Source: Candidatus Aenigmatarchaeota archaeon (GTDB lineage: Archaea > Aenigmatarchaeota > Aenigmatarchaeia > QMZP01). Taken from it: a stretch of 64,000 bases of DNA. The position numbers were made by a program, and so were the translations under genes. Below, one piece after another: positions 1-64,000 of the stretch. The stretch's first letter is position 1. Each line of letters opens with the position of its first letter. The stretch spans positions 1 to 64,000 of the forward strand of contig JACQII010000013.1 of NCBI GenBank assembly GCA_016198585.1, in the 5' to 3' direction. The notes beneath the pieces were generated by a model that worked only from the letters and a program-made list of their open reading frames with translations, had not been told where the DNA came from and ran no database searches.

Positions 1-15
1 CTGGTGACCGGGAGC

Positions 16-27
16 AGGTATATATGC
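16..27 (+). promoter_or_regulatory. TATA box of the first gene
   Basis: The A/T run aggtatatatgc lies about 25 bp upstream of the ATG at 47, which is the usual archaeal TATA-to-start spacing for a leaderless message. Confidence 0.6.
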
Positions 28-46
28 CCGCCGGACAATCCACCCC

Positions 47-331
47 ATGATCGCGACCCCCACCACCACGAAGCGGCACCTCTTCGTCTGCATCAACGAG
101 CGGACCGCGGACCGGCAATCGTGCGGCCCGGACGGCGGGCAGGCCATCCTCCAGGCCCTGCGCGCCCACGTCAACGAGCGCGGCCTCTTCCACCAGTACA
201 ACATCTCGAAAGTGACCTGCCTCGGCCACTGCCTCAGGGGGCCGGCTCTTGCCATCTACCCGGACGGCATCATCCTCACCCGCATCACTCCCCAGGACAT
301 CCCGGCCATCATCGAGCGCTACCTCGGCTAG
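47..331 (+). CDS. Thioredoxin-like [2Fe-2S] ferredoxin
   Basis: This 94-residue protein looks like the thioredoxin-fold [2Fe-2S] ferredoxin family (related to the NuoE and HoxE C-terminal domain). Four cysteines, C15, C26, C58 and C62, follow the family spacing of a first pair about 11 apart and a second pair of C-x3-C (VTCLGHC). It would be a small cytoplasmic electron carrier. It has its own TATA box and ends about 40 bp before the proline dehydrogenase gene, so it might pass electrons from that or another flavoenzyme. The partner is not shown by the sequence. Confidence 0.85.
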   Translation: MIATPTTTKRHLFVCINERTADRQSCGPDGGQAILQALRAHVNERGLFHQYNISKVTCLGHCLRGPALAIYPDGIILTRITPQDIPAIIERYLG

Positions 332-368
332 CCGCTCGCTTAACTAGGCCCGCCCCCAAGAATACACC

Positions 369-1163
369 ATGCTCCTCTCGCTGGTCGCCTCCCGGTGGGT
401 CGCCGGCCGGTCCGTCGCTTCGGCCATGGCCGCCGCGCGCCAGGCCCGGTTTTTCGGGATGAAGCCGATCATCAACCACCTCGGCGAGCACTACAAAGAC
501 CGGTGGAAAGTCGAGCGCGCTGTTCAGATCTACCGCGAGGTCCTCGCCTCCTCCCGCCACGAGCTGCTGAAGGCCGACCTGTCCGTGAAGCTGTCACAGC
601 TCGGCCTCCTGATTGGCAAGGGCTACTGCCTCCAGAACCTGCTGGCGCTGCTCGAGGCCGCCGACCGGGCCCACGCTGGGATCTGGCTGGACATGGAAGC
701 GCCGGCGACCATTCAGGACACGCTCGATCTCTACTTCGACGCCGCTCCTGACCACCCCCACCTCGCGGTCACCCTTCAGGCCAACCTCGAACGGACCAGG
801 AGCGACCTCCTCCATGTCCTCCGCAAGAACGGCAGGGTCCGCCTCGTCAAGGGCGCCTACCCGGGGGACTACCAGGAGTTCAGGGAGGTCGAGGCCCGCT
901 ACGCCCGCCTGCTGCGCATCCTCTTCGCGAAAGGCGACCACTTCGCGGTCGCCACGAGGAACCAGGAGCTCGTGAACCAGGCCGTGGTCCTCCAGACCCG
1001 CGCCCGCAAGGAGATGGAGTTCCAGCTCCTCCGCGGCATGAGCCGGCCGCTGAAGCGGCAGCTGCTCCGGGCAGACCAGGCCGTCGGGGAGTACATCCCC
1101 TTCGGCGACGCGGTCAGTCCATACGCGTGGCGCCGGGTCAAGGAGATCGTCCGCCGCTTCTAG
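369..1163 (+). CDS. Proline dehydrogenase (PRODH/PutA catalytic domain)
   Basis: The 264-residue protein matches the single-domain flavin-dependent proline dehydrogenase barrel, which oxidises L-proline to pyrroline-5-carboxylate. Visible landmarks in order are INHLGEH near 35-41, SVKLSQLG near 72-79, WLDME near 106-110, LQANLERT in the middle, RLVKGAY, EFQLLRGM and the C-terminal YIPFGD...PYAWRR substrate-binding segment. The family is usually about 300 residues, so this is a compact form. No P5C dehydrogenase gene follows. The neighbouring ferredoxin is a possible electron acceptor, but that is only inferred from position. Confidence 0.85.
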   Translation: MLLSLVASRWVAGRSVASAMAAARQARFFGMKPIINHLGEHYKDRWKVERAVQIYREVLASSRHELLKADLSVKLSQLGLLIGKGYCLQNLLALLEAADRAHAGIWLDMEAPATIQDTLDLYFDAAPDHPHLAVTLQANLERTRSDLLHVLRKNGRVRLVKGAYPGDYQEFREVEARYARLLRILFAKGDHFAVATRNQELVNQAVVLQTRARKEMEFQLLRGMSRPLKRQLLRADQAVGEYIPFGDAVSPYAWRRVKEIVRRF

Positions 1164-1210
1164 CCGCCAGTCCAGAGGCTGATTCGTGCAATCGCCGAAC
1201 CCCACGCGCG

Positions 1211-1220
1211 CCTTTTTAAG
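1211..1220 (+). promoter_or_regulatory. TATA box deciding the acyl-CoA ligase start
   Basis: The motif cctttttaag sits 27 bp upstream of the ATG at 1243. It favours that ATG over the in-frame one at 1186, which lies upstream of the TATA box. Confidence 0.65.
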
Positions 1221-1242
1221 CCTTTCCCGGGCAATCACTGGT

Positions 1243-2862
1243 ATGACCGACCAAATCCAGGCAGCGCACGCTCTTTCTGTCCCCTGGGAAGGCAGCCGCT
1301 ACGAGACCCTCGCCGACCTGCTCCTCCGCCAGCGCGACCGGCCGCTCCTCTCCTTCTTCGACGATGACGCCGGCACGCGCCAGTCCTTCACCGTCCAGCA
1401 GTTCCGCGAGCGAGCCTTCAGAGCGGCCGGTCTCCTGGAGTCGCTCGGCGTCACGCGCGGCGACAAGGTCTCCACGGTCTTCGAGAACCATCCGGACGTA
1501 CTCACGGTCTTCTTCGCGACCTGGATCCTGGGAGCGGTCGCCGTCCCGATCTCCGTCCTCGAGGACGACGGCCGCAAGCGCTTCATCAACGAGAACGCTG
1601 AAGTCAGCGTCATGGTCGTCCAGGACCGCTTCGCCGACCTGGTCCCCGCGATCCGGACGCTCAGCATCCGCCACGTGGTCGTCGCAGGGAACGAGGACTT
1701 CGATCGTGAGCTCGCCCGCTTCCCGGCTTCTGCGGCGGCCGCTGCCCGGACCGGCGACGAGGCCCTAATCGTCTACACCTCCGGGACGACGGGACTGCCG
1801 AAAGGCGTGGTCCTGACGCACGAGCAGATGCTGGCCGACGCCGAGGGCATCCGCCGCCACTTCCAGTTCGGGGAAGGCCACCGCTTCATGTGCGTCCTGC
1901 CCCTCCACCACGTCAACGGCATCATCGTCACGACGGTCACGCCGCTCTACGTCGGCGGCTCGATCGTCCTGAACAGGCGCTTCCGGACCAGCACGTTCTG
2001 GCAGCGCATCGCCGAGGAGCGCGTGCAGACCGTTTCCGTCGTCCCCACGCTGCTGCAGTTCCTTCTGGAGAAAGACCTTCCCCGGGGAGACGTCTCCTGT
2101 CTGCAGACCATCATCTGCGGCGCCGGTCCCCTGACAGTGGAGCTCGCGAAGGCCTTCGAGACCCGCTTCGGCCGCAGGATCACCCACGGTTACGGCCTCT
2201 CCGAATCGACCTGCTATTCGTGCTACCTCCCTACTGAGCTCACTCAGGAAGAGCACGAGCGCTGGATGCGCGACTTCGGCTTCCCCTCGATCGGCGTGCC
2301 CATCGCGCCGAACGAGATGGCCATCCACGACCCTTCCGGGCATGAGCTGGGCGAGGACGAACGGGGCGAGATCGTGATCCGCGGCAAGAACATCATGCAG
2401 GGCTACTTCAAGAGGCCGGACGCGAACCAGGAAACGTTCAAGCACCGGTGGTTCCGGTCGGGCGATGAGGGCTTCTATCGGACGGACGCGCGCGGCCGGA
2501 AGTTCTTCTTCATCACCGGCCGCCTCAAGGAGCTGATCATCCGGGGCGGCGAGAACATTTCCCCGCTCGAGATCGACGAGGTCCTCCAGTCCATCCAGGG
2601 CGTCCGCGGCATCGCCGTCGGCTTCGAGAACAAGTGGTACGGCGAGGAGGTCGGCGCGGTCGTCCAGCTCCTCAACGGGATGCCGGTCAGCCCCGAGGAG
2701 ATCCTCCGCCGGTGCGCCGAGCGGCTCTCGTTCTTCAAGCGGCCCAAGGTGGTCAAGTTCGTCGACACGATCCCCGTGACGTCGACCGGGAAGTACCAGC
2801 GGATCAAACTGAAGCCGCTGTTCGCGGAGTTCCACGAGACCCAGTTCCGGGAGCGGCCATGA
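1243..2862 (+). CDS. AMP-forming acyl-CoA synthetase/ligase (ANL superfamily)
   Basis: The 539-residue enzyme should activate a carboxylic acid with ATP to an acyl-adenylate and transfer it to CoA. The P-loop YTSGTTGLPKG lies near residue 177, GYGLSES near 317, the hinge GRLKELIIRGGENISP near 425, and the C-terminal catalytic lysine in STGKYQR near 516. Length and motif order are normal for the family. The acid substrate cannot be read from the sequence. The stop codon overlaps the start of the gamma-carbonic anhydrase-like gene (ATGA), so the two are co-transcribed and translationally coupled. The start follows the TATA box at 1211-1220. Confidence 0.9.
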   Translation: MTDQIQAAHALSVPWEGSRYETLADLLLRQRDRPLLSFFDDDAGTRQSFTVQQFRERAFRAAGLLESLGVTRGDKVSTVFENHPDVLTVFFATWILGAVAVPISVLEDDGRKRFINENAEVSVMVVQDRFADLVPAIRTLSIRHVVVAGNEDFDRELARFPASAAAAARTGDEALIVYTSGTTGLPKGVVLTHEQMLADAEGIRRHFQFGEGHRFMCVLPLHHVNGIIVTTVTPLYVGGSIVLNRRFRTSTFWQRIAEERVQTVSVVPTLLQFLLEKDLPRGDVSCLQTIICGAGPLTVELAKAFETRFGRRITHGYGLSESTCYSCYLPTELTQEEHERWMRDFGFPSIGVPIAPNEMAIHDPSGHELGEDERGEIVIRGKNIMQGYFKRPDANQETFKHRWFRSGDEGFYRTDARGRKFFFITGRLKELIIRGGENISPLEIDEVLQSIQGVRGIAVGFENKWYGEEVGAVVQLLNGMPVSPEEILRRCAERLSFFKRPKVVKFVDTIPVTSTGKYQRIKLKPLFAEFHETQFRERP

Positions 2863-3359
2863 TCCGGCCCTTCGGCGGCAGACGGCCGCAGGTCCACGGC
2901 GGCGTCTACATCGCCGAGTCCGCGGAGATCATCGGCGACGTCATGATCGGCCGCGGCAGCTCGATCTGGCCCGGCGTCGTCATCCGCGGGGACGAGTCCC
3001 CGGTGACGATCGGCGAGCACTCGAACGTCCAGGACAACTCGGTCATCCACTGCTGCGAGACCCTCCCGACGATCATCAAGGACTACGTCACCCTCGGCCA
3101 CGGGGTGATCGCGCACTCGACGACCGTCAACAGCGACTGCCTGATCGGGATGGGCGCGATCCTGCTGAATGGCAGCGAGATCGGCGAGCGCTGCATCATC
3201 GGCGCCGGCACCCTGGTCAAGGAGGGCCAGGTCATCCCCCCGGGAAGCCTGGCCGTGGGCGTGCCAGCCCGGGTCGTCCGCCCGCTGGAGGACAAGGACA
3301 TTGCCAAGATCAGGAACAACGCCCTCGAGTACGTGCGGCTCATGAAGAAGTACCTCTGA
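2859..3359 (+). CDS. Gamma-class carbonic anhydrase-like hexapeptide protein
   Basis: The 166-residue protein has the left-handed beta-helix pattern of repeated hexapeptides (for example IIGDVMIGRGSSIWPGVVIRG) and the three zinc-ligand histidines of the gamma-carbonic anhydrase/YrdA group, H64, H81 and H86. It could hydrate CO2, or be one of the uncharacterised homologues that accompany acyl-CoA ligases. It begins inside the stop codon of the ligase (ATGA overlap), so the two products are made together. The substrate link with the ligase is unknown. Confidence 0.85.
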   Translation: MIRPFGGRRPQVHGGVYIAESAEIIGDVMIGRGSSIWPGVVIRGDESPVTIGEHSNVQDNSVIHCCETLPTIIKDYVTLGHGVIAHSTTVNSDCLIGMGAILLNGSEIGERCIIGAGTLVKEGQVIPPGSLAVGVPARVVRPLEDKDIAKIRNNALEYVRLMKKYL

Positions 3360-3368
3360 CGTGGAAGG

Positions 3369-3378
3369 CTTTTATTGC
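3369..3378 (+). promoter_or_regulatory. TATA box for gene at 3399
   Basis: The tract cttttattgc is centred about 26 bp before the ATG at 3399, which supports that start and not the ATG at 3375. Confidence 0.5.
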
Positions 3379-3398
3379 TTTTCACGAAGCATATACCT

Positions 3399-3854
3399 AT
3401 GAAGGGCACGTTCCATCGCTACCTCCGCTCGCTGGTCGAGGCCGGCGACAAGCAACCCCATCGCAGCCTCTTTTCCTACTACGTCGAACTGCACTTTCAT
3501 GATCCTCTCTGCAAGCAGATGTGGGGCAACTTCTCCGTCGAGGAGCTGCAGGAGTACGACGGCGCCCGCGCGAAGGTCGTGACCAGGGCAAGGAAGGCCA
3601 CCAAGGAAGCGGCGGGCATGGTCGCTCTCACCGAGGTCGGCTGGCAGGGGACGCTTCGCGTCCCTGGGATCACGCCTCCGTACCTGGAGGTGGCGTCCAG
3701 CCTGGCCGGTCAGAGGCCGGACGACCTGCCGCCGACTGCCCCCGAACGTATCGATCTGCCGCTGGAGAAGGCAGCGACAGGATGGAGGTACCCTCTGGAC
3801 ATGGGCCTCGACACCGAGAGGCCGCTCTCCATTGATTGTGACCTTGTCGAGTGA
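3399..3854 (+). CDS. Hypothetical protein, 151 aa
   Basis: I do not recognise this family. The protein is soluble, lacks a signal peptide and cysteine motifs, and has a basic N-terminal part (residues 1-70, KVVTRARKATKEA) followed by an acidic, proline-containing C-terminal half ending DCDLVE. The ATG at 3399 is placed correctly behind a TATA-like tract. The gene is single and converges on the Nudix gene on the other strand, 29 bp away. Confidence 0.6.
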   Translation: MKGTFHRYLRSLVEAGDKQPHRSLFSYYVELHFHDPLCKQMWGNFSVEELQEYDGARAKVVTRARKATKEAAGMVALTEVGWQGTLRVPGITPPYLEVASSLAGQRPDDLPPTAPERIDLPLEKAATGWRYPLDMGLDTERPLSIDCDLVE

Positions 3855-3883
3855 CAGGCCTCGCTTGAAATATGCGCTTCGCG

Positions 3884-4615
3884 CTATTCAGGCGGCTTCA
3901 TACCGAGGCGGATCCGCTCATCCGACAGGACCACGTCCCCGGGCTTGATCAGGGCGAAGCCTTCTGCCTGATGCGCGAGTTCGAGCAGTACCTGGCACGC
4001 GGGAGTGAAATCCGTGCTGCGTTCCATAGCCTCTTCCAGCCGAAGGTAGTGGGGCTGCACCGCGTCAGAGGCGCCCCCCTTCGGTCGGATCGCGGACCGT
4101 GGAAGCAGGTCCGCCACCTGGCCGACGTACGCCTTTCCTGAGTCCCTATAATAGAGCCAGACATAGCCATCCCGCGGGTCATACAGCGAGACCACGGGCC
4201 CGCGGCGCTTCAACACCGGATGGGGAGAAAGGTTATTAAATTGTCCTCCGTCCCCAAATTCAGTCTTGACGCCAGTCTCTTCGAGAACTTCCCGTCGCGC
4301 GGTGTGGAAGTGTGCGAGATTAAAGAAGGCCTGGCTCCGCCGCTGGACGTCGTCGGATGTAAGCAACGCTTCTGCCTCGGGTGTCAGTTGGCGGCGGTAT
4401 CCGTCGAGGTCATCCTTTCTCACCCCGCCACCAGGGAGCACCAACTGGCGGGCGCGCATCGGATCGTCCGGCTTCGCCCGGATGGCGACGAGGAGATCTT
4501 TCCCGTCGCCGGTCTCGCGCGTCACGTATCCCCACGCGACCATGCGGTACCCGTCCTGGGGCAGCCCAGAGAACTCGGGGCTGGTCAGGACGTCGCTGAA
4601 TTGGTATCGTTTCAT
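3884..4615 (-). CDS. Nudix-type protein with an insertion inside the Nudix box
   Basis: The 243-residue protein carries both halves of a Nudix box: PGGGVRKDD near 61-69 and TARREVLEETG at 105-115, with the metal-binding REVLEE glutamates intact. In ordinary Nudix enzymes these halves are about 14 residues apart. Here a helical insert of about 30 residues (LDGYRRQLTPEAEALLTSDD and following) separates them. It probably hydrolyses a nucleoside-diphosphate-linked compound. The substrate is unknown. A TATA box (cttataag, 4648-4655) lies upstream on this strand. Confidence 0.75.
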   Translation of the reverse strand: MKRYQFSDVLTSPEFSGLPQDGYRMVAWGYVTRETGDGKDLLVAIRAKPDDPMRARQLVLPGGGVRKDDLDGYRRQLTPEAEALLTSDDVQRRSQAFFNLAHFHTARREVLEETGVKTEFGDGGQFNNLSPHPVLKRRGPVVSLYDPRDGYVWLYYRDSGKAYVGQVADLLPRSAIRPKGGASDAVQPHYLRLEEAMERSTDFTPACQVLLELAHQAEGFALIKPGDVVLSDERIRLGMKPPE

Positions 4616-4763
4616 GAGACACCGATATTTCGATTAGAAGAGAAAGACTTATAAGCCCCACTGCCTGCCGATTCCATTCCTGGGAGCCGGGAGCGTTCGC
4701 GCGCTGCTCCAAGCCTGCCTATCCTTCCGCCACGCCCCTCCGGAACGCCACGAGGCACCGAAA

Positions 4764-4774
4764 GCTTTTTATAG
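4764..4774 (+). promoter_or_regulatory. TATA box of gene at 4804
   Basis: The motif gctttttatag is a strong archaeal TATA box. Transcription would start near 4795, inside the palindrome at 4780-4800. Confidence 0.55.
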
Positions 4775-4779
4775 TCTAT

Positions 4780-4800
4780 TGTCACTTTATAATAGTGACA
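4780..4800. promoter_or_regulatory. Palindromic operator candidate over the transcription start
   Basis: Perfect 7-bp inverted arms TGTCACT and AGTGACA flank a 7-bp A/T core (TTATAAT). The element lies between the TATA box and the ATG at 4804, where a bound dimeric repressor would block initiation. It also contains a GTG that could be mistaken for an earlier start codon. Confidence 0.55.
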
Positions 4801-4803
4801 TTT

Positions 4804-5184
4804 ATGTATCGTGGCCATGCAGGACATCGGGACTTCTGGATCCCCTTAGCAGGCCCACTCGAGCGCCAGCAACTCCTGACCAGGCTGAAGGAAGTGTATG
4901 CGAACCAGGATCTGGGCACGGGAGACTACCGCTCCATAGCACCGGTTGACTCCGGCGTGGCGGCGGCCTTCTGCACGAAACACGAGCTGCCCTTCAATCC
5001 TGATCGCCGCTACACGGTAAACGCCCTGACGCGCGCCTTGGGCAAGGCATATCTGCCGCGGAGCACGCCTTCCTTGAAGGCCCAGTACATCCGCCTGATG
5101 GAAGAAGCTGAAGGGCAGAGCGCTCCCCGAAGCTCGCTCGCCGGTGACGCCGGTCCGATCGACCAGCAAGGCACGCTCTTCTAG
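4804..5184 (+). CDS. Hypothetical protein, 126 aa
   Basis: I do not recognise the family. The protein is soluble and helical in its middle part (LERQQLLTRLKEVYANQD, VNALTRALGKAYLPRS). The C-terminus is polar and ends QQGTLF. The ATG at 4804 is preferred to the in-frame GTG at 4795, which lies inside the palindromic operator. That palindrome implies repressor control, so this may be a conditionally expressed or autoregulated protein. Confidence 0.55.
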   Translation: MYRGHAGHRDFWIPLAGPLERQQLLTRLKEVYANQDLGTGDYRSIAPVDSGVAAAFCTKHELPFNPDRRYTVNALTRALGKAYLPRSTPSLKAQYIRLMEEAEGQSAPRSSLAGDAGPIDQQGTLF

Positions 5185-5197
5185 GTGCAGCTGCATC

Positions 5198-5306
5198 GTT
5201 CCAGGCACGCGGAACAATCCCGCGGCTAACCGTTCCGGTCTGTTGCAGCCGCCGCTTTCATAGGTGAAACGCTACAGTCCAGAATATCAATCGCACAAGG
5301 AGGTGA
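5198..5306 (+). promoter_or_regulatory. Structured 5' leader with strong Shine-Dalgarno site
   Basis: The SD aaggaggtga at 5297-5306 sits 6 bp before the ATG at 5313. Upstream, GTTCC (5198-5202), CGGAAC (5210-5215) and GTTCCG (5232-5237) could form two mutually exclusive stems. TTTCA-tagg-TGAAA (5256-5269) is a further small hairpin. Most single genes in this window look leaderless, so a structured leader is notable. Confidence 0.45.
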
Positions 5307-5312
5307 TTACCT

Positions 5313-5801
5313 ATGAAGAACAAGTACATGGCTGCAGCGAGCCTCTTCGCCGTCCTCGCCATCATGGCGGGCAGCGGAGTCGCCCAGGCAGAAGGCATCG
5401 CCCGCACCGAGCCGTCGAGGCTCGAGCGGCTGCGCAACCTGATGCCCCAAAGCATCGAGGAGGTCCGCCAGCAGCTAGGAGAAGAGGCCACCACGGCCGT
5501 CATCTGGGACCACACCCACACACACTACGCTGTCCTGACGTACGGCAATGGCCACTTCGTCGGCGAGGCCCATGACCTCGTGCCGCACCCCGATCACCCA
5601 CAGGAAGGCAAGCAGATCTGGGGAGTCTACGGCAATGGCAAGTGGGCAGCGTTCGTCGATGGGAACGGCCTGGACAACCTGGTCTACGGCGCCTACAAGG
5701 ACGTCGAATGGAGAGGCCAGGACCTCACCCTGTGGACCCTGCACAACTTCATGAACGACGCAGTGGCTTGGGGTCTGGGAGTCGGGCTGTTCAGCGAGTA
5801 A
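5313..5801 (+). CDS. Secreted protein, 162 aa, unknown function
   Basis: An N-terminal Sec signal peptide (KNKYMAAASLFAVLAIMAG...AQA, cleavage near residue 26) is followed by a mature domain rich in aromatic residues, His and Gly, with HTHTHY near 67-72 and repeated YGNGHF/YGNGKWAAF segments that look like a small beta-sheet fold. I do not recognise a named family. It should be exported, and the HTHTH stretch might bind metal. The perfect SD and a possibly structured leader suggest post-transcriptional control. Confidence 0.65.
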   Translation: MKNKYMAAASLFAVLAIMAGSGVAQAEGIARTEPSRLERLRNLMPQSIEEVRQQLGEEATTAVIWDHTHTHYAVLTYGNGHFVGEAHDLVPHPDHPQEGKQIWGVYGNGKWAAFVDGNGLDNLVYGAYKDVEWRGQDLTLWTLHNFMNDAVAWGLGVGLFSE

Positions 5802-5858
5802 GCACGTGACTGGGCGTGAGGTGCGCGCGCACCGATGACCGGCCTCACTCATTCTCTC

Positions 5859-6779
5859 TCATCCCTTCCCGAAGATCAGCGCCAGCAGGGCCTTCTCCAC
5901 GTGCAGGCGGTTCTCGGCCTGGTCGAAGATGATCGACCGCGGACCGTCCATCACCTCGGAGGCGATCTCCTGGCCGCGATGTGCAGGGAGGTCGTGCATC
6001 ACCAGGGCGCGCGGGGCGTGCGCCAGCAGCTGCCGGTTCACCTGGTACGGCCGCAACGCGCGCTCGCGCGCCGCTGCCTGAGCTTCCTCCCCCATCGAGA
6101 CCCAGGTGTCCGTGTACACCACGTCTGCCCCGGTCGCCGCCTGGACGGGGTCCGTGACCAACCAGAGCTGGGCGCCGGTCGTCGCGGCGTTCTTCCGGAA
6201 GTCGGCGACCACTTCAGGGCGCGGGCCATAGCCCTTCGGGCTCGCGACGGCCAGGTGGACCCCGAGCTTGGAGCAGGCGTGCATGAGCGAGTGGGTGATA
6301 TTGTTGTTGCCATCGCCGACAAACGCCAGTTTCAGGCCGCGGAGCCGGCCGAGCTTCTCCTCGATGGTGAACAGGTCGGTGAGAGCCTGGCAGGGGTGGA
6401 ACAGGTCGGTCAGCCCGTTGATGACCGGGACATCGGCAGTAGCGGCCATCTCCACCAGGTCGGCGTGGGCAAAGAGCCGCGCCACGATCCCGTCGCAGTA
6501 CCGGGAAAGCACCCGGGCCGTATCCGCAATGGTCTCGCCCCGCGAGACCTGGGCGTCGTGGAACTCCAGGTAGATGTCGTCCCCGCCGAGCTGGTTGATC
6601 CCCACCTCGAACGAGACCCGTGTCCGCGTCGAGGGTTTCGCGAACAGCATCACGAGGGTCTTGTTCTTGAGCTGCGTGCCGAACGGCCGCCTCTTGAACG
6701 CCCGCGTCCGGTCGAAGACGGCCTTGATCTCCTGCGCGCTCAGGTCCTGGACCGACAGCAGGTCTTTCCCCGCAAGCAT
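5859..6779 (-). CDS. argF: Ornithine carbamoyltransferase
   Basis: The 306-residue protein has the carbamoyl-phosphate site STRTR, the HPCQ motif and the ornithine-loop SMG (DTWVSMGEE) of ornithine carbamoyltransferase, which interconverts ornithine plus carbamoyl phosphate and citrulline. The usual HCLP ornithine-contact motif reads HDLPAHRG, so the cysteine is replaced by aspartate. Length is normal. A TATA box (cttataag, 6800-6807) lies 25 bp upstream. With the carbamate kinase gene at 7680-8594 on the same strand it could run the last steps of arginine or citrulline breakdown, or make citrulline. Confidence 0.88.
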   Translation of the reverse strand: MLAGKDLLSVQDLSAQEIKAVFDRTRAFKRRPFGTQLKNKTLVMLFAKPSTRTRVSFEVGINQLGGDDIYLEFHDAQVSRGETIADTARVLSRYCDGIVARLFAHADLVEMAATADVPVINGLTDLFHPCQALTDLFTIEEKLGRLRGLKLAFVGDGNNNITHSLMHACSKLGVHLAVASPKGYGPRPEVVADFRKNAATTGAQLWLVTDPVQAATGADVVYTDTWVSMGEEAQAAARERALRPYQVNRQLLAHAPRALVMHDLPAHRGQEIASEVMDGPRSIIFDQAENRLHVEKALLALIFGKG

Positions 6780-6901
6780 ACAATATTGTTGGCGTAGCGC
6801 TTATAAGAGACTTGCCGCCGGTGGAGAAACGACAGCACGACTTCCTACGCCACACACGCAGAACCCCACGGTAATCGTGTGATGAATGGGGTTTCCAAGA
6901 T

Positions 6902-7168
6902 TCAAACCTTTCCCCCTTTAAGGGAGTAGTAGACTTCCAGTAATCGGTGGATTTCGTCAATCCGTTCCCGGCGGATGCCGACACAATCCCCTTTCTTCGC
7001 AAAGAGAAGACCGTCCTTCACCATAGCTTTCACGATACGGAGGGCTTCGTTCCGGAGGTGTGGGGGAAGCGATTTTACCGCAAAGTGTACATTGATGTAC
7101 TGCTCCCGCTTCCTTGAAATGTTATGGACAACGATGGCCCTGATCTGCTCCTCTGTGAGAGAAATCAT
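6902..7168 (-). CDS. Small winged-helix-like protein, 88 aa
   Basis: The protein begins MISLTEEQIRAIVVHNISRK and has a helix-rich pattern (RNEALRIVKAMVKDGLLFAKKGDCVGIRRERIDEIHRLLEVYY) with a likely wing between helices. It resembles a minimal winged-helix DNA-binding protein, but I cannot name the family. The start at 7168 is chosen because the upstream ATG at 7201 lies only about 4 bp from the TATA box at 7201-7209. It is divergent from the HTH gene at 7233 and shares that TATA region. It is more A/T-rich than its neighbours. Confidence 0.6.
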   Translation of the reverse strand: MISLTEEQIRAIVVHNISRKREQYINVHFAVKSLPPHLRNEALRIVKAMVKDGLLFAKKGDCVGIRRERIDEIHRLLEVYYSLKGGKV

Positions 7169-7200
7169 AAGTAACGATGAAGATACTTTAGAGGTACTCA

Positions 7201-7209
7201 TTTATATAC
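7201..7209. promoter_or_regulatory. Shared TATA box of a divergent gene pair
   Basis: The tract tttatatac reads as a TATA box on both strands. It is about 28 bp from the ATG at 7233 on the plus strand and about 37 bp from the ATG at 7168 on the minus strand. No second TATA box is visible between the genes. Confidence 0.6.
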
Positions 7210-7217
7210 TTTAGGTT

Positions 7218-7237
7218 CTCATAATATGTATTATGAG
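7218..7237. promoter_or_regulatory. Palindrome overlapping the start codon at 7233
   Basis: The 9-bp arms CTCATAATA and TATTATGAG are perfect inverted repeats around TG. The element lies between the TATA box and codon 2 of the HTH gene, which is a typical place for an autorepressor operator. Confidence 0.55.
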
Positions 7238-7622
7238 CACAAGGATACAACAGGTGTTCTCGAAGAAAGGAAACGTTGATACTGGTCATATGACTCCTCC
7301 TCATTCCCTCATCCTTGACTTCCTCGGCGAAGGCACGATCAACAGGGTGGTAGACTACCTGATGGAAAAAAGGCCGTTTGACTCCACCAAAGAGGAGATC
7401 ATGAAGGAAACGGGAGTCTCGAGAAATACGTTCTTCCGTGTCTGGGGGCAGATAGAACAGTTCCACATGGTCAGAAAGGTGCGGACCGTGGGAAGGGCAT
7501 CTCTCTATCTGCTGAACGACGATAGTCCGGTGGTTAAAAAGTTATTGGAGCTTGAACGCGCTCTTATTGAGGAGCATCTAAACGAGAACGCTCCAAAAGT
7601 ACGTTCTATTGCCGCCCGGTAA
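7233..7622 (+). CDS. HTH transcriptional regulator, 129 aa
   Basis: Residues about 35-105 form a winged-helix pattern: INRVVDYLMEKRPFDSTKEEIMKETGVSRNTFFRVWGQIEQFHMVRKVRTVGRASLYLLN, with the recognition helix around VSRNTFFRVW. The C-terminal helix (KKLLELERALIEEHL) may dimerise. The start at 7233 is about 28 bp from the TATA box. It overlaps a palindrome, so the protein probably controls its own gene and the divergent one. It lies between ornithine carbamoyltransferase and carbamate kinase and could regulate them; that is a guess from position. Confidence 0.75.
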   Translation: MSTRIQQVFSKKGNVDTGHMTPPHSLILDFLGEGTINRVVDYLMEKRPFDSTKEEIMKETGVSRNTFFRVWGQIEQFHMVRKVRTVGRASLYLLNDDSPVVKKLLELERALIEEHLNENAPKVRSIAAR

Positions 7623-7679
7623 TGGTGGCAAGCGTGATAGGGAAACTCCAGAATCGATGGGGTGAGCGAGTCAGGCACG

Positions 7680-8594
7680 CTACTTCGTGATGATCGTTCC
7701 CCACTCGCCGTTGACGGCGTCCTCGAGCCGGTCGAGGTGGGTGATCACGACGCGCTTGCCGCCCTTCTGCAGGAACCGGATCGCGGCCTGGACCTTGGGG
7801 CCCATGCTCCCCGGCGGGAAGTGGTCCTGCTCGTAGTAGCGCTTCAGCTCCTCGAGCGTGACCGTCGTGAGCTTCTTCTGGTTTGGCTTGCCGTGGTTGA
7901 GATAGACGAAGTCCACGTCGGTCAGGATCGCCAGCACCTGGGCGCCGACCGCTTCTGCCAGCTTGGCTGCGGTCAGATCCTTGTCAATGACGGCCTCGAC
8001 GCCTCGCAGCCCGTGCTCCCGCACGACGGGAATCCCCCCTCCGCCCCCGGCGATCACGATCGCGCTCCGGGCAATCTTGCGGATCTCGGCGGCCTCGACG
8101 ATTGTCCGCGGCTTGGGCGATGCCACCACGCGCCGGAAGCCCTTCATCGTCCGGACTGCGGTCCAGGACCGATCCATGCGGTCGCGCGACGGGTAATAGG
8201 GCCCGATCGGCTTCGACGGCTGGGAAAAGGCCTTATCCTCCCGGTCAACGAGGACCTGGGTCAGGACGGTCACTACTGGGATCTTGAAGCCGAGCGCGTG
8301 CAGCTTGTTGTACAGGGCCTCCTGCAAGAAGTAGCCGATCATGCCCTGGGATTCGGCCACGCACACGTAGAGCGGCATCTGCGGCGCATAGTCGCGGGCC
8401 TTTTCCTGCTGGAGCAGGAGGTTGCCGACCTGCGGGCCGTTGCCGTGGGTGAGGATGATCCGGAAGCCGCGGTTGTGCAGCCGGGCGATATGCGTGGCCA
8501 CGCGTTCGACATTCTCCAGCTGTTGCGCAGCGGCCCCTTTCTGGCCGGGCCGGATCAGCGCATTGCCGCCAAGGGCAATGAGCAGCGTCACCAT
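7680..8594 (-). CDS. arcC: Carbamate kinase
   Basis: The 304-residue protein matches carbamate kinase (amino-acid kinase fold): LIALGGNALI at the N-terminus, THGNGPQVGNLLLQQE, AESQGMIGYFLQ, VIAGGGGGIPV, DKDLTAAKLAE, and PGSMGPKVQAAIRFL near the C-terminus. It transfers phosphate between ATP and carbamate, making either ATP in arginine catabolism or carbamoyl phosphate in some archaea. A TATA box (agcttttaagg, 8618-8627) lies about 28 bp upstream of the ATG. Ornithine carbamoyltransferase lies 0.9 kb away on the same strand. Confidence 0.95.
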   Translation of the reverse strand: MVTLLIALGGNALIRPGQKGAAAQQLENVERVATHIARLHNRGFRIILTHGNGPQVGNLLLQQEKARDYAPQMPLYVCVAESQGMIGYFLQEALYNKLHALGFKIPVVTVLTQVLVDREDKAFSQPSKPIGPYYPSRDRMDRSWTAVRTMKGFRRVVASPKPRTIVEAAEIRKIARSAIVIAGGGGGIPVVREHGLRGVEAVIDKDLTAAKLAEAVGAQVLAILTDVDFVYLNHGKPNQKKLTTVTLEELKRYYEQDHFPPGSMGPKVQAAIRFLQKGGKRVVITHLDRLEDAVNGEWGTIITK

Positions 8595-8646
8595 ATGCGT
8601 GAGAATTATTTCCGGACCTTAAAAGCTGCTGTACATCAAACTGCGC

Positions 8647-10794
8647 CTATTTCCTGCGCACCAGGATCACGAAGCGGACCACCAGGATGATCACGATGAT
8701 CACCGTGATGACGCCGATGGCGAGGGTCTTGAATGAAGGCGCTTCCGTGCCCTTGATGATCTCGCCGGTGATGTTCTGGATCGTGATGTTCAGGCTGATC
8801 CCTGGACTGGTTTGGTTTGCCGGGGGCTCGATCACGTTGGCCTGGCCGTCCGGCCCGACGCTGATGGCGACGGTGTGCTCGGACGAGGCGTGGGCAGAGG
8901 ACGACGTGAGCGTCGCGGAGTAGATGCCTTCCTCGGTCCCGAACGGCGGTGTCGCGTAGATGTAGACCACCGCTTCCCCGCCGGCTTCGACGGTCACGTT
9001 CGACGGCTGCACGAAGGCCCACGCGGGCCCGGCGAGCGACAGCGTGAAGGTCTGCGGGGCGTCGGCTATGTTGCGGACCGTCACGGCGACCGCGATCCCC
9101 TCAGCAATCCCAACATCAGCTTCCTTGCCGTTGGTGAGCTCGACCCCGTAGCAGGTGTCGGTCTCCTTGACGTCCAGGGTTGACGCGGCCGAGACGGCGG
9201 TGTTCGGCGACGTCGCCGCCGCGGTGATCTGGATCGGGCCGGTCTGGTCGCAGGCGGCTGTGACCGTCGCGTTCTCAGTCCAGGACGCCCCGGGTTCGAG
9301 GGCAGCCTGGACGCTCTGGTTGAGGAACGTGAAGGTGAAGTTGTCGGCGAGCTTGCCGGTGTTGCGGAGGGTGAACGTGAAGGCTGCGGAGCCACACGGG
9401 CAGACGGCCACAGGCGGCGGGGTGATCGTCACTTCAGCACTGTAGCAGTTCTCGATGGTGAGCGTGGTCGTGGCAGCGTCGGAGACCTCCCCGGCCTTCG
9501 CGGTGACGGTGATGACCTCATCCATGGCGTCGCCCTCGACCGTGGCGTCGGTATCGACGCTGAGCGCGACGGTCTCGGACATGCCCGCGTCCAGGGCGAC
9601 CGAGGTCTTGGCGAGCGAGCCCTTGGTCGTCGTGAGCGCGAAGGTCTCGGTGACGCTTCCGGTGTTCTTGACCGTCACCAGGTAGTCGGCCTTCCCGGGG
9701 GCGGCGCAGACCGCCTTCTCGGACGGCGTGACCACGACAACCACATCGCGGCATTCCTCGGACTCGACCGAGGCCGTCACGGTCTTGACGACGCCCTCGT
9801 TCTCGGACGCGACCCTGACGTCGAAGGTCTGCACGCCGATCGCGGTCGGCTGGACCAGGAGCGCCACGGTGTCGGTCGGCTTGTTCGTGCCAAGGTCGAC
9901 GATCTTGGTCACGTCGGGCGTGACGAAGTCAGGCGTATCGATGGTGAAGGTGTCGACGTTGCCGAGATTGTTGATGTCGAGCAAGTACACGAGGGATTTT
10001 CCCGCGCAGACCGTGGTCTGCGTGGCCTGGAGGGAGAGGGAGAAGTCATAGCAGTTCTTCACTTCGACGGTGAGGGTGGCCTCGCCCGACGCGTAGGAAG
10101 TCGAGGACTGGGCCTTGATCTTGACGGCCTGGCTTCCCTTCAGCTCCGCCGGGGGCTCGGCCTCGACCGTCAGGGTCTTCTTCTCGCCAGCTTGCAGGGT
10201 CAGCGACTGGGGGGAGAGGTCAGCCCAGGACACGGACGTGGTCAAGGAAAACGTTTCAGCGAACTTCCCGGTGTTCTCCACTGTCACCGTGAAGGTCTGC
10301 GCTCCCCCTGACTCCTCGCAGATGGTCTGGGTGGGCTTGTCCACGGTCAGGACGACGCCGTGGCAGGCCAGGACCTGGACAGGGAGCGTAGCCGTGTCCT
10401 TCTCCCCTGTCGAGAGGGAGACGGCCTGGATCCCGATCTCATACAGGCCGGGAACCAGGGATGCAGGAGCGGGCATGTTCACCAGGAACAGGTCGAGGGC
10501 TTTCTCCTCGCCTGCTGCCAGGGAGATGTCCTTCTGGATGACGCCGGTCCAGCCCGGGGGCAGGGAGGTGAGATGCAGCTGGTAGGTGTCCGACGCGATG
10601 CCCGTATTCCGGACGGTGACGCTGATGACCTGCGGGGTCAGCGGGCCGGGACACGCCAGGTAGGGGTTGGTCGGGGAAAAGGAGGCCTGCGTAGCCGGGT
10701 CAATCGCGTCGATGTCGACGCCAGAAGCGGCAGCGGGAGAAGCGATCAGGAGTGAAACAATCCCTGCAAAAAGGAGCATATTCTTGGAGATCAT
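8647..10794 (-). CDS. Large surface protein with tandem disulfide-bearing Ig-like domains
   Basis: This 715-residue protein has a signal peptide (MLLFAGIVSLLIASPAAAS), about six beta-sandwich repeats, and a C-terminal membrane anchor (TLAIGVITVIIVIILVVRFVILVRRK). The repeats resemble NEW3/CARDB-type Ig-like domains, each with a central vTVrNTG.adtFtL motif and an LxaGe...lxv strand. Several repeats open with a Cys (ACHGV, NCYDF, ECRDV, NCYSA, TCYGV) and have a second Cys about 20 residues later (TICEE, TVCAG, AVCAA, AVCPC), so one disulfide per domain is likely. It would form part of the envelope and would need the Dsb/VKOR enzymes encoded further on. A TATA-like tract lies at 10815-10823. 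Confidence 0.8.
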   Translation of the reverse strand: MISKNMLLFAGIVSLLIASPAAASGVDIDAIDPATQASFSPTNPYLACPGPLTPQVISVTVRNTGIASDTYQLHLTSLPPGWTGVIQKDISLAAGEEKALDLFLVNMPAPASLVPGLYEIGIQAVSLSTGEKDTATLPVQVLACHGVVLTVDKPTQTICEESGGAQTFTVTVENTGKFAETFSLTTSVSWADLSPQSLTLQAGEKKTLTVEAEPPAELKGSQAVKIKAQSSTSYASGEATLTVEVKNCYDFSLSLQATQTTVCAGKSLVYLLDINNLGNVDTFTIDTPDFVTPDVTKIVDLGTNKPTDTVALLVQPTAIGVQTFDVRVASENEGVVKTVTASVESEECRDVVVVVTPSEKAVCAAPGKADYLVTVKNTGSVTETFALTTTKGSLAKTSVALDAGMSETVALSVDTDATVEGDAMDEVITVTAKAGEVSDAATTTLTIENCYSAEVTITPPPVAVCPCGSAAFTFTLRNTGKLADNFTFTFLNQSVQAALEPGASWTENATVTAACDQTGPIQITAAATSPNTAVSAASTLDVKETDTCYGVELTNGKEADVGIAEGIAVAVTVRNIADAPQTFTLSLAGPAWAFVQPSNVTVEAGGEAVVYIYATPPFGTEEGIYSATLTSSSAHASSEHTVAISVGPDGQANVIEPPANQTSPGISLNITIQNITGEIIKGTEAPSFKTLAIGVITVIIVIILVVRFVILVRRK

Positions 10795-10882
10795 GCCGAG
10801 TAATTGATACTAAATTTTAAAAACCTTTAGCGCACTGAAACAATCGCAATTGGCCGGTTTTGCCGCTCCCGGGAGGGCGCTT

Positions 10883-12364
10883 TCAGCGCGGCAACAGGTG
10901 CCGCTGATGCCGTTTCCTGTAGTAGACGTGGTAGCCGATCACCACGGCGCAGATGATGACCGTGAGCCCGGCGACCAGCAGGATCTCATACCAGGGGATT
11001 GCGAGCGCGGCAGGCGAGAGCGACGCCGTCGCCACGAAGATCGGGATGGTCTCGGTAAACGTCAGCCCCTCTTCGCCGGCGGTCACCGTCACCTGAGCCT
11101 CGTAGGTTCCGGCAGCGGTAGGCGTGACGAACACGAACGTCGTGCGGCTCGTCTCCACCGGGACGAGGTCGTCGTAGGACAGGAACTCCGCGGGTAGTCC
11201 ACTGACCTGGACGGAGAAGTCCTGCGCGACCGCCGACACGATCTCGATGCCGATGGCCTTGGCCTGGTAGAGCGGAATGTCCATGCTGGGCGGCAGGATC
11301 GTCACCGAGGTGCTGAACGGCTCCAATGGCAGGACAGGATCCTGGAAGAGGACCGGGTCCAGGCTCGGCGTGACCAGGAAGTTGAACTGCTGGCTGTCGG
11401 TCCCGCACGAGGAGGTCAGGGCGACCTTCCCGGTGTGGCCTCCTGCCGCGGGCGTGATCGTGAACGTCACCTGCTTCTTCTCGAAGGGCAGGAGCGTCAG
11501 CGAGGACGTCCCTTTGAGGAACGTGTCGATGGTGAGCTGCGACACTGTCGTGACTGTCGCCTGCTTCGTGTTTTCGATAGTCGCCGTCACGGTCGCCGCG
11601 TTCCCCGCGACCAAGTGGTCGACGAAATCCAGGCTGGTGATCGCGACGCAACTTCCTGAACTCGACGCGCCGATGCACGCTCCGCTTTGACAGCCCAGCG
11701 GGCAGGAGGTCGTGCTCACGTAACTCGTGGAACAATCCGCGTTCTTGTACGCCTGCTGGAGCGTGCTCCCGGAGCATTGGAACTGGTCGACGAAGCCGGG
11801 CGTGCACGCGGCCTTGCAATCTTGCCAGCACGACCCTGCGTCTTCGAAGCAGTTGCATACTCCGTCACCGCAGACCTGGACGCCGCAGGAGTTGCAGTAC
11901 GAGCCGCTGTTCTGCGCCAGGGTCACCCATGACCCTCCTTGGCAGACCTGGTAGGACTGGGTCGCGTAGCTGCAGTAGTTCTCGCCGGTCACGCCCGCCG
12001 GGAACGAGCAGGAGTAATCCTGCAGCACGGTGTGGGTGATCTCTTCGTGGTCGGTGGCGCCGCAGCCGGCCTTGGCGGTGAACTCGATGTCGAACGTCCC
12101 CACCGAGAAGCTGAAGCTGTTGGCGACCTCCTTCTCGTCGTCCGCGCCGAGGACGATGCTGCCGTTCGCCAGCTCGTCATCGTCCACGATGAACGTGTAG
12201 GAAACGTTCTGCTCGGTCTCGCCGGTGTTGTGGACGGTCACCGAGATCTCGTTGCCCTCCACGTCCAGTCCGAAGACGTCGATGCTGCAGGACTGGGCGG
12301 CCGCGCTGCCGCTCCCCAGGACGGCAAAAACCAGCATGCCTAGGACTAGGATGAGGCCCTTCAT
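10883..12364 (-). CDS. Cysteine-rich membrane-anchored surface protein
   Basis: The 493-residue protein has a signal peptide (residues 1-23), an N-terminal Ig-like domain, a Cys-rich central part (about residues 100-240, including CGVQVCGDGVCNCFEDAGSC) and two further beta-rich domains. A C-terminal transmembrane helix (YEILLVAGLTVIICAVVIGYHVYY) is followed by a basic cytoplasmic tail. The CGDGVCN segment resembles the calcium-binding CGNGxC motif common in archaeal secreted proteins. It probably works at the cell surface, next to the similar 715-residue protein. A TATA box (gctttatattg, 12386-12395) lies 27 bp upstream. Confidence 0.75.
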   Translation of the reverse strand: MKGLILVLGMLVFAVLGSGSAAAQSCSIDVFGLDVEGNEISVTVHNTGETEQNVSYTFIVDDDELANGSIVLGADDEKEVANSFSFSVGTFDIEFTAKAGCGATDHEEITHTVLQDYSCSFPAGVTGENYCSYATQSYQVCQGGSWVTLAQNSGSYCNSCGVQVCGDGVCNCFEDAGSCWQDCKAACTPGFVDQFQCSGSTLQQAYKNADCSTSYVSTTSCPLGCQSGACIGASSSGSCVAITSLDFVDHLVAGNAATVTATIENTKQATVTTVSQLTIDTFLKGTSSLTLLPFEKKQVTFTITPAAGGHTGKVALTSSCGTDSQQFNFLVTPSLDPVLFQDPVLPLEPFSTSVTILPPSMDIPLYQAKAIGIEIVSAVAQDFSVQVSGLPAEFLSYDDLVPVETSRTTFVFVTPTAAGTYEAQVTVTAGEEGLTFTETIPIFVATASLSPAALAIPWYEILLVAGLTVIICAVVIGYHVYYRKRHQRHLLPR

Positions 12365-12425
12365 ACCCCTCTATGCGGTGATAGCAATATAAAGCTTTGT
12401 GTCACCCTGGCGTAGTCATTGCCTG

Positions 12426-14048
12426 CTATTCTTGGACCCGCATCCCGATCCCGAGCTGCGCATCCTCCAGGTCGGGCCTGCCGCGGGCTGCGGTCTCCAC
12501 GCCCCGGGACCGGCAGGCAGCCACGGCCTGCGCGAGCAACTTCCGCACGGCCGGCGACAGCCCCTCACGCTCGATCCGGCCAAGCGCGTCCAGGTCGAAG
12601 CAGGCCAGCGAGACGCCTTCGGCGCAGATCTCGTCCATGAGGACCAGGGTAGCCAGGCGGTCCACGAGCACGCCGGGCAGCGGGACCGTGGCCTTGGCTG
12701 CCTGGACCTCTTCAGGAGAGGAGAAGGGGAAGACCAGGGTCACGTTCGTGAGGCCGTTGCGCGCGAGTGAGTTGCTCAGTTCCGCGTCTCCGGTGATCCG
12801 CGCGAGCGAGCTCCGGTAGAGCACGCGATTAGGGAAAGCCTCCTGCGCGACGCGCGCAAGATCTCCTGCGTCCTGCACGAAGACTGCCTCGCGCCGGGCA
12901 GTGCCCGTGGCCTCGGGAGCAGCCTCGCCGATCCCGGCGGGCCGCGGCCACGCCGCGTACACCGCACCCTCGAACGCATCGATGACGACCTCTTGTCCGT
13001 CCGCCAGGCCGGCGATCGCCGCCCGCAACGCAGGGACGCCGGCTGTCTTGCCGACGCGGTACAAGCTGCCAGCGCGCACGACGATCCCCGCAGGCGTCGT
13101 CGTGAGGTATTCTGGCCGCAGGCTGTCCGTCACCAGGACATCCGCCGCGGCGATGCGCTCCACATCACTGGCATCTCGGACGACCTTGACCGTGCCGCGC
13201 GCCACGCCCGGCCGCGCGACCTCGCCCGTGGCCAGCGGCGCGCCTGCGTGGTCGACCGGCACGCGCTGGAATGGCTGCATAGTCGTGACCTGCAGGATGA
13301 ACGGCCGGCCCTTCTCGAGGACGACCTCGACCGCCTGCCGCGGCCCGAGCGCCTCCTCAGCCCGGCGGTGCAGGTCGAGCAGCGCGCGGACCTCCTGTGG
13401 CGCGAGCGTCGAGACTTTCTTCTTTTCGTGCAGGACAGACTGCTTGATCGTCCGGTCCGTGAGCGTGTCCCGGGAGAGGAACCACTCCTTGGTCCCGATC
13501 CGCTCGGTGACCGCGCCGTCGGCCTCGGTGTAGAGGTCGGGATCGAAACCTGCGAGCAGGAACATCCCCCAGGAGGATTCGACGAGCCGCACGCCGTCCC
13601 TGGTAGGGTGCGGGAATACGACCGCGCACCGGTCGCCGTCGACCATGCGCTGGACGACGATGTCATCGACAGCATGCGACCAGCACTCCTTGATCGCCTG
13701 CTCGAGCTGGCGGTGGCCGCGGACGTTCAGCCGGGAAAACCCCCGGGTGCGGACAGCCACCAGGGTCTCGCTCCGGCCGGAGCGGATCAGGTCAAGGGCG
13801 CGCCCGCCGACGCTCGCCATGTCCCGTCCGAGGGAGAGCCGGTCGTATTCCCGGCGGACCTGCAGGGCGACGTCGTCCGGGAATGCAGTTTCCTGGCCGC
13901 CACCCATCTGGGTGAACGCGTCGAACGCGGCCCGCCGCACAACAAAACCATCAGGTACCGGGAAGCTCCGATGGAGCAGGCTGGCGAGCGCGGCGGCTTT
14001 CTCGCTGACATCAGCCGCCCGGATCTCGGAGAACGCAACCGCGTACAT
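12426..14048 (-). CDS. Degenerate PEP synthase/PPDK-like protein
   Basis: The 540-residue protein follows the layout of PEP synthase: an ATP-grasp domain (VSEKAAALASLLHRSFPVPDGFVV at the N-terminus), a swivelling phosphohistidine domain (about 275-375), and a shortened TIM barrel. Catalytic motifs are altered throughout. The expected GGxxCHAAI phosphohistidine segment reads AGIVVRAGSLYRVGK with no His, the VRSSATAED motif reads VRTRGFSRL, and the NDLTQ motif is not found. It is therefore likely inactive as a PEP synthase and may be regulatory or have a new role. The start at 14048 is set by a TATA box at 14067-14077. Confidence 0.7.
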   Translation of the reverse strand: MYAVAFSEIRAADVSEKAAALASLLHRSFPVPDGFVVRRAAFDAFTQMGGGQETAFPDDVALQVRREYDRLSLGRDMASVGGRALDLIRSGRSETLVAVRTRGFSRLNVRGHRQLEQAIKECWSHAVDDIVVQRMVDGDRCAVVFPHPTRDGVRLVESSWGMFLLAGFDPDLYTEADGAVTERIGTKEWFLSRDTLTDRTIKQSVLHEKKKVSTLAPQEVRALLDLHRRAEEALGPRQAVEVVLEKGRPFILQVTTMQPFQRVPVDHAGAPLATGEVARPGVARGTVKVVRDASDVERIAAADVLVTDSLRPEYLTTTPAGIVVRAGSLYRVGKTAGVPALRAAIAGLADGQEVVIDAFEGAVYAAWPRPAGIGEAAPEATGTARREAVFVQDAGDLARVAQEAFPNRVLYRSSLARITGDAELSNSLARNGLTNVTLVFPFSSPEEVQAAKATVPLPGVLVDRLATLVLMDEICAEGVSLACFDLDALGRIEREGLSPAVRKLLAQAVAACRSRGVETAARGRPDLEDAQLGIGMRVQE

Positions 14049-14090
14049 TTTTGATGATGGTCGGCAGGATTTAAATGCGGCCACTCCCGG

Positions 14091-14663
14091 CTAGCGCCCG
14101 TCAAAGAGCAGGCCGCCGCCCGTTCCCAGGTCCAGACCTGATGCGCTCGAGAGTTCCATCATCAACAGGGAGAATAGGCCGATGAGCGCAAGAATAATGG
14201 CATTAGGCAGGATGACGGCCACGGCAGCCCGCCCAGTGCCCATCTTCTGATAGGTGCGCACCCCCATAATCGAGAGCCCGACGTCCCATAGGATGCTAGC
14301 GAAGATGATATACGGGATCCAACTGAACAGCAGGGTCGGCGTGCTTGCGTAGAAGGTGGCCTTCATGGTCTGATCGAGTCCCTTTCTGCCTCCCAGGAGG
14401 TAGACCCACAAGTGGGTCCACAGGGCAAGAACCGGCGCAAGCACGACGCTGATGACGTAGACTCCGACGGCACCCAGGGCAGTTAGAAAGAGCACGCCTG
14501 TTAGGCCTGCGGGGATCTGGGTCGTCTGTACAGCGGTCGCCAGTCCCCAGAGGAGGGCGGAGACCACGCTGAGTTTCAGGTAGTAGAGGAACGCCCGATC
14601 CATCGGCGTCTTCGCCTGCGCGGCGAAGGCTTTCTTCGGCCGCCGCAGGAACAGCCACGCCAT
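14091..14663 (-). CDS. Yip1-like multispanning membrane protein
   Basis: The 190-residue protein has about five transmembrane segments and the general pattern of Yip1-domain proteins: a short basic N-terminus (MAWLFLRRPKKAF), a hydrophobic hairpin, and a long polar loop before the last helices. Its function is unknown. The ATG at 14663 is used because the in-frame ATG at 14675 lies only a few bases from the TATA tract. It is divergent from the DUF357-like gene and appears to share its TATA box. Confidence 0.65.
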   Translation of the reverse strand: MAWLFLRRPKKAFAAQAKTPMDRAFLYYLKLSVVSALLWGLATAVQTTQIPAGLTGVLFLTALGAVGVYVISVVLAPVLALWTHLWVYLLGGRKGLDQTMKATFYASTPTLLFSWIPYIIFASILWDVGLSIMGVRTYQKMGTGRAAVAVILPNAIILALIGLFSLLMMELSSASGLDLGTGGGLLFDGR

Positions 14664-14674
14664 CTGCCAGCACA

Positions 14675-14688
14675 TAGTATATAATATT
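14675..14688. promoter_or_regulatory. Shared bidirectional TATA region
   Basis: The tract tagtatataatatt reads as a TATA box in both directions. It is about 23 bp from the plus-strand ATG at 14707 and about 21 bp from the minus-strand ATG at 14663. There is no room for a second promoter in the 43-bp spacer. Confidence 0.6.
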
Positions 14689-14706
14689 CTCCTTCCCTCC
14701 ATAAGT

Positions 14707-14943
14707 ATGGACCAGACCGCGCAGACCCTCCTGCAGGAGACGGAGAAGTGGCTGGCGAAGCTCGAGGCGGTCACCCTCCCCCAGCAGCCCAAGGCTGTCG
14801 TCGCCAACCTGAAGGCGTACATCGCGGACTGCAAGCACTTCCTCAAGCAGCAGGACTATATCAGGGCATTCGAGGCCATCATCTACGCCTGGGGGATTTA
14901 CGAGACGGTGCTCTCTATGAAACCTTATAAAGGAGTAACATAA
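14707..14943 (+). CDS. DUF357-like small archaeal protein
   Basis: The 78-residue, all-helical protein has the pattern of archaeal DUF357: YIADCKHFLKQQDYIRAFEAIIYAWGIYET, where an aromatic-rich helix pair precedes an EAIxYAxG motif. The biochemical role of the family is unknown. It is the first gene after a bidirectional promoter. The two small membrane-protein genes that follow are A/T-richer and may be a separate insertion. Confidence 0.7.
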   Translation: MDQTAQTLLQETEKWLAKLEAVTLPQQPKAVVANLKAYIADCKHFLKQQDYIRAFEAIIYAWGIYETVLSMKPYKGVT

Positions 14944-14969
14944 CGATAAAGCTCATATTGGTGTGAGTT

Positions 14970-15146
14970 ATGCCAACGATAGAAGAAATCATTGAGGCCA
15001 TTGGTGCCCTATTTCTCATCTATATTTTTGTAGCGATAGTTGTCCCCGCCTTGGGAGACGCAACAAACACAAGCACATTCCTATTTACAGTTGCTTTGGT
15101 ACTCATAGCCATTGGGGTGATATTCGGGCTATTCCAGCGGAGATGA
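14970..15146 (+). CDS. Small two-helix membrane protein, 58 aa
   Basis: Reading from the ATG at 14970 gives a 58-residue protein (MPTIEEIIEAIGALFLIYIF..., ending GLFQRR) with two hydrophobic helices separated by the short polar turn GDATNTS, and a basic end. The next gene starts 1 bp after its stop, so the two form an operon. Function is unknown. Base composition is clearly A/T-richer than flanking genes. Confidence 0.55.
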   Translation: MPTIEEIIEAIGALFLIYIFVAIVVPALGDATNTSTFLFTVALVLIAIGVIFGLFQRR

Positions 15147-15147
15147 T

Positions 15148-15372
15148 ATGGAAAACGGCTTAATCGAATGGTTGAAGAAAAATTCATTTCTTATAGCCCT
15201 CGCTGGTGGTGTATTGCTGATTCTAAGTCAACTTGGCTTCAACGTTAATGTTCCCTCATTTTATGGCTCACTCGACGTTGAGTCAAAGATAATCTTCATA
15301 TTTCTCGTCAATACCGTAGTGACAGTTGTGCTATTTGTTTATCTACTCAATCGCACGAGTAGGAAGAAATAG
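15148..15372 (+). CDS. Small two-helix membrane protein, 74 aa
   Basis: The protein has two transmembrane helices (SFLIALAGGVLLILSQLGF and IIFIFLVNTVVTVVLFVYLL) with an external loop and a basic C-terminus (NRTSRKK). It is tightly coupled to the preceding 58-residue membrane protein. I do not recognise a family. Two small membrane proteins in one A/T-rich unit might form a complex or belong to an acquired element. Confidence 0.6.
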   Translation: MENGLIEWLKKNSFLIALAGGVLLILSQLGFNVNVPSFYGSLDVESKIIFIFLVNTVVTVVLFVYLLNRTSRKK

Positions 15373-15409
15373 AGTCTCGAGACGGTCTATCTGCATTTGA
15401 ACCTATAAA

Positions 15410-16000
15410 TCAGGATTTTACTCCTTTTCTATAAAAATGTCGTGAAATAAGATAGCCTCCAAAACCCCCACCAACCAAGCCTATAGCCAAAGTAATGATT
15501 GCTGTTAACGTTGATTCACTTCGTAATTTGCTGTTATCATCTTGCAACCTCTCGTATCCGTCTTTAAAGATGTTCGCTAGTGTCTTAAGATCTGCTGGCA
15601 GTAGTTCATACTTAGATTCGTTCCAGTCTATGTTTATGTTCTGACTCGAAACGAAGCCATGTTCTACATCGGCATCGTTGATTCTGAATTCTAAGGGAAC
15701 ACAATCGTTCTCGGTTTTACAAATGGAAACTTCTATCAAATCTCCCGCATGTGCATAACCTTGAAAATTGGCAAAATCTATAACGAACTCTCCTGCTTCA
15801 TTGGTAATCTCGGTACTATTATACCCTGTGTTAGCATTTGTAACTATTACTGTGAAATTAGCGGCTGGTTTTCCATCAATGTAAACTTTCTCAGCAAATG
15901 GGAAAGGTATGGGCGGACCAAAGATTCCGGCAGACGCGAATTGAGTGGTGACTATGCTGAAGATCAGACATGTATATAATCCGATATGCAATCTATTCAT
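15410..16000 (-). CDS. Secreted membrane-anchored protein with Ig-like domain (A/T-rich)
   Basis: The 196-residue protein has a signal peptide (IGLYTCLIFSIVTTQFASA), a carboxypeptidase-regulatory-like beta-sandwich (KVYIDGKPAANFTVIVTNANTG...EAGEFVIDFANF, about 38-95), a coiled region (LKTLANIFKDGYERLQDDNSKLRSE) and a C-terminal transmembrane helix (TAIITLAIGLVGGGFGGYLI) with a basic tail. It would display a small adhesive or binding domain at the surface. Codon usage is A/T-rich compared with the region, which suggests acquisition. Confidence 0.65.
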   Translation of the reverse strand: MNRLHIGLYTCLIFSIVTTQFASAGIFGPPIPFPFAEKVYIDGKPAANFTVIVTNANTGYNSTEITNEAGEFVIDFANFQGYAHAGDLIEVSICKTENDCVPLEFRINDADVEHGFVSSQNINIDWNESKYELLPADLKTLANIFKDGYERLQDDNSKLRSESTLTAIITLAIGLVGGGFGGYLISRHFYRKGVKS

Positions 16001-16114
16001 ATTCTGAAATTTATTTCAGTCGTTAAAAGCCTATATTCTTGCGATATCGGAGTAAGATTTCCTTAAGCCTAACACTTCGGGTGATAACTTGAAACCCGGA
16101 TTTGATATAAGTAT

Positions 16115-16503
16115 ATGGTCTTCCTCTACCTGGATTTCATCTATGTTCCCGCGCCTCTCCTTGAGGAAACGCTTCCGTTGTATACGAAGGAGCTCGGCGG
16201 GAAGCCGCTGTGGAGAGTGCGCGCGATGGGTACGATCGTCGCCCAGGCGCAGCTCGCCGAGAACGGACCTGCGATTCTGTTCGCCGAGCATCTCGAAGGC
16301 AGCGTCCGATCCTGATATACCGCGTGTGGAACTTCAAGAAGTCGCTGGCCGCGCTGAAGGCGGCAGGATTGAAGGACAGAGAACTGGAGATCCCACACGG
16401 CCCGTGCTACAGCTTTGAAGCCGCAGGAGGACAACGGTTTGCTATTTATGAATTGCAGCGGCCGCAGGTCAATGAGTTCTTCCGCGGCCGGGCGGATTCG
16501 TAG
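16115..16503 (+). pseudogene. Frameshifted VOC/glyoxalase-like protein
   Basis: The first frame (16115-16315) encodes MVFLYLDFIYVPAPLLEETL...ILFAEHLEG and stops. The frame ending at 16503 continues with RPILIYRVWNFKKSLAALKAAGL...YSFEAAGGQRFAIYELQRP. Together they give one complete vicinal-oxygen-chelate domain, with the junction near 16300-16312. A single-base indel in the gene or in the assembly would explain it. If real, the product is broken; if a sequence error, it is a normal small VOC protein. Confidence 0.65.
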
Positions 16504-16516
16504 TCACCAACATCGC

Positions 16517-18043
16517 CTAACGACCGGCTTTCTCCTTCTTCGTCACGTCCCGCGGCGTCCGGGAAAAGATCACCACCAGGACCGTGAGGACCAGCCCGAT
16601 GACCAGGAGGACGATGAAGAGGGGCGTGAGCCCTGCAAGCAGGAGCAGGAAAGGAACCTGGAGCGCGGCGATCTTCCGTATGCCTGTCCTCCGCGTGGGG
16701 CGCTTCCTGATCCGGTAATAGGCGAGGAGTTCGGCAAGGCTGAAGATCAGGAAGACCGCGCCGATTCCGGCCAGGAAGAGAAACACGGGTTCTTCGGCAG
16801 CCTGGCCGATGTTCAACCAACCGACTACGACGGCGAGGAACAGCCCATAGGCGAGACTGAAGAGACCTTTGATCAGGACCGTGGTCGCAAGTTTATTCCG
16901 CTTCTTTTCCGGCGGTCGTCGCTGGTCAGCGCCCTCGGGAACGGGCGGTGACGGGAGGTCGGTGATCTTCTTCTTGGCCTTCTCCATCTGCTGGCGCTCT
17001 TCCTCGGTGAGCCTCCCTTCCAGGGGATCGATCTTCACCTTGGACGTCTCCGCCCCGGAGGAGAGCTTCACGAACCCCAGCCCGGGTTCGGTCAGGTGCA
17101 GGATGTCTGCAGGCTCGATGCTCAGCTGCTTTCCGATGAACTTCGCGTCCTTCTCCAGGTTGCACTGCAGGCTCAGGATCCCGCCGGCGTTCGCCAGGAC
17201 CGTCTCGCTGAAGTCGCTGGGCCGCTGGGACGAGAGGATGATGCCGGTCCCGTACTTCCTCGCCTCGCGCAGCAGCCGGTCGAGCGGCGAGTTCTCGTAG
17301 AGCAGCCGGTGGGCCTCGTCCACCACGCAGTAGACGCGCAGTCGGTCAGCCTTCCCGGACTTGTAGAGGTAGTAGATCAGCTTGTTCAGGAAGAACTCGG
17401 CGATCGCGGCCTTCACGTCCTCGGTGGGGAAGTCCTTCAGCTCGATGGTGGTGGTCTTGCGGACGATCTCCTCGAACGGAATAGCAGTATTCTCCTTGAA
17501 GAAGATGTCCACCTCGAACAGCGGCTCGATGCGGCTGATGAGGGCTTCCCGGATGCCCCGGTTTGTCGCGGTCTCGCCCTTCTCCAGCTGCTCCCTGATC
17601 TTCATGAACGGCGGCGCGGCCAGGTCATGTTCAGCCTCCTTGAGGATGTCGATCCCCTGGTCTGTGTAGCAGTCCTTGATGGCCGAGCGGAGCATCGATT
17701 CCTGCCGGTCGCCGAGGCCGAAGATCTTCTTGACGATGCTCGCCACCTCGTAGATCACGTCCTGCGGCCGCCGGCCGGCCGCGACCTCGAGCGGGTTGAT
17801 GGTGAGCTCGCGCAGGTTGATCCGGTACTCGGCAATGTCGCTGTACTCGTTGTGGAAGTCCACGATCAGGCTGGGCACGCCCTGGGCCCGCAGCTCGTGG
17901 ACGATCGACTTCAGGGATTCGGTCTTCCCCGACCCTGACGTCCCGACAACGAGGAAGTGCGGGTTCTTCTCCTTCCCCGGCTGCCAGAAGATCTTCCGCT
18001 CCTGGGACTTCCCGAGGTACACCCGGACTCCGCTGTCCATCAT
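16517..18043 (-). CDS. HerA/DUF87-type ATPase with C-terminal membrane domain
   Basis: The 508-residue protein has an N-terminal beta segment, Walker A GTSGSGKT at 34-41, Walker B VDEAHRLL, and the SSQRPSDF motif of HerA/FtsK-like ATPases. After about residue 370 a charged linker (MEKAKKKITDLPSPPVPEG...) leads to about four transmembrane helices. HerA proteins act as DNA translocases, but a membrane-tethered form points to DNA or protein transport at the membrane. Position next to the ABC exporter gives no clear clue. Confidence 0.75.
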   Translation of the reverse strand: MMDSGVRVYLGKSQERKIFWQPGKEKNPHFLVVGTSGSGKTESLKSIVHELRAQGVPSLIVDFHNEYSDIAEYRINLRELTINPLEVAAGRRPQDVIYEVASIVKKIFGLGDRQESMLRSAIKDCYTDQGIDILKEAEHDLAAPPFMKIREQLEKGETATNRGIREALISRIEPLFEVDIFFKENTAIPFEEIVRKTTTIELKDFPTEDVKAAIAEFFLNKLIYYLYKSGKADRLRVYCVVDEAHRLLYENSPLDRLLREARKYGTGIILSSQRPSDFSETVLANAGGILSLQCNLEKDAKFIGKQLSIEPADILHLTEPGLGFVKLSSGAETSKVKIDPLEGRLTEEERQQMEKAKKKITDLPSPPVPEGADQRRPPEKKRNKLATTVLIKGLFSLAYGLFLAVVVGWLNIGQAAEEPVFLFLAGIGAVFLIFSLAELLAYYRIRKRPTRRTGIRKIAALQVPFLLLLAGLTPLFIVLLVIGLVLTVLVVIFSRTPRDVTKKEKAGR

Positions 18044-18096
18044 CTCCCTTGCCTTCGGGGGCAGAAAAAGATGATAGGTCCCCGGTCAGGGCGCAC

Positions 18097-18855
18097 TCAG
18101 AGCCTGATCTTCCGGAAGGCGTAGCCTGCGACCAGGGTCGCGGCGACCGCCGCGCCAGCCAGGACGGCTAGGTCCACCACGAGTGGCAGCTCGGCGACGC
18201 CCAGGAGCGAGCCGCGGAGTCCATCGACGCCGTAGCGGAGCGGGTTCACGAACGCCAGGGCCTGCATCCACCCTGGAGCGGTGGCGAGGGGGAAGAACGC
18301 CCCGGAGAGGAAGAACGTCGGCATCACGAGGAAGCTCATGATCATCTGGAAGCCCTCCATGTTGTCCAGCCGCGACGCGAGGATGAGGCCGACCGAGACG
18401 AAGAAGGCCGAGATCAGGGCCATGCACACCAGCGCCGCTGCCACTCCGGCGGCCGAGAGGCCGGCCAGGGGGAGCGCGCCCATCAGCAGGGCGATGGCGA
18501 ACAGCAGCAGCCCGTTGATCATGGCGACCGTGACACTTCCCGCCATCTTGCCGACCGCGATGGCCGTGCGGGATGCAGGAGCGACGAGGATCTCCTTGAG
18601 GAAGCCGAACTGCTTCTCCCAGATCACCGAGATCCCGGCGAAGATTGAGGTGAACAGCAGCGTCATCCCGATGATCCCGGGCGCGAAGAACTCCAGGTAG
18701 CTGAACGGCACGCCGGGAAGCGTGAAACTGGAGGAGAGGCCGAAACCCATGATCACCAGCCACACGAACGGCATCGACAGGTTGCCCACGATGCGCGACC
18801 GCGCCCTGACGAAGCGCTTCATCTCCCGCAGCCAGATCGTGTCGATCGTGCCCAT
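18097..18855 (-). CDS. ABC-2 type exporter permease
   Basis: The 252-residue protein has six transmembrane segments and the ABC-2 pattern (MGTIDTIWLREMKRFVRARSRIVGNLSMPFVWL..., FAPGIIGMTLLFTS, SFLVMPTFFLSGAFFPL). The start at 18855 lies just after the stop of the ATPase gene (1-bp gap), so the two are translated together as one exporter, probably for a drug, lipid or peptide. Confidence 0.85.
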   Translation of the reverse strand: MGTIDTIWLREMKRFVRARSRIVGNLSMPFVWLVIMGFGLSSSFTLPGVPFSYLEFFAPGIIGMTLLFTSIFAGISVIWEKQFGFLKEILVAPASRTAIAVGKMAGSVTVAMINGLLLFAIALLMGALPLAGLSAAGVAAALVCMALISAFFVSVGLILASRLDNMEGFQMIMSFLVMPTFFLSGAFFPLATAPGWMQALAFVNPLRYGVDGLRGSLLGVAELPLVVDLAVLAGAAVAATLVAGYAFRKIRL

Positions 18856-18856
18856 C

Positions 18857-19834
18857 TCACCGCCTCCAGAGCCGCTGGCCCTGCCGCATGAGCTCTCGCC
18901 CATCCGCGCGCTCGTCGCGGATCGCGTGGCCGGTGTAGTGGATGAACACGTCTTCCAGCGTCGGGCGCTTGAGATCCACCGAGAGAATCGGAATCTTGGC
19001 CTTCGCCGCGAGCCGCATCAGCCGCGGGATCGCCTTCGCGCCTTCGGACGTCCCGATGGCCAGGCGGCCACCTGCTAGGGAGAGGGTCCACTTCTCCTTC
19101 GCCAGGACTTTCGCCAGCTTCGCAGGATCGGCAACCTCGACCGAGATGCTGTCCTTCCCCAGGACGGCCTTCAGCTTCGCGGGCGTGTCCAGCGCCACGA
19201 TCTTGCCCTGGTCGATGATCGCGATCCGGTCGCACAAGGCATCGGCCTCTTCCATGTAGTGGGTCGTGAGGATGACCGTCACCTTCTCCTTGCGGTTCAG
19301 GGCTTTGATGTACTCCCAGATGTTCCGCCTGGTCTGCGGGTCCAGCCCCAGGGTCGGTTCGTCCAGGAAGAGGACCGCCGGCCGATGGATGAGGCCGCGG
19401 GCGATCTCGAGCCGCCGCTTCATCCCGCCCGAATAGGTCTTCACCAGCATGCTGGCCTTGTCCTCCAGACGGACGAGACGCAGGACCTCGGCGATGCGCG
19501 CTTCCCGGGCGGCGCGCGGCAGCCGGTAGAGGCGGGCATGGAAGTCCAGGTTCTCGCGGCCGGTGAGGTCGCCGTCCAGGCTCGGGTCCTGGAAGACGAT
19601 GCCGATCGACCGGCGGACGGCATCCTGGTCACGCAGCTCATGTCCGTTCACCTGGGCAGTCCCCGCGGTCGGGCGGACGAGGGTGGCCAGCATGCTGATC
19701 GTGGTCGTCTTGCCCGCGCCGTTCGGTCCCAGCAGCCCGAAGAGTTCGCCCTCGCGGATCTCGAAGCTCACGCCGTCGACAGCCTGGACTCCTTGGTAGG
19801 ACTTGCTAAGCGACTGGACAGCGATCGCGGCCAT
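18857..19834 (-). CDS. ABC exporter ATP-binding protein (DrrA-like)
   Basis: The 325-residue protein has Walker A GPNGAGKT, the Q-loop (FQDPSLDGDLTGRENL), signature YSGGMKRRLEIARG, Walker B VLFLDEPTLGLD and the H-loop (TTHYMEEAD), followed by a C-terminal extension of about 100 residues as in DrrA-type exporters. A TATA box (attatatac, about 19858-19866) favours the ATG at 19834, 29 bp downstream, over the ATG at 19843. It is the partner of the following permease. Confidence 0.9.
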   Translation of the reverse strand: MAAIAVQSLSKSYQGVQAVDGVSFEIREGELFGLLGPNGAGKTTTISMLATLVRPTAGTAQVNGHELRDQDAVRRSIGIVFQDPSLDGDLTGRENLDFHARLYRLPRAAREARIAEVLRLVRLEDKASMLVKTYSGGMKRRLEIARGLIHRPAVLFLDEPTLGLDPQTRRNIWEYIKALNRKEKVTVILTTHYMEEADALCDRIAIIDQGKIVALDTPAKLKAVLGKDSISVEVADPAKLAKVLAKEKWTLSLAGGRLAIGTSEGAKAIPRLMRLAAKAKIPILSVDLKRPTLEDVFIHYTGHAIRDERADGRELMRQGQRLWRR

Positions 19835-19905
19835 GGACTCCATTCGCGCGGGGAGTATATAATGCTTGTCCTCTCCCGCTCGCCTCGCGTGTCCGATACG
19901 GCAGC

Positions 19906-20418
19906 TCAGAGGTCGTGGCTGAAGCTGAACAAAACCGGGTAGCCGGTCCCGGGCGCAGCTGCTGACCCGACCGTGACCAGCACCGGCCCGGTCACGGTGT
20001 ACGGGACGAAGTTGTAGAGCAGGCGTGCTTCCCTGGTCTCGAACTGCTCCAGGAGCATCTCCGTGACCTGGGCGCCGTCCACGTACGCCCCGGCGAGCGG
20101 ATAGGTCCAGCTGTCCGTGGAGAGCGAGGCGTTCGCGAAGGAGAACACGTCCGCAGAGGCGCCGGTGTTCTTGACCGAGATGTCAGCGCGCAGCTTCGGC
20201 GTCTCGCTGCCATACCAGCCCACCCGCTCGAGAGTCACCAGCATGTCCGCGAGGTTCTTGCTCTTCCCCGAAGTGACTGCGGTGGAGAGGTACTGGTCTT
20301 CGAGGGAAGGCGGCGCAGCCGGCGCTTCGGGAGGATTTGAATTCTCGGGCTCGGCCGGCGCGGCCGTGCATCCTGCGAGCGCGACGACCGCGACCACGAG
20401 GAAGGCTGCGACCCGCAT
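19906..20418 (-). CDS. Lipoprotein, 170 aa
   Basis: The N-terminus has a lipoprotein signal peptide with lipobox LAGC (Cys16), then a low-complexity Pro/Glu linker and a beta-rich domain with the motif LRADISVKNTGASADVFSFANASL, similar to the DUF4352-like extracytoplasmic Ig fold. It should be anchored outside the membrane. A TATA box (ctttaagcc, 20443-20451) lies about 29 bp upstream. Function is unknown. Confidence 0.65.
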   Translation of the reverse strand: MRVAAFLVVAVVALAGCTAAPAEPENSNPPEAPAAPPSLEDQYLSTAVTSGKSKNLADMLVTLERVGWYGSETPKLRADISVKNTGASADVFSFANASLSTDSWTYPLAGAYVDGAQVTEMLLEQFETREARLLYNFVPYTVTGPVLVTVGSAAAPGTGYPVLFSFSHDL

Positions 20419-20454
20419 AGATACTATTACGGCGCGCCGCGGCTTAAAGCTGCA

Positions 20455-21675
20455 CTAGCGGCCCAGTGCCGACCGGATGCCCCAGCCCTTGTAGTGGAAG
20501 TTGCGCACCGGGCGCATGTCGCTGTTGGCCCCCAACGAGAGCAGCCGGGAGATGAGCGGCATGATCAGGATCGTGAAGATGACGACCCCGAGCACGATGG
20601 TGTAGGCGTGGGCCGTGATCAGGCCGGCCACGTGCAGGATGTTGGCGATGATGATGGTGTACTCGCCCCGCGGGACCATGCTCACGCCGATGAGCTTCGC
20701 CTCGCCGCGCGAGAGCCGCGCGAAGCCGGACATCACGCCGCAGCCGATCACCTTCGCGAGGGCCGCCACGATGCCGAGGAGGACGATGAGCCAGATCGAG
20801 CTGAAAAAGCTCCCGATGTCGAAGGCGACCGCGCTGTAGGCCATGAAGAGCGGGATGAAGAACCCGTAGCCGATCACCTTGGCCTTGGGGAACACGTACT
20901 TCTCCACGAGCGGGCTCCGGTTCATGGCCATCCCGACCAGGAATGCTGCAGTGACGCCGGCGATGCCGATCCGCTCGCTGATGAAGGCGATCACGAAGAC
21001 CACGGCGACGGCGACCGAGACCAGGATCTGCTCGTCCTTCACCCGCTGCGAGACGTGCAGGACGTGGCCCACGGCCTTCGACCCAGCCGTGAGCAGGATG
21101 AAGAAGAACCCGAGGATGCCGAAGAAGAGGCTGACCGCCTTCCAGATGTCCACCTGGCCGACCGAGACATAGGTCCCGAGCATCGAGAGCGCCAGCAGCG
21201 CGATCACGTCGTCCGCGATGGCTACCGAGACCAGCATGCGGCCGCCCGAGGTCTGCAGCTTCCCTGAATCGGCCACCGTGCGCAGGGAGATGGCCGTGCT
21301 CGTCGCCATGAGGGTGACCGCCACGAAGAGGGCGGTCTGCGGATCGCCGAAGATCGTCAGGCCCACGAAGAAGCCGGCCACGAGCGAGAGCATCGCGCCG
21401 GCGAGCGCGATGACGGTCGAAGCGTAGAGGTTGTCCTTGAACTCCTCGAACTTGGTCGAGAGCCCGATCAGGAACAGCAGGAACAGCGCGCCGATGCCCG
21501 CGACCTCCGCGAGGATGCCGTTGTTGGCAGGGACGAGACCGAGGAATGCGCCGAAGAGGATCCCGGCGAAGATCTCGCCCAGCAGGGTCGAGAGCCCGAG
21601 CTTGGTGAATGCGTAGCCGAAAACCTTGGCGCCCATCAGCAGCAGGGCTATGTTGAGAAGAAGTTCGCCCGCCAT
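20455..21675 (-). CDS. Na+/H+ (or K+/H+) antiporter, CPA2 family
   Basis: The 406-residue protein has about 12 transmembrane segments and matches the CPA2/NapA-KefB exchanger core: LGLSTLLGEIFAGILFGAFLGL, FLLFLIGLSTKFEEF, ALFVAVTLMATSTAISLRTVADSGKL, SVAIADDVIALLALS (the conserved Asp pair of the ion site) and VPRGEYTIIIANI. It has no cytosolic TrkA domain, so it is a short form. Likely role: sodium or pH homeostasis. Confidence 0.88.
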   Translation of the reverse strand: MAGELLLNIALLLMGAKVFGYAFTKLGLSTLLGEIFAGILFGAFLGLVPANNGILAEVAGIGALFLLFLIGLSTKFEEFKDNLYASTVIALAGAMLSLVAGFFVGLTIFGDPQTALFVAVTLMATSTAISLRTVADSGKLQTSGGRMLVSVAIADDVIALLALSMLGTYVSVGQVDIWKAVSLFFGILGFFFILLTAGSKAVGHVLHVSQRVKDEQILVSVAVAVVFVIAFISERIGIAGVTAAFLVGMAMNRSPLVEKYVFPKAKVIGYGFFIPLFMAYSAVAFDIGSFFSSIWLIVLLGIVAALAKVIGCGVMSGFARLSRGEAKLIGVSMVPRGEYTIIIANILHVAGLITAHAYTIVLGVVIFTILIMPLISRLLSLGANSDMRPVRNFHYKGWGIRSALGR

Positions 21676-21733
21676 ACCCCGCCCCTCATTGATCCCGCGC
21701 CCCCGGACTTTACTATAGGAGCCAGCCCCTATT

Positions 21734-21754
21734 TAAGCGCCCGGAAGGCGCTTA
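21734..21754. repeat. Hairpin between two TATA-like motifs
   Basis: TAAGCGCC and GGCGCTTA form perfect 8-bp arms around CGGAA, with ctatttaag and gcttataag at its two ends. It lies in the 175-bp spacer between the antiporter and SnoaL-like genes, upstream of the antiporter. It may be an antiporter control element. Nothing else is visible in the spacer. Confidence 0.35.
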
Positions 21755-21850
21755 TAAGCTGCCGCCCGCGGCGATCGTTCCATGGCCGACAGATGCCGCT
21801 TATGGGGTGAAACAATCGCCTTGCGCGCGGTGGGGGAGGGGGAGGACGCT

Positions 21851-22201
21851 TCAGGAGCCGTAGTAGAACTTCTCGTGGACGACCTTGCCGTCCTTCCAGC
21901 GGCGGATCGCGACCTGGGTTCTCCGGACCCGGGTGCCGTCCTGGAGGGTGAAGTCGAAAAACCATTCCGCTACGCTCACGTCGCCGGTGGCCGCCGTGGC
22001 CCGGAGCTCCGCGCCATGGAACTCCTTGACCGCGGCGACGAACTGCTCCTCGTACGCGCGGCTGGCCGCCTTGCCCATGCGGGGCGGGGTCTCATTGTCC
22101 TGCATCACGACCTCGTCAGCATAGAAGCGGTCGAATGCCTCCAGGATCTTGCCCTCGCCGATCATCCGGTCCAGCTCATCGGAGAGCGCCTTGACGTCCA
22201 T
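21851..22201 (-). CDS. SnoaL-like/NTF2-fold protein
   Basis: The 116-residue protein has the SnoaL/NTF2 fold pattern: an N-terminal helix (LSDELDRMIGEGKILEAFDRFYADEVVMQDN), then strands (AEWFFDFTLQDGTRVRRTQVAIRRWKDGKVVHEKFYY). Such proteins bind small hydrophobic ligands or act as isomerases. No specific ligand can be read. A TATA box (ctttataagg, 22221-22230) lies 24 bp upstream. Confidence 0.8.
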   Translation of the reverse strand: MDVKALSDELDRMIGEGKILEAFDRFYADEVVMQDNETPPRMGKAASRAYEEQFVAAVKEFHGAELRATAATGDVSVAEWFFDFTLQDGTRVRRTQVAIRRWKDGKVVHEKFYYGS

Positions 22202-22277
22202 AAGAGCAGGTGGTGACAGACCTTATAAAGGCGCTTCCCATCCGCCCGGCCAACAACCACCCGATCGATCTTCGAGA

Positions 22278-22293
22278 CATAGTGATCACTATG
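22278..22293. repeat. Perfect 16-bp palindrome
   Basis: CATAGTGATCACTATG lies 50 bp upstream of the SnoaL TATA box and about 60 bp past the M42 stop codon. It could be an upstream regulator site or a terminator stem. A half-site, TAGTGAC, follows at 22300-22306. Confidence 0.3.
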
Positions 22294-22354
22294 ACCCTGT
22301 AGTGACTTCAGGGATTAAATACGTTGCCCCGCAGGCGCCAGGGCAGCAACTCGT

Positions 22355-23374
22355 TCAGACCGGGCACGTCAGAGGCGGCTTCTTCAGCAGCTCGAGGAGC
22401 AGGCGGATCGTGTGGCGGACGTCGACCATGCTGGCGATGCCCATCGTGGTGTGGATGTTCCGCACCGGCACGGCCAGGACCGCGGTCGGGATCCCGCCCT
22501 TCGTGGTCTGGATCACGGTCGCGTCCGTCGTCCCCTCCTCGAGGGCCTCGAGCTGGTAGGGGATCTTGAGCTTCTTCGCGGTCGCCTTGAGCCAGTCCAC
22601 GATGCAAGTGTTCGAGATGAATTCGCCGTCCTTGATGGTGATGCACGGTCCCTTGCCGAGCCAGCGGGTCGGGTCCTCGAAGACGTCGTTTGCGTGGGTC
22701 GTGTCGACGGCGATGCCCCAGTCCGGGCTGATCTGGAACGCGGGCGTGCGGGCGCCAAAGAGCCCGAACTCCTCCTGGACGGTGAAGACGAAGTACAGGT
22801 CGGCAGGCGAGCGCTTCAGCAGCCGCGCCACCTCGAGCAGGATGTAGCAGCCCAGGCGGTTGTCGAGGGCCTTCCCGAAGATCGCGTCTCCTGAACTGCA
22901 GCAGGGAGGGCTCTCGAGGTGGACGTAGGAGCCGATCTCCACTCCCTGCTTGCGCAGCTCGTTCCTGGTCAAAGTCGTGTCGACGAAGATGTCCTCGATC
23001 GTCGGGATCGTCTTGATGAACTTCCCGGCGGAGAGGTCGTTGGTGGTGATCACGCCGTGGATCCTCCCGGCCTTGGCCGGGATGTGGACCGGCGTCCCGA
23101 TGAAGGCCACAGGGTCGATGCCGCCGATCGCCGTGCAGTAGACCATGCCGCGGGCGTCGATCCGCTTCACCATCAGGCCGATCTCGTCCATGTGGGCGGC
23201 GAGCATCACCTTCGGTCCCTTCCCCCGCTTGTGGGCCACGAGGTTGCCCATCTGGTCCACGGAAATCTCATCGACAAACGGGCGGATCTTCTCCTCCACG
23301 TACGCCCTGACCACGCCTTCCTTCCCGCTCACGCCGAAGAAGGCGAGCAGCTGGCTGAGCGTGCGGTCAGGCAT
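22355..23374 (-). CDS. M42 family aminopeptidase (FrvX-like)
   Basis: The 339-residue enzyme carries the binuclear-metal ligands and catalytic residues of the M42 family: AAHMDEIG (H61, catalytic D63), KALDNRLG (D171), VQEEFGLFGA (E201, E202), D224 in AVDTTHAND, and RNIHTTMG near the C-terminus. It should be a cytoplasmic tetrahedral aminopeptidase that trims peptides downstream of the proteasome. Length is normal. Confidence 0.93.
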   Translation of the reverse strand: MPDRTLSQLLAFFGVSGKEGVVRAYVEEKIRPFVDEISVDQMGNLVAHKRGKGPKVMLAAHMDEIGLMVKRIDARGMVYCTAIGGIDPVAFIGTPVHIPAKAGRIHGVITTNDLSAGKFIKTIPTIEDIFVDTTLTRNELRKQGVEIGSYVHLESPPCCSSGDAIFGKALDNRLGCYILLEVARLLKRSPADLYFVFTVQEEFGLFGARTPAFQISPDWGIAVDTTHANDVFEDPTRWLGKGPCITIKDGEFISNTCIVDWLKATAKKLKIPYQLEALEEGTTDATVIQTTKGGIPTAVLAVPVRNIHTTMGIASMVDVRHTIRLLLELLKKPPLTCPV

Positions 23375-23432
23375 GCTTGTACTTGTCCATGGAGACTAAT
23401 AAACGATGCGACCAATTCAGCTCTTTGAACCT

Positions 23433-23753
23433 TCAGACCGCCCGGATGACGTCGCAGTATTCGTCGACCTCGACGAAGTGGCTTGCAGTCGCGCCGAATG
23501 ACGGGCACTGGTTGGCAGACAGGTCGTCCACCGGGAGGCGCGGCGCGTGCGCGACGTCGCAAACCCAGCCCTCCTGCAACTGGTCGGCGAGACAGGGGCC
23601 TGCCGACAGGTCCCGGCCCTGCTCGGCCGCGAGCTTGCAGAGCAGCACGCAGGCGGTCGTCGCCCGCACCTGCTCCTTGTCCACCTCTCCCGGGACGGTG
23701 CAGCCGCTGACCGCGATCACAATCATAACGGTGAGGAGAATTGCAGGCTTCAT
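23433..23753 (-). CDS. Small cysteine-rich lipoprotein, 106 aa
   Basis: A lipoprotein signal (AILLTVMIVIAVSGC) precedes a short mature region with five further cysteines (CVLLC, PCLAD, WVCDV, QCPSF) plus one near the C-terminus (YCDVI), suggesting a disulfide-stabilised extracytoplasmic domain. The start at 23753 is 28 bp from a TATA box (gtttttaatc, about 23776-23785). The family is not recognised. Confidence 0.55.
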   Translation of the reverse strand: MKPAILLTVMIVIAVSGCTVPGEVDKEQVRATTACVLLCKLAAEQGRDLSAGPCLADQLQEGWVCDVAHAPRLPVDDLSANQCPSFGATASHFVEVDEYCDVIRAV

Positions 23754-23854
23754 GTCACATTCTTTTCTTTGGTGATTAAAAACCTTGCTCTTGGCAGGTG
23801 ACCATTCACAATGAAAACAGAATTCTAGACCAGTTGAGGGTTTCTTTTTTTTCA

Positions 23855-24808
23855 TTAGTCTCGTTTTAAAATAAATACCCGTTCCCCACTCTTGTTTTTT
23901 GCTGAAATCTTTATCATAGAGAAGTTATCAATGCCATCACCGCCCACCGTGGCAAGTCTATACCTCCCTTCAGACTCGGGAAGAAATACAAAGTTTACAT
24001 CTATTTCCTTCTCATCAATCACTCCCCTGAAATTCATGACCCAGGCTAGTTGTCCATTCACTTCTTTTTTCTCATACTTTGAGATATTGAGAGGAAGTCT
24101 TTCTTCCCGAACATCCAAGGCAATAGTGGCTGTAATTACCGCGACCTTACGTCTTATGCCCTGATGATCAAACCATAAGTCTGGAGGTTTTAACTCCAAA
24201 TTCTCTATATGGCAACCTTTTGAATAACTCTTGTCGCTTCTATTGATAAATTCTAGAAGTAAATCTCTCATTGATTTTCTTTGAGACTTCTCTGTGATAA
24301 AAACGTTGTCACGCCAGCTGAATGACATTGGATGAACGGGAGGTTCTTCAAGGGTAATATGTGGCGCTTTAACCACTCGAAGATTGGGGATGCGGACCGG
24401 AGCATAGTCCAATAGGAGGGGGAGGGGATATGACGCTCTTTTCAGTTCCTCGAGGGTCATCAAGGATATAAAAGGCCCGTATTTTGTTACGGCTTCTGTT
24501 ATAGCCGGTTGGGTATAACCAGCTGTCGAAACGCAAATCAATCTATGAGCGCCGACAGATTTCATTTTTTCGATCCAAGATTGAAGTGTTTCTATGCCCA
24601 CCTTTTCATTTCTGTCTTGAACTTCAACAACCGCAACAAACTGTCTCTCCGGTATTCCGTATCTAATAACAACATCAAATTGTCTTGAATTACCACTATG
24701 GACATCTTTTAACTTCACATTATACTCCACTGAGGAGTCTGAGGACAGCGACTTTTCAAGAAGAGATACCATTTTTTCTATCGATTTCCATCTAGGTGTC
24801 CTTTGCAT
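23855..24808 (-). CDS. PD-(D/E)XK nuclease-like protein (A/T-rich)
   Basis: The first 130 residues look like a restriction-endonuclease fold: SRQFDVVIRYG with D45, then VAVVEVQDRN with E62-V-Q64, a D-ExQ variant of PD-(D/E)XK, followed by VGAHRLICVSTAGYTQPA as in Mrr-like and other conflict-system nucleases. The C-terminal 180 residues are not recognised. Base composition is strongly A/T-rich against the GC-rich surroundings, which points to recent transfer. It may be a defence-related or mobile nuclease. No modification gene is nearby. Confidence 0.6.
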   Translation of the reverse strand: MQRTPRWKSIEKMVSLLEKSLSSDSSVEYNVKLKDVHSGNSRQFDVVIRYGIPERQFVAVVEVQDRNEKVGIETLQSWIEKMKSVGAHRLICVSTAGYTQPAITEAVTKYGPFISLMTLEELKRASYPLPLLLDYAPVRIPNLRVVKAPHITLEEPPVHPMSFSWRDNVFITEKSQRKSMRDLLLEFINRSDKSYSKGCHIENLELKPPDLWFDHQGIRRKVAVITATIALDVREERLPLNISKYEKKEVNGQLAWVMNFRGVIDEKEIDVNFVFLPESEGRYRLATVGGDGIDNFSMIKISAKNKSGERVFILKRD

Positions 24809-24824
24809 ATACTCACCTTTGAGA

Positions 24825-25634
24825 TCAGTGTTCTGGAGCCCGTCTAAATAGAGTTTTACGTTTCGGATTCATATACAGATTTTCTTGTCGTCGCTGTGTG
24901 AATAGCGCCGCGTACGCCTCGATCTTCTGCTTCGCGGCGCGAAGATGCCAGTCCGTCCGCTGCGCGCGCCGCACGAACTCGTCCGCTGCCCGCTCATCGG
25001 CGCTGAGGTCGGCGGAGAAGTTCCGCAGCAGCGAGAACGGCGAGAACCGTAGCAATGCAGCCGAGAGCTTGAAGGCCGACGACCTCGCCTGCAAGTGGTG
25101 CAGCTCATGGAGGAGGACGGCTTCGACTTCCTTCGGCCGCAGGACATCGAGCAGTCCCGCGGAGACGAAGACTGCGGACGCGAGGCTGCGGAACGAGAAC
25201 GCGACCGGCTTCGCCATGTCCAGCACGTACAGCCCAGGCGCGCGGATCCCGAGCTTGCGCGCATGCGCCCGGAGGAAGCGGGTCCACGGGCCCCTCCCTA
25301 CTGCCGCTGAGCGGCGGATGTAGATGGCCGGGATGATCACGAACCCGGCGACCGCGGAGAGCAGGAGCGTCGTCGGCAGCGCGAGCAGCGCGAGGCCAAC
25401 CGGATGCTCGAAGCACGGCAGGCAGAAGAAGCCGCAGGCCATGTTGGTGGTGAACAGGACGGCTGGGAAGACCAGCGCAGTGAGGTGTCCATAGATCAGG
25501 CCGATCTTGGCCTTGTGGGAGAGCACGAACGACCGGAGCGCGATGACGGCGACAACGGCGAACGAGAGCGAGATGGCGGAGAGGATGGTCTTGGTCTGGT
25601 CGACGGTCACCTGGACCAGGCAGGCCTCAATCAT
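24825..25634 (-). CDS. BlaR1/M56-like membrane metalloprotease sensor
   Basis: The 269-residue protein has about three N-terminal transmembrane helices and a zinc protease domain with HELHH (H176-E177-x2-H180) and SADERAADEF as the probable third-ligand segment. A loop between helices contains CGFFCLPCFEH (C67, C71, C74, H77), a plausible metal or thiol sensor. The gene overlaps the end of a BlaI-type repressor gene by 8 bp. In known BlaR1/BlaI systems the protease inactivates the repressor when a signal is sensed. Here the inducer is unlikely to be a beta-lactam, since the regulated genes appear to be dsbA-like. Confidence 0.75.
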   Translation of the reverse strand: MIEACLVQVTVDQTKTILSAISLSFAVVAVIALRSFVLSHKAKIGLIYGHLTALVFPAVLFTTNMACGFFCLPCFEHPVGLALLALPTTLLLSAVAGFVIIPAIYIRRSAAVGRGPWTRFLRAHARKLGIRAPGLYVLDMAKPVAFSFRSLASAVFVSAGLLDVLRPKEVEAVLLHELHHLQARSSAFKLSAALLRFSPFSLLRNFSADLSADERAADEFVRRAQRTDWHLRAAKQKIEAYAALFTQRRQENLYMNPKRKTLFRRAPEH

Positions 25635-26001
25635 CAGACTCCCTCTTGCCGAACCGGTCGTTGAAGTAGTTCACTGCCACGTCGCCGAAGCTGCCGATGA
25701 GCGTGTTCACCGCCGAGTCGATCAGCGACCGCTCGAATCCGTCCTTGGAGTCGAGGGAGTAGTAGACGTAGTGCGGCCCTCCCTGGCCGGGCTCGACCTT
25801 CCTGCCCACGGCCTTCCGCGTGTGGAGCCGGTCCAGGCTGACCGCGACCGACGTCAGAGCGGTCCGGGTCTTGAGGTGCGCGTGGATGTCCCGGACGCGG
25901 GCGGTCTTCTTCTTCCAGAGAATGCGGAGGATCTGCTCCTCGAGCGGCGAGAGGAACATCCCGACGCCCTTCTTGTGGAGCCGCAAGCTGACGGTCGCCA
26001 T
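25627..26001 (-). CDS. BlaI/MecI/CopY-family transcriptional repressor
   Basis: The 124-residue protein has the BlaI winged-helix pattern: LSPLEEQILRILWKKKTARVRDIHAHLKTRTALTSVAVSLDRLHTRKAVGRKVEPG, and a C-terminal dimer-type helix. Its ATG at 26001 is 25 bp from a TATA box (26022-26031). A TTGCA-N5-TGCAA site directly upstream of that TATA box recurs at two dsbA-like promoters. It probably represses itself and those genes, and the overlapping M56 protease probably relieves repression. Confidence 0.8.
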   Translation of the reverse strand: MATVSLRLHKKGVGMFLSPLEEQILRILWKKKTARVRDIHAHLKTRTALTSVAVSLDRLHTRKAVGRKVEPGQGGPHYVYYSLDSKDGFERSLIDSAVNTLIGSFGDVAVNYFNDRFGKRESDD

Positions 26002-26021
26002 GTTATTCCTTTCGCGTCCGG

Positions 26022-26031
26022 GTTTAAATTC
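26022..26031 (-). promoter_or_regulatory. TATA box of the BlaI-like gene
   Basis: On the minus strand the sequence reads gaatttaaac, 25 bp before the ATG at 26001. Confidence 0.6.
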
Positions 26032-26032
26032 T

Positions 26033-26047
26033 TTGCAAAAGCTGCAA
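26033..26047. promoter_or_regulatory. TTGCA-N5-TGCAA operator, copy 1
   Basis: The perfect 5-bp inverted repeat TTGCA-aaagc-TGCAA abuts the TATA box of the BlaI-like gene. Related copies are at 26087-26101 and 32532-32546. Confidence 0.6.
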
Positions 26048-26060
26048 GGCTTCAGATAAG

Positions 26061-26070
26061 TATTTAAATA
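26061..26070 (+). promoter_or_regulatory. TATA-like tract for the first dsbA-like gene
   Basis: The tract tatttaaata is about 45-50 bp upstream of the ATG at 26113, which would leave a leader of about 20 nt. Operator copy 2 falls at the predicted transcription start. Confidence 0.45.
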
Positions 26071-26086
26071 TCCTACGCGTAAAGTA

Positions 26087-26101
26087 TTACAAAAGTTGCA
26101 A
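26087..26101. promoter_or_regulatory. TTGCA-N5-TGCAA operator, copy 2
   Basis: TTACA-aaagt-TGCAA differs from copy 1 at one arm position and lies around the predicted transcription start of the dsbA-like gene at 26113. Confidence 0.55.
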
Positions 26102-26112
26102 GACGTGAGCCT

Positions 26113-26820
26113 ATGGCAGACCAGTCCAAGACCTTCGCAATCATGTTCGTGGCTGCCCTCCTCGGGTCGTATGCGGGAGGCAGCCTCTCCGGCTTCGCCG
26201 TGAGCGGCAACGCCGTCGGCCAAGTCGCAGCCGCGCCCACTCCCACCCCAACGCCGACCCCGACCGCCGCAGGAACCATCGCGCTCGCCGGCCTCGAGGA
26301 CAACGACCCCGTGCTCGGAAGCGACGATGCGCCGGTGACGATCATCGAGTTCTCCGACTTCCAGTGCCCGTTCTGCGGCCGCTTCTACGACCAGACCGAA
26401 CTGCAGCTGAAGCAGGACTATGTCGACACCGGCAAGCTCCGCATCATCTACCGCGACTTCCCCCTGAGCTTCCATCCTGAGGCCCAACCGGCTGCTGAAG
26501 CCGCAGAGTGTGCGAACGAGCAAGGCAAGTTCTGGGAGTTCCACGACAAGATTTTCGAGAACCAAGCCACCATGTCCGCGGCTGCCTACAAACAGTGGGC
26601 GTCCGATCTGGGGATGAACGTGGACCAGTTCACCTCCTGCGTCGAGACCGGGAAGTACCGCAGCGAGGTCCAGGCCGACCTTGACGCGGGCGTCGCTGCC
26701 GGCGTCTCCGGGACGCCCACGGTCTTCGTCGGGAAGACCGGCGGCCAGGGCGTGAAGATCGTCGGGGCCCAGCCCTACGACACCTTCAAGGGCGCGATCG
26801 AGAGTTTCCTGGCCGCGTGA
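26113..26820 (+). CDS. Membrane-anchored DsbA-like thioredoxin-fold oxidoreductase
   Basis: After an uncleaved N-terminal membrane segment (AIMFVAALLGSYAGG) and a Pro/Thr linker (PTPTPTPTPT), the protein has a DsbA/Thioredoxin_4 domain with active site FSDFQCPFCGRFY (C85-P-F-C88), IIYRDFPLSFHPEA and the cis-Pro loop GVSGTPTVFVG. It should introduce or isomerise disulfides in exported proteins. It heads an operon with two HMA proteins, a cupredoxin and a membrane protein, and is preceded by an operator shared with the second paralog at 32578. Confidence 0.92.
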   Translation: MADQSKTFAIMFVAALLGSYAGGSLSGFAVSGNAVGQVAAAPTPTPTPTPTAAGTIALAGLEDNDPVLGSDDAPVTIIEFSDFQCPFCGRFYDQTELQLKQDYVDTGKLRIIYRDFPLSFHPEAQPAAEAAECANEQGKFWEFHDKIFENQATMSAAAYKQWASDLGMNVDQFTSCVETGKYRSEVQADLDAGVAAGVSGTPTVFVGKTGGQGVKIVGAQPYDTFKGAIESFLAA

Positions 26821-26837
26821 GCCCGGAAGGTGAGACC

Positions 26838-27044
26838 ATGAAACAGACCTTGACGATCAAAGGCATGCATTGCACGAGCTGCGAGGGCCTCATGAAGGAC
26901 ATCCTCGCCGACTACGGCATCACCCAGGTTTCCGCGGACTATAAGAAAGGACTCGTCACCTTCTCCGCGAACGGTCCTGTCCCTCTAGAGAAGATCACGG
27001 CCGAGATCAAAGCAGCCGGCTATACGGTCGCGGGGGTCGCATGA
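26838..27044 (+). CDS. HMA-domain copper chaperone-like protein
   Basis: The 68-residue protein is a single heavy-metal-associated domain with GMHCTSC at 9-15 and the final KAAGYTV strand. It should carry Cu(I) in the cytoplasm, like CopZ/Atx1. The ATG at 26838 has an SD-like ggaaggtgag upstream. The end overlaps the start of the next gene (ATGA), so these are coupled. The CopA pump gene is 2 kb downstream on the opposite strand. Confidence 0.88.
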   Translation: MKQTLTIKGMHCTSCEGLMKDILADYGITQVSADYKKGLVTFSANGPVPLEKITAEIKAAGYTVAGVA

Positions 27045-27985
27045 GCGAGATCGCGACCATCGCCGTGTCTGGCTTGCACTGCGGCAGCTGCGAAGTCGTC
27101 GTCCGCCGGGCCCTGGCTAAGGTCCCCGGCGTCGAGAAGGTCTCATTCACCGCTGACACCGTGACGGTCGACTACCAGCCCGGCCAGGCGACGCTCGAGA
27201 CGATCGCCCGCACTATCGCGGCCAAGGGCTACCGCGCGACTGCGCCGGGCATCGACGCCCGCCCGCAGCGCAAGGGCCTCGCCGCCTCGTTCTCTGGGGC
27301 GTTCAAAGACCCTGCCCTGGAAGCGGAGCGGGAGACGTTCCAGACCGGCTTCATCACGGTCATCATCCTCATGGCCGCCCAGGCATTCATCCTGCGCGGC
27401 CTGTTCCCCGCTGCCGGAGCCTCGGCATCGATCCTCACCGGCTACCTGATCATCGCCGTCGCCGCGGTCGGCGCGTCGCTCTGGCACCTGACCTCCTTCC
27501 GGCGGCAGCTTTCGGGCATGACCGGCATGATGATCGGCATGACCATCGGCATGGTCGCCGGCTTCCTCACCGGGGCCGTGGTAGGAGCGTCGAACGGCAT
27601 CTTTATCGGGACGGTCTACGGTGTCGTCGCCGGCATGCTGGTCGGCAGCCTCGCCGGCAAGTGCTGCGGGATCATGGGCATCATGGAAGGCATGATGGCC
27701 GGGCTGATGAGCGGCGTCATGGGCGGAATGGTCCCGCTCATGTTCCTCAGCGAGAACGTCTTCCTCTTCCTGCCCATCCTTACCGGCGCGTGCCTGCTGA
27801 TCCTGGGCGGCCTGGCCATCCACATCAGCTGGGAAAACAAGGAATATGAGAAGGCCCACGGGAAGCCGGTCGAGCGGCGCCCTTTCGGCTTTATATCGTT
27901 CTTTTCCCTATGCTTCATAGTCATCTTCCTGACGACGGTCCTGATGGTCATCGGACCCAAGTCAGCACTGATCCAGGTGATCTAG
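27041..27985 (+). CDS. HMA domain fused to a Met-rich multispanning membrane protein
   Basis: Residues 1-72 form an HMA domain with GLHCGSC. A linker leads to about six transmembrane helices (residues 103-310). Two helices are unusually rich in Met and Gly: GMTGMMIGMTIGMVAGFLTG and KCCGIMGIMEGMMAGLMSGV. Met-rich helices with a Cys pair suggest a Cu(I) or Ag(I) pathway, so this may be a transporter or metal sink. It is not a P-type ATPase, since no DKTGT motif is present. I do not recognise a named family. Confidence 0.75.
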   Translation: MSEIATIAVSGLHCGSCEVVVRRALAKVPGVEKVSFTADTVTVDYQPGQATLETIARTIAAKGYRATAPGIDARPQRKGLAASFSGAFKDPALEAERETFQTGFITVIILMAAQAFILRGLFPAAGASASILTGYLIIAVAAVGASLWHLTSFRRQLSGMTGMMIGMTIGMVAGFLTGAVVGASNGIFIGTVYGVVAGMLVGSLAGKCCGIMGIMEGMMAGLMSGVMGGMVPLMFLSENVFLFLPILTGACLLILGGLAIHISWENKEYEKAHGKPVERRPFGFISFFSLCFIVIFLTTVLMVIGPKSALIQVI

Positions 27986-27986
27986 C

Positions 27987-28454
27987 ATGAACGTCCAACG
28001 CGCCCTCGGCATCGCTGGCCCGGTATTCATGGTGGCCGTCCTTGCCGCTGCATTCCTGCAGCTCGGCGGTCCGGTCGCCGTCTCAGGCAACGCGGTCAGC
28101 CAGCCGGCGGAGCCGCTGCCCACTGCAGCAGGGAACGCGCAGCGCTACCAGCTCGGGTACAAGAACTACGCCTTCTACTTCCCCTCGACCGGGACCGACA
28201 CCCTGACCGTGAAGAAGGGCCAGCCTGTTGAACTTGAAGCGGTCCTGGCCGGGCCCGACGCCCTGGTGGGCTGCATGGTCTCCCAGAAGTTCCCCGCCGA
28301 GCTCAAGATCGAGAACCCGACCCAGCCCGAGCGCAACCTCTTCATCGCGCGCCAGGGAAGCAATGTCCTGCGCTTCACCCCCGCGAAAGAAGGGACGTTC
28401 ACCTTCACCTGCGGCATGGGCATGGGCGTCGGCCAGATCCGGGTCGTGGCATGA
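27987..28454 (+). CDS. Membrane-anchored cupredoxin-like protein
   Basis: An N-terminal membrane helix (IAGPVFMVAVLAAAFLQLG) and a linker are followed by a cupredoxin beta-sandwich. The C-terminal copper loop reads FTFTCGMGMGVGQIRV, with a Cys and two Met ligand candidates. An upstream Cys-Met (VGCMVSQKF) may complete the site. It probably binds copper outside the cell membrane. It starts 1 bp after the HMA membrane protein and overlaps the next gene (ATGA). Confidence 0.8.
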   Translation: MNVQRALGIAGPVFMVAVLAAAFLQLGGPVAVSGNAVSQPAEPLPTAAGNAQRYQLGYKNYAFYFPSTGTDTLTVKKGQPVELEAVLAGPDALVGCMVSQKFPAELKIENPTQPERNLFIARQGSNVLRFTPAKEGTFTFTCGMGMGVGQIRVVA

Positions 28455-28891
28455 TCAGGCTGCTTGCCATCCAGAAGGAGAAGCGGATCCTCGCGATCAC
28501 CGTCGCAGCGACTGCTCTGATGCTGGTCATCTATCCCTACGTCCAGTCGTTCGGCCAGGTCGACCTCTGGTACGCGGTCATCACTCCCTGGAACCTGGCC
28601 CTCTTCCTGGGCTTCTCGGTCCTCTTCGGCCTGATGGTCTCGCTGCAGGCGAAAACCCTCCGGTCCAGGACGTGCAACCTGAAGCAGTCCGGGAAGTCCG
28701 GAGCGGCCGGGCTGGCCGGGACCGTCGGGGGCTTTCTCGTGATCCAGTGCCCGTCCTGCGCCCTGTTCCTCTCCATCTTCCTGCCGTTCAACGCGGTCAT
28801 CTTCATCGCGACCTACAACACCTGGCTCACCCTCGGCAGCATCGTCCTGATGCTCGTGGCCGTCCACCTGCTGGGCGGCTTCAAACGCTAA
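28451..28891 (+). CDS. Multispanning membrane protein with CPSC motif
   Basis: The 146-residue protein has about four transmembrane helices. A QCPSC motif (near residue 99) starts the third helix, a C-x2-C site able to do thiol chemistry or bind metal. It is the last gene of the dsbA-HMA-cupredoxin operon, so a role in copper or disulfide handling is likely but unproved. Family not recognised. Confidence 0.65.
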   Translation: MIRLLAIQKEKRILAITVAATALMLVIYPYVQSFGQVDLWYAVITPWNLALFLGFSVLFGLMVSLQAKTLRSRTCNLKQSGKSGAAGLAGTVGGFLVIQCPSCALFLSIFLPFNAVIFIATYNTWLTLGSIVLMLVAVHLLGGFKR

Positions 28892-28964
28892 GAAATAGTC
28901 GCTCACTCTGTTGCGGCCACCGGACACATCAGTTCCCGGCCACATCGGGGAAAGACAGAACAGA

Positions 28965-31469
28965 TCATGCCCGGTACCGCTTCATCAGCAGGCTGTTGCT
29001 GACCACCGAGACCGAGCTGAACGCCATCGCGGCCGCGGCGAGGATCGGGTTGAGGAGCAGGCCCGTGGCTGGGTAGAGGGCTCCCGCGGCGACGGGGATG
29101 AGTGCCGCGTTGTAGAAGAAGGCCCAGAACAGGTTCTGTCGGATCTTCTTGATGGTGTAGCGGCTGAGGCCGATCGCGCGCGCGACATCCCGCAGGTCGT
29201 TCCTGACCAGGACGATCCCGCCGCTCTCGATCGCGACGTCAGTTCCCGACCCAATCGCGATCCCGAGGTCGGCCTGCGCGAGTGCGGGCGCGTCATTGAT
29301 GCCGTCGCCGACCATGGCCACGACCTTCCCGGCTTCCTGGAGCTTCTTGACCTCGGCGGCCTTGTGCTCGGGCAGCACGTCGGCCAACACCTGGGTGATG
29401 CCGAGCTGCCGGCCGATCGCGGCCGCAGTCCGGGCGTTGTCACCCGTGATCATCAGGACGTCTTTCCCCATGCGCTGCAACTGCATGATCGCGTCGCGCG
29501 AATGGTCCTTCAGGGTGTCGGCCACGGCGATCAGCCCGGCGACCTTGCCATGGGCGGCGACGATCATGACGGTCTTGCCCTCCATCTCCAGGGCCTGGAT
29601 CCCCTTCTCGATCGCCGGCGTGACCGTGATCTTCCGCTCATTCATCAGCCGGCGGTTGCCGAGCAGCACGCGGACCGTGCCGACCCGGGCCTGGACGCCC
29701 CGGCCGGTCAAGGACCTGAACTCCCGGACAGCCGGGAGGGCGATCTTCATGGACTGGGCTTTGGCGACGATGGCCTCGCCGAGCGGGTGTTCCGACCCTT
29801 TCTCGGTCGCGGCGGCGAGCCGCAGCAGCTCCCGCTCCCGGACCGTGAACGGGACGACATCCGTGACTTCAGGCTCCCCTTTGGTGAGGGTGCCGGTCTT
29901 GTCGAAGATGATGGTCGTGACGTGGTGGGCGCGCTCCAAGGCCTCGCCGCCCTTGATCAGGATGCCCTGCTCTGCCCCTTTCCCGGTGCCGACCATGATC
30001 GCCGTCGGCGTCGCCAGGCCGAGCGCACAGGGACAGGCGATGATGAGGACGGCGATGAACGCGGTGAGCGCGAAGAGGAACGGTGTCAGCGAGAGGTACA
30101 TCTCGGCGAACGGCGAGCCCGCGAGTATCAGGCCTCCCAGGAAGTACCAGAACGCGAACGTGGCGATCGCGATCACGATCACCGCAGGCACGAACACGCC
30201 TGCGACCTGGTCGGCCATCCGCTGGATCGGGGCCTTGCTGCCCTGCGCCTCCTCGACGAGCTTGATGATCTGCGCGAGCATGGTGTCCTTCCCCACCTTG
30301 GCCGCCCGGACCCGCAGCAGGCCGTGTTTGTTCATGGTCGCACCGATCACCGTGTCGCCCTTCACCTTCTCGACCGGGATGGATTCCCCGGTGATCATGC
30401 TCTCGTCGACGCTCGAGTGGCCGTCCACCACCACGCCGTCGACCGGAACCTTCTGACCGGGCTTCACGAGGATGATGTCGCCGACCCGGACCTCGTCGAT
30501 GGGGATTTCCAGCTCTTTCCGGCCGCGGACCACCAGAGCAGTCCGGGGCTGGAGGCCCATGAGCTTCTTGATGGCTTCTGACGTCCTGCCACGGGCGATG
30601 GCCTCGAAATACCTGCCGAGCAGGATCAGGGTGATGATGACTGCGGCCGTGTCGAAGTAGATGGCGGTCATGCCCTCGCCGGTGGCGAAGAGTCCGGGCA
30701 CGAGGGCAGCGGCCGCGCTGGAGAGGTAGGCGGCAGACGTCCCGACCGCGATCAGGGTGTTCATGTCCGCGGTCCGGTTCTTCAGCGCGCCCCACGCGCC
30801 GCGGTAGAACGGCGCGCCGACCCAGAACTGGACCGGCGTCGCGAGAACCAGGAGGATGAGCAGGTTGTTCAGCGCCGCGGGAACCCACGGGAACCACTCC
30901 GGGAAACTTCCCAGGAAGAGCGGGACGCTGAGGACGGCGCCGACCAGGAGTTTCCGCCGCAGCTTCGCCAGCTCCTCCTTCCGGAGGAGCTGCTCCCGTT
31001 CCCCCGCGTCGTGCGCGATCTCGACCGCCTGGTAGCCGGCAGCCTTGATGGCCGCGATGATCGTCGCAGTCGTCAGCAGCTGCGGATCAAAGGAGACCAC
31101 CGCCTTCTCGTTCGGCGTGAGCTTCTGGGAGCGGATGCCCCGCAGGCGCTTCAGTCCCGCATCGACCGTCCGGACGCAGTGGCCGTTGTCCATGCCGATC
31201 ACCCGGAGCTCCAGGTAGCCGTCGCCGCCCTCGGGAACGAGGTCGTAGCCGATCTTCCGGACTGCCGCTTCGAACTCCTTCCTGCCCGCGCGCTGCGGGT
31301 CATAGGCGACGACGGCTTTCTCGGTGGCGAAGTTGACGCTCGCCGAGGCCACGCCGTCGATCTTGCGCAGGGCCCGCTCGACCCGCATCACGCAGGACGC
31401 GCAGTGCATGCCCTTGACGGAAAGAGTCTCGGTCTTGGGGGCCGTATGCTTGGACGTCATATATATCAT
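28965..31469 (-). CDS. copA: Cu(I)-translocating P1B-type ATPase
   Basis: The 834-residue pump has an N-terminal HMA domain (GMHCASC, 20-26), a second degenerate HMA domain (GMDNGHC, missing one Cys), the CPC membrane site ([13 protein letters not shown]), the phosphorylation site [11 protein letters not shown], the SEHPLG loop, the hinge [10 protein letters not shown], and the Cu(I)-specific C-terminal motifs YNAALIP and [12 protein letters not shown]. It should export Cu(I) or Ag(I). It faces a PadR-TRASH regulator gene across a shared TATA region. An alternative start is the in-frame ATG at 31460. Confidence 0.93.
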
Positions 31470-31496
31470 TTTTTGATATGTTAGTGCATGATATAT
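31461..31496. promoter_or_regulatory. Inverted repeat at the copA/PadR-TRASH promoter
   Basis: The perfect 9-bp arms ATATATCAT (31461-31469) and ATGATATAT (31488-31496) flank 18 bp. The left arm overlaps the copA start. The right arm overlaps the TATA tract gatatatttaa (about 31490-31500), which is 25 bp from the copA ATG and about 30 bp from the ATG at 31524. It is the probable binding site of the TRASH-domain regulator. Confidence 0.55.
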
Positions 31497-31523
31497 TTAA
31501 ATGCATCCGTCCCATAGCTTCTC

Positions 31524-31940
31524 ATGGCGGACGTCAAGGTCACCAACCTGGTCAAGTTCCACGCCCTCTGCCTCCTGGCAGAGCGGCCCCACCATGGGTA
31601 CGAAGTGATCAAGGAGACCAGCCGGAAGCTCGGCCGGCAGGCCAGCCCGGGCCAGATCTACCCGTTCCTCAAGCAACTGGAGCGGTCGGGCTACATCCGC
31701 GTGCGGTCGACCGGCGACCGGGACCGCAAGCAGTACGCGCTCACGCCGCGGGGAAAGGCGTTCGTGCACGAACTCTTCGACCGCTTCAGCGCCGTCGTCC
31801 ACCTCGCCGTCGAGAAGCAGCTCCGGACCTGCGCGCACTGCGGCTGCGAGATCTACCGCGGCGGCGTCAAGGCAACCGTGCGGGGAAAGGCCGCTATGTT
31901 CTGTTGCAGCAGCTGCGCGGCCGCCTACCGGCGCGCCTGA
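31524..31940 (+). CDS. PadR-type regulator fused to a TRASH metal-sensing domain
   Basis: Residues 8-92 match the PadR winged helix (HGYEVIKETSRKLGRQASPGQIYPFLKQLERSGYIRVR and LTPRGKAFVHELF). The C-terminus is a TRASH-type metal motif: CAHCGC (C103, C106, C108) and FCCSSC (C127, C128, C131). In archaeal copper systems a TRASH domain senses Cu(I) next to a different HTH type. Here it is joined to PadR. Divergence from copA fits a copper-responsive switch of the pump. Confidence 0.8.
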   Translation: MADVKVTNLVKFHALCLLAERPHHGYEVIKETSRKLGRQASPGQIYPFLKQLERSGYIRVRSTGDRDRKQYALTPRGKAFVHELFDRFSAVVHLAVEKQLRTCAHCGCEIYRGGVKATVRGKAAMFCCSSCAAAYRRA

Positions 31941-31963
31941 AGAGTGGTCGGGCTCTGTGTAGA

Positions 31964-32033
31964 CACCTGCGGAAAGGAGCCCGTCTCCGGCAGCTACGGT
32001 CATGGCAGCGCGCGGCAGCCCCTTCCGCAGGTG
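31964..32033 (+). other. Long inverted repeat, possible structured RNA
   Basis: Perfect 11-bp arms CACCTGCGGAA (31964-31974) and TTCCGCAGGTG (32023-32033) enclose 48 bp of G/C-rich sequence with further partial pairing. It lies in the spacer after the PadR-TRASH gene and before the HxlR gene. It has no T-loop consensus, so it is not a tRNA. It may be a terminator, a leader structure or a small RNA. Confidence 0.4.
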
Positions 32034-32153
32034 AAGGAGGCCGATCAGGAAAAGCGAAGACCATGTCGCCCTATACAGGGATGACCGCACGGTCCTCGCG
32101 GCCTGTGCACTTAAATGTGCGCTCCCCAGAATAATATGTAGAGCGGTTTCCGG

Positions 32154-32501
32154 ATGGATATCATGACCTGCCACGTCCTCGCCCTCAGCGGTTTGTTCGG
32201 AAAGAAGTGGACCTTGGCCTTGCTCGAGCAGGTCTCCCTCCACGGGAACGAGGGCTTCAACAGCCTCTCGCGGCGCATGGGTAAGGTCTCCCCAAAGATC
32301 CTCTCGCAGCGGCTCCACCAGCTCGAGGCCCACGAAATCGTCCAGCGGACCGTCCAGCTGGCGGGCAACCAGACCCGCACCTCGTACACGATGACCAAGA
32401 AGGGCGAGGACCTGCTGGTCATCTTCGGCCAGCTCAAGCGGTGGAACACGTCCTACCCCGAATGTGCTGTCCAGTCGTGTGCAGACTGCCCCCGCTACTG
32501 A
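32154..32501 (+). CDS. HxlR-family transcriptional regulator
   Basis: The 115-residue protein has the HxlR winged-helix pattern: GLFGKKWTLALLEQVSLHGNEGFNSLSRRMGKVSPKILSQRLHQLEAHEIVQRTVQ...SYTMTKKGEDLL. A Cys at position 6 and a C-terminal cluster CAVQSCADC (C104, C109, C112) could sense thiol oxidation or metal, as in redox-sensing HxlR proteins. It precedes the second dsbA-like gene, so it may regulate it. An ATG at 32163 is an alternative start. Confidence 0.85.
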   Translation: MDIMTCHVLALSGLFGKKWTLALLEQVSLHGNEGFNSLSRRMGKVSPKILSQRLHQLEAHEIVQRTVQLAGNQTRTSYTMTKKGEDLLVIFGQLKRWNTSYPECAVQSCADCPRY

Positions 32502-32531
32502 CCGGCTGCGGACGCCTGCGTGCGCGAACCT

Positions 32532-32546
32532 TTGCAACGGCCGCAA
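32532..32546. promoter_or_regulatory. TTGCA-N5-TGCAA operator, copy 3
   Basis: TTGCA-acggc-CGCAA lies directly upstream of the TATA box (gcttttaaac, 32549-32558) of the second dsbA-like gene, the same position as copy 1 at the BlaI-like promoter. Confidence 0.55.
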
Positions 32547-32577
32547 AAGCTTTTAAACCCCTGCTCCCATAGTTGCT

Positions 32578-33342
32578 ATGGCCGAAGAGACCGCTGCCGC
32601 GGAAAAGCAGCACACCTCGCGCAAGGAAGGTGCCGGTCTTGGCAAGATGTTTGTCGTGGTGTTCGTCGCCGCCCTGCTGGGAACGTTCCTCGGCGGCAAT
32701 GCATTCTCCCTGACCGGCAACGCGGTCGCGCCTGCGGCCCCGGCCGTTGCACCGAGCGCTCCTGCTCCGAACCCCACCCCGACCGCCGCAGGAACCATCG
32801 CGCTCGCCGGCCTCGAGGACGACGACCCGGTCGACGGCAACCCTGAAGCGCCGGTGACGATCATCGAGTTCTCCGACTTCCAGTGCCCGTTCTGTGGCCG
32901 CTTCTACCTGGAGACCCTGCCCGGCATCCAGAACTACATCGCCGATGGCCGGGTGCGCATCATCTACCGCGACTTCCCCCTGAGCTTCCATCCTGAAGCC
33001 CAGCCTGCCGCTGAAGCGGCGGAATGCGCGAAGGAACAGGGCAAGTTCTGGGAGTTCCACGACAAGGTCTTTGAGAACCAGGGCGCGATCTCCAAGTCCG
33101 CGTACATCCAGTGGGCGGGCGAGCTGGGCATGAACGTCCAGCAGTTCACTTCCTGCGTCGAGACCGGGAAATACCGCAGCGAGGTCCAGGCTGATTTCAA
33201 CGCCGGCTCTGCCGCTGGAGTCTCGGGGACGCCCACGTTCTTCGTCGGCCCGAGCGGGGGCCAGGGCGTGAAGATCGTCGGGGCCCAGCCCTTCAGCACC
33301 TTCCAGGTCGCGATCGACGCTGCCCTCCAGGCCGCGGCGTGA
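32578..33342 (+). CDS. Membrane-anchored DsbA-like oxidoreductase, second paralog
   Basis: The 254-residue protein has a cytoplasmic N-terminus, one membrane helix (KMFVVVFVAALLGTFLGG), a Pro/Ala linker and a DsbA-type domain with FQCPFCGRFY (C103, C106), IIYRDFPLSFHPEA and the cis-Pro loop GVSGTPTFFVG. It is closely related to the 26113 protein, with long identical DNA blocks, so duplication or gene conversion was recent. A TATA box is at 32549-32558. Expected role: disulfide exchange in exported proteins. Confidence 0.92.
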   Translation: MAEETAAAEKQHTSRKEGAGLGKMFVVVFVAALLGTFLGGNAFSLTGNAVAPAAPAVAPSAPAPNPTPTAAGTIALAGLEDDDPVDGNPEAPVTIIEFSDFQCPFCGRFYLETLPGIQNYIADGRVRIIYRDFPLSFHPEAQPAAEAAECAKEQGKFWEFHDKVFENQGAISKSAYIQWAGELGMNVQQFTSCVETGKYRSEVQADFNAGSAAGVSGTPTFFVGPSGGQGVKIVGAQPFSTFQVAIDAALQAAA

Positions 33343-33365
33343 GTCAGCGTCTGGAGTGAGTCTTC

Positions 33366-33392
33366 CTTTCGGACCTTTCCCCTTTTCTCGAT
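33366..33392 (+). terminator. Possible poly-T terminator
   Basis: Pyrimidine tracts cctttcgg and cctttcccctttt follow the second dsbA-like gene by about 25 bp, as expected for archaeal U-rich termination. Confidence 0.35.
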
Positions 33393-33464
33393 AGGATGCG
33401 TCTGACTGCGGGAAGTGGCACCCACCTTAAAAATATTTATATGTCCCCACGCGCAAACAGGGGG

Positions 33465-34094
33465 ATGGACGACGGCCTGAACAGGCACGAACGCCGCATG
33501 CTCAAGCGCGAGCAGAAGCAGCAAGAGCGCAGCCAACAGGAGACCCAGGAGAAGCGGCAGTCCAGGAAGAAGAACCTCCTCGGTGCAGGAGTCGCCCTCG
33601 TGCTGATCATCATCGGTGGCTATGCTGTCACCTCGCTGCCCGCAGCGCCCGGTCCGGCTCCAGAATTTGACCTCTCCGGTATCCCCAATTCCTTCGTCCA
33701 CTGGCACGCGGACGTCGACGTGGTGGTCTGCGGCGAGGAGCACGAGTTCCCCGAGGCCCTGCCCGGCGGATCGATCGGTGTCCCCAGCATGCACACCCAC
33801 GACCAGACCGTCAACATCCAGAGCCTCCCCGGCTCGGACGGCAACGGCGTCATCCACAACGAGGCCGTGATCCCCCAGCAACCGGCCGAGCAGACCCTTG
33901 GCAAGTTCCTCGACCTCATGGGCGTGCCCTTTAGCCAGGGGACGGTCCTGGACAAGCAGGATGGCGACACCTGCCCGGACGGCACCGCAGGGACGGTCAC
34001 CTTCCGGGTGAACGGCCAGCCCAATGACCAGTGGCGCAACTACATCCCCCGCGACGGCGATGTCATCGTGATCGCCTTCGCAGGCGCGGCATGA
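33465..34094 (+). CDS. Membrane-anchored HWH-motif protein, probable metal-binding
   Basis: A basic coiled N-terminus (NRHERRMLKREQKQQERSQQ), one membrane helix, and an extracytoplasmic domain with HWH (79-81), C89, H93, HTH (110-112) and H131. The same pattern occurs in the protein at 41034. Such His/Cys spacing suggests a metal site, perhaps copper, in line with the neighbours. The ATG at 33465 is 25-30 bp from an A/T tract (aaatatttatatg, 33431-33443), which excludes the earlier in-frame ATGs. The end overlaps a small Cys-rich gene (ATGA). Confidence 0.7.
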   Translation: MDDGLNRHERRMLKREQKQQERSQQETQEKRQSRKKNLLGAGVALVLIIIGGYAVTSLPAAPGPAPEFDLSGIPNSFVHWHADVDVVVCGEEHEFPEALPGGSIGVPSMHTHDQTVNIQSLPGSDGNGVIHNEAVIPQQPAEQTLGKFLDLMGVPFSQGTVLDKQDGDTCPDGTAGTVTFRVNGQPNDQWRNYIPRDGDVIVIAFAGAA

Positions 34095-34234
34095 CCACGT
34101 TCCGCTGCCCGGTCTGCGGTCTCCATTACCCAGACGCAACGCTCGCTGAGAAGTGTGCGGCCTGGTGCCGGACCCACCAGAGCTGCAACCTCGCGATCAC
34201 CCGCCACGCCGTCGCTTCTTCGGAATCGTCCTGA
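34091..34234 (+). CDS. Small Cys-rich zinc-ribbon-like protein, 47 aa
   Basis: The protein MTTFRCPVCGLHYPDATLAE continues KCAAWCRTHQSCNL and carries six metal-ligand candidates (C6, C9, C22, C26, H29, C32). It resembles a short conserved archaeal protein I know only as uncharacterised. It starts inside the stop codon of the HWH-motif gene and is probably its partner. Confidence 0.65.
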   Translation: MTTFRCPVCGLHYPDATLAEKCAAWCRTHQSCNLAITRHAVASSESS

Positions 34235-34273
34235 GTCAGTCAGCTCCGTCAGCGCGGAGACCAGAACACTCGT

Positions 34274-34771
34274 CTACTCCAGGAAACGGAAGCGCTTCAC
34301 CAGGCCGGTGCGCGCCCACCAGTCACCGAGGCCGTACCACTTCCCTGGCTTGACCGCGGCGATGCCGAGGAGCGCAAACAGGTAGATGATGTGCTCATCG
34401 ATGAGCGGGTTGTTCTTGGGAAGCAGGAGCGCGGTGTACATGAGCAGCATCAGCAGCGCCCCGGCGTAGCCGGCGAGCCGGTTGGCGATCCCCAGGATCA
34501 GCGTGACGCCCAGCAGCAGCAAGGCGAGCATGAACAGCATGTCCACGGCGACGTTCCCGGCCATCGCCTGGTACATCCCGGCGAGGGGACCGGTGGTCCC
34601 GAACTGCAGGAAACCCAGCGTCGGCGAGTTGCCCGCCAGCCAGGACTTGTCCGCAGCGGTGGCAAATCCCAGCCCGAGCAGCTTGTCGAAGAATGCCCAG
34701 AGAAAGATCCAGCCCAGCCCCAGCCGGATGGCCACCCAGGCCTTCGCCCCTGGAGGCGCAGGATCTCCCAT
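34274..34771 (-). CDS. DoxX-like membrane protein
   Basis: The 165-residue protein has about four transmembrane helices and the DoxX pattern (AIRLGLGWIFLWAFFDKLLGLGF, GIANRLAGYAGALLMLLMYTALL, DEHIIYLFALLGIA). DoxX/DoxD proteins are membrane subunits linked to thiol or thiosulfate oxidation and redox homeostasis, which suits this thiol-rich region. The substrate is unknown. A TATA-like tract (gttttaagc, about 34791-34799) lies upstream. Confidence 0.8.
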   Translation of the reverse strand: MGDPAPPGAKAWVAIRLGLGWIFLWAFFDKLLGLGFATAADKSWLAGNSPTLGFLQFGTTGPLAGMYQAMAGNVAVDMLFMLALLLLGVTLILGIANRLAGYAGALLMLLMYTALLLPKNNPLIDEHIIYLFALLGIAAVKPGKWYGLGDWWARTGLVKRFRFLE

Positions 34772-34823
34772 ACCTCTGGATTGGCTGAGCCCGCTTAAAA
34801 CCCTGCGCTTTCCCTTTAGTCAC

Positions 34824-35141
34824 TCACCGGCTCAGGTCCCGGGTCATTCCGGCGAGGCCAGTGATGTTCCCCCGGTCGTCCCGGATGGCCGTCACCTTCA
34901 GGTGGGCAGGGAAGACCTCCCCGCCTTTCCGCACGAGGCGGGTGTCCTTCTCCCACGTCCCGGTCGTCATGGCGGTCTGGAAGAGGTCGCGCAGGGTCGC
35001 TTCAGACCCAGGCGGGTGGAAGATGGCGACGTTCTTGCCCAGGATCTCGTCGCGCCGGTAGCCGAAGATCTTCTCCGCGCCTTCCCCGTAGGCGACGATC
35101 TCGCCCTGCAGGTTGGCCACGATGCCCGACACCGTTTCCAT
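34824..35141 (-). CDS. Single PAS-domain protein, 105 aa
   Basis: The protein is one PAS domain: METVSGIVANLQGEIVAYGEGAEKIFGYRRDEILGKNVAIFHP...LVRKGGEVFPAHLKVTAIRDDRGNITGLAGMTRDLS. There is no kinase or HTH. It may sense a ligand or redox state and act through another protein. The start at 35141 follows a TATA-like tract (near 35168); the ATG at 35165 is an alternative. Confidence 0.75.
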   Translation of the reverse strand: METVSGIVANLQGEIVAYGEGAEKIFGYRRDEILGKNVAIFHPPGSEATLRDLFQTAMTTGTWEKDTRLVRKGGEVFPAHLKVTAIRDDRGNITGLAGMTRDLSR

Positions 35142-35253
35142 GGCATCCCTTGCTCCCGCAGCCATAAATCCTTGCAGTTCCCGGACGGCCAGGCGAGACA
35201 GTGGCGCGCGGGTGACTGCCTGCTTTTTAATGCCGGTCGCCAGAAAGGTGTTC

Positions 35254-36162
35254 ATGTCCCTCGCGCCCTGGCTGCGGGAACTGCGGCTGCCGTTCCTCGC
35301 CGCGTCCATCCTCCCCGTCCTCCTGGGCGGCTCCCTCGTGTTCGCCGCGACCGGGACCGTTGACCTCGTCCTCTTCCTGCTGACCCTCGCGGCGATGGTC
35401 TGCCTCCACCTGGGCGCGAACGTCGCGAACGAGTACTTCGACTTCCGCAGCGGAACCGACGTCGTGAACACGCAGCGCACGCCCTTCTCGGGAGGGACTG
35501 GCCTCCTCCCGACCGGCCAGCTCAAGCCCGTGAGCGTCCACCGCCTCTCCCTGGCGTTCTTCGCGGCCGGGAGCCTGATCGGCCTCTCCCTGGTCGCGCT
35601 CCGCGGCCTGCCGGTCCTGGTCCTGGGACTGGTCGGGCTGGTCTCCGGCTACTGCTACACTGCCCCACAACTGAACTTCGCCCGCCGCGGCCTCGGCGAA
35701 CTGCTGGTCGGCTTCAATTTCGGCGTGCTCCCGGTCTTGGGGACGGTCCTGGTCCTGACCGGCGCCCTCTCCCTGCCGGCGGTCCTGGCCTCCCTGCCGC
35801 TGGCCTTCCTGATCACCGCCGTCCTCTACGTGAACCAGTTCCCCGATTACGAGGCCGACAAACAGGCCGGCAAGCGGCACCTGGTGGTCCGCCTCGGCCG
35901 GGCGCGGGCCGTCCGCGGCTACGAGCTGCTGCTCGTGGGAGCGTACCTCTCCCTCGGGCTCGCCATCGCCGTGGGCGCGCTCCCCCTGCTCGCTGGCCTC
36001 ACCTTCCTCACCCTTCCGCTGGCCGGCAAGGCTGCGCGCAACCTGCGCGCCCACCACTCCACCTTCCCCGCCATCATCCCCTCGAACGCCCTGACTGTCC
36101 TGGCCCACCTCGCCGCGGGCATCATCCTGGCCGTCACCGTGGCTGTGGCGCCGCTGTGGTGA
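35254..36162 (+). CDS. UbiA-family prenyltransferase (MenA-like)
   Basis: The 302-residue integral membrane protein has the two Asp-rich motifs of UbiA enzymes, NEYFDFRSGTD (near 68-78) and NQFPDYEADKQAGKR (near 193-207), and about eight transmembrane helices. The motif details are closest to 1,4-dihydroxy-2-naphthoate prenyltransferases, so it may build a menaquinone-type quinone. VKOR, encoded nearby, needs a quinone. The start follows a TATA box (gctttttaatg, 35222-35232). The polyprenyl synthase gene is next. Confidence 0.85.
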   Translation: MSLAPWLRELRLPFLAASILPVLLGGSLVFAATGTVDLVLFLLTLAAMVCLHLGANVANEYFDFRSGTDVVNTQRTPFSGGTGLLPTGQLKPVSVHRLSLAFFAAGSLIGLSLVALRGLPVLVLGLVGLVSGYCYTAPQLNFARRGLGELLVGFNFGVLPVLGTVLVLTGALSLPAVLASLPLAFLITAVLYVNQFPDYEADKQAGKRHLVVRLGRARAVRGYELLLVGAYLSLGLAIAVGALPLLAGLTFLTLPLAGKAARNLRAHHSTFPAIIPSNALTVLAHLAAGIILAVTVAVAPLW

Positions 36163-36170
36163 GGAGGGCC

Positions 36171-36929
36171 ATGGACCGCCTCGAAACCCTCGCCCGTGAC
36201 CTCCTCCCCGACCAGTATCTGCCGCCGTTCCTCTACGCCTTCGCGGGCGGGAAGCTCATCCGGCCACGGATCCTCCGGCTGGTCTGCGACCGCCTCGGGC
36301 AGGATCCCGTCCCCCTGGAAAAGGCCGCGCTCGCGATCGAGGTCCTCCACTGTGCGACGCTGCTGCACGACGACGTGGTCGACGGCGACGGCAGCCGCCG
36401 CGGGAAGCCGACCTTCCACGCCCGCTTCTCCCCGAAGCAGGCCATCCTCTCCGGGGATTACTTCGCGCTCACCGCACTCGACCTGGTCCAGCGCCACTAC
36501 CCGACGCTCACGACTGCCTTCCTGGCAGCTGTCCGGGACGTGGCCGTGGGCCAGCTGATGGAGTTCGCCCCGCTGCCCGACCTCCGGAGCTACCTGGACT
36601 ACGCGGACAAGAAGACGGCCTCGCTGTTCGCCCTCGCCGCGGCCGTCCCCTGCGCGGTCTTCCAAACCGATCTGGGCTGGATCGCCTGGGCGCGCGACCT
36701 GGGAGTCGCCTTCCAGATGGCGAACGACCTGCAGGGCAGTCCGAGGGAATCCCATTCGGTCCTGGCCGTCCTCTCGCGGAGCGAGGCCGAGCGCGACTTG
36801 GCCGCGCGGCGAGCGCAGCTGCAGCAGAAGGTGGAGAACAACGATCAGGAGTTTATAGCGGACATCCTGACGCCGCGGCCAGACTCTCAAGGGACTGCCG
36901 GCCGACCAGCCGCTGGCCGTCCTTCGTGA
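36171..36929 (+). CDS. Short polyprenyl diphosphate synthase-like protein
   Basis: The 252-residue protein has the first Asp-rich motif DDVVD (67-71) of trans-prenyltransferases with surrounding sequence (AIEVLHCATLLHDDVVDGDGSRRGKP), but the second is NDLQG (185-189) instead of DDxxD. It is about 70 residues shorter than usual. It may be a non-catalytic or altered-chain-length subunit. The SD ggtgaggagg precedes the ATG, 8 bp after the UbiA stop, so the pair forms an operon for quinone or lipid side chains. Its 3' end overlaps the convergent thioredoxin gene by 77 bp. Confidence 0.75.
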   Translation: MDRLETLARDLLPDQYLPPFLYAFAGGKLIRPRILRLVCDRLGQDPVPLEKAALAIEVLHCATLLHDDVVDGDGSRRGKPTFHARFSPKQAILSGDYFALTALDLVQRHYPTLTTAFLAAVRDVAVGQLMEFAPLPDLRSYLDYADKKTASLFALAAAVPCAVFQTDLGWIAWARDLGVAFQMANDLQGSPRESHSVLAVLSRSEAERDLAARRAQLQQKVENNDQEFIADILTPRPDSQGTAGRPAAGRPS

Positions 36930-37386
36930 TCCAGGTCGGGTAGCCGGTGATCCCTTTCTCGTCGCAGAGCGCGGGCTGGGCCTTTCCTTCCGGGTCTCCG
37001 GCAGCGCACTCCACGTAGTTCACCAGCCGGAACGAGTTCCCGAAGTCGAGCTTCTGGCGCGCGCAGTTCGGACACCAGTACGCCCCGTACTCGACCATTC
37101 CCTGGTCGGTCAGGCACTGGGCGAACGCATCATACTGGCCGGGCTGCTGGGTCATGTAGCCGGTGTAGGAGGAGACGCCGAACGCTGCGGCAGCGAGAAC
37201 CACGACGACCACGATGACCCACCCCGCGGTCTTGAGCCGCTTCCTGGTCCGGGCGGACCGCTCCTGCCCCTGGGACTGTGTCTCCCGCATCTCCCGTTCG
37301 AGGCGGCGCCGTTCCTTCCGCGACAGGCCAGGTCCGTCCTGCGGAGGCGTGGTCGGTTGGGGTGCATCCTGCGGAGATTCATCCAT
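36853..37386 (-). CDS. Membrane-anchored thioredoxin-like protein (CPNC)
   Basis: A basic cytoplasmic N-terminus (KERRRLEREMRE), one membrane helix (residues 55-72), and a thioredoxin-like domain with YGAYWCPNCARQK (C105, C108) and the GYPTW cis-Pro segment. This type of domain is usually fused to VKOR. Here VKOR is encoded 120 bp away on the other strand. It may be oxidised by VKOR or reduced by CcdA. A TATA box lies near 37408-37417. Confidence 0.85.
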   Translation of the reverse strand: MDESPQDAPQPTTPPQDGPGLSRKERRRLEREMRETQSQGQERSARTRKRLKTAGWVIVVVVVLAAAAFGVSSYTGYMTQQPGQYDAFAQCLTDQGMVEYGAYWCPNCARQKLDFGNSFRLVNYVECAAGDPEGKAQPALCDEKGITGYPTWITKDGQRLVGRQSLESLAAASGCPL

Positions 37387-37504
37387 ACCTCTTCCCTGGC
37401 AGCCGGGCTTTTAAACCTGCCGGTCTCCGCAGGGAAATCGGGCTGGACTGCTATCCTTCCGGAAATCCCCGGGTTTATATGGCGGCGCAACGAAAGAGAA
37501 TGGC

Positions 37505-37978
37505 ATGGGGACCAGGGAGCGCCGGAACCTGAAGATCATCGCCATCATCTCGGTGGTGAACATCCTGATCGCCGGCTACCTGCTCTACACCAAGTATTCA
37601 GGCGCCAAGAGCTTCTGCGACTTCTCTCCGGAGATCTCGTGCGACGCGGTGAGCCAGTCCCCCTACGCTGAGCTCCCGGCCAACTCCGGGATCCCGGTCG
37701 CGGGCCTCGGCGTCATCGCCTTCCTCCTCTTCCTCATCCCGACCCTTGCCCTCCTGCGCCAGTCCGGAGGCTTCCTCTTCAGCCGGCCGGTCGTCCACCG
37801 GCTCTTGCTCGTCTGGGGGATCTTCAGCCTGCTCTTCTACGTCTACCTCACCTACCTGGAGCTCTACGTGATCTACGCCCTCTGCCCGCTCTGCATCGTC
37901 ACCTTCGCCCTGACCATCGTCCTCCTCCCGTTCCTCGCGGACAACGTCCGCCTCGTCAAGAAGAAGGAGGCCTCATGA
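37505..37978 (+). CDS. VKOR-family membrane protein
   Basis: The 157-residue, four-helix protein has the VKOR cysteines: C38 and C46 in the loop (SFCDFSPEISCDAV) and the CPLC active site (C127, C130) facing quinone. It oxidises DsbA or thioredoxin partners and passes electrons to quinone, replacing DsbB. A TATA-like tract (gtttatatgg) lies about 28 bp upstream. It overlaps a thioredoxin-like lipoprotein gene (ATGA), its likely partner. Confidence 0.93.
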   Translation: MGTRERRNLKIIAIISVVNILIAGYLLYTKYSGAKSFCDFSPEISCDAVSQSPYAELPANSGIPVAGLGVIAFLLFLIPTLALLRQSGGFLFSRPVVHRLLLVWGIFSLLFYVYLTYLELYVIYALCPLCIVTFALTIVLLPFLADNVRLVKKKEAS

Positions 37979-38373
37979 ACCAACTCCCCGCACTCCTGGT
38001 CCTCGTCGGCGTCCTGGCCATCAGCGGCTGCACCGCTCCCGCGGCAGTGGACTATTCCGCCTTCAGCACCTGCGTCAAGGATGCAGGCGTGGTGGAATAT
38101 GGCGCCTATTGGTGTCCGAACTGCGCGCGGGTCAAGCTGACCCTCGGCGACGCCTGGAAGAACCTGGCCTACGTCGAATGCGACCCCAAGTGCGTGGCCA
38201 ACGCCCAGGGCGCCCTGCCCGACTTCTGCAACGGTTTCACCAGCCAGACCGACCAGTGCCTGCAGCTCGGTGTCGACAAGTACCCGAGCTGGGAGAAGGA
38301 CGGGCAGATCCTCTACGTCGGGACTGACCTGGCCAGGGTCGCGGAGATCAGCGGCTGCGCGCTGCCTGAGTAG
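37975..38373 (+). CDS. Thioredoxin-like lipoprotein (CPNC)
   Basis: A lipoprotein signal with lipobox ISGC (C19) is followed by a thioredoxin-like domain with YGAYWCPNCARVK (C47, C50), several other cysteines (C33, CDPKC, DFC, QC) and the cis-Pro region DKYPSW. The gene overlaps VKOR and lies 3 bp before a CcdA-like gene, so it may sit between oxidising and reducing membrane partners. Confidence 0.88.
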   Translation: MNQLPALLVLVGVLAISGCTAPAAVDYSAFSTCVKDAGVVEYGAYWCPNCARVKLTLGDAWKNLAYVECDPKCVANAQGALPDFCNGFTSQTDQCLQLGVDKYPSWEKDGQILYVGTDLARVAEISGCALPE

Positions 38374-38376
38374 CCT

Positions 38377-39228
38377 ATGAAAACCTCGAAGACGGCCGCC
38401 CGCGGCCCCGGTGCGCAGAGCAGGACCACCATCTACGCGAAGCGGTCGCCCCGCCGCCGGCTGGTCGGGATCGGCATCATCTACATCGTCGCCGTCTACC
38501 TGACCTACCTCCTTGCCGGCCTCGGCCTCATCTGGTTCCAGGGCACGCTGATCACCCTCGGCCTCGCCGTCTACCTGGGCGCGGTCGTGGGCGTCATCCT
38601 GCTCGCCTTCGGCCTGCTGGAGATCAAGGACTTCTTCTGGTACGGGCGCGGCCTCTCCCTGGCCATCCCGACCCGGTTCACCGCGACGATCAAGGCCCGG
38701 GCGGCCCATGTGACCGGAGTTGGCGCGATTCTCCTGGGGATCTTCGTGGCCATGGTCGAGCTGCCCTGTACGGGAGGACCGTACCTGGCCATCACCGCTA
38801 TCCTGGCCGGAGGCTTCGACTCCCTCGCCTTCTCCTACCTCGCCCTCTACAACTTCATCTTCGTCCTCCCGCTCATCATCATTGTCGCGCTCGCCGCGCT
38901 CGGCGTGCGGTACGAGAAGATGAAGGCCTGGAAGGAGACCCGGAAGAAGTGGATGCGCCTCGTGGCCGGCCTGCTCCTGGTCTGCTTCGGCGTCTTCATC
39001 CTCGCCTACTACGCCGGCCTGGTCAACCTGGAGTACATCGGCGTCTCCACCGGACCGGGCCAGGCGATCAGCCTGCAGACCCTGACCCTGCCCGTCATCC
39101 TGATCACCGCCGCCATCGACTCGGTCAACCCCTGCGCGATCGGCGTGCTCCTGCTGTTGATCGCGACCCTGGTCTCCGTGAGCCGGGCAGAGAAAGTCCA
39201 GATCAAGCAGGCGATCGCGGACAGATAG
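38377..39228 (+). CDS. Circularly permuted CcdA/DsbD-beta-like protein
   Basis: The 283-residue membrane protein contains all CcdA helices but in changed order. Residues 30-215 match helices 2-6 of the paralog at 40292 (IYIVAVYLTYLLAGLGL, IKDFFWYGRG, VELPCTGGPYLAI with C131). The first helix of CcdA, with the second redox cysteine (ITAAIDSVNPCAIGVLLLLI, C253), comes at the C-terminus. Both ends are basic (KRSPRRR; SRAEKVQIKQ), as expected if both face the cytoplasm. It should move reductant across the membrane to thioredoxin-like proteins such as the one encoded just upstream. Confidence 0.85.
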   Translation: MKTSKTAARGPGAQSRTTIYAKRSPRRRLVGIGIIYIVAVYLTYLLAGLGLIWFQGTLITLGLAVYLGAVVGVILLAFGLLEIKDFFWYGRGLSLAIPTRFTATIKARAAHVTGVGAILLGIFVAMVELPCTGGPYLAITAILAGGFDSLAFSYLALYNFIFVLPLIIIVALAALGVRYEKMKAWKETRKKWMRLVAGLLLVCFGVFILAYYAGLVNLEYIGVSTGPGQAISLQTLTLPVILITAAIDSVNPCAIGVLLLLIATLVSVSRAEKVQIKQAIADR

Positions 39229-39265
39229 AGCCCACGGGAGCGGTCAGTCCACGTTCTGAGAGCGG

Positions 39266-39427
39266 CTAGCAGAACTCGCAGACCGCTTTCTTGGCCTTCT
39301 TGGGGATGGCTGCGGCCTTCTTCGTGAACTGGTCGAGACACTTCTTCGTGTCGAAAAACTTGCCCTTGAGGAAGAGGGCAGTTCCCCGCTGGACTTCGTG
39401 GCCGCACATGGCGCAGGTCAGGACCAT
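39266..39427 (-). CDS. Small TRASH-like metal-binding protein, 53 aa
   Basis: Reading from the ATG at 39427 gives MVLTCAMCGHEVQRGTALFL then KGKFFDTKKCLDQF, ending AVCEFC. The C-x2-C...FDTKKC pattern resembles a stand-alone TRASH domain, with an extra C-terminal Cys pair. It might be a copper chaperone or sensor partner. A TATA box (cctataaatag, near 39452-39462) lies about 28 bp upstream. Confidence 0.65.
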   Translation of the reverse strand: MVLTCAMCGHEVQRGTALFLKGKFFDTKKCLDQFTKKAAAIPKKAKKAVCEFC

Positions 39428-39493
39428 AGTCTCACTTCCTTATTGGGGCCAGGCCCTATTTATAGGTTGGCCGACGGCCTCCCCGGGAGGCGG

Positions 39494-39913
39494 CTAGTCT
39501 TCCGCGAACGCGCGCTTGCGGGCAAATGCCCGGATCTGGGCGCGATGGCCGATGAACAGGTTCTTGGGCAGCTTCTTCAGGTCAAACCATGCCCAAGTGG
39601 CGCATTTCTCGGGTTCCCTCCGCTTCGGCGTCCCCTGGACGCCCGCCGCCAGGAATCCGACTTGCAGGTAGTGGTGTGCCTGGTGGGCGTTGTTCACGAG
39701 GTTGGCGAACGTCAGGCGGCGCGCGCGCAGGCCCGTCTCCTCCCGGAGCTCCCGTCTCGCGGCGTCGGTCATCGCCTCCTTGTATTCCAGGTGTCCGCCG
39801 GGCAGCCCCCACGTCCCCGCGCCATAGGCATGGAGCCGCTTGCCGAGGAGCAGTTTCCCCTTGCGAATGACAAAGACGTTGACGCCGGCACGGATGCGGT
39901 CGTCACGGTGCAT
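39494..39913 (-). CDS. Nudix hydrolase
   Basis: The 139-residue protein has a complete Nudix box at 40-62 (GHLEYKEAMTDAARRELREETG), with VNVFVIRKGKLLLGKRL before it. It is of the small MutT/ADP-ribose pyrophosphatase type. The substrate cannot be told from the sequence. Confidence 0.9.
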   Translation of the reverse strand: MHRDDRIRAGVNVFVIRKGKLLLGKRLHAYGAGTWGLPGGHLEYKEAMTDAARRELREETGLRARRLTFANLVNNAHQAHHYLQVGFLAAGVQGTPKRREPEKCATWAWFDLKKLPKNLFIGHRAQIRAFARKRAFAED

Positions 39914-39974
39914 GCTGGAGATTGGCTTCCGGCCTAATAAAAGAGCGCTCCCTGGCAGCGTCCAGCCGCCCCGC

Positions 39975-40247
39975 TCACGAGACGTCCCGGTGTGTCCGGT
40001 ACATGAACGCCGCGTCCTTGTGGTGCTTCGCGATCTGCCTGGTCACTTCCTTGAAGAGCTGGTCGGCGGTGACGGCCGGCTTGGCCGCGATCCAGGTTTT
40101 CACGCCCCGGGAGACCTTCTCGCAGATCTTTTCCGCCTCCCGGTGGGGCACGTGGGAGGAGAGGCAGGCCGCGTAGCAGGAGGCGTAGACCTTCCGCTCG
40201 TCGAACCGTTCCTTGTGCCCTTGCCGCTTCACGACATGTTGCTGCAT
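39975..40247 (-). CDS. Stand-alone ATP-cone domain protein
   Basis: The 90-residue protein follows the ATP-cone pattern: VVKRQGHKERFDERKVYASCYAACLSSHVP...AEKICEKVSRGVKTW...TADQLFKEVTRQIAKHHKDAAFMYRTHR. ATP-cones normally regulate ribonucleotide reductase or NrdR; here it is alone and has C24 and C28. It follows the CcdA gene in the same direction, 44 bp away, so nucleotide control of a redox function is possible. An ATG at 40253 is an alternative start. Confidence 0.8.
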   Translation of the reverse strand: MQQHVVKRQGHKERFDERKVYASCYAACLSSHVPHREAEKICEKVSRGVKTWIAAKPAVTADQLFKEVTRQIAKHHKDAAFMYRTHRDVS

Positions 40248-40291
40248 ACTCATGACCTCGATCCCGTTTCCGGTTGCGCCTTTCCAAAGGC

Positions 40292-41002
40292 TCAGCCGAA
40301 GTTGATGGTCCCGTTCGCGATCAGCATCAGCAGCCAGCCCATGGCGATCAGCATCAGCCCGGTGAAGAGCCGCATGTAGCCGCGGTTCTCCTGCTTCCAC
40401 TTCTTGACGTCCTGGAGCTTCTTGCCGCCGGCGACGGCGAACAGGATGATCACCAAGGGGAGCACGAAGATGATGTTATAGAGGATCAGCATCAGCAGGG
40501 CGGTGAAGTCGAAGTACTGGGAGAGCAGGGTGATGATCGCCAGGTACGGCGCGCCCGTGCAGGGCAGTTCAACGGCCGAGACGAACGCGCCGAGCGCGAC
40601 CACGCCTGGGAGCGTGGTCTTCGAGGCGTAGCCGTGGATCTTCTTCGCGAGGAAGCCCGGGATCTGCAGCGAGAAGCCCCGGCCGTACCAGAAGAAGTCC
40701 TTGATCTCGAACGCCCCGGCGGCGATGATGAACATCCCCACGATGATCGAGAGGTACTCGGTCAGGACCAGCGGGATCGAAGAGAAGAAGTACACCAGGC
40801 CGAGCCCGGCGAGCAGGTAGACCGCGAACACGCTCAGGATGTAGACCCCGCCGTAGAGCAGCAGCTTCCCGGTCGACTTCTTCCCGGCCAGGATCACCGA
40901 GATCATGAGGATCAGCACGCCGATCGCGCAGGGGTTGATCGAGTCGATCGCCCCGGTCAGCACGACCGTCGTCAGCGTCGGCAGGTAGGCCTCTACTGCC
41001 AT
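40292..41002 (-). CDS. CcdA/DsbD-beta-like membrane protein (normal order)
   Basis: The 236-residue, six-helix protein has the two redox cysteines of the CcdA family in the usual order: DSINPCAIG in helix 1 (C25) and VELPCTGAPYLAI in helix 4 (C148), with EIKDFFWYGRG between. It carries electrons from cytoplasmic thioredoxin to extracytoplasmic thiol proteins. It provides the reference for the permuted paralog at 38377. Confidence 0.9.
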   Translation of the reverse strand: MAVEAYLPTLTTVVLTGAIDSINPCAIGVLILMISVILAGKKSTGKLLLYGGVYILSVFAVYLLAGLGLVYFFSSIPLVLTEYLSIIVGMFIIAAGAFEIKDFFWYGRGFSLQIPGFLAKKIHGYASKTTLPGVVALGAFVSAVELPCTGAPYLAIITLLSQYFDFTALLMLILYNIIFVLPLVIILFAVAGGKKLQDVKKWKQENRGYMRLFTGLMLIAMGWLLMLIANGTINFG

Positions 41003-41033
41003 ATGCCCCCCTTTCCTCTGCTGGATGGTCGGA

Positions 41034-41867
41034 TCATAGCATCGTCACCTGTCCCCGTTCAAGGGCGAGCCGGTACGTCTCGCAGATCCGGTCCGTCCGC
41101 GGCTTCTCCTGGTCAAGCTCAATGATCAGGCAGTCCCCGGGCGGGATGTTGCCATGAGGCGAGAGCACATAGCCACCCAGGTCGTCGAGCTTGACTTGCT
41201 CGACCAGGAAACCCGACCGCCTGGTGTCGTCCGGGTTGGTCACGCGGTAGACGAAACCCTGCAGCGTCCCCGGAGCGCCGTTGCAGAGGTCGCCGTCCTG
41301 GAGGAAGGCCGGCCCGTCATTGGTGGGAACGGTCAGTTTCCCCGGCTCCTCGAAGCCGCCGACCGTCTCGATGAACGCATGCAGGTTCACGTCCTGCAGG
41401 TCGACGACCACGCCTTCGACGTGGATCCGGTTGTCGCCGTGTTCGTGCAGGACCGGGCTCCCGACCCGGTTCTCGAGGCCGGTCGGGTCGACCAGGTCGA
41501 CCTCCTGTCCGCAGTTCCAGATCTCGAAGTCCGTGTGCCAGTGGACCGGGCCACCGGTGGCGGAGACCGCGTTCAGATAGACCGTCGAGACTACCAGGTA
41601 GCCTGTCGCCAGGACAACAGGCACCATGATCAGCAGGAACAGCAGCGTGCTCGTGACCGGGCCCTTCTGGGTCTTGGCGAGCGAGATCACGACCCCGATG
41701 GCTGCCAGCACGCCCGCGACCGCCACCGCGGCTACCGAGGCAGCGGAGATGTCCGCGTCCAGGGTGTTCTCGATGCCCGGAGCGTCATGGGCAAGCGCAG
41801 CAGGCGCCGCCAAGGCGACCGCCAGCGCGGCTGCCAGTAGAAGAAAGACGGTGCTCCGGGCCTCCAT
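41034..41867 (-). CDS. Membrane-anchored HWH-motif protein, second paralog
   Basis: The 277-residue protein has a signal peptide (to about residue 26), two membrane helices, and an extracytoplasmic domain with HWH (109-111), C119, HEH (141-143), H149 and further C-terminal cysteines. It is related to the protein at 33465 in motif order. A metal-binding role outside the membrane is likely. A TATA box (gatataaggg, 41890-41899) lies 28 bp upstream, so it is transcribed apart from the operon that follows. Confidence 0.7.
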   Translation of the reverse strand: MEARSTVFLLLAAALAVALAAPAALAHDAPGIENTLDADISAASVAAVAVAGVLAAIGVVISLAKTQKGPVTSTLLFLLIMVPVVLATGYLVVSTVYLNAVSATGGPVHWHTDFEIWNCGQEVDLVDPTGLENRVGSPVLHEHGDNRIHVEGVVVDLQDVNLHAFIETVGGFEEPGKLTVPTNDGPAFLQDGDLCNGAPGTLQGFVYRVTNPDDTRRSGFLVEQVKLDDLGGYVLSPHGNIPPGDCLIIELDQEKPRTDRICETYRLALERGQVTML

Positions 41868-41932
41868 GCATTCTATTATTCTCCCGCGCCCTTATATCCT
41901 TGGCCGTGCTCCGAGGCCGGCACTGCCCGGCG

Positions 41933-42802
41933 CTAGCCCACGGTCCACGAGAACTCTCGCGTTGCCACGCCATGGAGGTCGGCGAATGCGAGGGTGAGCG
42001 ACTGCGGCGAACCGGTCAGCGCGGGGAAAACCAGGGTGCCCGCAAGGTGGTGGCCGCCCGGAGGCGGGCCGTCCCAGCGCACGAGGGGGTAGGTCCTGCC
42101 CGCGTCATCCCGCAGGGTCGCCGCGGCCGAAAAGTCATATGCCAGGCTGCCTTGGTGAGTCGTGAAGGTCGCGTCGATGAGCGTCCCTTCTGCGCTCAAC
42201 CGAGGAGTAGCCGTGATCTCCAGGCCGTTCTCGCTGGCTGTTTGCGGTGCCAGCGGCCCCGCACGCGCAGGCAGGGCAACGATCGGAAAGAGGAGGAACG
42301 CGACAAGGACGACGACCGATCCCGCGACAGCGGCGTCCCTCACCTTGAGCAGGTCGTAGCGGAACAGTCCTGGGAAACGGCCCCGGTGGAGGCCGTGGCG
42401 CTGGATGACCTGCAACATCACGATGATGCCGACGATGTTCGAGAGGACGCCGAGGAGCAGGAACGCCGGCTGGAACTCCAGGAGGAACGCCCCCACCACC
42501 GTGGCCCCCAGGACCGGGACCAGGTCCGTGACGTGGTGCACGCAGCACGCTGCCATGGATCCGGCAGTCATCCCGCCCGTGGACGCGACGGTGGCCCCAG
42601 CGCCCGGCATGGTCATCGCCGCCCGGACGAAGGAAAACAAACCCACCTGCGTCCCGAACCCGGCGGCGAGGGGTACGAGGAAGTACCATTCCCCCGCGAA
42701 CTGCTCGATCAGGTGTTCCGGTCCATTCGCGATGCCGAGGAGCAGGGCGTAGGCTCCGAGGAGCGACAGTGCCGCGATGATGCCGAAGAGCGCGGGTTTC
42801 AT
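41933..42802 (-). CDS. Multispanning membrane protein with CCxHH motif
   Basis: The 289-residue protein has about five helices and a motif ACCVHHVTD (C86, C87, H89, H90, D93), a likely metal site in the membrane, then a C-terminal extracytoplasmic beta domain (about 200-289). I know this type only as an uncharacterised archaeal family. It has an SD site (aaggag) and starts 4 bp from the end of the upstream gene, so it is the last gene of the 42-45.5 kb operon. Confidence 0.65.
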   Translation of the reverse strand: MKPALFGIIAALSLLGAYALLLGIANGPEHLIEQFAGEWYFLVPLAAGFGTQVGLFSFVRAAMTMPGAGATVASTGGMTAGSMAACCVHHVTDLVPVLGATVVGAFLLEFQPAFLLLGVLSNIVGIIVMLQVIQRHGLHRGRFPGLFRYDLLKVRDAAVAGSVVVLVAFLLFPIVALPARAGPLAPQTASENGLEITATPRLSAEGTLIDATFTTHQGSLAYDFSAAATLRDDAGRTYPLVRWDGPPPGGHHLAGTLVFPALTGSPQSLTLAFADLHGVATREFSWTVG

Positions 42803-42805
42803 GGG

Positions 42806-43345
42806 TCACTCCTTGCAGCAGTCGACGAGCTTCTTGACGATCGCGGAAAAACGTGACAAGGAAGGATTTCCTGGACTCCTGTCGGCCGGCTTCGCCGGGC
42901 CCGGAGGATCGCCGGCGATCTTGAGGTTGATGGCGAAGAATAGGGAGTAGAGGTGGAAGGAGGCGGTGAAGAGCCGTTCAGCTTCCTTCCGGGATCCCTG
43001 CGAGAGTTCCTTGGTCCCCACCTCGAGCAGCCGCATGCTGGCTGCGAGGAGGTGCTTGCTGATGCACCATTCCTCTCCTGCGGGGTTGGTGACGATCTTC
43101 TGCAGGAGGGTCTTGCGCAGCGTGCGCACGCCATTGAGCATGTCCAAGTAGGCCGGTTTCTCGGTCTTCATGGCCGTAAAGAAGAAGTGCTCTTCCAGCG
43201 AGACCAGGTTCATCAGCGCGATGCTGAGGTCCTCGTCCTTGGACAGGTCGAACGTGCCTTTCTTCACCTGTTCCAGCTTCCCCATCCACTCTTTCACTTC
43301 ATGTTCCATACGATCGTGTTCCTTCTGGCTATCCGAATGCGACAT
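42806..43345 (-). CDS. Hypothetical helical protein of the envelope operon, 179 aa
   Basis: The protein is soluble and helical, with conserved-looking segments LVSLEEHFFFTAMKTEKPAYL and WCISKHLLAASMRLLEVGTKEL, and ends VDCCKE. It resembles an uncharacterised conserved archaeal family, not a known enzyme. It may be the cytoplasmic partner of the membrane proteins in the operon. Its start overlaps the previous gene by 17 bp. Confidence 0.6.
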   Translation of the reverse strand: MSHSDSQKEHDRMEHEVKEWMGKLEQVKKGTFDLSKDEDLSIALMNLVSLEEHFFFTAMKTEKPAYLDMLNGVRTLRKTLLQKIVTNPAGEEWCISKHLLAASMRLLEVGTKELSQGSRKEAERLFTASFHLYSLFFAINLKIAGDPPGPAKPADRSPGNPSLSRFSAIVKKLVDCCKE

Positions 43346-43859
43346 ACAACCCCAATCCGGCCACGAGCAGCAACGAGACCGTGAGCACCACTCCCTGGAA
43401 TGGGAAGAGCACCCGGTGCCTAACCTGCTTGATCAGGAGATGCGCCCGCCACGCGAAGAGCGTCACCGGCACGGCAATGATCCCGCCCACCACGAGCTTG
43501 TTCACCCAGTAGACACGGTTGAGGAGCGATCCCGGTTCGCCTGCCAGCAGGAGCGGGACATAGAGGCTGTCTGCCGGGAGGGCGAACAGCGGGAGGACGG
43601 CGAGCAGGATCGATCCGACGATCACGAGCTGGGTCTGGAAGCGCACCCATCGCTTCCTCAGGTGGGCGAGGATCCACAGGCCGGTAGAGATCCCCATCGC
43701 CCCCCAGAAGAGTCCGACGACGCTCTGGTCGACACCGTAATAGGTAGCAGTGCTTGCCGCGATGCCCACTGCCCCCAGACAGAGCGGGCAATGCGCCCGC
43801 ACTGGGGGGAGGAACGCCAGCGACAGCAGTGCCGTTGCCGCGGTCAGGAGCGATTTCAT
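43329..43859 (-). CDS. Membrane protein with HCPLC motif
   Basis: The 176-residue protein has a signal-like first helix, an exposed AHCPLCLGAVG motif right after it (H23, C24, C27), and about four more helices. A C-x2-C near the membrane surface is suitable for disulfide exchange or metal transfer. The start at 43859 has its SD (ggtgaggag) overlapping the stop of an 18-codon mini-gene. Confidence 0.65.
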   Translation of the reverse strand: MKSLLTAATALLSLAFLPPVRAHCPLCLGAVGIAASTATYYGVDQSVVGLFWGAMGISTGLWILAHLRKRWVRFQTQLVIVGSILLAVLPLFALPADSLYVPLLLAGEPGSLLNRVYWVNKLVVGGIIAVPVTLFAWRAHLLIKQVRHRVLFPFQGVVLTVSLLLVAGLGLYVAFG

Positions 43860-43864
43860 GCTCC

Positions 43865-43921
43865 TCACCGGCAGCAGCAATCTCGCTGGTCCTTTTCCTG
43901 CTTCTTCTTTTCCTTTTTCAT
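43865..43921 (-). CDS. 18-residue mini-gene ending in CCCR
   Basis: The peptide MKKEKKKQEKDQRDCCCR has an excellent SD (aaaaggag) 8 bp before its ATG, and its stop codon overlaps the SD of the next gene. A charged helix with three terminal cysteines could be a metal-binding peptide. It could also be a leader peptide whose translation through Cys codons controls the following gene. Confidence 0.45.
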   Translation of the reverse strand: MKKEKKKQEKDQRDCCCR

Positions 43922-43963
43922 ACGATTGCTCCTTTTGATTGACTTTCCCTTTCTCCATGCGCT

Positions 43964-44215
43964 TCACGTCCGTCTTCCGTCTCTCTGACAGCCGCCGACC
44001 ATGGACGGCAGGGCGGGGGCCGAGGCAGCGGGTGCCTGGACCTGGTCAGGATGCATCCGCGCCATCATCTGCTCATAGGTCTCCTCCCCCGGGTTCGCGG
44101 CTGCAGTCACGGCGCCGGTCAGCGTCTGGGACTGGAGCCCGCCGATCTGGACTGCCTGGACGATGGTCGCTACCAGCAACACCAGGGTAAGGGACAGTAG
44201 GATTGCATTTGTCAT
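43964..44215 (-). CDS. Small membrane-anchored protein with MVGGC tail, 83 aa
   Basis: One N-terminal membrane helix (NAILLSLTLVLLVATIVQAVQ) is followed by an external region rich in Ala, Met and Gln, ending MVGGCQRDGRRT. The protein at 44492 ends in the same MVGGC. A perfect SD (aaggaggtga) precedes the ATG, which overlaps the DUF5676-like stop (ATGA). Function unknown. Confidence 0.6.
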   Translation of the reverse strand: MTNAILLSLTLVLLVATIVQAVQIGGLQSQTLTGAVTAAANPGEETYEQMMARMHPDQVQAPAASAPALPSMVGGCQRDGRRT

Positions 44216-44490
44216 CGTGTCACCTCCTTCGAATGAAACCGATTCCATAGGACCGCGAAGAGGGCGGCGAGGATGGCGGTCGCGATGAGACTGGTCACGA
44301 AGCCTGCGGCCACCTCGGTCAGGCCGGCCTCGCGGGCAATGGCCTGGAGGTCAATCCCGTGGAACCAGAGGCCGAATAGCCCGCGTGCAGCGTCTGGGAC
44401 AGCCAGAAAGAGGGCTGCGCAGGCCAGGTAGACGACGGCCACGAAGGCCGTGACCGTCGCTACGAATGGTCGGAGGGAAAGGGTTGTCAT
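44212..44490 (-). CDS. DUF5676-like two-helix membrane protein
   Basis: The 92-residue protein has two membrane helices with the pattern FVAVVYLACAALFLAVPDAARGLFGLWFHGIDL... and a final LFAVLWNRFH, matching DUF5676, a small family that tends to occur with heavy-metal and thiol genes. Its role is unknown. Confidence 0.7.
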   Translation of the reverse strand: MTTLSLRPFVATVTAFVAVVYLACAALFLAVPDAARGLFGLWFHGIDLQAIAREAGLTEVAAGFVTSLIATAILAALFAVLWNRFHSKEVTR

Positions 44491-44491
44491 G

Positions 44492-45157
44492 TCAGCACCC
44501 TCCTACCATCCCGCTCCCGCTGGCGCTCGCCCCTTTCTCGATGCCGCGGTAGGCATTCGAGGCCAGGTTGCTGTAGGTCAGCTCGATGCCCTGTTGCTGC
44601 AGGATCTCGGCCTTCTTGATGTGCTGGCCAGGGAAGAAGAGGACTTTCCACTTCCCCATCTCATCCAGAACCTGGGCGTCCGTGTACTCGTCGCCATGCG
44701 TGGTGATGAGGTACTTCGCGAGGCCGCGCATCGCGAAACTGTGGGCGCACCCGCATGCTGGAGCCCCGTTCTCGAAGATGATGGACTTCGCGCCGCAACA
44801 GTACTCGCAGCTGATCTGGCTGGCGATGGCGATATACCGTTGGAGGTCATCACCGCTCAGGGTGATCTGCTGGTCGAGCACCCCGAGCCTTCTGATGGTC
44901 GCGTCGGCTACCTGAGGGGTGGCCGACGAGACATCGGAGAAGCTCACCCCGAGTTCTGCGCCGTAGACCGCAGGCACGCCCTGCGGGATGACGGAGTAAC
45001 CGGCCGTCGTCACCGGCGTGGGCGGAACTGCCGCCACCACGTTTCCCGCTGTCGCCAACCCGTCAGCCGGGCTCCCGGTCAGGCGGGCGATCTGGAGCGA
45101 GTTGATGGTCGCCACCGCGAGGGCAACGACGAGCAGGGAAGCAATGATCCGTTCCAT
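44492..45157 (-). CDS. Membrane-anchored protein with CEYCCG/CGCAHS motifs
   Basis: A short N-terminal helix is followed by a domain with ISCEYCCG (C117, C120, C121) and ACGCAHSFAMRGLAKYLI (C135, C137, H139), then DEMGKWKVLFFPGQHIKKAEIL, and a terminal MVGGC (C221). The Cys/His motifs suggest a metal or cluster site outside the membrane. It resembles an uncharacterised archaeal family. It is the second gene of the operon. Confidence 0.65.
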   Translation of the reverse strand: MERIIASLLVVALAVATINSLQIARLTGSPADGLATAGNVVAAVPPTPVTTAGYSVIPQGVPAVYGAELGVSFSDVSSATPQVADATIRRLGVLDQQITLSGDDLQRYIAIASQISCEYCCGAKSIIFENGAPACGCAHSFAMRGLAKYLITTHGDEYTDAQVLDEMGKWKVLFFPGQHIKKAEILQQQGIELTYSNLASNAYRGIEKGASASGSGMVGGC

Positions 45158-45161
45158 GTGC

Positions 45162-45494
45162 TCACCCGCCTCCGTGGCAGGACGCCATCGGGCCTGCTCC
45201 CTGTATATCTCCCATCCCGCGGTGGTGCTGGGCCATGGCGTTCCTGTCGGCCAGGGAAGGCTGCGTTTCCATGAATTGGATCATGGACGCTTCCTCTTCC
45301 GCGGACAGTTCCCCATGCATGGCTTCGTGCATGCGCACGTGTGCAGCTGCATCCAGCACTGCCAGGGCTCCTCCACTCTGCCCGTCCATGCCCATCATCC
45401 CCCCAAGCGGGGTATCGGTGTGGGCACGTGCAAGGCCTATCGCGAGCACGGTCAGGACGCCGGCCGCGACGATTGCAATGATTTTGTCGGTCAT
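45162..45494 (-). CDS. Exported Met/His-rich protein, 110 aa
   Basis: A signal or anchor helix (IIAIVAAGVLTVLAIGLARA) is followed by a region with many Met and His residues: GGMMGMDG, HVRMHEAMH, AQHHRGMGD and PMASCHGGG. This composition is typical of extracytoplasmic Cu(I)/Ag(I) binders. It is the first gene of the operon, with SD aaggaga. Its promoter region, with two GAAAC palindromes, faces the membrane HTH gene. Confidence 0.65.
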   Translation of the reverse strand: MTDKIIAIVAAGVLTVLAIGLARAHTDTPLGGMMGMDGQSGGALAVLDAAAHVRMHEAMHGELSAEEEASMIQFMETQPSLADRNAMAQHHRGMGDIQGAGPMASCHGGG

Positions 45495-45532
45495 GGTGTT
45501 GTCTCCTTGCCCTCCCGTTGGGTGAAACACCA

Positions 45533-45619
45533 GATATAGGTAGTGGAGAAACTAGTTTCAATCCTCTAGCTATTGGTTTTGAAACTCGCGAGCGGCACAG
45601 GGCCGACGCCTTTATAAGG
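45533..45619. promoter_or_regulatory. Divergent promoters with GAAAC palindromes
   Basis: The TATA box for the minus operon reads cctatatctg (about 45532-45541); the one for the plus gene is gcctttataagg (45608-45619), about 25 bp from the ATG at 45639. Between them lie the perfect palindrome GAAACTAGTTTC (45548-45559) and a related site GTTTTGAAAC (45576-45585). These are probable operators of the membrane HTH regulator. Confidence 0.6.
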
Positions 45620-45638
45620 CGGAAAGAGAAGGACTGGC

Positions 45639-46157
45639 ATGGCTCCCACCATGCGCATGGCAGGGTACCTACTGGTCGTCGTGTCCATTGCCCTGCTGGC
45701 CGCGCTCTCGGTCGTGAAGGCTGACGTGGACATACAGGCCGCGTTCCTCTGCGAGATGATCAGCGAAGCAGGCCAACCCATGAACATCTGTCCCGCCCAT
45801 ACAAGCAACACCTCCTGGGTCATCACGGGCGCGTTCGGCATTGCCTTCCTCATCCTTGGCGTCGGAACGTACATGACCCTGCAGCCCCGGGGTGCGCTCT
45901 CCACGGCGATACCCGGTGGCCGCGAGCCTGAAGGAAAGCGGCAGGTGACTCCTCCCGATCCCGCTCATCTTGACCAGGAGGAAAACGTCCTCTGTGACCT
46001 GCTGGTGAAGGGCGGGGGTTCCGCATACCAATCCGACCTCATCCGAAGTTCTGGCATGAGCAAGGTGAAGGTTACCCGGATTCTCGACAAGATGGAAGCC
46101 AAGGGCATGCTTGAGCGCCGCCGCCGCGGCATGGCAAACATCATCGTCCTCAAGTGA
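45639..46157 (+). CDS. Membrane-bound winged-helix regulator
   Basis: The 172-residue protein has two membrane helices (residues 8-28 and 60-79) and an external loop with C38, M40, M48, C51 and H54, then a cytoplasmic MarR-like winged helix (ENVLCDLLVKGGGSAYQSDLIRSSGMSKVKVTRILDKMEAKGMLERRRRG). It can sense a metal or oxidant outside and bind DNA inside. It diverges from the Cys/His/Met operon and probably regulates it. Confidence 0.8.
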   Translation: MAPTMRMAGYLLVVVSIALLAALSVVKADVDIQAAFLCEMISEAGQPMNICPAHTSNTSWVITGAFGIAFLILGVGTYMTLQPRGALSTAIPGGREPEGKRQVTPPDPAHLDQEENVLCDLLVKGGGSAYQSDLIRSSGMSKVKVTRILDKMEAKGMLERRRRGMANIIVLK

Positions 46158-46234
46158 TGCCTGCCCGGGGCGCGCCGAATGATCGGTTTCCTCGGACGAA
46201 GCGGTTTATCTGGGTCACCGGCCAATAGGTTCCC

Positions 46235-48880
46235 ATGGAGTGGCACACGCTGCCTGAAGCCGACGCTTTCGCGCAGCTGCAATCCTCGCCCGCCGGGCTG
46301 GCAGAGGACGAGGCCGCCCGGCGACTGGAGAAGCTGGGACCGAACGAACTCCGCCAGGAGAAGAAAATCAGCCCGCTGAAGCTCTTCCTCGCGCAGTTCC
46401 GCAACTTCCTCATCCTGATCCTGATCGCGGCCACGGTCTTCTCCTTCGCGATCGGCGAGGCAGTCGACGGCGCCGTCATCCTCGTCATCGTCATCCTCAA
46501 CGCAGTCTTCGGCTTCGTCCAGGAATACCGGGCCGACAAGGCGATCGAGTCGCTCAAGAAGCTCACCTCTCCTGAAGCGGTCGTGCTCCGTGGCGGGGAG
46601 ATGAAAAAGCTGCCGTCGCGGTTGCTCGTCCCCGGAGATATCGTGCTGCTCGACGAAGGGTCGAAAATCCCCGCTGACTTGCGCCTGCTCGAGGCGGTGA
46701 ACCTGAAGATCGACGAAGCCTCGCTGACCGGGGAGAGCGAGCCCGTGACCAAGAAGCCCGGCGTCCTCGCGAAGGCCGAACTCGCCGACCGGGTGAACAT
46801 GGCCTACACCGGCACGCACGTGACCTACGGCCGCGGCCGCGGCGTCGTCGTGGCCACGGCCATGGAGACCGAGATCGGGAAGATCGCCCACCTGATCCAG
46901 GAGACCGAGGTCGAGGCCACGCCGCTCCAGAAGCGGCTCGCGGTCTTCAGCCGCTACCTGGGCTACCTGATCCTGGCGATTTCAGTAATCGTCATTATCG
47001 GCGGGTTCCTCCGCGGCCACGAGCTGTTCGACATGATCCTCACCGGCGTCGCCCTCGCCGTGGCTGCGATTCCAGAGGGCCTGCCCGCGATCGTCACCAT
47101 CACCCTCGCCCTGGGCCTCCAGCGGCTCTCGAAGGAGCATGCCCTGATCCGCCGGCTGCCCGCGGTGGAGACCCTGGGCTCGACCTCGGTGATCTGCTCG
47201 GACAAGACCGGCACGCTCACGAAGAACGAGATGACCGTGCGGAAGGCCTGGATCGCCGGCCGCCTCCTGGACATCACCGGGACCGGATATGCCACGGTCG
47301 GGACGTTCAACTACAACGGCAAGGCCCTCGACCGCACGTTCCCCGGGCTGGCCCCGCTCATCAGGACGGCGACCCTCTGCAACAACGCCGTCCTCGCGCC
47401 GTCAGGGATGATCGGCGACCCGACCGAAGGCGCGCTGCTCGTCGCCGCGGCCAAGCTCGGCGACCTGGAGACCTTCCCGCGGGTCGAGGAGGTTCCCTTC
47501 TCCTCCGAGCGCAAGATGATGTCCACCGTCCACACGGTCGGCGGCAAGCGGGTACTCTTCGCGAAGGGCGCGCCCGAAGTCATCCTCAGCCGCTGCACGA
47601 AAGCCCTGGCCGACGGGAAGGAGATCGCGCTGGACGAGAAGCAGCGCCAAACCATCCTCGCCGCCAACCAGGACCTCGCCGACCAGGCCCTGCGCGTCCT
47701 GGGCTTTGCGACGCGCGAGATCGCCGGCCCGGCGAACGAGACTAACCTGGTCTTCCTAGGCCTGATCGGCATGATTGACCCGGCGAGGGAGTCGGTCGAG
47801 GGCGACATCGCACTCTGCCGCCAGGCCGGGATCCGGGTCGTGATGATCACCGGCGACCACCGGCACACGGCCGTGGCGATCGCGAAGGACATCGGCCTCT
47901 ACCGAGACGGCGACGACATCCTCACGGGCGAGGAGCTGGACGGTCTCGATGAAGCGGCGTTCCAGGCCCGGGTGGAGAAGGTCGCGGTCTACGCGCGCGT
48001 GAACCCCTCCCACAAGGCCCGGATCGTCGACGCTCTCAAGAAGAACCGGCACGTCGTCGCCATGACGGGCGACGGCGTGAACGACGCGCCTGCCCTGAAG
48101 AAGGCCGACATCGGGATCGCCATGGGCATCAAAGGAACTGATGTCGCGAAAGAAGCGTCGCAGATGGTCCTCACCGACGACAACTTCAGCTCCATAGTCT
48201 CCGCGGTCCGGACCGGCCGCGGCATCTACGACAACATCAACAAGTTCATCCGCTTCCTCCTCTCGAGCAACATCGCCGAAGTCCTGACCGTCTTCCTGGC
48301 CCTCCTGCTCTCCGCCGCGGGCGGCGAGCCGCTGCTGCCGCTGCTCGCGGTCCACCTGCTCTGGATCAACCTCATCACCGACGGCCTCCCTGCCCTCGCC
48401 CTCGGCGTCGACCCGGGCGCCAAGGACATCATGACCCGGAAGCCGCGGCCGCTCACTGAGAAGCTGCTCTCCCGCGAAGCCTTCGTATTCATCCTGGGTG
48501 TCGGAGCGATCATCACCGCCGGGACGCTCTGGGTCTTCTGGTCCGAGCTGCCCAACGGCCTGGAGAAGGCCCAGACCATGGCCTTCACCACCATCGTGCT
48601 CTTCGAGCTCTTCAACGTCTTCAATGTCCGCGGGCTCTTCCTGAAGGGCGGGCTCGGTCTGCTCTCGAACAAGAAGCTGCTTCTCGCCGTCGCGGTCTCC
48701 TTCGGCCTCCAACTCGCCGTCCTCGAGATCCCCACACTCCAGGCGCTGTTCTCGACGACCTCGCTCACCTCGGCCGACTGGCTCAAGATCGTCGCGACCT
48801 CGGTCACCGTTCTGTTGTGGGAGCCTGTTGTGCGGATCGCGACCGGCCCTCCCCGCAGACCAGCGGCGACCGGTCACTAG
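46235..48880 (+). CDS. P-type calcium-transporting ATPase (type II)
   Basis: The 881-residue pump has the cation ATPase N-terminal domain, TGESEPV, the membrane motif AVAAIPEGLPAIVTITLALG of Ca2+-type pumps, the phosphorylation site [14 protein letters not shown], the hinge TGDGVNDAPALKKADIG, and the C-terminal helices with NLITDGLPALALG. It should export Ca2+ or a similar cation. A TATA-like tract (gcggtttatctg) lies about 30 bp upstream. Length is normal. Confidence 0.93.
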   Translation: MEWHTLPEADAFAQLQSSPAGLAEDEAARRLEKLGPNELRQEKKISPLKLFLAQFRNFLILILIAATVFSFAIGEAVDGAVILVIVILNAVFGFVQEYRADKAIESLKKLTSPEAVVLRGGEMKKLPSRLLVPGDIVLLDEGSKIPADLRLLEAVNLKIDEASLTGESEPVTKKPGVLAKAELADRVNMAYTGTHVTYGRGRGVVVATAMETEIGKIAHLIQETEVEATPLQKRLAVFSRYLGYLILAISVIVIIGGFLRGHELFDMILTGVALAVAAIPEGLPAIVTITLALGLQRLSKEHALIRRLPAVETLGSTSVICSDKTGTLTKNEMTVRKAWIAGRLLDITGTGYATVGTFNYNGKALDRTFPGLAPLIRTATLCNNAVLAPSGMIGDPTEGALLVAAAKLGDLETFPRVEEVPFSSERKMMSTVHTVGGKRVLFAKGAPEVILSRCTKALADGKEIALDEKQRQTILAANQDLADQALRVLGFATREIAGPANETNLVFLGLIGMIDPARESVEGDIALCRQAGIRVVMITGDHRHTAVAIAKDIGLYRDGDDILTGEELDGLDEAAFQARVEKVAVYARVNPSHKARIVDALKKNRHVVAMTGDGVNDAPALKKADIGIAMGIKGTDVAKEASQMVLTDDNFSSIVSAVRTGRGIYDNINKFIRFLLSSNIAEVLTVFLALLLSAAGGEPLLPLLAVHLLWINLITDGLPALALGVDPGAKDIMTRKPRPLTEKLLSREAFVFILGVGAIITAGTLWVFWSELPNGLEKAQTMAFTTIVLFELFNVFNVRGLFLKGGLGLLSNKKLLLAVAVSFGLQLAVLEIPTLQALFSTTSLTSADWLKIVATSVTVLLWEPVVRIATGPPRRPAATGH

Positions 48881-49320
48881 AGAAAGTCGACCTCTAGCCG
48901 CCGGGCCTTGGGGAGCATGTTCCTCAGCTGCGCGCCGCGCAGATGGGCGCAGCCCAGCGGCAGGCCCGCGTACCGGACGAGGACATAGCCGTCCGTGGCC
49001 AGAGGTGTGGCGTCCAGCGAGAGGTCCCTGCCGCGCACGAAGGCCGCTGCCTGGTCCCTGTCCAGGTCGACCACATTCTTCTTCACGCTCGCGGCCAGCA
49101 GCTGGAGGGCCTGGGTAGTCGGCTTCACCGACCCTTGCACCCGCGCCACCGCCATGCCGATGGTCACCGCCTCGCGCAGGGCAGGCGGGCCGACGATCAC
49201 GCGGCCCTTGGCGCCGGCGTACCAATGCAGGTTCGTCAGTAGCCGCGGGTCGAGCCCGAACCGCTCCTCGAGGTAGGCGAGCACGGCCTGCTTCAGCCCG
49301 TCGGTCGGCGCGCGAGTCAT
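48877..49320 (-). CDS. RsmF/NOP2-associated PUA-like RNA-binding protein
   Basis: The 147-residue protein has the C-terminal pattern DGYVLVRYAGLPLGCAHLRGAQLRNMLPKARRL, typical of the PUA-like domain attached to NSUN/RsmF methyltransferases and found alone in archaea. It overlaps the methyltransferase gene (ATGA) and probably presents RNA to it. The gene ends inside the last codon of the convergent Ca-ATPase (4-bp overlap). Confidence 0.75.
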   Translation of the reverse strand: MTRAPTDGLKQAVLAYLEERFGLDPRLLTNLHWYAGAKGRVIVGPPALREAVTIGMAVARVQGSVKPTTQALQLLAASVKKNVVDLDRDQAAAFVRGRDLSLDATPLATDGYVLVRYAGLPLGCAHLRGAQLRNMLPKARRLEVDFL

Positions 49321-50219
49321 GCGCGGATCTTCGCGAGGAAGAACCCTCCCGTGTCATTCTCGTGTGGCCACACTCGGGCTGCGCGCCGCACTTGTGGATC
49401 GAACGCGCGGCCGTTCCACTCCCGGACCGGCGGAGAAAACCGGAACCCCGGCAGGCGGATCGACTCGAGGGCTGCCGGCCGGTTCCGCAGGAGGTAGTCG
49501 ATCACGGCCTCGTTCTCCTCGGGGGCGAAAGTGCAGGTGGAGTAGACCAGCGTCCCGCCGGGCGCGAGCAGGTCGAACCCTTTGAGGATGAGCTGCCGCT
49601 GCAGGTTCGCGTGGCGCGCGATGCCCTGGGTCGACCAGGTGGCCAAGGCTTCCGGACTCTTCCGGAACGTCCCTTCCGCAGAGCAGGGCGCATCCACGAG
49701 GACCACGTCCGCCGGCAGGCCGGGGAAGTGGCGGACATCCTTGTTGGTGATGATCGTGTTGATCGCGCCGGTCTTCTCCAGGTTGAACTTGAGCGCCCGG
49801 ATCCGCCGGTAGTCCACGTCGTTCGCTACCAACAGGCCCTGGTTCGCCATCAGCGCGGCGCACTGGGTCGTCTTGGACCCCGGGGCGGCGCAGGCGTCGA
49901 TGACCGTCCTGGTCCGAGGGGACACGCCCGCGACAAGCGGTGGCAGCATGGAGACCAACTCCTGGAGATAGATCGCGCCCAGGAAGTGGTCCAGGGTGCG
50001 GCCCGCCTCCGGGACCGAGACGAACGCTTCCGGCGACCATTCCACCGGCCGGAGGGCCAGGCCGTAGCCCTGGAACCGGTCGGCGACCTCCGCAGGCGTG
50101 GCCTTCAGGGTGTTCACCCGGAACGCCTTCGGCACCGGAGTCGCGAGGCTGCTGAAAAGGGCTCCAGGGTCGTCCACCAGCGGGCCGTAGCGGTCGCGGA
50201 ACCGTGCGGGAAGGTCCAT
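49317..50219 (-). CDS. RNA cytosine-C5 methyltransferase (NSUN/RsmB family)
   Basis: The 300-residue enzyme has AdoMet motifs (VIDACAAPGSKTTQCAALM), the first catalytic-type motif VDAPCSAEG and the second catalytic-type motif YSTCTFAPEENEAVIDYLL. It methylates cytosine C5 in tRNA or rRNA. It is the first gene of a two-gene operon with the PUA-like protein. Confidence 0.9.
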   Translation of the reverse strand: MDLPARFRDRYGPLVDDPGALFSSLATPVPKAFRVNTLKATPAEVADRFQGYGLALRPVEWSPEAFVSVPEAGRTLDHFLGAIYLQELVSMLPPLVAGVSPRTRTVIDACAAPGSKTTQCAALMANQGLLVANDVDYRRIRALKFNLEKTGAINTIITNKDVRHFPGLPADVVLVDAPCSAEGTFRKSPEALATWSTQGIARHANLQRQLILKGFDLLAPGGTLVYSTCTFAPEENEAVIDYLLRNRPAALESIRLPGFRFSPPVREWNGRAFDPQVRRAARVWPHENDTGGFFLAKIRA

Positions 50220-50294
50220 GCCTGATTAGCGTGGCCGGGGTTAAAGAAAGGCTTATAAAGAGACGAGCCTTGAATAATCCATAGGGTTTTCGTC

Positions 50295-50876
50295 ATGTAT
50301 AAGATCCTTACTGTCAAGGACAAGATCCGGGTCCCGCCCATCAAGTTCCGCTACGCCCTCGACGAGGCCGTGAAATCCAGCCTCGACGACCGCTGGGCCG
50401 GCACGATCGACAAGCAGATGGGCGTCCTGCTCAGCGTCATCTCGGTCGAAGAGGTCGGCGAGGGCAAGATCCTGCCGGGCGACGGCTCAATCCACTACCC
50501 CGTGACGTTCACGCTGCTGACCTACCTCCCTGAGCTCCACGAGGTCATCACCGGCAGCGTGATCGACGTCACCGAGTTCGGGGTCTTCGTCCGCATGGGC
50601 CCGCTGGACGGCATGATCCACGTCTCCCAGATCATGGACGACTTCGTCTCCTACGACGCGAAAAACTCGATCTTCTCCGGCCGGGACAGCCAGCGCGTGC
50701 TCCGGAACGGCGACATCGTCCGCGCCCGCATCATCTCCATCTCCCTGGGCAGGGACTACAAGATCGGCATCACCACCCGACAACCTGGGCTGGGCTCGCT
50801 GGCCTGGGTCGACCAGGAAAAGAAAGGAGTCAAGGCCCCGGCCCGCCGCGAGCGGCGGCCACGGAGGGACGCATGA
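50295..50876 (+). CDS. rpoE1: RNA polymerase subunit Rpo7 (RpoE')
   Basis: The 193-residue protein has the N-terminal tip domain (MYKILTVKDKIRVPP...) and an S1 domain (GSVIDVTEFGVFVRMGPLDGMIHVSQIMDD) of archaeal Rpo7, which binds nascent RNA as part of the Rpo4/7 stalk. A TATA-like box (gcttataaag, 50249-50258) lies upstream. The C-terminal tail is basic. It overlaps spt4 by 4 bp. Confidence 0.96.
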   Translation: MYKILTVKDKIRVPPIKFRYALDEAVKSSLDDRWAGTIDKQMGVLLSVISVEEVGEGKILPGDGSIHYPVTFTLLTYLPELHEVITGSVIDVTEFGVFVRMGPLDGMIHVSQIMDDFVSYDAKNSIFSGRDSQRVLRNGDIVRARIISISLGRDYKIGITTRQPGLGSLAWVDQEKKGVKAPARRERRPRRDA

Positions 50877-51058
50877 AGGACAAGGTCTGCAAGCACTGCA
50901 AGCTCTTCGTGAAGGGCGAAGTCTGCCCGATCTGCAACATGAATTCCTTCTCCCGGACGTGGAAAGGCCTCATCTACATCAAGGATCCCCAGAACTCCGA
51001 GACCGCGAAGCTGCTCGGCATCACGGTCCCAGGCAAGTACACCCTCTGGGTCAAGTGA
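50873..51058 (+). CDS. spt4: Transcription elongation factor Spt4 (RpoE'')
   Basis: The 61-residue protein has the Spt4 zinc ribbon CKHCKLF...CPIC, and the segment WKGLIYIKDPQNSETAKLLGI. With Spt5 it makes the archaeal elongation complex. Pairing with rpo7 is the standard archaeal order. Confidence 0.96.
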   Translation: MKDKVCKHCKLFVKGEVCPICNMNSFSRTWKGLIYIKDPQNSETAKLLGITVPGKYTLWVK

Positions 51059-51093
51059 GGCCCGCGCAGGCCGCGCCCCAGGAATGACTGCCC

Positions 51094-52491
51094 ATGGCCA
51101 CGAATTTCATCATCGCCGGCGCGCTTATCGTCGTCGTGCTCTGGCTCATGGTCTCTTTTGGCGTGCTGCCTGACGTTCCTGGCTTGCCAACGCTTCCCAC
51201 AGGAAACCCTCCCGCACCAAGCGCTCCTGCTCCGGCCGGTGAACCGGGCCCAACTCCTCCAGCTCCCCCCGGGACCGACCAACCTCCTGAACCGGGCGAT
51301 CAGCCCTCTCCACCTACGCCGCCCGACCAGGAGCCGCCACCTGCCAATACCACCCCTCCGCCTACTCCTCCACCCACCCCTCCACCTGCGCCACCCACCT
51401 ACACGTACACCTACGGCGCCTATCTGGAGCCTCCTGAAGGTATGGTCCTCGAAGGCATTGGACAATGGAAGCTAGACAACCCGCTCTACCTCGCGAAGGC
51501 GAGCGCCATGGGAGGACCGTTGCCCCAACACGAATTGCTTTACATGAACATTGCCATCAATGAGAGCCCCGAAGAGAAACCGGCGAAACCCGTCGATTTT
51601 ATCTTGAACACGCTGAACGAGATGGACGCCGGAGGGCGCATGCCGGAGATCGGCATCCAATTCTACGACTTTTCCCCTCCCTCGGATTCCCCGTACTCCG
51701 CCACATCGCATGATGACCTCGTCGCCGCGGGAACCAACCCCGATCACGAATCGCAGATCCGCAGGATCGGGGCCGCGCTGGCGCAATTTGACAAGCCGGT
51801 CTTCGTCAAGATCGGGTTTGAGTTCAACAACAAGGATGCTCCCTCCCCTCCCGCTCCGGAGAAGGGGAAACAGTCCTATCATCCCTACGACTTTCCCGTG
51901 GCGTATGCGAAGACGCGCCAATATATCATTGATGAATACACCAAACTCGGAAAGACGCCCAAGGTAGCCTGGATCTGGACGTGGGAAGCTGCCGCCCCCA
52001 CGGACTACCTGGACGTCGACCCCGTCCTGGGGCCGAAGTGGTATCCCGGCGACGACCAAGTCGACTGGTTCGGGATCGACTATTTCGGAACGAACGACTT
52101 CACGTCCCAGGCCGGTCCGGCCCCGTTCGGGCCGTCCCACCTCAACCAAATTCTGGCCTTCCTCGCGAGTGCAGATTCCAAGGGTAAGCCAGTCTATCTT
52201 GCGGAGACCTCGGAAGTCAACATCGACATTCCGGTCGGAGCAACGGACACGGCGAACGTCTGGGATACCTGGTTCGTCCCGTGGCTCGCTTTCCTGAACG
52301 CCCACCCGCAGATCAAGTCGTTCTCCTATATCGACCACGACTGGCATGGAGGCGGTGGCCCGCCGACCTGGCAGGACGGCCGGCGGTACAACAACGACGA
52401 GATCATGGAGAAGTGGCTCGCAGAGATGAAGAAGCCGCAGTACCTGCATGCGGGCAACTTCTCGATGCTGCTGGGATACTCCGCGGTCTAG
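51094..52491 (+). CDS. Secreted GH26-like glycoside hydrolase
   Basis: The 465-residue protein has an N-terminal membrane helix, a long Pro-rich linker (residues about 28-105), and a TIM-barrel-like domain with GH26-type landmarks: KPVFVKIGFEFN (acid/base glutamate region), VDWFGIDYFG and KPVYLAETSEVN (nucleophile glutamate region), and a C-terminal HDWHGGG. It would cleave a beta-linked glycan such as mannan at the cell surface. It starts 36 bp after spt4. The substrate is unproved. Confidence 0.7.
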   Translation: MATNFIIAGALIVVVLWLMVSFGVLPDVPGLPTLPTGNPPAPSAPAPAGEPGPTPPAPPGTDQPPEPGDQPSPPTPPDQEPPPANTTPPPTPPPTPPPAPPTYTYTYGAYLEPPEGMVLEGIGQWKLDNPLYLAKASAMGGPLPQHELLYMNIAINESPEEKPAKPVDFILNTLNEMDAGGRMPEIGIQFYDFSPPSDSPYSATSHDDLVAAGTNPDHESQIRRIGAALAQFDKPVFVKIGFEFNNKDAPSPPAPEKGKQSYHPYDFPVAYAKTRQYIIDEYTKLGKTPKVAWIWTWEAAAPTDYLDVDPVLGPKWYPGDDQVDWFGIDYFGTNDFTSQAGPAPFGPSHLNQILAFLASADSKGKPVYLAETSEVNIDIPVGATDTANVWDTWFVPWLAFLNAHPQIKSFSYIDHDWHGGGGPPTWQDGRRYNNDEIMEKWLAEMKKPQYLHAGNFSMLLGYSAV

Positions 52492-52503
52492 CCCTGCCTC
52501 CCG

Positions 52504-53313
52504 CTACCGGGGCAACGTCCTGGCCTGCCGGAGGAGCGCGGCCACGTCCTTGTCCTTCAGGACCGTGGCAATGGTCTGGTAGGACTGGCTCTGGAGCGTC
52601 TCGCTCATCTGGTGGATGTCCGCCTCCTCGACCTTGCGAATGGCAAAGAGCCGGTCCCATGTCCGGATGGCCTGGGGGGAGAGGAACACCGAGGTCACGT
52701 ACTCGTTAGTCACGATGGTCATCGTGTCGGTCGGCACGGAAACGCCGAGGCGGACCTGGGCTCCCCAGCGACGCCAGTGGCGCGCGCACCAGCGGTCCAG
52801 GGGAGTGTCAGACCCGGAGTGGATGGTCCACCGAATGCGCCGGAACACTGGTCCCAACCGCTCGATGTCCTGGGGAGACAGGACGTGCGGGTAGGGGACG
52901 TGCCGGAAGAGGAAAAGCATGTCGATGCTCTTCGTGGTGGTCGCGAGGTTCTGCACGAAATCGAGATGGAACCGGATGAAGTCGTTGTGCTTGCGGAACA
53001 CGAACTTGTGGAGCGTCCTGGTTTCCTGCGACCGGTTCACCTGTTCGTAGGCGCCGCGCATCCTCTGGCTGAAGGCTGAGAGCTGGCCGATCCACTGCTC
53101 GCTGAGCCGGTAACCTTTCCCGGTCTTCTCAAGGACACCCTCACCCGCGAGCTCGGCGACGGCCTTGTGGACCGCCTGGTAGGTGATCGCGAGTCCGTGC
53201 TGTTTCCCGAGCCGGCGATGGATTTTCCTCGCCGTGAGCGGCCAGTCGCTGGCGATGAGCTCGATGATCAGCTCCTTAGTCGAGGTCCCGCCGAGCAGAG
53301 AAAGGCGTTCCAT
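52504..53313 (-). CDS. Winged-helix transcriptional regulator, 269 aa
   Basis: Residues 1-78 form a winged helix (STKELIIELIASDWPLTARKIHRRLGKQHGLAITYQAVHKAVAELAGEGVLEKTGKGYRLS). The rest (about 80-269) is a larger effector domain of a type common in archaeal one-component regulators (KFVFRKHNDFIRFHLDFVQNLA...). The ligand is unknown. It diverges from the giant propeller-lipase and may control it. Confidence 0.75.
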   Translation of the reverse strand: MERLSLLGGTSTKELIIELIASDWPLTARKIHRRLGKQHGLAITYQAVHKAVAELAGEGVLEKTGKGYRLSEQWIGQLSAFSQRMRGAYEQVNRSQETRTLHKFVFRKHNDFIRFHLDFVQNLATTTKSIDMLFLFRHVPYPHVLSPQDIERLGPVFRRIRWTIHSGSDTPLDRWCARHWRRWGAQVRLGVSVPTDTMTIVTNEYVTSVFLSPQAIRTWDRLFAIRKVEEADIHQMSETLQSQSYQTIATVLKDKDVAALLRQARTLPR

Positions 53314-53400
53314 GCCGCTTCCTTGGCGGCGGGACTTATAAACCCGGAGGTTGATCTCTGGTCAACGTCGCCTATTTCCGGACCGGAACAAAGGCTGGGC

Positions 53401-56400
53401 ATGCACCGTGCGCTCCTCCTGGCCGTGATCGGCTTCTTCGCAGCGTTGCCGCTGACCGCAGCAGCCCCCGCAGGCTGGGGTGACGACGTCCGCATCAGCG
53501 CCGCTCCCGGCCTCTCCCAGCACCCGTCCATCGCCATCGATGCCGCGGGCAACGCCCACGTCGCCTGGGCGGACGACCGGGACGACCCGGACAATCCCGA
53601 GGTATTCTACCGGAAGCTCGCCGCTGACGGGACGCCGCTTACCGGCGAGCTCCAGCTGACCGACACGCCCGGCATCCCCAACATGGCATGGTATCCTGCC
53701 GTGGCGGTCGACCAGCAGGGCAACGTCCACGTCGCCTACGCGAGCAACGAGGGTGGGGAGTATGTGGATTTCAATATCTACTACACCAAGCTCGGCACCA
53801 ACGGCAACATGCTGATCGACGCCAAGCAGATCACATTCACGCTGGACTTCTCGTTCAACCCGTCCATCACGGTCGACCAGGCAGGGAACGCCCACATCGT
53901 CTATAGCGAAAGCGACGGTGAGATCTATTACACCAAGCTCTCCCCGGGCGGGACCACCCTGGTCGACAATCTCCGGTTGACGTTCAGCGCGCAGTCGTCC
54001 GAGCGGCCGGACGTCGCGGTCGACCAGCAGGGCAACCTCCACGTCGCGTACCAGGATGAGACGACGGGATTGTGGCAGATGTTCTATACAAAGCTCGACA
54101 ACAATGGGAATACGCTCGTGGACGATACGATGATTTCCGGCCCCTCCTCCACAGCTAAAAACGGGGAGATCACGGTCGATGCCGCCGGGAATTCGCACAT
54201 CGTCTGGATGGACATGCGCGACGGGAACTATGAGATCTACTACAGCAAACTCGGCCCGTCGGGAGCGACGCTCGTGGACGACCTCCGGCTGACCAACGAC
54301 GACAGCTACTCCGGCGACCCGACGATCGGCGTCGGCGCTGACGGGAACGTCCACGTTGCCTGGTTCGACCAGCTGGACAGCGACCAGCATCCGTATAACA
54401 TCTACTACGCCCTGCTGGACAACGGCGGCACGGTCCTGGCAAGCGGCGTGCAGCTGACCTTCAATCTGCCTGGCCCGCCCCCCAATGATGCTGCCTACCC
54501 GTCACTGGCCGTGGACAGCTCCGGCAACCCCCGCGTGGCCTGGCACGACCGGCGGGACTGGGATGGCGTCGGCTACCAACCGAACGACGAGATCTACTAC
54601 AAGCGCGCCCTGCCGCCGCAACCCCAGCGGCCCGTCCTCCTCGTCCACGGCCTGTTCGTGGATCCGGTCGAGGACCCGGCGACCTGGGCCTTCATGAAGG
54701 ACCGCCTCCAAGACGACAGCTTCCAAGTCTTCATCAGCGACTACGCTCCGGGAAATTGCGGGCTGTTCACGCCGAGCGGCTGCGCCGCGGGCGACATCAA
54801 GGGCTATGCTGCCACGCTCTTGACCGAGGTCAACGCCGTGAAACAGCAGACCGGCGCCGCGAAGGTGGACATTGTCGCCCACTCGATGGGCGGGCTGGTC
54901 TCGCGCTGGTACCTGCAGAAGCTTGGCGGCTCGGCGAACGTGCAGACCTTCATCACCCTCGGGACGCCCCACGACGGGAGCGAGGTCGCTTACTATGAGG
55001 ACCTGCTCTGCGTCCTCTTCCCCCTGACCTGCTCCATCCCCTGGACAGCCGTCGACCAGATGACGCCCGGCAGCTCGTTCCTGGACAGCCTCAACACGGC
55101 CGCGTTCCCTGGAACGGACGGCTTCTACACCGTGGCCGGGACCGCCGGGTTCACCGGCCCGTTCTCGCAGCTGACGAGCCTCATCCTCCCCGGTCCGGAT
55201 GACGGCATGGTATCCTTCGCCAGCGCCCACCACCCGCTCGCCGCAGGGACCGCCACGTTCCCCCTCAACCACAGCGCGCTGCCGCAGAGCGAGACGGTCT
55301 ACCAGCAGGTGAAAGTCCTGCTCCTCGGCCTCATGCCACCGTCGCCGCCTCAGCCGCTCTCCGCGGCCACGGACGCGGAAGGATTGCCGCTGCTGCAGGG
55401 CATGCTCCAGCCCGGCCAGGCCGCTATCCATACCCTGACGATGCTGCCTGCCCAGCAGGCCTGGATCGCGGCGACAGGTGGCGCAGTCCTCAGTCTCACC
55501 GCACCTTCAGGGACGTCCATCACGCCCGCGACCGGCGATCCTGCGGTGACCTACGTGAACGACAGCGTCTCTTCAGGCTATCACCTCACCGCGCCCGAGG
55601 CGGGGAACTGGACCGTCACCCTCGACGGGGCAGGACTGGCCGAACCCCTTACCTACGCGATCCGGGCCTTTGCCGACTCGGACCTGGACTTCATCGTCTC
55701 CCTCAACACGGCCGTGGCCTCGCCTGGACAGCCCGTGCTCATCTCGGCGACGCTCCAGGCCATGTCCCCGGTCTCGGGGACAGTCGCAGCCGTGATCACC
55801 ACGCCCGCCAACGCGACCGTCCCGGTCTCGCTCTATGACGACGGCCTGCATGGCGACGGGCTCGCCGGCGACGGGACGTTCGCCGCGACCTTTGCCGGCA
55901 CGACCGTCCCCGGCAGCTACGGCGTCCTGGCCAGTTCAATCGGGCAGCTCGACCAGCAGCCCTACGATATCGAGAAGCCCAGCCTCTTCACGGCCGAGCA
56001 CTTCCCTGACCTCGCGATCAGCACGGTCGCCGCGTCTGACGTGTGGCCCAAGCCGCAGGAACTGGTCTTCCTCACCACGACGGTCACCAACCTCGGGACG
56101 GCCACGGCGAAGAACGCCGCGATCCAGTTCTTCGACGGTCAGCCAGCGGCGGGCGGCACGCTCCTCGGTCAGGTGACGCTCACGTTCCCGCCCGGGGTCC
56201 CGATCCCGGTCTCGCTCCCTTGGATAGCCACCCCAGGGATGCACACGATCGTGGTCCTGCCCAGCCCGGGAAACGCCTTCCTCGACGCTGACTACGGCAA
56301 CGAGCAGGCCTCTGTCGTCGTGAAGGTCTGCGCCACGACCAGGGGAACCTTCCCTGGCGGGATCTTGTCCGGCAGCGGCGGCTGCCTGAACACGCCGCTC

Positions 56401-56415
56401 GTCCCGCTCCCCTAG
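53401..56415 (+). CDS. Giant secreted lipase/esterase with N-terminal beta-propeller and C-terminal Ig domains
   Basis: After a signal peptide (HRALLLAVIGFFAALPLTAAA) come seven related repeats of the form [IV]-[AT]-VD-x2-GN-x-H-[VI]-[AV]-[YW] (about residues 20-405), which predict a seven-bladed propeller. Then follows an alpha/beta hydrolase with PVLLVHGLF near 410-418 and nucleophile VAHSMGG at S495. The last 300 residues form Ig-like/CARDB-type domains. It should act outside the cell on lipids or esters. The ATG at 53401 follows a TATA-like tract (about 53369-53378). Confidence 0.8.
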   Translation: MHRALLLAVIGFFAALPLTAAAPAGWGDDVRISAAPGLSQHPSIAIDAAGNAHVAWADDRDDPDNPEVFYRKLAADGTPLTGELQLTDTPGIPNMAWYPAVAVDQQGNVHVAYASNEGGEYVDFNIYYTKLGTNGNMLIDAKQITFTLDFSFNPSITVDQAGNAHIVYSESDGEIYYTKLSPGGTTLVDNLRLTFSAQSSERPDVAVDQQGNLHVAYQDETTGLWQMFYTKLDNNGNTLVDDTMISGPSSTAKNGEITVDAAGNSHIVWMDMRDGNYEIYYSKLGPSGATLVDDLRLTNDDSYSGDPTIGVGADGNVHVAWFDQLDSDQHPYNIYYALLDNGGTVLASGVQLTFNLPGPPPNDAAYPSLAVDSSGNPRVAWHDRRDWDGVGYQPNDEIYYKRALPPQPQRPVLLVHGLFVDPVEDPATWAFMKDRLQDDSFQVFISDYAPGNCGLFTPSGCAAGDIKGYAATLLTEVNAVKQQTGAAKVDIVAHSMGGLVSRWYLQKLGGSANVQTFITLGTPHDGSEVAYYEDLLCVLFPLTCSIPWTAVDQMTPGSSFLDSLNTAAFPGTDGFYTVAGTAGFTGPFSQLTSLILPGPDDGMVSFASAHHPLAAGTATFPLNHSALPQSETVYQQVKVLLLGLMPPSPPQPLSAATDAEGLPLLQGMLQPGQAAIHTLTMLPAQQAWIAATGGAVLSLTAPSGTSITPATGDPAVTYVNDSVSSGYHLTAPEAGNWTVTLDGAGLAEPLTYAIRAFADSDLDFIVSLNTAVASPGQPVLISATLQAMSPVSGTVAAVITTPANATVPVSLYDDGLHGDGLAGDGTFAATFAGTTVPGSYGVLASSIGQLDQQPYDIEKPSLFTAEHFPDLAISTVAASDVWPKPQELVFLTTTVTNLGTATAKNAAIQFFDGQPAAGGTLLGQVTLTFPPGVPIPVSLPWIATPGMHTIVVLPSPGNAFLDADYGNEQASVVVKVCATTRGTFPGGILSGSGGCLNTPLVPLP

Positions 56416-56481
56416 AGGTTTCACCTCCCAAATTCCCACCAGAGGAACACGGATTTATGCACACGGAACAAGAAAGAGAGC

Positions 56482-57030
56482 ATGCGCCTCATCATCGTCC
56501 ACCGCTGGGACGGCAGTCCAGAAGCTGACTGGTATCCCTGGCTCCGGCGCGAAGCCGAGCGGCGCGGCCTGAGCGTCCAGGTTCCTGCGCTTCCTGAGCC
56601 TGACTACCCGCGGATCGAGCCGTGGGTCCGGACGCTGCGCTCCCTGAGACCGGACCAGGACACGATTCTGGTCGGTCACAGCCTGGGCTGCCAGACCATT
56701 CTCCGCGCGTTGGATCGGCCGGTCCGCGGGGCGGTCTTCGTGGCAGGCTTCTTCGCGCTCCATGATCTCGAAGGTCCGGAGAGCGAGGAGATCGCCGCGC
56801 CCTGGGTCGCGCCCTTCCCCCTCGCCCGCGCCAAGGCTTCGCTTCCCAAGCTTACGGTCCTGCTATCCGACAACGACCCGTGGGTCGACCCGGAAGAGAA
56901 CGGCCGCCTCTTCCGCGACCGCCTCGGCGCCGAGGTCATCGTGCTCGGGAGTCGGGGCCACTTCACCGGCGAGGACCATGTGCTGAAGTTGCCCGAGGCC
57001 CTGCGCGCGGTCGAGGCGATGGCTCGCTGA
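56482..57030 (+). CDS. RBBP9/YdeN-type alpha/beta hydrolase
   Basis: The 182-residue protein has the small serine hydrolase pattern: LIIVHRWDGSPEADWYPWL, nucleophile VGHSLGC (S67), acid region SDNDPWVDP and a final GHF histidine. It matches the RBBP9/YdeN group, soluble esterase-like proteins with unknown substrates. A TATA-like tract (ggatttatgc) lies about 27 bp upstream. Confidence 0.85.
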   Translation: MRLIIVHRWDGSPEADWYPWLRREAERRGLSVQVPALPEPDYPRIEPWVRTLRSLRPDQDTILVGHSLGCQTILRALDRPVRGAVFVAGFFALHDLEGPESEEIAAPWVAPFPLARAKASLPKLTVLLSDNDPWVDPEENGRLFRDRLGAEVIVLGSRGHFTGEDHVLKLPEALRAVEAMAR

Positions 57031-57082
57031 TCCTCCCGCGTGCCCCTTTTTAAGCCGCCACACTAACCTCCCCTGTGATGCT

Positions 57083-57373
57083 ATGCCCACGGAAGCCGCG
57101 GTCCGCGATGTCCTGAGCGGGATCGTCGACCCGGAAATGAACTATGACCTGGTCACCCTCGGCCTCATCTACAAGGTCCAGTGCGACAGCGAGGGGAACG
57201 TCTCGATCCTCATGACCTTCACCTCGATGCTGTGCCCGTTCGGCCCGCAGCTGGTCGACGAGATCCGGCGCAAGGTCATGGCCCTGGAAGGGACCAAGAC
57301 GGTCGACGTGGAAGTCACCTTCAACCCTCCCTGGAAGCCCTCAGAAGAGCTCATGGCGACGCTCGGGCTCTAA
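57083..57373 (+). CDS. MIP18/DUF59 Fe-S assembly protein (SufT/PaaD-like)
   Basis: The 96-residue protein has the DUF59 pattern: IVDPEMNYDLVTLGLIYKV, MTFTSMLCPFGPQLVDEIRRKV and VEVTFNPPWKP. The Cys in MLCPFG is the conserved family cysteine. It helps load or mature Fe-S proteins. A TATA box (cctttttaagccg, 57045-57057) lies upstream. Confidence 0.9.
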   Translation: MPTEAAVRDVLSGIVDPEMNYDLVTLGLIYKVQCDSEGNVSILMTFTSMLCPFGPQLVDEIRRKVMALEGTKTVDVEVTFNPPWKPSEELMATLGL

Positions 57374-57378
57374 AGCCG

Positions 57379-58167
57379 TCACAAGGCAACGTCGCACGCA
57401 ACGCCGAGCAGGTCCTCGACCGACTCGCGGACTGCCTTTCTCGCCTTCGGGTGGACCGTGTAGACGGTCTTGCCGTCGGTGAATCCTCTCACCACCGGTC
57501 CGTTCTCGCCCTGCCGGACGAGGGTGGGGAGGTGAGGACAGCTGCCGCGCACCGAGGGCACGATCGTGGCCCGCCCTTCCCCAGTACTGAAGTCGTAAAA
57601 AGGCACCCACGGGACCTGATCGGGCGAATCGAGGGGTTCCCTCCGTTGGTACGTCCTCCGCGAGGGCAGGACGTGGTAGCTGACGAGCTTGCTGAAGAAG
57701 CGGAGCGGGTCCTGCGCAGAGATGTCCCAGAGGGCCAGGTCTCCGCAGCTTGCTGCCGTTCCCAGCCCGGCCTTCGTGGGGTACCAGAAGAAGACCTCGG
57801 GCGTCGACGCGAGCGCGATGCCGCGGGCATGGGGGTGGCTCTCCCCGGCGAACGGTTCGACGTGGTCAGGGTCCCAGCCCTCCCGCTCGATGAGCTCCTG
57901 CCAGTAGGCGTCGAGCGGCTTGGCGGTGACGAAGACCGGGACCTCGAGCTCCCGGAACTGAGCGGGGACCACGGTGAACAGGATGTCGCGGTCGTCGGGC
58001 CCGCAGTACACGCGCATGCCCCTGACGTCCTGGAGCCGTCCCCGGAACTCGTCCGGGGAAACGTAGCGCCTGCCCTCGAAGCCGAGGCTCCACCAGTTCG
58101 GCAGCCGCTTGTCGATGATCCCGGCCTCATGCAGCGCTGCATACGTCTCCTGGCCGGCGTAGAACAT
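57379..58167 (-). CDS. Hypothetical protein, 262 aa
   Basis: I do not recognise this family. The protein is soluble, rich in Trp, Tyr, Pro and His, with segments GMRVYCGPDDRDILFTVVP, EPFAGESHPHARGIALAS and SRRTYQRREPLD. The C-terminal part (TDGKTVYTVHPKARKAV) looks beta-rich. A TATA-like tract (cttaaaaca) lies about 25 bp upstream. Confidence 0.55.
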   Translation of the reverse strand: MFYAGQETYAALHEAGIIDKRLPNWWSLGFEGRRYVSPDEFRGRLQDVRGMRVYCGPDDRDILFTVVPAQFRELEVPVFVTAKPLDAYWQELIEREGWDPDHVEPFAGESHPHARGIALASTPEVFFWYPTKAGLGTAASCGDLALWDISAQDPLRFFSKLVSYHVLPSRRTYQRREPLDSPDQVPWVPFYDFSTGEGRATIVPSVRGSCPHLPTLVRQGENGPVVRGFTDGKTVYTVHPKARKAVRESVEDLLGVACDVAL

Positions 58168-58258
58168 GGGTGATCATGGGACGCATGTTTTAAGAACCAA
58201 GGCCGTCCAGGCGCGACGGCGAGGCAACGCATTTTAGTCCGCGCGCGTAAAGGGTTGC

Positions 58259-58657
58259 ATGGACGTCTACCTCTGCGGCAACCCGCTCCTGCCTGAGGAT
58301 GCGCTGCCGTTGCGGCTGCTGCCCCGCCTCCGGCGCGCCTTTCCCGCGCTGCGGTTCCGAGAGCTGGACCCGACCGAGGACGTGCCCGAAGGCGTGCCAC
58401 TCCTGGTCGTGGACACGGTCCAGGGCATCGCGGCGGTCACGGTCTTCCGCGACCTGGACGCGTTCCTGCAGGAGCGGCGCGTCTCCCTGCACGACGCCGA
58501 CCTCGGCTTCACCCTGCGGCTGATGCAGAAGGCGGGCAGGCTCGGGCCGGTCACGATCGTGGGTGTCCCGCAGGGCGCGCCTGACGGTGAGGCCTTCGCC
58601 CAACTGCGCGCCTCCCTCGCCGCCCTCAGCGGCCAGGATCGACCCACTTCACCTTGA
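58259..58657 (+). CDS. [NiFe] hydrogenase maturation protease
   Basis: The 132-residue protein matches the HycI/HybD endopeptidase family: GNPLLPEDALPLRL (E13/D14), VVDTVQG (D52) and RVSLHDADLG (H78), the three nickel-sensing positions. It trims the C-terminal tail of the hydrogenase large subunit after Ni insertion. It is convergent with that gene and overlaps its 3' end by 32 bp. Confidence 0.85.
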   Translation: MDVYLCGNPLLPEDALPLRLLPRLRRAFPALRFRELDPTEDVPEGVPLLVVDTVQGIAAVTVFRDLDAFLQERRVSLHDADLGFTLRLMQKAGRLGPVTIVGVPQGAPDGEAFAQLRASLAALSGQDRPTSP

Positions 58658-59927
58658 GGAAGTGGCTCGCGCAGCTCATGCACGGGTCGTAGGCTCGGAT
58701 GAGTTTCTCGATCTCCCGTTCGATGGCGGGTTTGTCCATCGTCTCCAGGGCGTTCTGGACGAGGTGGGCGATGTCCTTCTCGATCGATATCTGGTTCTGC
58801 GCCGTCGGCACGACGATGTTGGCCTTCTTGATGGTCCCGTTCTTGCCGACGGTCAGGCGGTAGTAGAGCGTCCCGCGTGGCGCCTCGATGACCCCGACCC
58901 CGGTCTGTTCCTTCGTGAGCACGGGCCGCTGGACCGGTTCCGGGTGGAACGCAGTCGTCTCGAGCAGCTCGACGGCGTGGTCGATCGCATGCAGGACCTC
59001 GATGGCCTGCGCGACGTTGTTGTGGAAGATGTTCTGCGACGGGAACAGCTTCAGCGCCTCCGCTGCATCCCGGCGGGTCGACGGGTGCAGGTTCTCGCGG
59101 TTCAGGTTCAGGCGCGCGAGCGCGCCGACCACGAACTCCTGGCCCTCGAACTCGAAGCCGGCGGCTTGCGAGTAGGGGAGCGCGACGTTGATCAGGTGGT
59201 CAAGGTAGGCCTCCTCCGGGATGCACACGCCCTTGCTGGTGATGACCTCGCCGTCCAGGAAGCTGAAGTCCGGCGTGGCGAGGGCCACGTACTCGGTTTC
59301 GCGGGAGAACCGCTGGTCCCAGTCCGCGAAGGTCTGGATCAGGTCTAGCGCCAGCGGCCGGACGCGCTTCAGCTCCGCGACCACCTTGGCGACCGCGGCG
59401 GGGTCAGGCACGTGCAGGAAGCCGCCGACCGTCGGGTACGGGGCGTGGACAGCCTTCCCGGCGACGAGGGTCGAGAGCATGTTTCCTGCCCGCTTGAGGT
59501 CGAAGGAGTCGTGCAGCAGTTTGTGCTCGCGGGGGTCGCTCTCGCTGAAGTCGAGGATCGAGTCCTTCCCGACCAGGTCAGGCAGGGCGAAGAAGTACAG
59601 GTGGAGGGCGTGGTCTCGGATCATGAGGCCGTACATCGTCAGCTTCTTCAGGAGTTGGACCTGGGGCGTGGGCTGGATGCCGGTCGCGTGCTCCAGGGCC
59701 TCGATGCAGCAAAGCAGGTGGGCGATGGAGCAGGTCCCGCAGATGCGCGACATCAGCTGCGGCGCCGAGGTGAGCGGCTGCCCGCGCACGGCCTGCTCGT
59801 AGAACCGTTGGTTCTCGGTGATCGCGAACTTGACGCCCTCGACCACGCCCTCGCGCACGCGGACCTCCAAGTCGGCGTGACCCTCCATCTTGGTCAGATT
59901 CTCCAGGGTGATGTCGAAGCTGTGCAT
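58626..59927 (-). CDS. [NiFe] hydrogenase large (catalytic) subunit, group 3-like
   Basis: The 433-residue protein has both Ni-ligand motifs: RICGTCSIAH (C63, C66) and DPCMSCASH (C416, C419, H422). An 11-residue tail after H422 (FLKVKWVDPGR) should be cut off by the maturation protease encoded convergently. The sequence is closest to cytoplasmic bidirectional group 3 hydrogenases. The start at 59927 is 6 bp after the stop of the thioredoxin-reductase/small-subunit fusion gene. Confidence 0.93.
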   Translation of the reverse strand: MHSFDITLENLTKMEGHADLEVRVREGVVEGVKFAITENQRFYEQAVRGQPLTSAPQLMSRICGTCSIAHLLCCIEALEHATGIQPTPQVQLLKKLTMYGLMIRDHALHLYFFALPDLVGKDSILDFSESDPREHKLLHDSFDLKRAGNMLSTLVAGKAVHAPYPTVGGFLHVPDPAAVAKVVAELKRVRPLALDLIQTFADWDQRFSRETEYVALATPDFSFLDGEVITSKGVCIPEEAYLDHLINVALPYSQAAGFEFEGQEFVVGALARLNLNRENLHPSTRRDAAEALKLFPSQNIFHNNVAQAIEVLHAIDHAVELLETTAFHPEPVQRPVLTKEQTGVGVIEAPRGTLYYRLTVGKNGTIKKANIVVPTAQNQISIEKDIAHLVQNALETMDKPAIEREIEKLIRAYDPCMSCASHFLKVKWVDPGR

Positions 59928-59932
59928 GGGAA

Positions 59933-61384
59933 TCAGAGCTGCACGCCCGCCTCCACGAGGTGCTTCTTCAGGACGGCCAGGAACCCCGCCTCGGTCATGG
60001 GACAACCCGGCACCTGGTCATCCACCGGCACCACCTCGTGGACCGGCTGGACTTTCTTGCTGTAGTCGAAGGCCCGCAGGATGGGCATGATCTCGCGGGT
60101 CCGCGGCTCGTCGAACTGGTTGCGCTGGGCCGAGGGCATCCCGGTTACGGCGCACGCCCCCACCGCGATGAGCGTCCGGGCGTTCTTGCGGATCTCCCGG
60201 ACCTCCTGGGCCGCGCGTTCACTGGCGATCGCCCCTTCCACGAAGGCGATGTCCAGGTTGGTCGGGTCGTTCACGCTCCGGAGCGCCCGCGCGTACGGGA
60301 TCTCGACCACGCGTTTCCACTCGTCCCAGTGGTCGTTCAGGAGCTCGGTGAAGACGATCGTGCTGTCCTCGCAGCAGCTGAAGGAGAACCAGCCCACGCG
60401 GATCTTCCGCTGCGGTGCCGTTGCCGCAGGCGGGGCGGCCGGCGCGGCGTGCGCCCCCTTCGCGTAGTCCAGGTAGAGGTCGCGCGCCCGCAGGTACTTG
60501 ATGACGTTCACCGCGGCGTTGCAGCCGTCGCCCACGTTCTTCGCGACCTGCCTGCAGCGGCCCGCGCAGTTCCCGGCGGCGAAGACCCCCTCCATACTGG
60601 TCATGCTGTTCTCGTCCACGACGAGGATCTTGTCTCGCAGCTGCAGCCCGAGGTTCGCGGCGAAGTCCAGCGCGCCCGCCGCGCCGCAGGCCATGAAGAC
60701 ACCCGCGACCGGCAGCAGTTCGCCGTCCGCCATCCGCGCGCCAGTGAACCACTTCTCGCCCTCGAAGGCGGCGACCGCGCCGGCACGGATCTTGATGCCC
60801 CGTTTCACGACCTCCTGCTGGTAGGCCTCCGAGAAGGCGAACGCGGGCGCGTTCGCGACGATCGTGATGTCCTTGGTGTACGACAGGGCCTCGATCGCGT
60901 CTTCCGCGGCGTGGTTCCCGTTGCCGATGATCGCGATGGGCTTGTTCGTGTAGAAGGGCCCGTCGCACGAGACGCAGTAGTGGACGCCTTTCCCCACCAG
61001 CCGCTCCTCGTTGGCGATGCCTGAGGCCCGGATCGGGACGCCGGTGGCGATGATCAGGGCCAGCGCGTGCACGGCGGCGCCAGTGCTGGTCTTGACCACG
61101 AACGCGTGCTTCCCGTTCTCCTCGACGGCCGTCGCGGTGACGGCCTCGCCCTTCAGGAAACTGGCGCCGAACTTGCGGGCCTGTGTCGTGCCCTTCGCAA
61201 GCAGGTCCGGGCCGTCCACCCCTTCCGGGAAGCCGAAGTAGTTCTCGATGTGCATGGCCAGCGACGCCTGGCTCTTCTCCGGCAGCCCGAGGACCACGGT
61301 CTTGAGATTGGCCCGTGCGGTGAAGATCGCCGCCGACAGGCCTGCCGGCCCACATCCCAGGATCGCCACTTCAGCCTCGTCCAT
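59933..61384 (-). CDS. Thioredoxin-reductase-like domain fused to a [NiFe] hydrogenase small subunit
   Basis: Residues 1-308 are a thioredoxin-reductase-type flavoprotein: FAD motif GCGPAG (10-15), redox pair CVSC (C137, C140), nucleotide motif GNGNHA (154-159) and FAD segment GVFAAGN (266-272). It lacks the HRRxxFR NADPH-phosphate motif. A Pro/Ala linker (308-326) leads to a hydrogenase small subunit (327-483) with C337, C338, C411 and C461 as cluster ligands. C273, C277 and C288 are extra. It should pass electrons between H2 at the large subunit and FAD/disulfide/NAD(P). Its start lies 1 bp past the stop of the EamA gene. Confidence 0.9.
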   Translation of the reverse strand: MDEAEVAILGCGPAGLSAAIFTARANLKTVVLGLPEKSQASLAMHIENYFGFPEGVDGPDLLAKGTTQARKFGASFLKGEAVTATAVEENGKHAFVVKTSTGAAVHALALIIATGVPIRASGIANEERLVGKGVHYCVSCDGPFYTNKPIAIIGNGNHAAEDAIEALSYTKDITIVANAPAFAFSEAYQQEVVKRGIKIRAGAVAAFEGEKWFTGARMADGELLPVAGVFMACGAAGALDFAANLGLQLRDKILVVDENSMTSMEGVFAAGNCAGRCRQVAKNVGDGCNAAVNVIKYLRARDLYLDYAKGAHAAPAAPPAATAPQRKIRVGWFSFSCCEDSTIVFTELLNDHWDEWKRVVEIPYARALRSVNDPTNLDIAFVEGAIASERAAQEVREIRKNARTLIAVGACAVTGMPSAQRNQFDEPRTREIMPILRAFDYSKKVQPVHEVVPVDDQVPGCPMTEAGFLAVLKKHLVEAGVQL

Positions 61385-61385
61385 G

Positions 61386-62342
61386 TCACACCCCCCGCTG
61401 CTCGCTCGGGAGCGTCGCCATGAGGTAGCCGCCGACCAGGATCACCGCCGAGCCCGCCGCCTGCAGGGCCGGAACCGGCTCGCCGAAGGCGGCCATCCCC
61501 AGCGCCAGCGAGACCACGGGCGCCAGCAGCAGGAGCGCCGCGGCCTTCGACACGTTGATCAGGGAGAGCGCCCAGTAGTAGAGCCCGACGTACGCCAGCA
61601 GCAGCCCGGTCGAGACGCCGATGTTCATCCACTGTGCCGGCGCCAGCGCAAGCAGCGCGCCCGCCTTGCCCGTCAGCACCACCACTCCGAGGAGGATGAG
61701 GCCGCCGTAGAGCATCCTGGCCACCTGCACCACCAAGGCGTGCGCGCCACGGCTGAGGACGCCCTTCGCGGCGACGTTCTCCACGGCCCAGAGGACCGTG
61801 GCCGCCAGCACCAGGGCGTCACCCAGCTGCGGGTCGGTCCAGAACGCGCCGGGGGCGATGGTGGCGAACGAGATGGCAGCGATGCCCAGGAAAAGCAGGA
61901 GCATGCCGGCGAAGTAGCGCCGGCCCAGGCGCTCCTTCAGGACCGCGAACCCGAGGACGGCGACGAAGAGCGGGAGCGTCTTGTGCAGGAACGCCGCCCG
62001 GCCGGCAGTGGTGAACTGGAGCCCGCTGAAGAAGAGCAGGAACGCGGCCGCGCCGCCGACCACGGCCACCAGGAGCAGCGGCTTCCACGAGCCGGGAGGC
62101 GCCCGGACGCCCTTCCATCGCGAGATCGTCAGGAACACGACGCCGATGAGCAGGGCCCGCACTGCGGTGAAGACTGCGGGATCGAGCGAGACCACGAAGA
62201 GCTTGTTGGCCGGGATCGCGACGCCGCTCACGACCGCCGCGAGGATGGCGAGGACCGTCCCGAGGGCTTCCTTCCGCGGGAGCCGCCGAGCCGGGGTTGC
62301 CGATGCGTCCCGTGGCCCGCGACCAGCCTGGGCCGGCCTCAT
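61386..62342 (-). CDS. EamA/DMT-family transporter
   Basis: The 318-residue protein has ten transmembrane helices in two EamA halves (AIPANKLFVVSLDPAVFTAVRALLIGVVFL and LLAYVGLYYWALSLINVSKAAALLLLAPV). The family exports or imports small metabolites. It lies inside the hydrogenase operon, overlapping the HypC-domain gene (ATGA) and ending 1 bp before the fusion gene, so a link with hydrogenase is possible. The substrate is unknown. Confidence 0.85.
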   Translation of the reverse strand: MRPAQAGRGPRDASATPARRLPRKEALGTVLAILAAVVSGVAIPANKLFVVSLDPAVFTAVRALLIGVVFLTISRWKGVRAPPGSWKPLLLVAVVGGAAAFLLFFSGLQFTTAGRAAFLHKTLPLFVAVLGFAVLKERLGRRYFAGMLLLFLGIAAISFATIAPGAFWTDPQLGDALVLAATVLWAVENVAAKGVLSRGAHALVVQVARMLYGGLILLGVVVLTGKAGALLALAPAQWMNIGVSTGLLLAYVGLYYWALSLINVSKAAALLLLAPVVSLALGMAAFGEPVPALQAAGSAVILVGGYLMATLPSEQRGV

Positions 62343-62812
62343 GCGTCCTCCACGACAAAATCCCAGTGCGTCACCACGCGCATGCCCGGCCTCGCTTGGG
62401 GGAAGAGGTCGGTCCGCATCTCCCGGACGCGGCCGTCGATGCGCACCCGTGCGACCTGCTCCCGGACGGCCTCCACGGTCCCGACCCGCACGCGGCAGGC
62501 CTCGGGATCGAAGTCGCCCATCTCTGCGGAGCGCCGCGCGATCACCGCGTCGTGCCCCTCGCGGAAGTAGCAGCGGATGACGGCGGCGTCGACGGCCTGC
62601 TTACCCTGGTCGATCGCCCGCAGCGAGCAGGCCGCGCGCGCCACGACGAAGAGATCTTCCGCTCCTTCAGGGGCCTCGCCGGCGCCGACGGCGGCGACGA
62701 GCCGGTCGACCTCGCCCTGGCTCACCCGTCCGCGGCCGACCAGGGTTCCGGCGCACGGCAGCGCGTAGCGCAGGAAGAGCGCGCGGTCGGCGACGGGCAG
62801 GAAGCGGGTCAC
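62339..62812 (-). CDS. Hydrogenase accessory protein with HypC-like C-terminal domain
   Basis: The 157-residue protein starts with GTG, overlapping the hypC stop (GTGA). Its N-terminal half is helical (FLRYALPCAGTLVGRGRV, VARAACSLRAIDQGKQAVDAAVIRCYF). Its C-terminal 50 residues (CRVRVGTVEAVREQVARVRIDGRVREMRTDLF...GMRVVTHWDFVVE) follow the beta-barrel pattern of HypC. It is probably an accessory factor for cofactor insertion, but the family is not well described. Confidence 0.7.
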   Translation of the reverse strand: MTRFLPVADRALFLRYALPCAGTLVGRGRVSQGEVDRLVAAVGAGEAPEGAEDLFVVARAACSLRAIDQGKQAVDAAVIRCYFREGHDAVIARRSAEMGDFDPEACRVRVGTVEAVREQVARVRIDGRVREMRTDLFPQARPGMRVVTHWDFVVEDA

Positions 62813-62979
62813 GCCTGCGCCTCCGCCTTCTCGATGGCCATGCCTGCAGCGCAGTAGACGTAGTCGCCGGCGCGGACGGGCACCAGGTCGATGCGTACCT
62901 CCTGCACCTCGCCGGCGATCTCTACGCGGGCGAGCTTCCCAGAAACCTGCAGGACCTTGCCGAGTGCCGTCACGCACAT
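62809..62979 (-). CDS. hypC: Hydrogenase maturation chaperone HypC
   Basis: The 56-residue protein begins MCVTALGKVLQV, with the Met-Cys2 start required in HypC for carrying the Fe(CN)2CO group, and continues with the usual barrel (KLARVEIAGEVQEVRIDLVPVRAGDYVYCAAGMAIEKA). The ATG at 62979 is chosen because of Cys2 and because a TATA box (cttattaatcc, 63001-63011) lies about 28 bp away. It is the first gene of the hydrogenase operon. HypA, B, D, E and F are not in this window. Confidence 0.88.
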   Translation of the reverse strand: MCVTALGKVLQVSGKLARVEIAGEVQEVRIDLVPVRAGDYVYCAAGMAIEKAEAQA

Positions 62980-63000
62980 GCTGCCTAACAATGGGTGCCG

Positions 63001-63011
63001 GGATTAATAAG
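63001..63011 (-). promoter_or_regulatory. TATA box of the hydrogenase operon
   Basis: On the minus strand cttattaatcc lies about 28 bp before the hypC ATG at 62979. No other promoter is visible before 58626, so one message probably covers hypC to the large subunit. Confidence 0.55.
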
Positions 63012-63095
63012 CGTCTCTCCTGACCTGCTGCAGGAATCGCCTGCGTCCTCCAAGGCCCGGCGGCCCTTCTTAAGGCTGGACGGCGAAGAACGTAT

Positions 63096-63926
63096 ATGAC
63101 GTGGCTGCCGGTCGCGGTCGTCGCGATCCTCCTGGTCAGCGGCTGTGTCGCCGAGACCCCGCCACCGGCTGCCTTGGACATTGAACTCGATACTGTGGCC
63201 TTCAGCTCCCCGGCGATCGCGAGCTGGGACACGGACCTGGAGCTGGACGGCATCGAACTCACGCTCCAGCCGCTGGGGCCCGGGACGATCGTCCCTGAAC
63301 CGGGCACGATCACGGCCGAACTCCGCGAGTCGACCCCTGAAGCGGACCTGGTCGTCGCCTGGACGCGCGAGATCGTTCCCGAGGACTACACGGCGACCGG
63401 CGTGATCCTGCGCCTCGAGTTCCCGCCCGGCCTGGCGACAGTCACGGGTTCAGGAACGCTTGACATCACGTTCACGACCCTCACCGGCAGGGAGTTCATC
63501 ATCTCTTCCCCCCTGACGGGCCTCCCTATCGAGACGGTCATCGTCATCACCGAGCCCAAGGGACCGATCCCGCTCCCCGATCCGCTCGATTGGGGGTCGG
63601 TCGACTTGGCCTTCACCGGCGTGGGACTCTCCCCTGGCCTGGCCGTCAACTTCACCCTCACCAACAGCGGCGACCACAGCTACACCTTCTTCTTCAAGGA
63701 CGCCTCCGTGGCTTTCCAGGGCCTGGAATACCCGGCCGACAAAGCAGTCTTCGACGGCTCCGCCCTCTCGACCCTCGTCCTCCTGCCGGGAGAATCGGCC
63801 GCCGGCACGATCAGCTTCCCGGGAATCCCGGCCACGGCGACGGGCAACGCCACCCTCACCATCGCGAAGGCGTTCTCCTGGCTCACCAACAACACCATCA
63901 ACTTCTACACGACGCTCGAGCTCTAA
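63096..63926 (+). CDS. Lipoprotein with beta-rich domains, 276 aa
   Basis: A lipoprotein signal (VAVVAILLVSGC) is followed by two beta-sandwich regions of about 120 residues (LDIELDTVAFSSPAIASWDTDLELDGIEL... and VDLAFTGVGLSPGLAVNFTLTNSGDHSYTFFFKDASV), resembling late-embryogenesis-abundant/Ig-like domains of archaeal surface lipoproteins. Its function is unknown. A TATA-like tract (ccttcttaagg) lies about 27 bp upstream. Confidence 0.65.
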   Translation: MTWLPVAVVAILLVSGCVAETPPPAALDIELDTVAFSSPAIASWDTDLELDGIELTLQPLGPGTIVPEPGTITAELRESTPEADLVVAWTREIVPEDYTATGVILRLEFPPGLATVTGSGTLDITFTTLTGREFIISSPLTGLPIETVIVITEPKGPIPLPDPLDWGSVDLAFTGVGLSPGLAVNFTLTNSGDHSYTFFFKDASVAFQGLEYPADKAVFDGSALSTLVLLPGESAAGTISFPGIPATATGNATLTIAKAFSWLTNNTINFYTTLEL

Positions 63927-63991
63927 AGACCGGGAGCAAGAGCGGTCCACACAAGAATAACGAATATAAACCCACAGGCCATCTCCTTGCT

Positions 63992-64000
63992 ATGCACGTC
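63992..64000 (+). CDS. Partial start of a gene running off the window
   Basis: Only ATG CAC GTC is present. A TATA box (gaatataaac, 63962-63971) 25 bp upstream supports a real start. Nothing can be said about the product. Confidence 0.35.

Follow-up and report, generated by a model that had tools for sequence, protein, structure and literature searches.

The 64,000-nt stretch of DNA analysed here (the window) carries a predicted operon that is headed by a VKOR family gene, continues with the gene of a thioredoxin-like lipoprotein and closes with a CcdA-like gene. Sequence comparisons confirm that this last open reading frame (38377-39228; ATG 38377, stop 39226-39228), which the preliminary description had located correctly, encodes a CcdA/DsbD-TM-like protein with the helix order TM2-3-4-5-6-1. 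An N-terminal extension is followed by TM2, TM3, TM4 with C131, TM5, TM6, a linker, TM1 with C253 and a tail (Table 1). A TAG at 38371-38373, one codon ahead of the ATG, closes the permuted frame, which rules out a hidden upstream N-terminal helix. The TAG of the lipoprotein gene (38371-38379 region) shares its frame with the CcdA start, from which one codon separates it. A lipoprotein-CcdA fusion by readthrough of this TAG was considered and set aside, since L005, a second permuted locus, differs in spacing at this point, where its two genes are out of frame.

Table 1. Features of the permuted gene and of genes around it; positions are those of the window.
Feature	Position	Strand	Remarks
Circularly permuted CcdA-like protein, 283 aa	38377-39228	+	Swapped blocks relative to the paralog, rotation tests
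N-terminal extension, residues 1-28	38377-38460	+	Basic (+9), fast-evolving, predicted cytoplasmic
TM2-TM6 block, residues 29-213	38461-39015	+	Contains EIKDFFWYG and the TM4 motif VELPC131TGG
TM6-TM1 linker, residues 214-233	39016-39075	+	Predicted extracytoplasmic, kept in 3/3 permuted proteins
Moved TM1, residues 234-267	39076-39177	+	Contains DSVNPC253AIG
C-terminal tail, residues 268-283	39178-39225	+	Net charge +2, predicted cytoplasmic
Thioredoxin-like lipoprotein	37975-38373	+	Lipobox C19, site C47-P-N-C50; adjacent upstream gene, predicted redox partner
VKOR family protein	37505-37978	+	PF07884, E 1.4e-25; heads the same predicted operon as the permuted gene
Normal-order paralog	40292-41002	-	HWH-associated CcdA-like subfamily
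Membrane-anchored protein	41034-41867	-	Conserved HWH...C...H.H segment
Membrane-anchored protein	33396-34094	+	Conserved HWH...C...H.H segment

We compared the protein with its paralog by BLASTP and found two blocks that are swapped in order relative to the paralog: residues 17-217 align with paralog residues 35-234 (45% identity, 169 bits), and residues 230-267 with paralog residues 2-39 (47%, 43.9 bits, E 7e-10). With a doubled paralog as the target, both blocks merge into a single 203-bit alignment. When the permuted proteins were rotated, their scores against three proteins of normal order rose by 43-95 points; the optimal cuts lay at about 216-238, and controls of normal order showed zero gain. 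The moved block scored 142 against a protein of the archaeon AR10, with a maximum of 54 in 2,000 shuffles. A profile of 43 normal homologs gave two domains in reversed order on the permuted protein, model positions 34-232 at residues 19-218 (E 1e-77) and 3-43 at residues 234-274 (E 1e-15). When a leftover CcdA fragment was sought near the gene, the other matches to the moved helix reached at most 16 bits, which is the chance level. Each element of a CcdA-like protein occurs once, the order is rotated, and homology extends along the entire protein. The swapped blocks and the rotation tests thus bear out the preliminary description, in which the first helix with its redox cysteine had moved to the C-terminus, C131 lay in VELPCTGG and C253 in DSVNPCAIG (both positions are correct), and no CcdA remnant was left upstream or downstream.

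Two further permuted genes, at loci L004 and L005, allowed conservation to be followed across the new order. All 37 residues that are invariant in the 43 normal homologs are kept in the three permuted proteins, in reordered blocks; among them are ELPCTG in TM4 and, in the moved helix, D, N, P, C, G and V. The proline-preceded cysteines C253 (NPC) and C131 (LPC), invariant in the 43 normal homologs, are found in 3/3 permuted proteins. Among the three permuted genes, dN/dS was 0.10-0.26 for the whole gene, 0.06-0.30 for the moved TM1 and 0.17-0.37 for the TM6-TM1 linker, and the N-terminal extension was the fastest-changing part. These ratios indicate that the permuted gene is under purifying selection, moved helix included. 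Together, these data support a permutation that is real and functionally constrained.

We then looked at how widely the permuted order occurs. In 84,980 species genomes, a pattern-led scan returned 105 relatives, of which 80 were kept, and a helix-order test was run on these 80 and on loci from 60 related genomes. Only three genes, those of the window, L004 and L005, had the moved helix downstream (L084, L085 and L113 being second views of the same permuted genes); in the other loci tested, its best match was directly upstream. L004 and L005 are both labelled Aenigmatarchaeota and have 78% protein identity to the window protein. Whole-length profile matches were found in 3/156 genomes of the phylum; at strict E-value limits, three other phyla, sampled with 371, 87 and 379 genomes, yielded none. 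About 105 other loci and about 990 profile-searched genomes yielded no further permuted copies, and viral contigs no relatives. The permuted gene, present in three small archaeal species, is rare. The three genomes that carry it are metagenome bins, about 75% complete, which may hide a separate normal-order copy of this subfamily; the other two also carry normal-order genes of the HWH type described below.

As the permuted genes were all taken from metagenome bins, of which the two with names derive from a single co-assembly, an assembly misjoin or a chimeric contig might mimic a permutation. This is very improbable, given that the same junction occurs in three species, in different contigs, with the reading frame, the linker and the tail conserved, and that the upstream thioredoxin and VKOR genes are common to the window and L005. 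Three species that differ at 43-67% of synonymous sites have the junction, linker and tail in common, so that a misjoin can in practice be dismissed.

The history of the permutation was examined in a tree of 109 sequences, in which the permuted ones had been restored to normal order beforehand. The three permuted proteins form one clade (support 100/100) inside a nine-row set (100/99), together with normal-order proteins from AR10, a Woesearchaeon, and a Nitrospinaceae and a Methylococcales genome. The closest normal-order relatives, L006 and the AR10 protein L007, are 52-57% identical to the permuted protein. In view of the normal order in close relatives and the nesting in the tree, the permutation is best read as derived, with a single origin, and as fairly recent.

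The neighbouring genes separate two types of CcdA-like gene. A thioredoxin-like gene is found within the locus in 28/80 cases and directly beside CcdA in 26 of the 80, L005 and L007 included, and VKOR is present in 17; an HWH protein occurs in 46, nearly always adjacent to the CcdA-like gene. On sequence and neighbourhood, we class the permuted gene as the thioredoxin/VKOR-associated type and the window paralog as the HWH type. Hence, the paralog, which the preliminary description had used as its normal-order comparison, does have the normal order but belongs to another subfamily (HWH-CcdA), and the closest counterparts are L007 and L006. AR10 has an adjacent thioredoxin-like lipoprotein gene and normal-order CcdA gene with a convergent VKOR-like gene, and elsewhere an HWH-CcdA pair. 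A candidate tandem-duplicate intermediate in AR10 (G159:C1:391414, match 180-279) was rejected as a spurious extension, because L116 holds just the normal HWH-CcdA pair.

Several observations concern the other genes nearby. Neither of the two HWH proteins of the window matched a Pfam or NCBIfam model significantly. Relatives of the one next to the paralog adjoin CcdA-like genes in 46/80 loci, and in L126 a domain similar to it is fused to a CcdA-like domain in a 658-residue frame. The HWH domain is probably an uncharacterised partner domain of the HWH CcdA subfamily, and perhaps binds metal. A small protein with the pattern KRxGHKExFDExKxYASCY...THRD, which we take to be ATP-cone-like, is encoded at 39975-40250 (-) in the window, at 2346-2718 in L125 and at about 2107-2566 in L116; it adjoins the HWH-CcdA pair in the window, G001 and AR10. 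Divergent from the VKOR operon lies a gene (36853-37386, -) whose product is another thioredoxin-like protein, anchored at its N-terminus and bearing a GAYWCPNC site as in the lipoprotein. In L004 and L005, the permuted CcdA is directly followed by a further gene, presumably for a DoxX-like membrane protein; in the window this gene lies at 34274-34771 (-), some 3 kb ahead of the VKOR operon, a local rearrangement.

None of the Pfam and NCBIfam models, DsbD_TM included, matched the permuted protein, and the sole match in a sequence-profile search of the PDB was weak (a thiol-disulfide interchange protein chain, E 0.44). Among the 43 normal-order homologs, 41 match Pfam SfLAP and 16 match DsbD_TM (best 1.6e-8), and the paralog matches ArsG weakly; the designation CcdA/DsbD-beta-like given earlier therefore holds at the superfamily level only. 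The SfLAP and ArsG matches could also mean that the conduit function has been lost or changed and that the protein is an SfLAP/ArsG/LysE-related transporter or accessory subunit. We consider this unlikely: both cysteines are invariant in their P-C contexts in the 43 normal and 3 permuted proteins, DsbD_TM does match some of the normal homologs, a thioredoxin-like gene adjoins and VKOR is close by. The predicted role as a thiol conduit is supported by the two invariant cysteines and the operon context.

Charge distribution was used to place the loops. Net charges on the inferred inner side are +9 (N-terminus), +4 (TM3-4), +5 (TM5-6) and +2 (tail), against 0, -1 and -1 on the inferred outer side, which fits N-in/C-in. 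Both termini had been called strongly basic, which is right for the N-terminus, but the C-terminal tail is only mildly so. The new ends map to the TM1-TM2 loop, which is basic and predicted to be cytoplasmic; therefore, both termini would have passed from outside to inside with the helix orientations unchanged, and the topology would be preserved, as the preliminary description had argued.

AlphaFold2 gave a pLDDT of 82.7 and a pTM of 0.75 for the permuted protein, from an alignment of the three permuted proteins with normal homologs split into TM1 and TM2-6 pieces, in which just 3 rows join TM1 to the rest, and 82.3 and 0.78 for the paralog. In both models the TM1 helix breaks at NPC (238-250/252-282 in the permuted protein, 10-20/24-39 in the paralog); this kink, like the loop charges, agrees with an unchanged 3D arrangement. 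With the permuted model, Foldseek found no significant match and VIA-align nothing informative; the paralog model aligned with 5VKV over 187 residues (Z 6.1, rmsd 4.8), a score that unrelated LeuT-fold rows equal. The prediction is of a monomer only, and a linker of about 20 residues could permit the moved helix to pack into a neighbouring subunit, giving a domain-swapped dimer. This arrangement is quite unlikely, as zero conserved residues are altered and the predicted topology puts the end of TM6 and the beginning of TM1 together on the outer face, where a short linker suffices. The moved helix would then sit within its own subunit, each helix could take its former place, and Cys131 (TM4) and Cys253 (TM1) would still be able to pair.

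As for its origin, the probable starting point is a tandem duplication of the ancestral CcdA-like gene in a VKOR-thioredoxin-CcdA operon. Of the two copies, the first would have lost its start and TM1, the second everything beyond TM1, and readthrough between the copies would have produced the TM6-TM1 linker. The linker resembles the L006 C-terminus (YYAAGVHL) and the L006 N-terminus (ALESVTLP), with about 12 residues joining them, a join of the kind expected from a duplication followed by fusion and loss of the two ends. The function is likely unchanged, by analogy with the family: electrons would pass from cytoplasmic thioredoxin through Cys131-Cys253 to the CPNC site of the neighbouring extracytoplasmic lipoprotein, which would be reduced, and VKOR would form the opposite, oxidising branch. 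In summary, we give a probability of roughly 0.8 to the account as a whole, in which a six-helix conduit underwent a natural, fairly recent permutation by way of tandem duplication and kept its function.

Compared with known systems, the protein is closest to the normal-order thioredoxin/VKOR-associated proteins (AR10 L007 4995-5693, L006, L012, L017 and L083), with which it has all invariants in common and which, as in the window, have a thioredoxin-like neighbour gene and often VKOR; TM1 is N-terminal in all of them and C-terminal in the window protein. The CcdA/DsbD transmembrane domain (DsbD_TM PF02683; CcdA NMR structure 5VKV) likewise has six helices, with TM1 and TM4 cysteines near prolines and a proposed thiol relay, but its similarity to the window family is distant and it is not permuted. 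That a natural permuted CcdA is undescribed, as the preliminary description supposed, agrees with the literature searched, where we found none, a literature that misses most subscription journals.

Circular permutation is well known for soluble proteins. A 2020 paper stated that it is not observed in membrane proteins and cited engineered rhodopsins (PMC7162841). VKOR and DsbB had been related by circular permutation in 2015, reported as the first case for helical membrane proteins (PMC4555120); the operon at 37505-39228 pairs this VKOR family with a permuted CcdA. Like the window protein, VKOR and DsbB are helical membrane thiol oxidoreductases whose permutation is explained by duplication and deletion, but their case is ancient and inferred from structure, and two of four helices have moved instead of a single one. 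Type I ABC importer and MacB-like transmembrane domains are related by a one-helix permutation (PMC6588880), in which a terminal helix takes the position of the helix at the opposite end, as in the window protein; theirs is a remote structural link between families without a recent sequence-level record. The earlier helical-membrane cases that we found (PMC4555120, PMC6588880) are thus ancient, remote structural inferences. The gene in the window, in all likelihood, represents a recent, sequence-traceable permutation of a polytopic helical membrane protein, in which one helix has moved and the termini have switched membrane side, and it is unusually informative because its unpermuted relatives are so close. 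It offers a natural experiment on whether a membrane protein can alter its insertion order and the side of its termini and yet retain its helix packing and redox chemistry, and it bears on how fold permutations arise and membrane proteins are re-threaded.

Follow-up and report, generated by a model that had tools for sequence, protein, structure and literature searches.

The window, that is, the whole 64,000-nucleotide stretch of Candidatus Aenigmatarchaeota archaeon DNA that was analysed, carries eight minus-strand genes and a divergent regulator gene (Table 1). Reading of the open reading frames confirmed that all the genes described in an earlier note are present; those of the operon overlap one another or are separated by gaps of a few bases. 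The small anchor begins with the ATG at 44218, and an alternative, longer ORF begins at 44248. Searches of Pfam and NCBIfam matched no family of the operon above the cut-offs except DUF5676 and, in the regulator, DUF7343. The match to PF18926 (43.9 bits, above the gathering score of 27.6) bears out the description of one protein as DUF5676-like. No homologue of the Met/His-rich exported protein was found among the relatives examined, and it is lineage-specific. A gene for a Ca-type P-type ATPase (46235-48880) adjoins the locus, with no link to the operon established.

Table 1. Genes and sequence elements of the locus and of the CopA region in the window.
Feature	Position	Strand	Remarks
Regulator gene	45639..46157	+	Divergent from operon; 2 TM helices, external loop, internal winged helix
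Proposed operator, perfect palindrome GAAACTAGTTTC	45548..45559	.	Sequence and recurrence in GTDB loci
TATA-like sequence CCTATATCT	45532..45540	-	Between palindrome and half-site; sequence
Downstream half-site GTTTC (minus-strand letters)	45524..45528	-	19 nt from palindrome
Met/His-rich exported protein, 122 aa	45162..45530	-	ORF reading
CEYCCG/CGCAHS protein	44492..45157	-	N-terminal anchor, helical domain with CxxCC and CxCxH, C-terminal MVGGC
DUF5676 two-TM protein	44212..44490	-	Pfam PF18926, E 4.6e-11
Small single-span anchor	43964..44218	-	MMARMHP Met/His motif; MVGGC plus 7 residues
CCCR mini-ORF, 18 codons	43865..43921	-	Ends DCCCR; with SD, abuts HCPLC start; read from sequence
HCPLC multi-span membrane protein	43329..43859	-	Invariant HCPxC (alignment)
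DCCKE-ending helical protein	42806..43345	-	Predicted cytosolic; alignment
CCxHH membrane protein	41933..42802	-	C-terminal PPGGHH domain; alignment
PadR-type gene with TRASH-like Cys motif	31524-31940		Adjoins CopA in window
CopA-type Cu(I) P1B-1 ATPase	28965..31469	-	TIGR01525, E 1.1e-203; ~10 kb past operon end

Conservation of the operon, its regulator and a candidate operator

GTDB genomes contain 231 places with confirmed relatives of the CEYCCG protein. The best 80 of these belong almost entirely to DPANN archaea, and the protein was found in 35 of 195 genomes of relatives. HCPLC is present in 62 of the best 80 loci, CCxHH in 44, DCCKE in 40, and DUF5676 in 24. The most constant companion in well-covered loci is the regulator (46/49, with HCPLC in 40/49). 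Because the families, the gene order, and the operator considered below recur across DPANN phyla, we conclude that the operon is real, widely conserved, and more than a product of chance. The earlier note, which proposed a dedicated soft-metal or thiol system with a membrane-bound switch and would have abandoned it had the neighbourhood been conserved nowhere, is upheld in this respect. The open-access literature contained nothing relevant on DUF5676, DUF7343, or MVGGC, and no account of the system was evident among the papers listed on copper resistance in DPANN archaea.

The winged helix of the regulator is that of DUF7343 (Pfam E 7.2e-12; 45.4 bits compared with a cut-off of 27.6) and is MarR-like. 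Two cysteines in the external loop (CEM...CPAH) are invariant in an alignment of 32 sequences, the members of which were picked for having the Cys pair, and the pair is present in 62 of 73 ORFs of the family. Adjoining the divergent regulator gene is GAAACTAGTTTC, an exact copy of which occurs only once in the window's genome. The 80 GTDB loci contain 51 copies, compared with 0-1 for control 12-mers; most of these copies lie a short distance upstream of CEYCCG, in different DPANN phyla, and in relatives the palindrome is also found upstream of genes for HMA-domain proteins. A TATA-like consensus occupies the same place in 26 sites, the palindrome, TATA-like box, and third half-site being held at fixed spacing, and the half-site of the window lies at exactly the consensus distance from the palindrome. 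The regulator gene is present in 39 of 46 genomes with the operator (p 3e-19), and the operator lies within 150 bp of it in 29 of 34 cases.

We propose from these sequence data that GAAACTAGTTTC is the operator of the regulator. The earlier note overlooked the palindrome, yet it named the divergent two-helix membrane protein as the likely switch, a suggestion strengthened by the conserved site beside the gene. The external Cys pair would sense copper, or the redox effect of copper, at the outer face of the membrane, and the internal winged helix would bind GAAACTAGTTTC and the half-site that flank the TATA-like box. Since the site straddles this box, the simplest guess is that the signal relieves repression; alternatively, the regulator may activate transcription.

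The MVGGC tail and the CEYCCG and HCPLC proteins

A single locus may encode as many as three types of membrane-anchored protein that end exactly in MVGGC: CEYCCG, a small protein with one membrane span, and, in many cases, a third that is smaller still. The ending was exact in 72 CEYCCG proteins of the 80 GTDB loci and in 68 of 72 closed ORFs of the small-anchor family. That several unrelated proteins share the pentapeptide was missed in the earlier note, the gene set of which was otherwise right; its MVGGC-tailed anchor does contain the motif, but in the window's copy seven residues (QRDGRRT) follow, whereas nearly all relatives have a stop directly after the Cys. Across the 195 genomes, MVGGC followed by a stop was found in CEYCCG genomes, one apparent chance match aside (p 8e-24). 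This match, in genome G178, was judged to be chance, and no listed ORF of at least 40 aa seems to end there. Tail variants agree between neighbouring genes while the codons differ (within-locus pairing p≤5e-5, a significance that shared ancestry inflates, the test being shuffled across related genomes, as it does that of the Fisher tests). The M is replaced by Q in the tails of some genomes, and therefore Met is not an essential ligand. Such an exactly conserved C-terminal pentapeptide, common to unrelated surface proteins, is unusual, and it hints at a terminal-Cys-arm chemistry that could be assayed with peptides.

One could envisage that MVGGC is no protein feature, but a by-product of the Shine-Dalgarno sequence (GGNGG) of the next gene, given that 93 of the 162 tails include an SD-like core, that many next genes begin a few bases past the stop, and that GGA serves as the first Gly codon in 55% of the tails compared with a background of 42%. 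However, the frame is always the same, M, V, and C are conserved though not required by a Shine-Dalgarno sequence, third bases vary synonymously, and no start follows in 19 of the 162 tails. These frame, residue, and codon counts largely refute a Shine-Dalgarno origin, which we reject as the main cause and to which we give next to no weight. A processing or sorting signal, in which a membrane enzyme dedicated to the task cleaves the terminal Cys or attaches a lipid to it and so fixes the proteins at the cell surface, would fit an exact and strictly terminal pentapeptide on unrelated single-anchored proteins, preceded by a poorly conserved linker (19-45% conserved in the small proteins). A general tag of the PGF-CTERM or LPXTG type is expected on many exported proteins genome-wide, whereas MVGGC is found on 1-5 genes per genome, nearly all of them next to CEYCCG, and is not supported as such a tag. 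Furthermore, the smallest carriers lack any further exported domain that would need sorting, the carriers are already anchored at the N terminus, and neither a candidate enzyme nor any other single partner accompanied all tails among the 49 well-covered loci. We regard a processing signal as distinctly unlikely.

The confident structure model of CEYCCG had the CcmH domain 2kw0 as its best structural match (VIA-align Z 6.1, 78/81 residues; next 2.9), although a Z of ~6 may reflect a common helical arrangement. When compared with the CcmH profile, CEYCCG scored 26.7, as against 22.3 for the best of 100 column shuffles (P 0.00076), and the profile aligned the CxxC motifs of the two proteins, with an hhalign probability of at most 29%. 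The model gave no Foldseek match at E≤0.001, the sequence had no Pfam match at E≤1, and a PDB sequence search with the CEYCCG profile returned nothing credible. PF03918 (CcmH) matched four control genomes, but nothing in the window's genome. CEYCCG is a putative CcmH-like thiol-disulfide protein, at a similarity below the usual certainty; the earlier note had recognised the protein but not this likeness in fold. The model of HCPLC (pLDDT 91.6) had no match in the PDB at E≤0.001, and we assign it no fold, as no VIA-align row reached Z 6.5 and unrelated proteins scored equally well. Because HCPLC and Trx-CcdA fusions are mutually exclusive in a few loci, our guess is that HCPLC perhaps fills the place of a CcdA-type reductant.

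Copper and thiol context and comparison with known systems

Genes for CopA-type ATPases, DUF411/CopG, CcdA, DsbA, TRASH, YHS, and PCYCGC proteins recur around the CEYCCG loci, those near them including PadR-TRASH, PCYCGC, and DsbA genes. The CopA of the window's genome has the HMA motif GMHCASC together with CPC, YNxxxxP, and MxxSS, and the latter three are found in 29 of 30 ATPases with the C terminus present, the exception coming from a bacterial bin. In loci of relatives, the anchor genes are separated from HCPLC by a DUF411 gene (Pfam E ~1e-24); the DUF411 protein matched CopG in the PDB (6wis, E 1.3e-20), and CGCC is present in 40 of 47. DUF411 with CxCC was not found in the window's genome, which is 76% complete. 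CopG holds a Cu cluster via CxCC, and DUF411/CopG has been linked to copper resistance (PMC7558416).

We propose, with moderate confidence, that the operon is the window's copy of a regulon for copper(I) and thiol stress in DPANN archaea, in which exported, reductively maintained Cys arms bind Cu(I) or pass it on. The presumptive metal binding, direction of regulation, and tail chemistry would combine as follows. The gene content of the operon provides exported, membrane-tethered Cys proteins, among which CEYCCG would act in thiol-disulfide chemistry in the manner of CcmH, and the small proteins, with one TM helix and a flexible linker, would present the C-terminal MVGGC. By way of the Cys arms, Cu(I) would be bound or handed on, or thiol electrons transferred, among CEYCCG, partners of the DUF411/CopG type, and CopA; the arms would be kept reduced by membrane reductants of the CcdA type or perhaps by HCPLC instead. 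The earlier idea of metal movement across the membrane by the operon itself is not retained, CopA being the simpler candidate for transport; nor is the set wholly unmappable to a known system, as had been stated, for the copper and thiol redox context allows a partial mapping to known chemistry.

A system serving thiol/disulfide homeostasis or the folding of exported proteins, with the copper genes as mere neighbours, would account for the CcmH-like CEYCCG and for the thioredoxin-domain proteins, DsbA, and CcdA fusions nearby, as well as for some loci (L033, L035, and L056 among them) where CEYCCG and the anchor lie beside a large protein, a thioredoxin-domain protein in L056, with no CopA in the stretch. 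We hold it to be unlikely, given that Cu-type ATPases, CopG, TRASH, YHS, and HMA proteins recur, some of them behind the same operator. It is very improbable that the regulon is directed at a different soft metal (Ag, Hg), or at acquiring metal, and not at copper defence: Cys, Met, and His ligands do not discriminate, and the direction of transport is presumptive, but the P1B-1 signatures are of the Cu(I)/Ag type and DUF411/CopG is tied to copper resistance (PMC7558416).

The copper(I)/thiol regulon might further represent a new class of extracytoplasmic metal/thiol relay, a tentative suggestion that we lean somewhat against, in which unrelated tethered proteins, some of them approximately a TM helix plus linker, carry an identical MVGGC thiol arm that one shared partner recognises, the whole being controlled by an archaeal regulator that is embedded in the membrane and has an operator of its own throughout DPANN. 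Little is understood of the widespread DPANN archaea, much of whose gene content has no assigned function; several conserved unnamed families become testable within one copper/thiol framework, and the regulator, operator sequence, and target gene set are predictable genome by genome.

Among known systems, the CcmH/CcmG/CcdA thioreduction branch of cytochrome c maturation (PMC3884852) resembles the operon in that CEYCCG, as modelled, may share the three-helix bundle of CcmH, in which CxxC lies in the loop joining helices 1 and 2, and in that CcdA-type and thioredoxin-like partners are also found near CEYCCG; it differs in that CEYCCG has extra Cys and His residues, the MVGGC tail, a copper context, and no PF03918 match. 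Proteins of the PCYCGC family (PF13798) are likewise exported and have a Cys motif, and some share the same loci and, in L075, the same operator, but CEYCCG does not match this family or any other in Pfam at E≤1. Archaeal PadR-TRASH copper regulators also exert copper-associated winged-helix control, and the PadR-type gene with the TRASH-like Cys motif lies beside the window's CopA; the regulator of the operon, in contrast, lacks a TRASH domain, is membrane-embedded, and has an external Cys pair. As in bacterial copper resistance based on CopG/DUF411 and CopA (PMC7558416), a CopA-type ATPase and an exported CxCC protein are neighbours in many loci, to which the DPANN loci add CEYCCG, the MVGGC anchors, HCPLC, DCCKE, CCxHH, and a membrane-bound regulator.

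Gene content of the operon and its relatives

All eight genes that the earlier note had described were found on the minus strand, tightly packed and in some cases overlapping, as was the regulator that diverges from them. Pfam recognised only two families among them, DUF5676 and the winged helix of the regulator (DUF7343 with MarR), and an NCBIfam search of the operon and regulator gave no match above the cut-off. Other products are named here by motif: CEYCCG, an exported anchored protein; HCPLC and CCxHH, membrane proteins; and DCCKE, a predicted cytosolic helical protein. The anchor is a small single-span protein that, like CEYCCG, carries an MVGGC tail.

The earlier note had proposed looking for conservation in other archaea; among 195 related genomes, 35 carry relatives of CEYCCG. 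When GTDB genomes were scanned, 231 of the 257 pattern matches could be confirmed, and the best 80 were kept; nearly all of these best 80 belong to DPANN archaea (Woese-, Pace-, Nano-, Aenigm- and Micrarchaeota, Diapherotrites), and three come from bins that bear the names Bacteroidetes, Nealsonbacteria and Yanofskybacteria. The cassette relatives in bacterial-titled bins (L114, L118 and L134) may reflect mis-binning or transfer; in L134 the tail reads MVGDC and the ATPase is of the CPH type. Among the 80 loci, the regulator family and the small anchor family each occur in 65, HCPLC in 62, CCxHH in 44, DCCKE in 40, a P-type ATPase in 36 and DUF5676 in 24; where enough flank is available, the regulator is present in 46/49 and HCPLC in 40/49. 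HCPLC accompanies CEYCCG in 20 of the 35 CEYCCG genomes, compared with 10 of the 160 others (p = 4e-11 over 195 genomes, kinship ignored).

Features of the operon and of the copper/thiol-redox island in the window
Feature	Position (nt)	Strand	Remark
Copper/thiol-redox island	26113-41002		
CopA	28965-31469		in island
PadR-type regulator, TRASH-like Cys motif	31524-31940		sequence reading
VKOR-like protein	37505-37978		sequence reading
HMA-domain membrane protein, DsbA-like, cupredoxin-like, thioredoxin-like and CcdA-like genes	within 26113-41002		sequence reading
CcdA-like gene with displaced segment	38377-39228		
CcdA-like gene used for comparison	40292-41002		
Eight-gene operon	41933-45530	minus	
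Anchor	43964-44218	minus	MVGGC tail, extended at 43964-43988
DUF5676	44212-44490	minus	
CEYCCG	44492-45157	minus	MVGGC tail
Palindrome	45548-45559		
Regulator	45639-46157	plus	

The MVGGC tail

Exactly MVGGC stands at the end of 68 of 72 anchor ORFs from the 80 loci, and likewise of 72 CEYCCG ORFs; three anchors have QVGSC in its place, and MVGGC also closes another 22 short ORFs that were assigned to neither family. The window's anchor continues with QRDGRRT after MVGGC; nearly all relatives stop right at the Cys. The MVGGC-stop DNA pattern occurs in 26 of the 195 genomes, 25 of them among the 35 with CEYCCG (p = 8e-24), and the 160 without CEYCCG hold none besides one apparent chance match. 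Genome G108 has an extra match (L056, 959-976, minus strand) some 5 kb away from the gene for CEYCCG.

The commonest residue of the small proteins accounts for 19-45% at the nine positions before the tail versus 97-100% at the five tail positions, the last of which owe part of their conservation to selection because the ORFs were picked for a G[GS]C ending; the unselected measure is the 68/72 anchors. All 93 small tail-bearing ORFs have a single strongly hydrophobic stretch near the N-terminus, so that by the usual signal-anchor topology the tail probably lies outside the cell. Cytosolic N-terminal extensions with CC motifs (such as MSDCCK and MDCCS) precede the TM helix in 18 of these 93 proteins (L067, L083, L102, L110, L116 and others), and similar CC motifs occur in DCCKE and the CCCR mini-ORF.

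Where a tail deviates (QIGGC, QVGGC, QQGGC), neighbouring genes often share the deviation: in 77 neighbour pairs 383 tail positions agree, against 370 when shuffled (p ≤ 5e-5). Because 181 of the 304 codons for shared residues differ, gene conversion is not needed for this pairing, which can come partly from shared ancestry. In six loci, CEYCCG lacks the tail and the anchor keeps it (three MVGGC, three QVGSC). An origin of the tail as a by-product of a Shine-Dalgarno sequence was also tested: 93 of 162 tails contain a Shine-Dalgarno-like core and GGA is somewhat favoured; however, this origin leaves the reading frame and the M, V and C unexplained, and some tails may serve both as Shine-Dalgarno sequence and as protein tail.

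Regulator, palindrome and copper/thiol neighbourhood

Two Cys residues in the loop that joins the two TM helices of the regulator are invariant in 32 aligned members, which were chosen for this Cys pair (present in 62 of 73 family ORFs), and the winged helix also has invariant residues. The divergent region contains the perfect palindrome GAAACTAGTTTC, found as a single exact copy in the window's genome and in 51 copies in the 80 loci, where three control 12-mers gave 0, 1 and 0. Most copies precede CEYCCG by 30-70 bp, and palindromes with one or two mismatches occupy the same place in several further loci. A third half-site, GTTTC, follows 18-20 nt downstream in 30 sites (19 nt in 26 of them and in the window), with a TATA-like element in between. 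The regulator (E ≤ 1e-20) is present in 39 of the 46 genomes with this proposed operator (p = 3e-19, 195 genomes), and the two lie within 150 bp of each other in 29 of the 34 same-contig cases compared. With sites on both sides of the TATA-like element, repression is our preferred reading; activation through the upstream palindrome is just as conceivable. In relatives the palindrome also stands upstream of proteins opening with HMA-type GMxCxSC motifs, in L075 it precedes a PCYCGC gene, and in L180, L186-L188, L191 and L206 other small Cys-rich or single-span proteins. The last group suggests a wider regulon.

CPC, YNxxxxP and MxxSS form the Cu(I) P1B-1 signature, which is complete in 29 of 34 long ATPases of the loci; four others are incomplete and without a C-terminus, and one (CPH) is in a bacterial bin. 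HMA (21) and YHS (10) recur as N-terminal motifs. Other repeated members of the loci are PadR (with a weak TRASH match), DsbA, thioredoxin-domain, DUF302 and PCYCGC proteins. One gene placed between those for the anchors and for HCPLC belongs to DUF411 (Pfam E of about 1e-24); its product resembles the solved CopG 6wis (E 1.3e-20), and 40 of 47 DUF411-like ORFs have a CGCC motif. CopG has been described as holding a tetranuclear Cu cluster via CxCC (PMC7558416). DUF411 occurs in 5 of the 195 relatives, all within the 25 tail-bearing genomes (p = 2e-5), and was not found in the window's genome (0.94 Mb, 76% complete). A thioredoxin-CcdA fusion replaces HCPLC in four loci and occurs in none of the HCPLC loci; because locus numbers are small, HCPLC as a CcdA substitute is only a suggestion. 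In one CcdA-like gene of the window's island, SVNPCAIG, usually the first segment, sits at the C-terminal end when compared with the other; circular permutation, a rearrangement or an assembly effect are possible explanations.

The computations show the gene content, the tail, the operator and how these are associated, and we consider it probable that they represent a copper/thiol regulon. A specific mechanism in which the Cys-ended tails act as arms is a tentative and rather doubtful proposal, and regulon and arm mechanism as a joint statement are slightly favoured. That copper is the signal, that Cu(I) is bound, that the arms are reduced and that something reads the tail are inferences, as is the sign of regulation.

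Possible likeness of CEYCCG to CcmH

AlphaFold2 modelled CEYCCG with a mean pLDDT of 89 and helices at 81-97, 102-112, 138-154, 160-174 and 176-188. Foldseek gave no match to this model at E ≤ 0.001; VIA-align ranked the CcmH N-terminal domain first over 78/81 residues with a Z of 6.1 (next, 2.9), a helical score of a kind that can be unspecific. Profile comparison aligned CEYC to the CxxC of CcmH, and with progressively wider CEYCCG sets the P value fell from 0.017 through 0.0049 to 0.00076; the widest profile scored 26.7, and none of 100 column shuffles exceeded 22.3. These results support, without proving, the view that CEYCCG may be a distant CcmH relative. The CxxC motif of CcmH lies in the loop between helix 1 and helix 2 (PMC3884852), and C117-C121 of CEYCCG is likewise placed in the model, between helices 102-112 and 138-154.

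Follow-up and report, generated by a model that had tools for sequence, protein, structure and literature searches.

According to our analysis, the minus strand of the window, by which we mean the whole 64,000-nucleotide stretch of DNA analysed, carries between positions 61384 and 59933 an unbroken frame of 483 residues in which a thioredoxin reductase (TrxR) is joined by a Pro/Ala linker to a short [NiFe]-hydrogenase small subunit, as the first-pass annotation had proposed. Pfam and NCBIfam profiles assigned residues 5 to 298 to thioredoxin reductase (TIGR01292, E 6e-61; PF07992) and residues 347 to 473 to Oxidored_q6 (E 5e-20), while the nearest small-subunit model, that of the group 3b delta subunit, matched residues 325 to 478. 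The TrxR domain thus occupies residues 1 to 310 (60455 to 61384), the Pro/Ala-rich linker residues 311 to 324 (60413 to 60454), and the small-subunit domain residues 325 to 483 (59936 to 60412). The ATG of the large-subunit gene stands at 59927, 5 bp past the stop of the fusion rather than the 6 bp first reported, and this gene reads on the minus strand to 58626, encoding 433 residues. Convergent with it on the plus strand lies a gene for a hydrogenase maturation protease (58259 to 58657), which is HycI-like by its homologue in genome G008. Two further minus-strand genes conserved in the cluster encode an EamA/DMT transporter (61386 to 62342) and a HypC-domain/DUF6390-like protein (62339 to 62851, start approximate). 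In two DPANN phyla the transporter gene is a conserved member of the hydrogenase cluster, with further copies at L027:1698-2630 and L144:5220-6134.

The host is a Candidatus Aenigmatarchaeota archaeon (DPANN) with an assembly of 941,554 bp (0.94 Mb) in 16 contigs, 76% complete; its named relatives are groundwater Candidatus Aenigmatarchaeota, and a PF00374 search of this genome found the partner of the fusion as its sole hydrogenase. The small-subunit profile matched 45 of the 156 genomes of the phylum, and in five of these (G000, G012, G085, G090, and G091, from families f1 and f20) the domain is fused behind a TrxR. The same domain order, which the first-pass annotation had suggested searching for, is therefore present in four other metagenome-assembled genomes (MAGs) and spans two families, and one fused copy lies on a 125-kb contig of a genome that is 93% complete. 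Gene order is kept among the fused genomes (HypC/DUF6390-like protein, EamA transporter, fusion, large subunit, convergent protease). Between the window and its closest relative, G012, dN/dS comes to 0.20 in the TrxR and 0.15 in the small subunit, with 0.26 in the short linker, and both halves of the fusion are under purifying selection in this pair. Occurrence in five genomes of two families, the conserved gene order and a dN/dS of 0.19 rule out chance or an assembly artefact or chimera. A sixth genome, G008, holds the same parts unfused in one operon, all in one direction, in the order small subunit, thioredoxin-like protein, large subunit and TRi-like TrxR, the last two genes overlapping by 8 bp. 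No TrxR fusion was found among 380 CPR and 295 Micrarchaeota genomes, and no fusion frame of TrxR length occurs in the 24 CPR and approximately 53 Micrarchaeota genomes with a short-type hydrogenase; long frames in G572 and G717 turned out not to be TrxR fusions. A different fusion was observed in the CPR genome G343 (L127:407-2209), where small and large hydrogenase subunits form one 600-residue frame with a HypC gene nearby. In the open-access literature, we found no report of a hydrogenase-TrxR fusion or of an H2-disulfide link.

The flavoprotein half had been described at first as a full thioredoxin reductase. Its fold, its FAD motif GCGPAG (GxGxxG), and its redox-active CxxC pair, CVSC (C137 and C140; 60965 to 60976), agree with that description and with the TrxR superfamily, but the NAD(P)H site is degenerate, and the GGGxxA and HRRxxxR motifs of low-Mr NADPH-dependent TrxRs are lacking. 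GNGNHAAE (residues 154 to 161; 60902 to 60925) replaces GGGxxA(E), and ANAPAFAFSEA (residues 177 to 187; 60824 to 60856) replaces HRRxxFRA, the NADPH 2'-phosphate motif. All five fused proteins and G008 lack both motifs, the sequences at this site in the other four fused proteins being alike with small changes, and on these grounds an NADPH-linked TrxR is rejected. By comparison, an ordinary TrxR of the window genome, at contig position 78092, reads GGGDSAMEE and HRREEFRA. The other fused genomes, too, each encode at least one further TrxR that scores in the range of ordinary enzymes, which makes the fused copy look like a specialized second enzyme. The CVxC pair is kept in all fused proteins and their TRi-like relatives, as CVNC in G091.

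The closest solved relative of the TrxR half is 5nii, the TRi of Desulfovibrio vulgaris (E 3e-54, against 6e-38 for the next), which was again the top match in a structure search. The tree unites the five fused domains in one clade (100/100), which is joined by G008 and G116 (98/94) and then, more tentatively, by TRi (86/66). Among the 156 Aenigmatarchaeota genomes, TRi-like scores are 566 to 586 bits for the fused proteins, 497 for G008, 343 for G116, and at most 254 for all others. The clearly TRi-like enzymes, those above 300 bits, are thus nearly confined to genomes with a hydrogenase of this type (six of seven), which speaks for a coupling; the seventh, in G116, counts against a coupling of the two. 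Genes for SUF iron-sulfur assembly lie near this lone TRi-like TrxR of G116 (L126:7421-8338). Every fused protein has the three cysteines C11, C233, and C277, and none of the 21 other TrxRs in the comparison has them; going by TrxR folds, they should presumably lie near the FAD. A model of the fusion chain alone, which reached a pLDDT of 58 with 5 alignment rows, rose with 53 rows to a mean pLDDT of 83 and a pTM of 0.53, at which most of both domains is confident, residues 255 to 283 and the linker are poor, and the relative placement of the two domains is undefined.

The large subunit is full length and carries the NiFe ligand motifs RxCGxC and DPCxxC (as RICGTC and DPCMSC). Across eight diverged large subunits, no variation occurs in the four NiFe Cys ligands, in the Arg of EAPRG, or in the Asp-His of RDHA. 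Although group 3b-like, and set beside group 3b enzymes in the first-pass annotation, the large subunit falls with the short-type enzymes of Aenigmatarchaeota, Micrarchaeota, and CPR in a clade that a long branch separates (100/100, in a tree without outgroup) from Pyrococcus furiosus sulfhydrogenase I (SHI) and 12 ordinary group 3b rows. The closest curated large-subunit models, ShyA/HydA, scored far under their cut-off (234 of 700 bits). The gamma Fe-S domain PF10418 is missing from all seven genomes of this type that were searched and present beside the ordinary group 3b hydrogenases of three out of three genomes, which agrees with the initial claim that the gamma subunit is absent; with the separate clade, it rules out a plain group 3b identity. 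In the neighbourhood of the operon, no adjoining HydB (beta) gene was seen.

The small-subunit domain, of 159 residues, stops at HydD residue 156, where the medial/distal cluster part begins, and is predicted by profile and alignment to hold the proximal cluster only; a HydD-type small subunit of about 260 residues, with clusters beyond the proximal one, is absent here. Its first ligand motif is CCEDS (residues 337 to 341; 60362 to 60376) or CSEDS, against SC-xGC or CC-EGC in ordinary group 3b enzymes. Since the second Cys of the motif is replaced by Ser, the proximal cluster is unusual, a point against the H2-driven reading given below. The remaining two ligand sites, GxCA and GCP (C411 and C461), are kept. 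We take the tandem Cys of CCEDS to resemble those at the N2 cluster of complex I; an earlier reading of the motif as a CxxC-to-CxxD change was dropped after a wider alignment. The motif is strikingly variable within the short-type clade, and some small subunits (L029:9266-9802, L072:3722-4198, and L073:7402-7875) have TGDEGC, with the first cluster Cys lost. As for the large subunits, those of the five fused enzymes and of G081, which has no attached TrxR, form one clade (100/100). Since G081 is nested among the fused enzymes, one gain and one loss make the simplest history, and since G081 and most short-type hydrogenases do without a TrxR, the pairing is not obligatory.

Taken together, we lean towards the view that the two polypeptides constitute a thioredoxin (disulfide) reductase that is driven by a hydrogenase and independent of NAD(P)H. 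The FAD and the CVxC pair are kept and the usual donor site is lost, so another source of electrons is needed, and the fused cluster supplies one. We infer that the NiFe site of the large subunit would split H2, that the single small-subunit cluster would relay the electrons one by one to the FAD of the tethered TRi-like domain, and that the reduced FAD would deliver them to CVSC, from which dithiol electrons would go to thioredoxin or a glutaredoxin-like carrier; the H2 activity, the cluster-to-FAD step, thioredoxin as the acceptor, and the direction of flow are all parts of this inference. From standard potentials, H2 above roughly 10 nM drives thioredoxin reduction. The initial view of a compact two-polypeptide enzyme, with a disulfide flavoprotein in the place of the diaphorase, is supported by the conserved fusions and by the unfused operon of G008. 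More tentatively, and short of regarding it as probable, we propose a single-complex, H2-dependent, pyridine-nucleotide-free TrxR that would provide the first genetically linked donor of a TRi-type enzyme and would have its NiFe site assembled without HypDEF.

The maturation genes bear on whether H2 is activated at all. HypD was missing from all seven genomes of this type that were searched (the five with the fusion, G008, and G081), incomplete MAGs some of which reach 90 to 95% completeness. Another 21 DPANN/CPR genomes, with hydrogenases of the ordinary or the short type, lack it in 20 cases; G152 gave the one HypD match, which shows that the search works. In the searched genomes of this type, HypE gave no match above the cut-off and is probably missing as well, and HypF gave only fragments of related families, so that these genomes have no known route to the Fe(CN)2CO group; the lack of HypF, and of HypE matches above the cut-off, extends to DPANN and CPR genomes with ordinary group 3b-like enzymes. 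Chiefly for this reason, the H2 activity should not be taken as given. Without HypD, HypE, and HypF, the site might hold another metal centre or be partly empty, and electrons would then move between a ferredoxin-like donor and the TrxR; the absence of these factors from searches in which positive controls gave matches, and a ferredoxin gene adjoining the cluster in G085, speak for this explanation. It is nonetheless deemed unlikely, if the most serious of the alternatives, given that the NiFe ligands and the Arg and Asp-His residues named above are invariant in eight diverged proteins, that the cluster retains a HycI-like protease and HypC-like proteins, and that 10 of 11 genomes of the same phylum with an ordinary group 3b enzyme lack HypD too. 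The Hyp deficit is therefore a habit of the lineage that goes beyond the fused enzymes, and maturation may proceed by another route. A HypC-domain protein and the HycI-like protease are also kept in those Hyp-poor genomes that were looked at; either another maturation route exists or these DPANN/CPR enzymes are not classical hydrogenases. On a related point, DUF6390 (PF19927) and HypC-domain proteins of about 170 to 190 residues adjoin these hydrogenases in Aenigmatarchaeota, Micrarchaeota, and CPR (in the window at 62339 to 62851, minus strand, and at L025:6131-6865, L065:6930-7208, and L127:2222-3147), and DUF6390 looks like a hydrogenase-associated, HypC-like family.

Electrons could also run the other way, from dithiols or reduced thioredoxin through CVSC and FAD to H2, making the enzyme an electron sink in fermentation. 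Group 3 hydrogenases generally work in both directions, and fermentation is the lifestyle mostly ascribed to DPANN archaea, but thioredoxin, with a potential near −270 mV, allows H2 formation only below about 10 nM H2, and we consider this direction distinctly improbable. The first-pass annotation had further named NAD(P) as a possible electron partner, which would make the flavoprotein a substitute diaphorase and the enzyme an H2:NAD(P)+ oxidoreductase. In favour of this, ordinary group 3b enzymes work with NAD(P), the TrxR domain belongs to the pyridine-nucleotide-disulfide family, and its changed Rossmann fold might still bind NADH. Against this, neither the five fused proteins nor G008 retain either nucleotide-binding motif, and TRi, the nearest characterized relative, is not reduced by NAD(P)H (PMC5627308), which leaves the diaphorase very improbable; for a TRi-like domain without the two motifs, thioredoxin or another disulfide is a likelier partner than NAD(P). 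Hardly to be expected, finally, is a TrxR domain that repairs or switches the hydrogenase (by reductive reactivation or redox control) and carries no substrate electrons, since, although the three invariant cysteines peculiar to the fused proteins would suit such a role and unfused short-type hydrogenases manage without a TrxR, FAD and CVxC are kept where the donor site is lost and the fused cluster supplies the electrons needed.

The thiol-transfer genes that the first-pass annotation had adduced are a VKOR gene and two genes for membrane-anchored thioredoxin-like proteins with CPNC motifs (36853 to 38373); they lie about 20 kb from the fusion and look extracytoplasmic, probably as machinery for disulfide formation, and lend the proposed H2-driven disulfide reductase no real support. 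A search of the window genome, which is 76% complete, found no small cytosolic thioredoxin; G085 encodes a small glutaredoxin-like protein of 87 residues. The thioredoxin-like protein of the G008 operon has an N-terminal membrane anchor and, as we read its sequence, resembles the proteins beside the VKOR gene of the window; being membrane-anchored, it may not meet a cytosolic reductase and is weak evidence for a cytosolic partner. If the proposal is true, genome-reduced groundwater archaea would supply their disulfide-reducing network straight from H2, without the detour through NAD(P)H. The fusion would then make it testable what reduces TRi-type thioredoxin reductases, the covalent tether offering a ready two-gene construct, and the missing HypD and HypF raise the question of how such DPANN/CPR hydrogenases mature, or whether they are active.

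When compared with known systems, the enzyme appears to be a new combination of two known kinds, with possibly a new activity. With group 3b/sulfhydrogenase I of P. furiosus (9nez and 9e15), the large subunit can be aligned from end to end (E 3e-63), and the small subunit with HydD residues 1 to 156; the window enzyme differs in that the genomes of this type have no gamma domain, and in its missing C-terminal part of HydD, its altered proximal motif, its separate clade, and the TrxR fused to it instead. The short-type hydrogenases of CPR, Micrarchaeota, and Aenigmatarchaeota have the same subunits and protease, many with HypC/DUF6390-like and EamA neighbours, but those of CPR and Micrarchaeota are without the TrxR-length fusion frame that the window enzyme has. 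FFTR, a TrxR that likewise has no NAD(P)H motifs, is a precedent for electron transfer from an iron-sulfur centre to the flavin (PMC12796991, PMC10880999); its donor is free ferredoxin, whereas here a hydrogenase cluster domain is fused, and its sequence match is much weaker than that of TRi (6gnc, E 3e-29; 5n0j, E 2e-22). With the TRi of D. vulgaris, the TrxR half shares the fold, the CVSCDG active site, the loss of the NAD(P)H motifs, and a GxGxxAxx...LxYT stretch. TRi stands alone and has TQGK in place of HRRD, whereas the fused proteins are joined to a hydrogenase small subunit, have three extra invariant cysteines, and show NAPA, NATK, or NADK at that position, outside the TQ/NGK pattern of the TRi family. 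NAD(P)H does not reduce TRi; supplied with electrons artificially, TRi does reduce thioredoxin, and the natural donor had not been identified when the enzyme was described (PMC5627308); in the fused proteins, the hydrogenase domain would be the candidate for that role.
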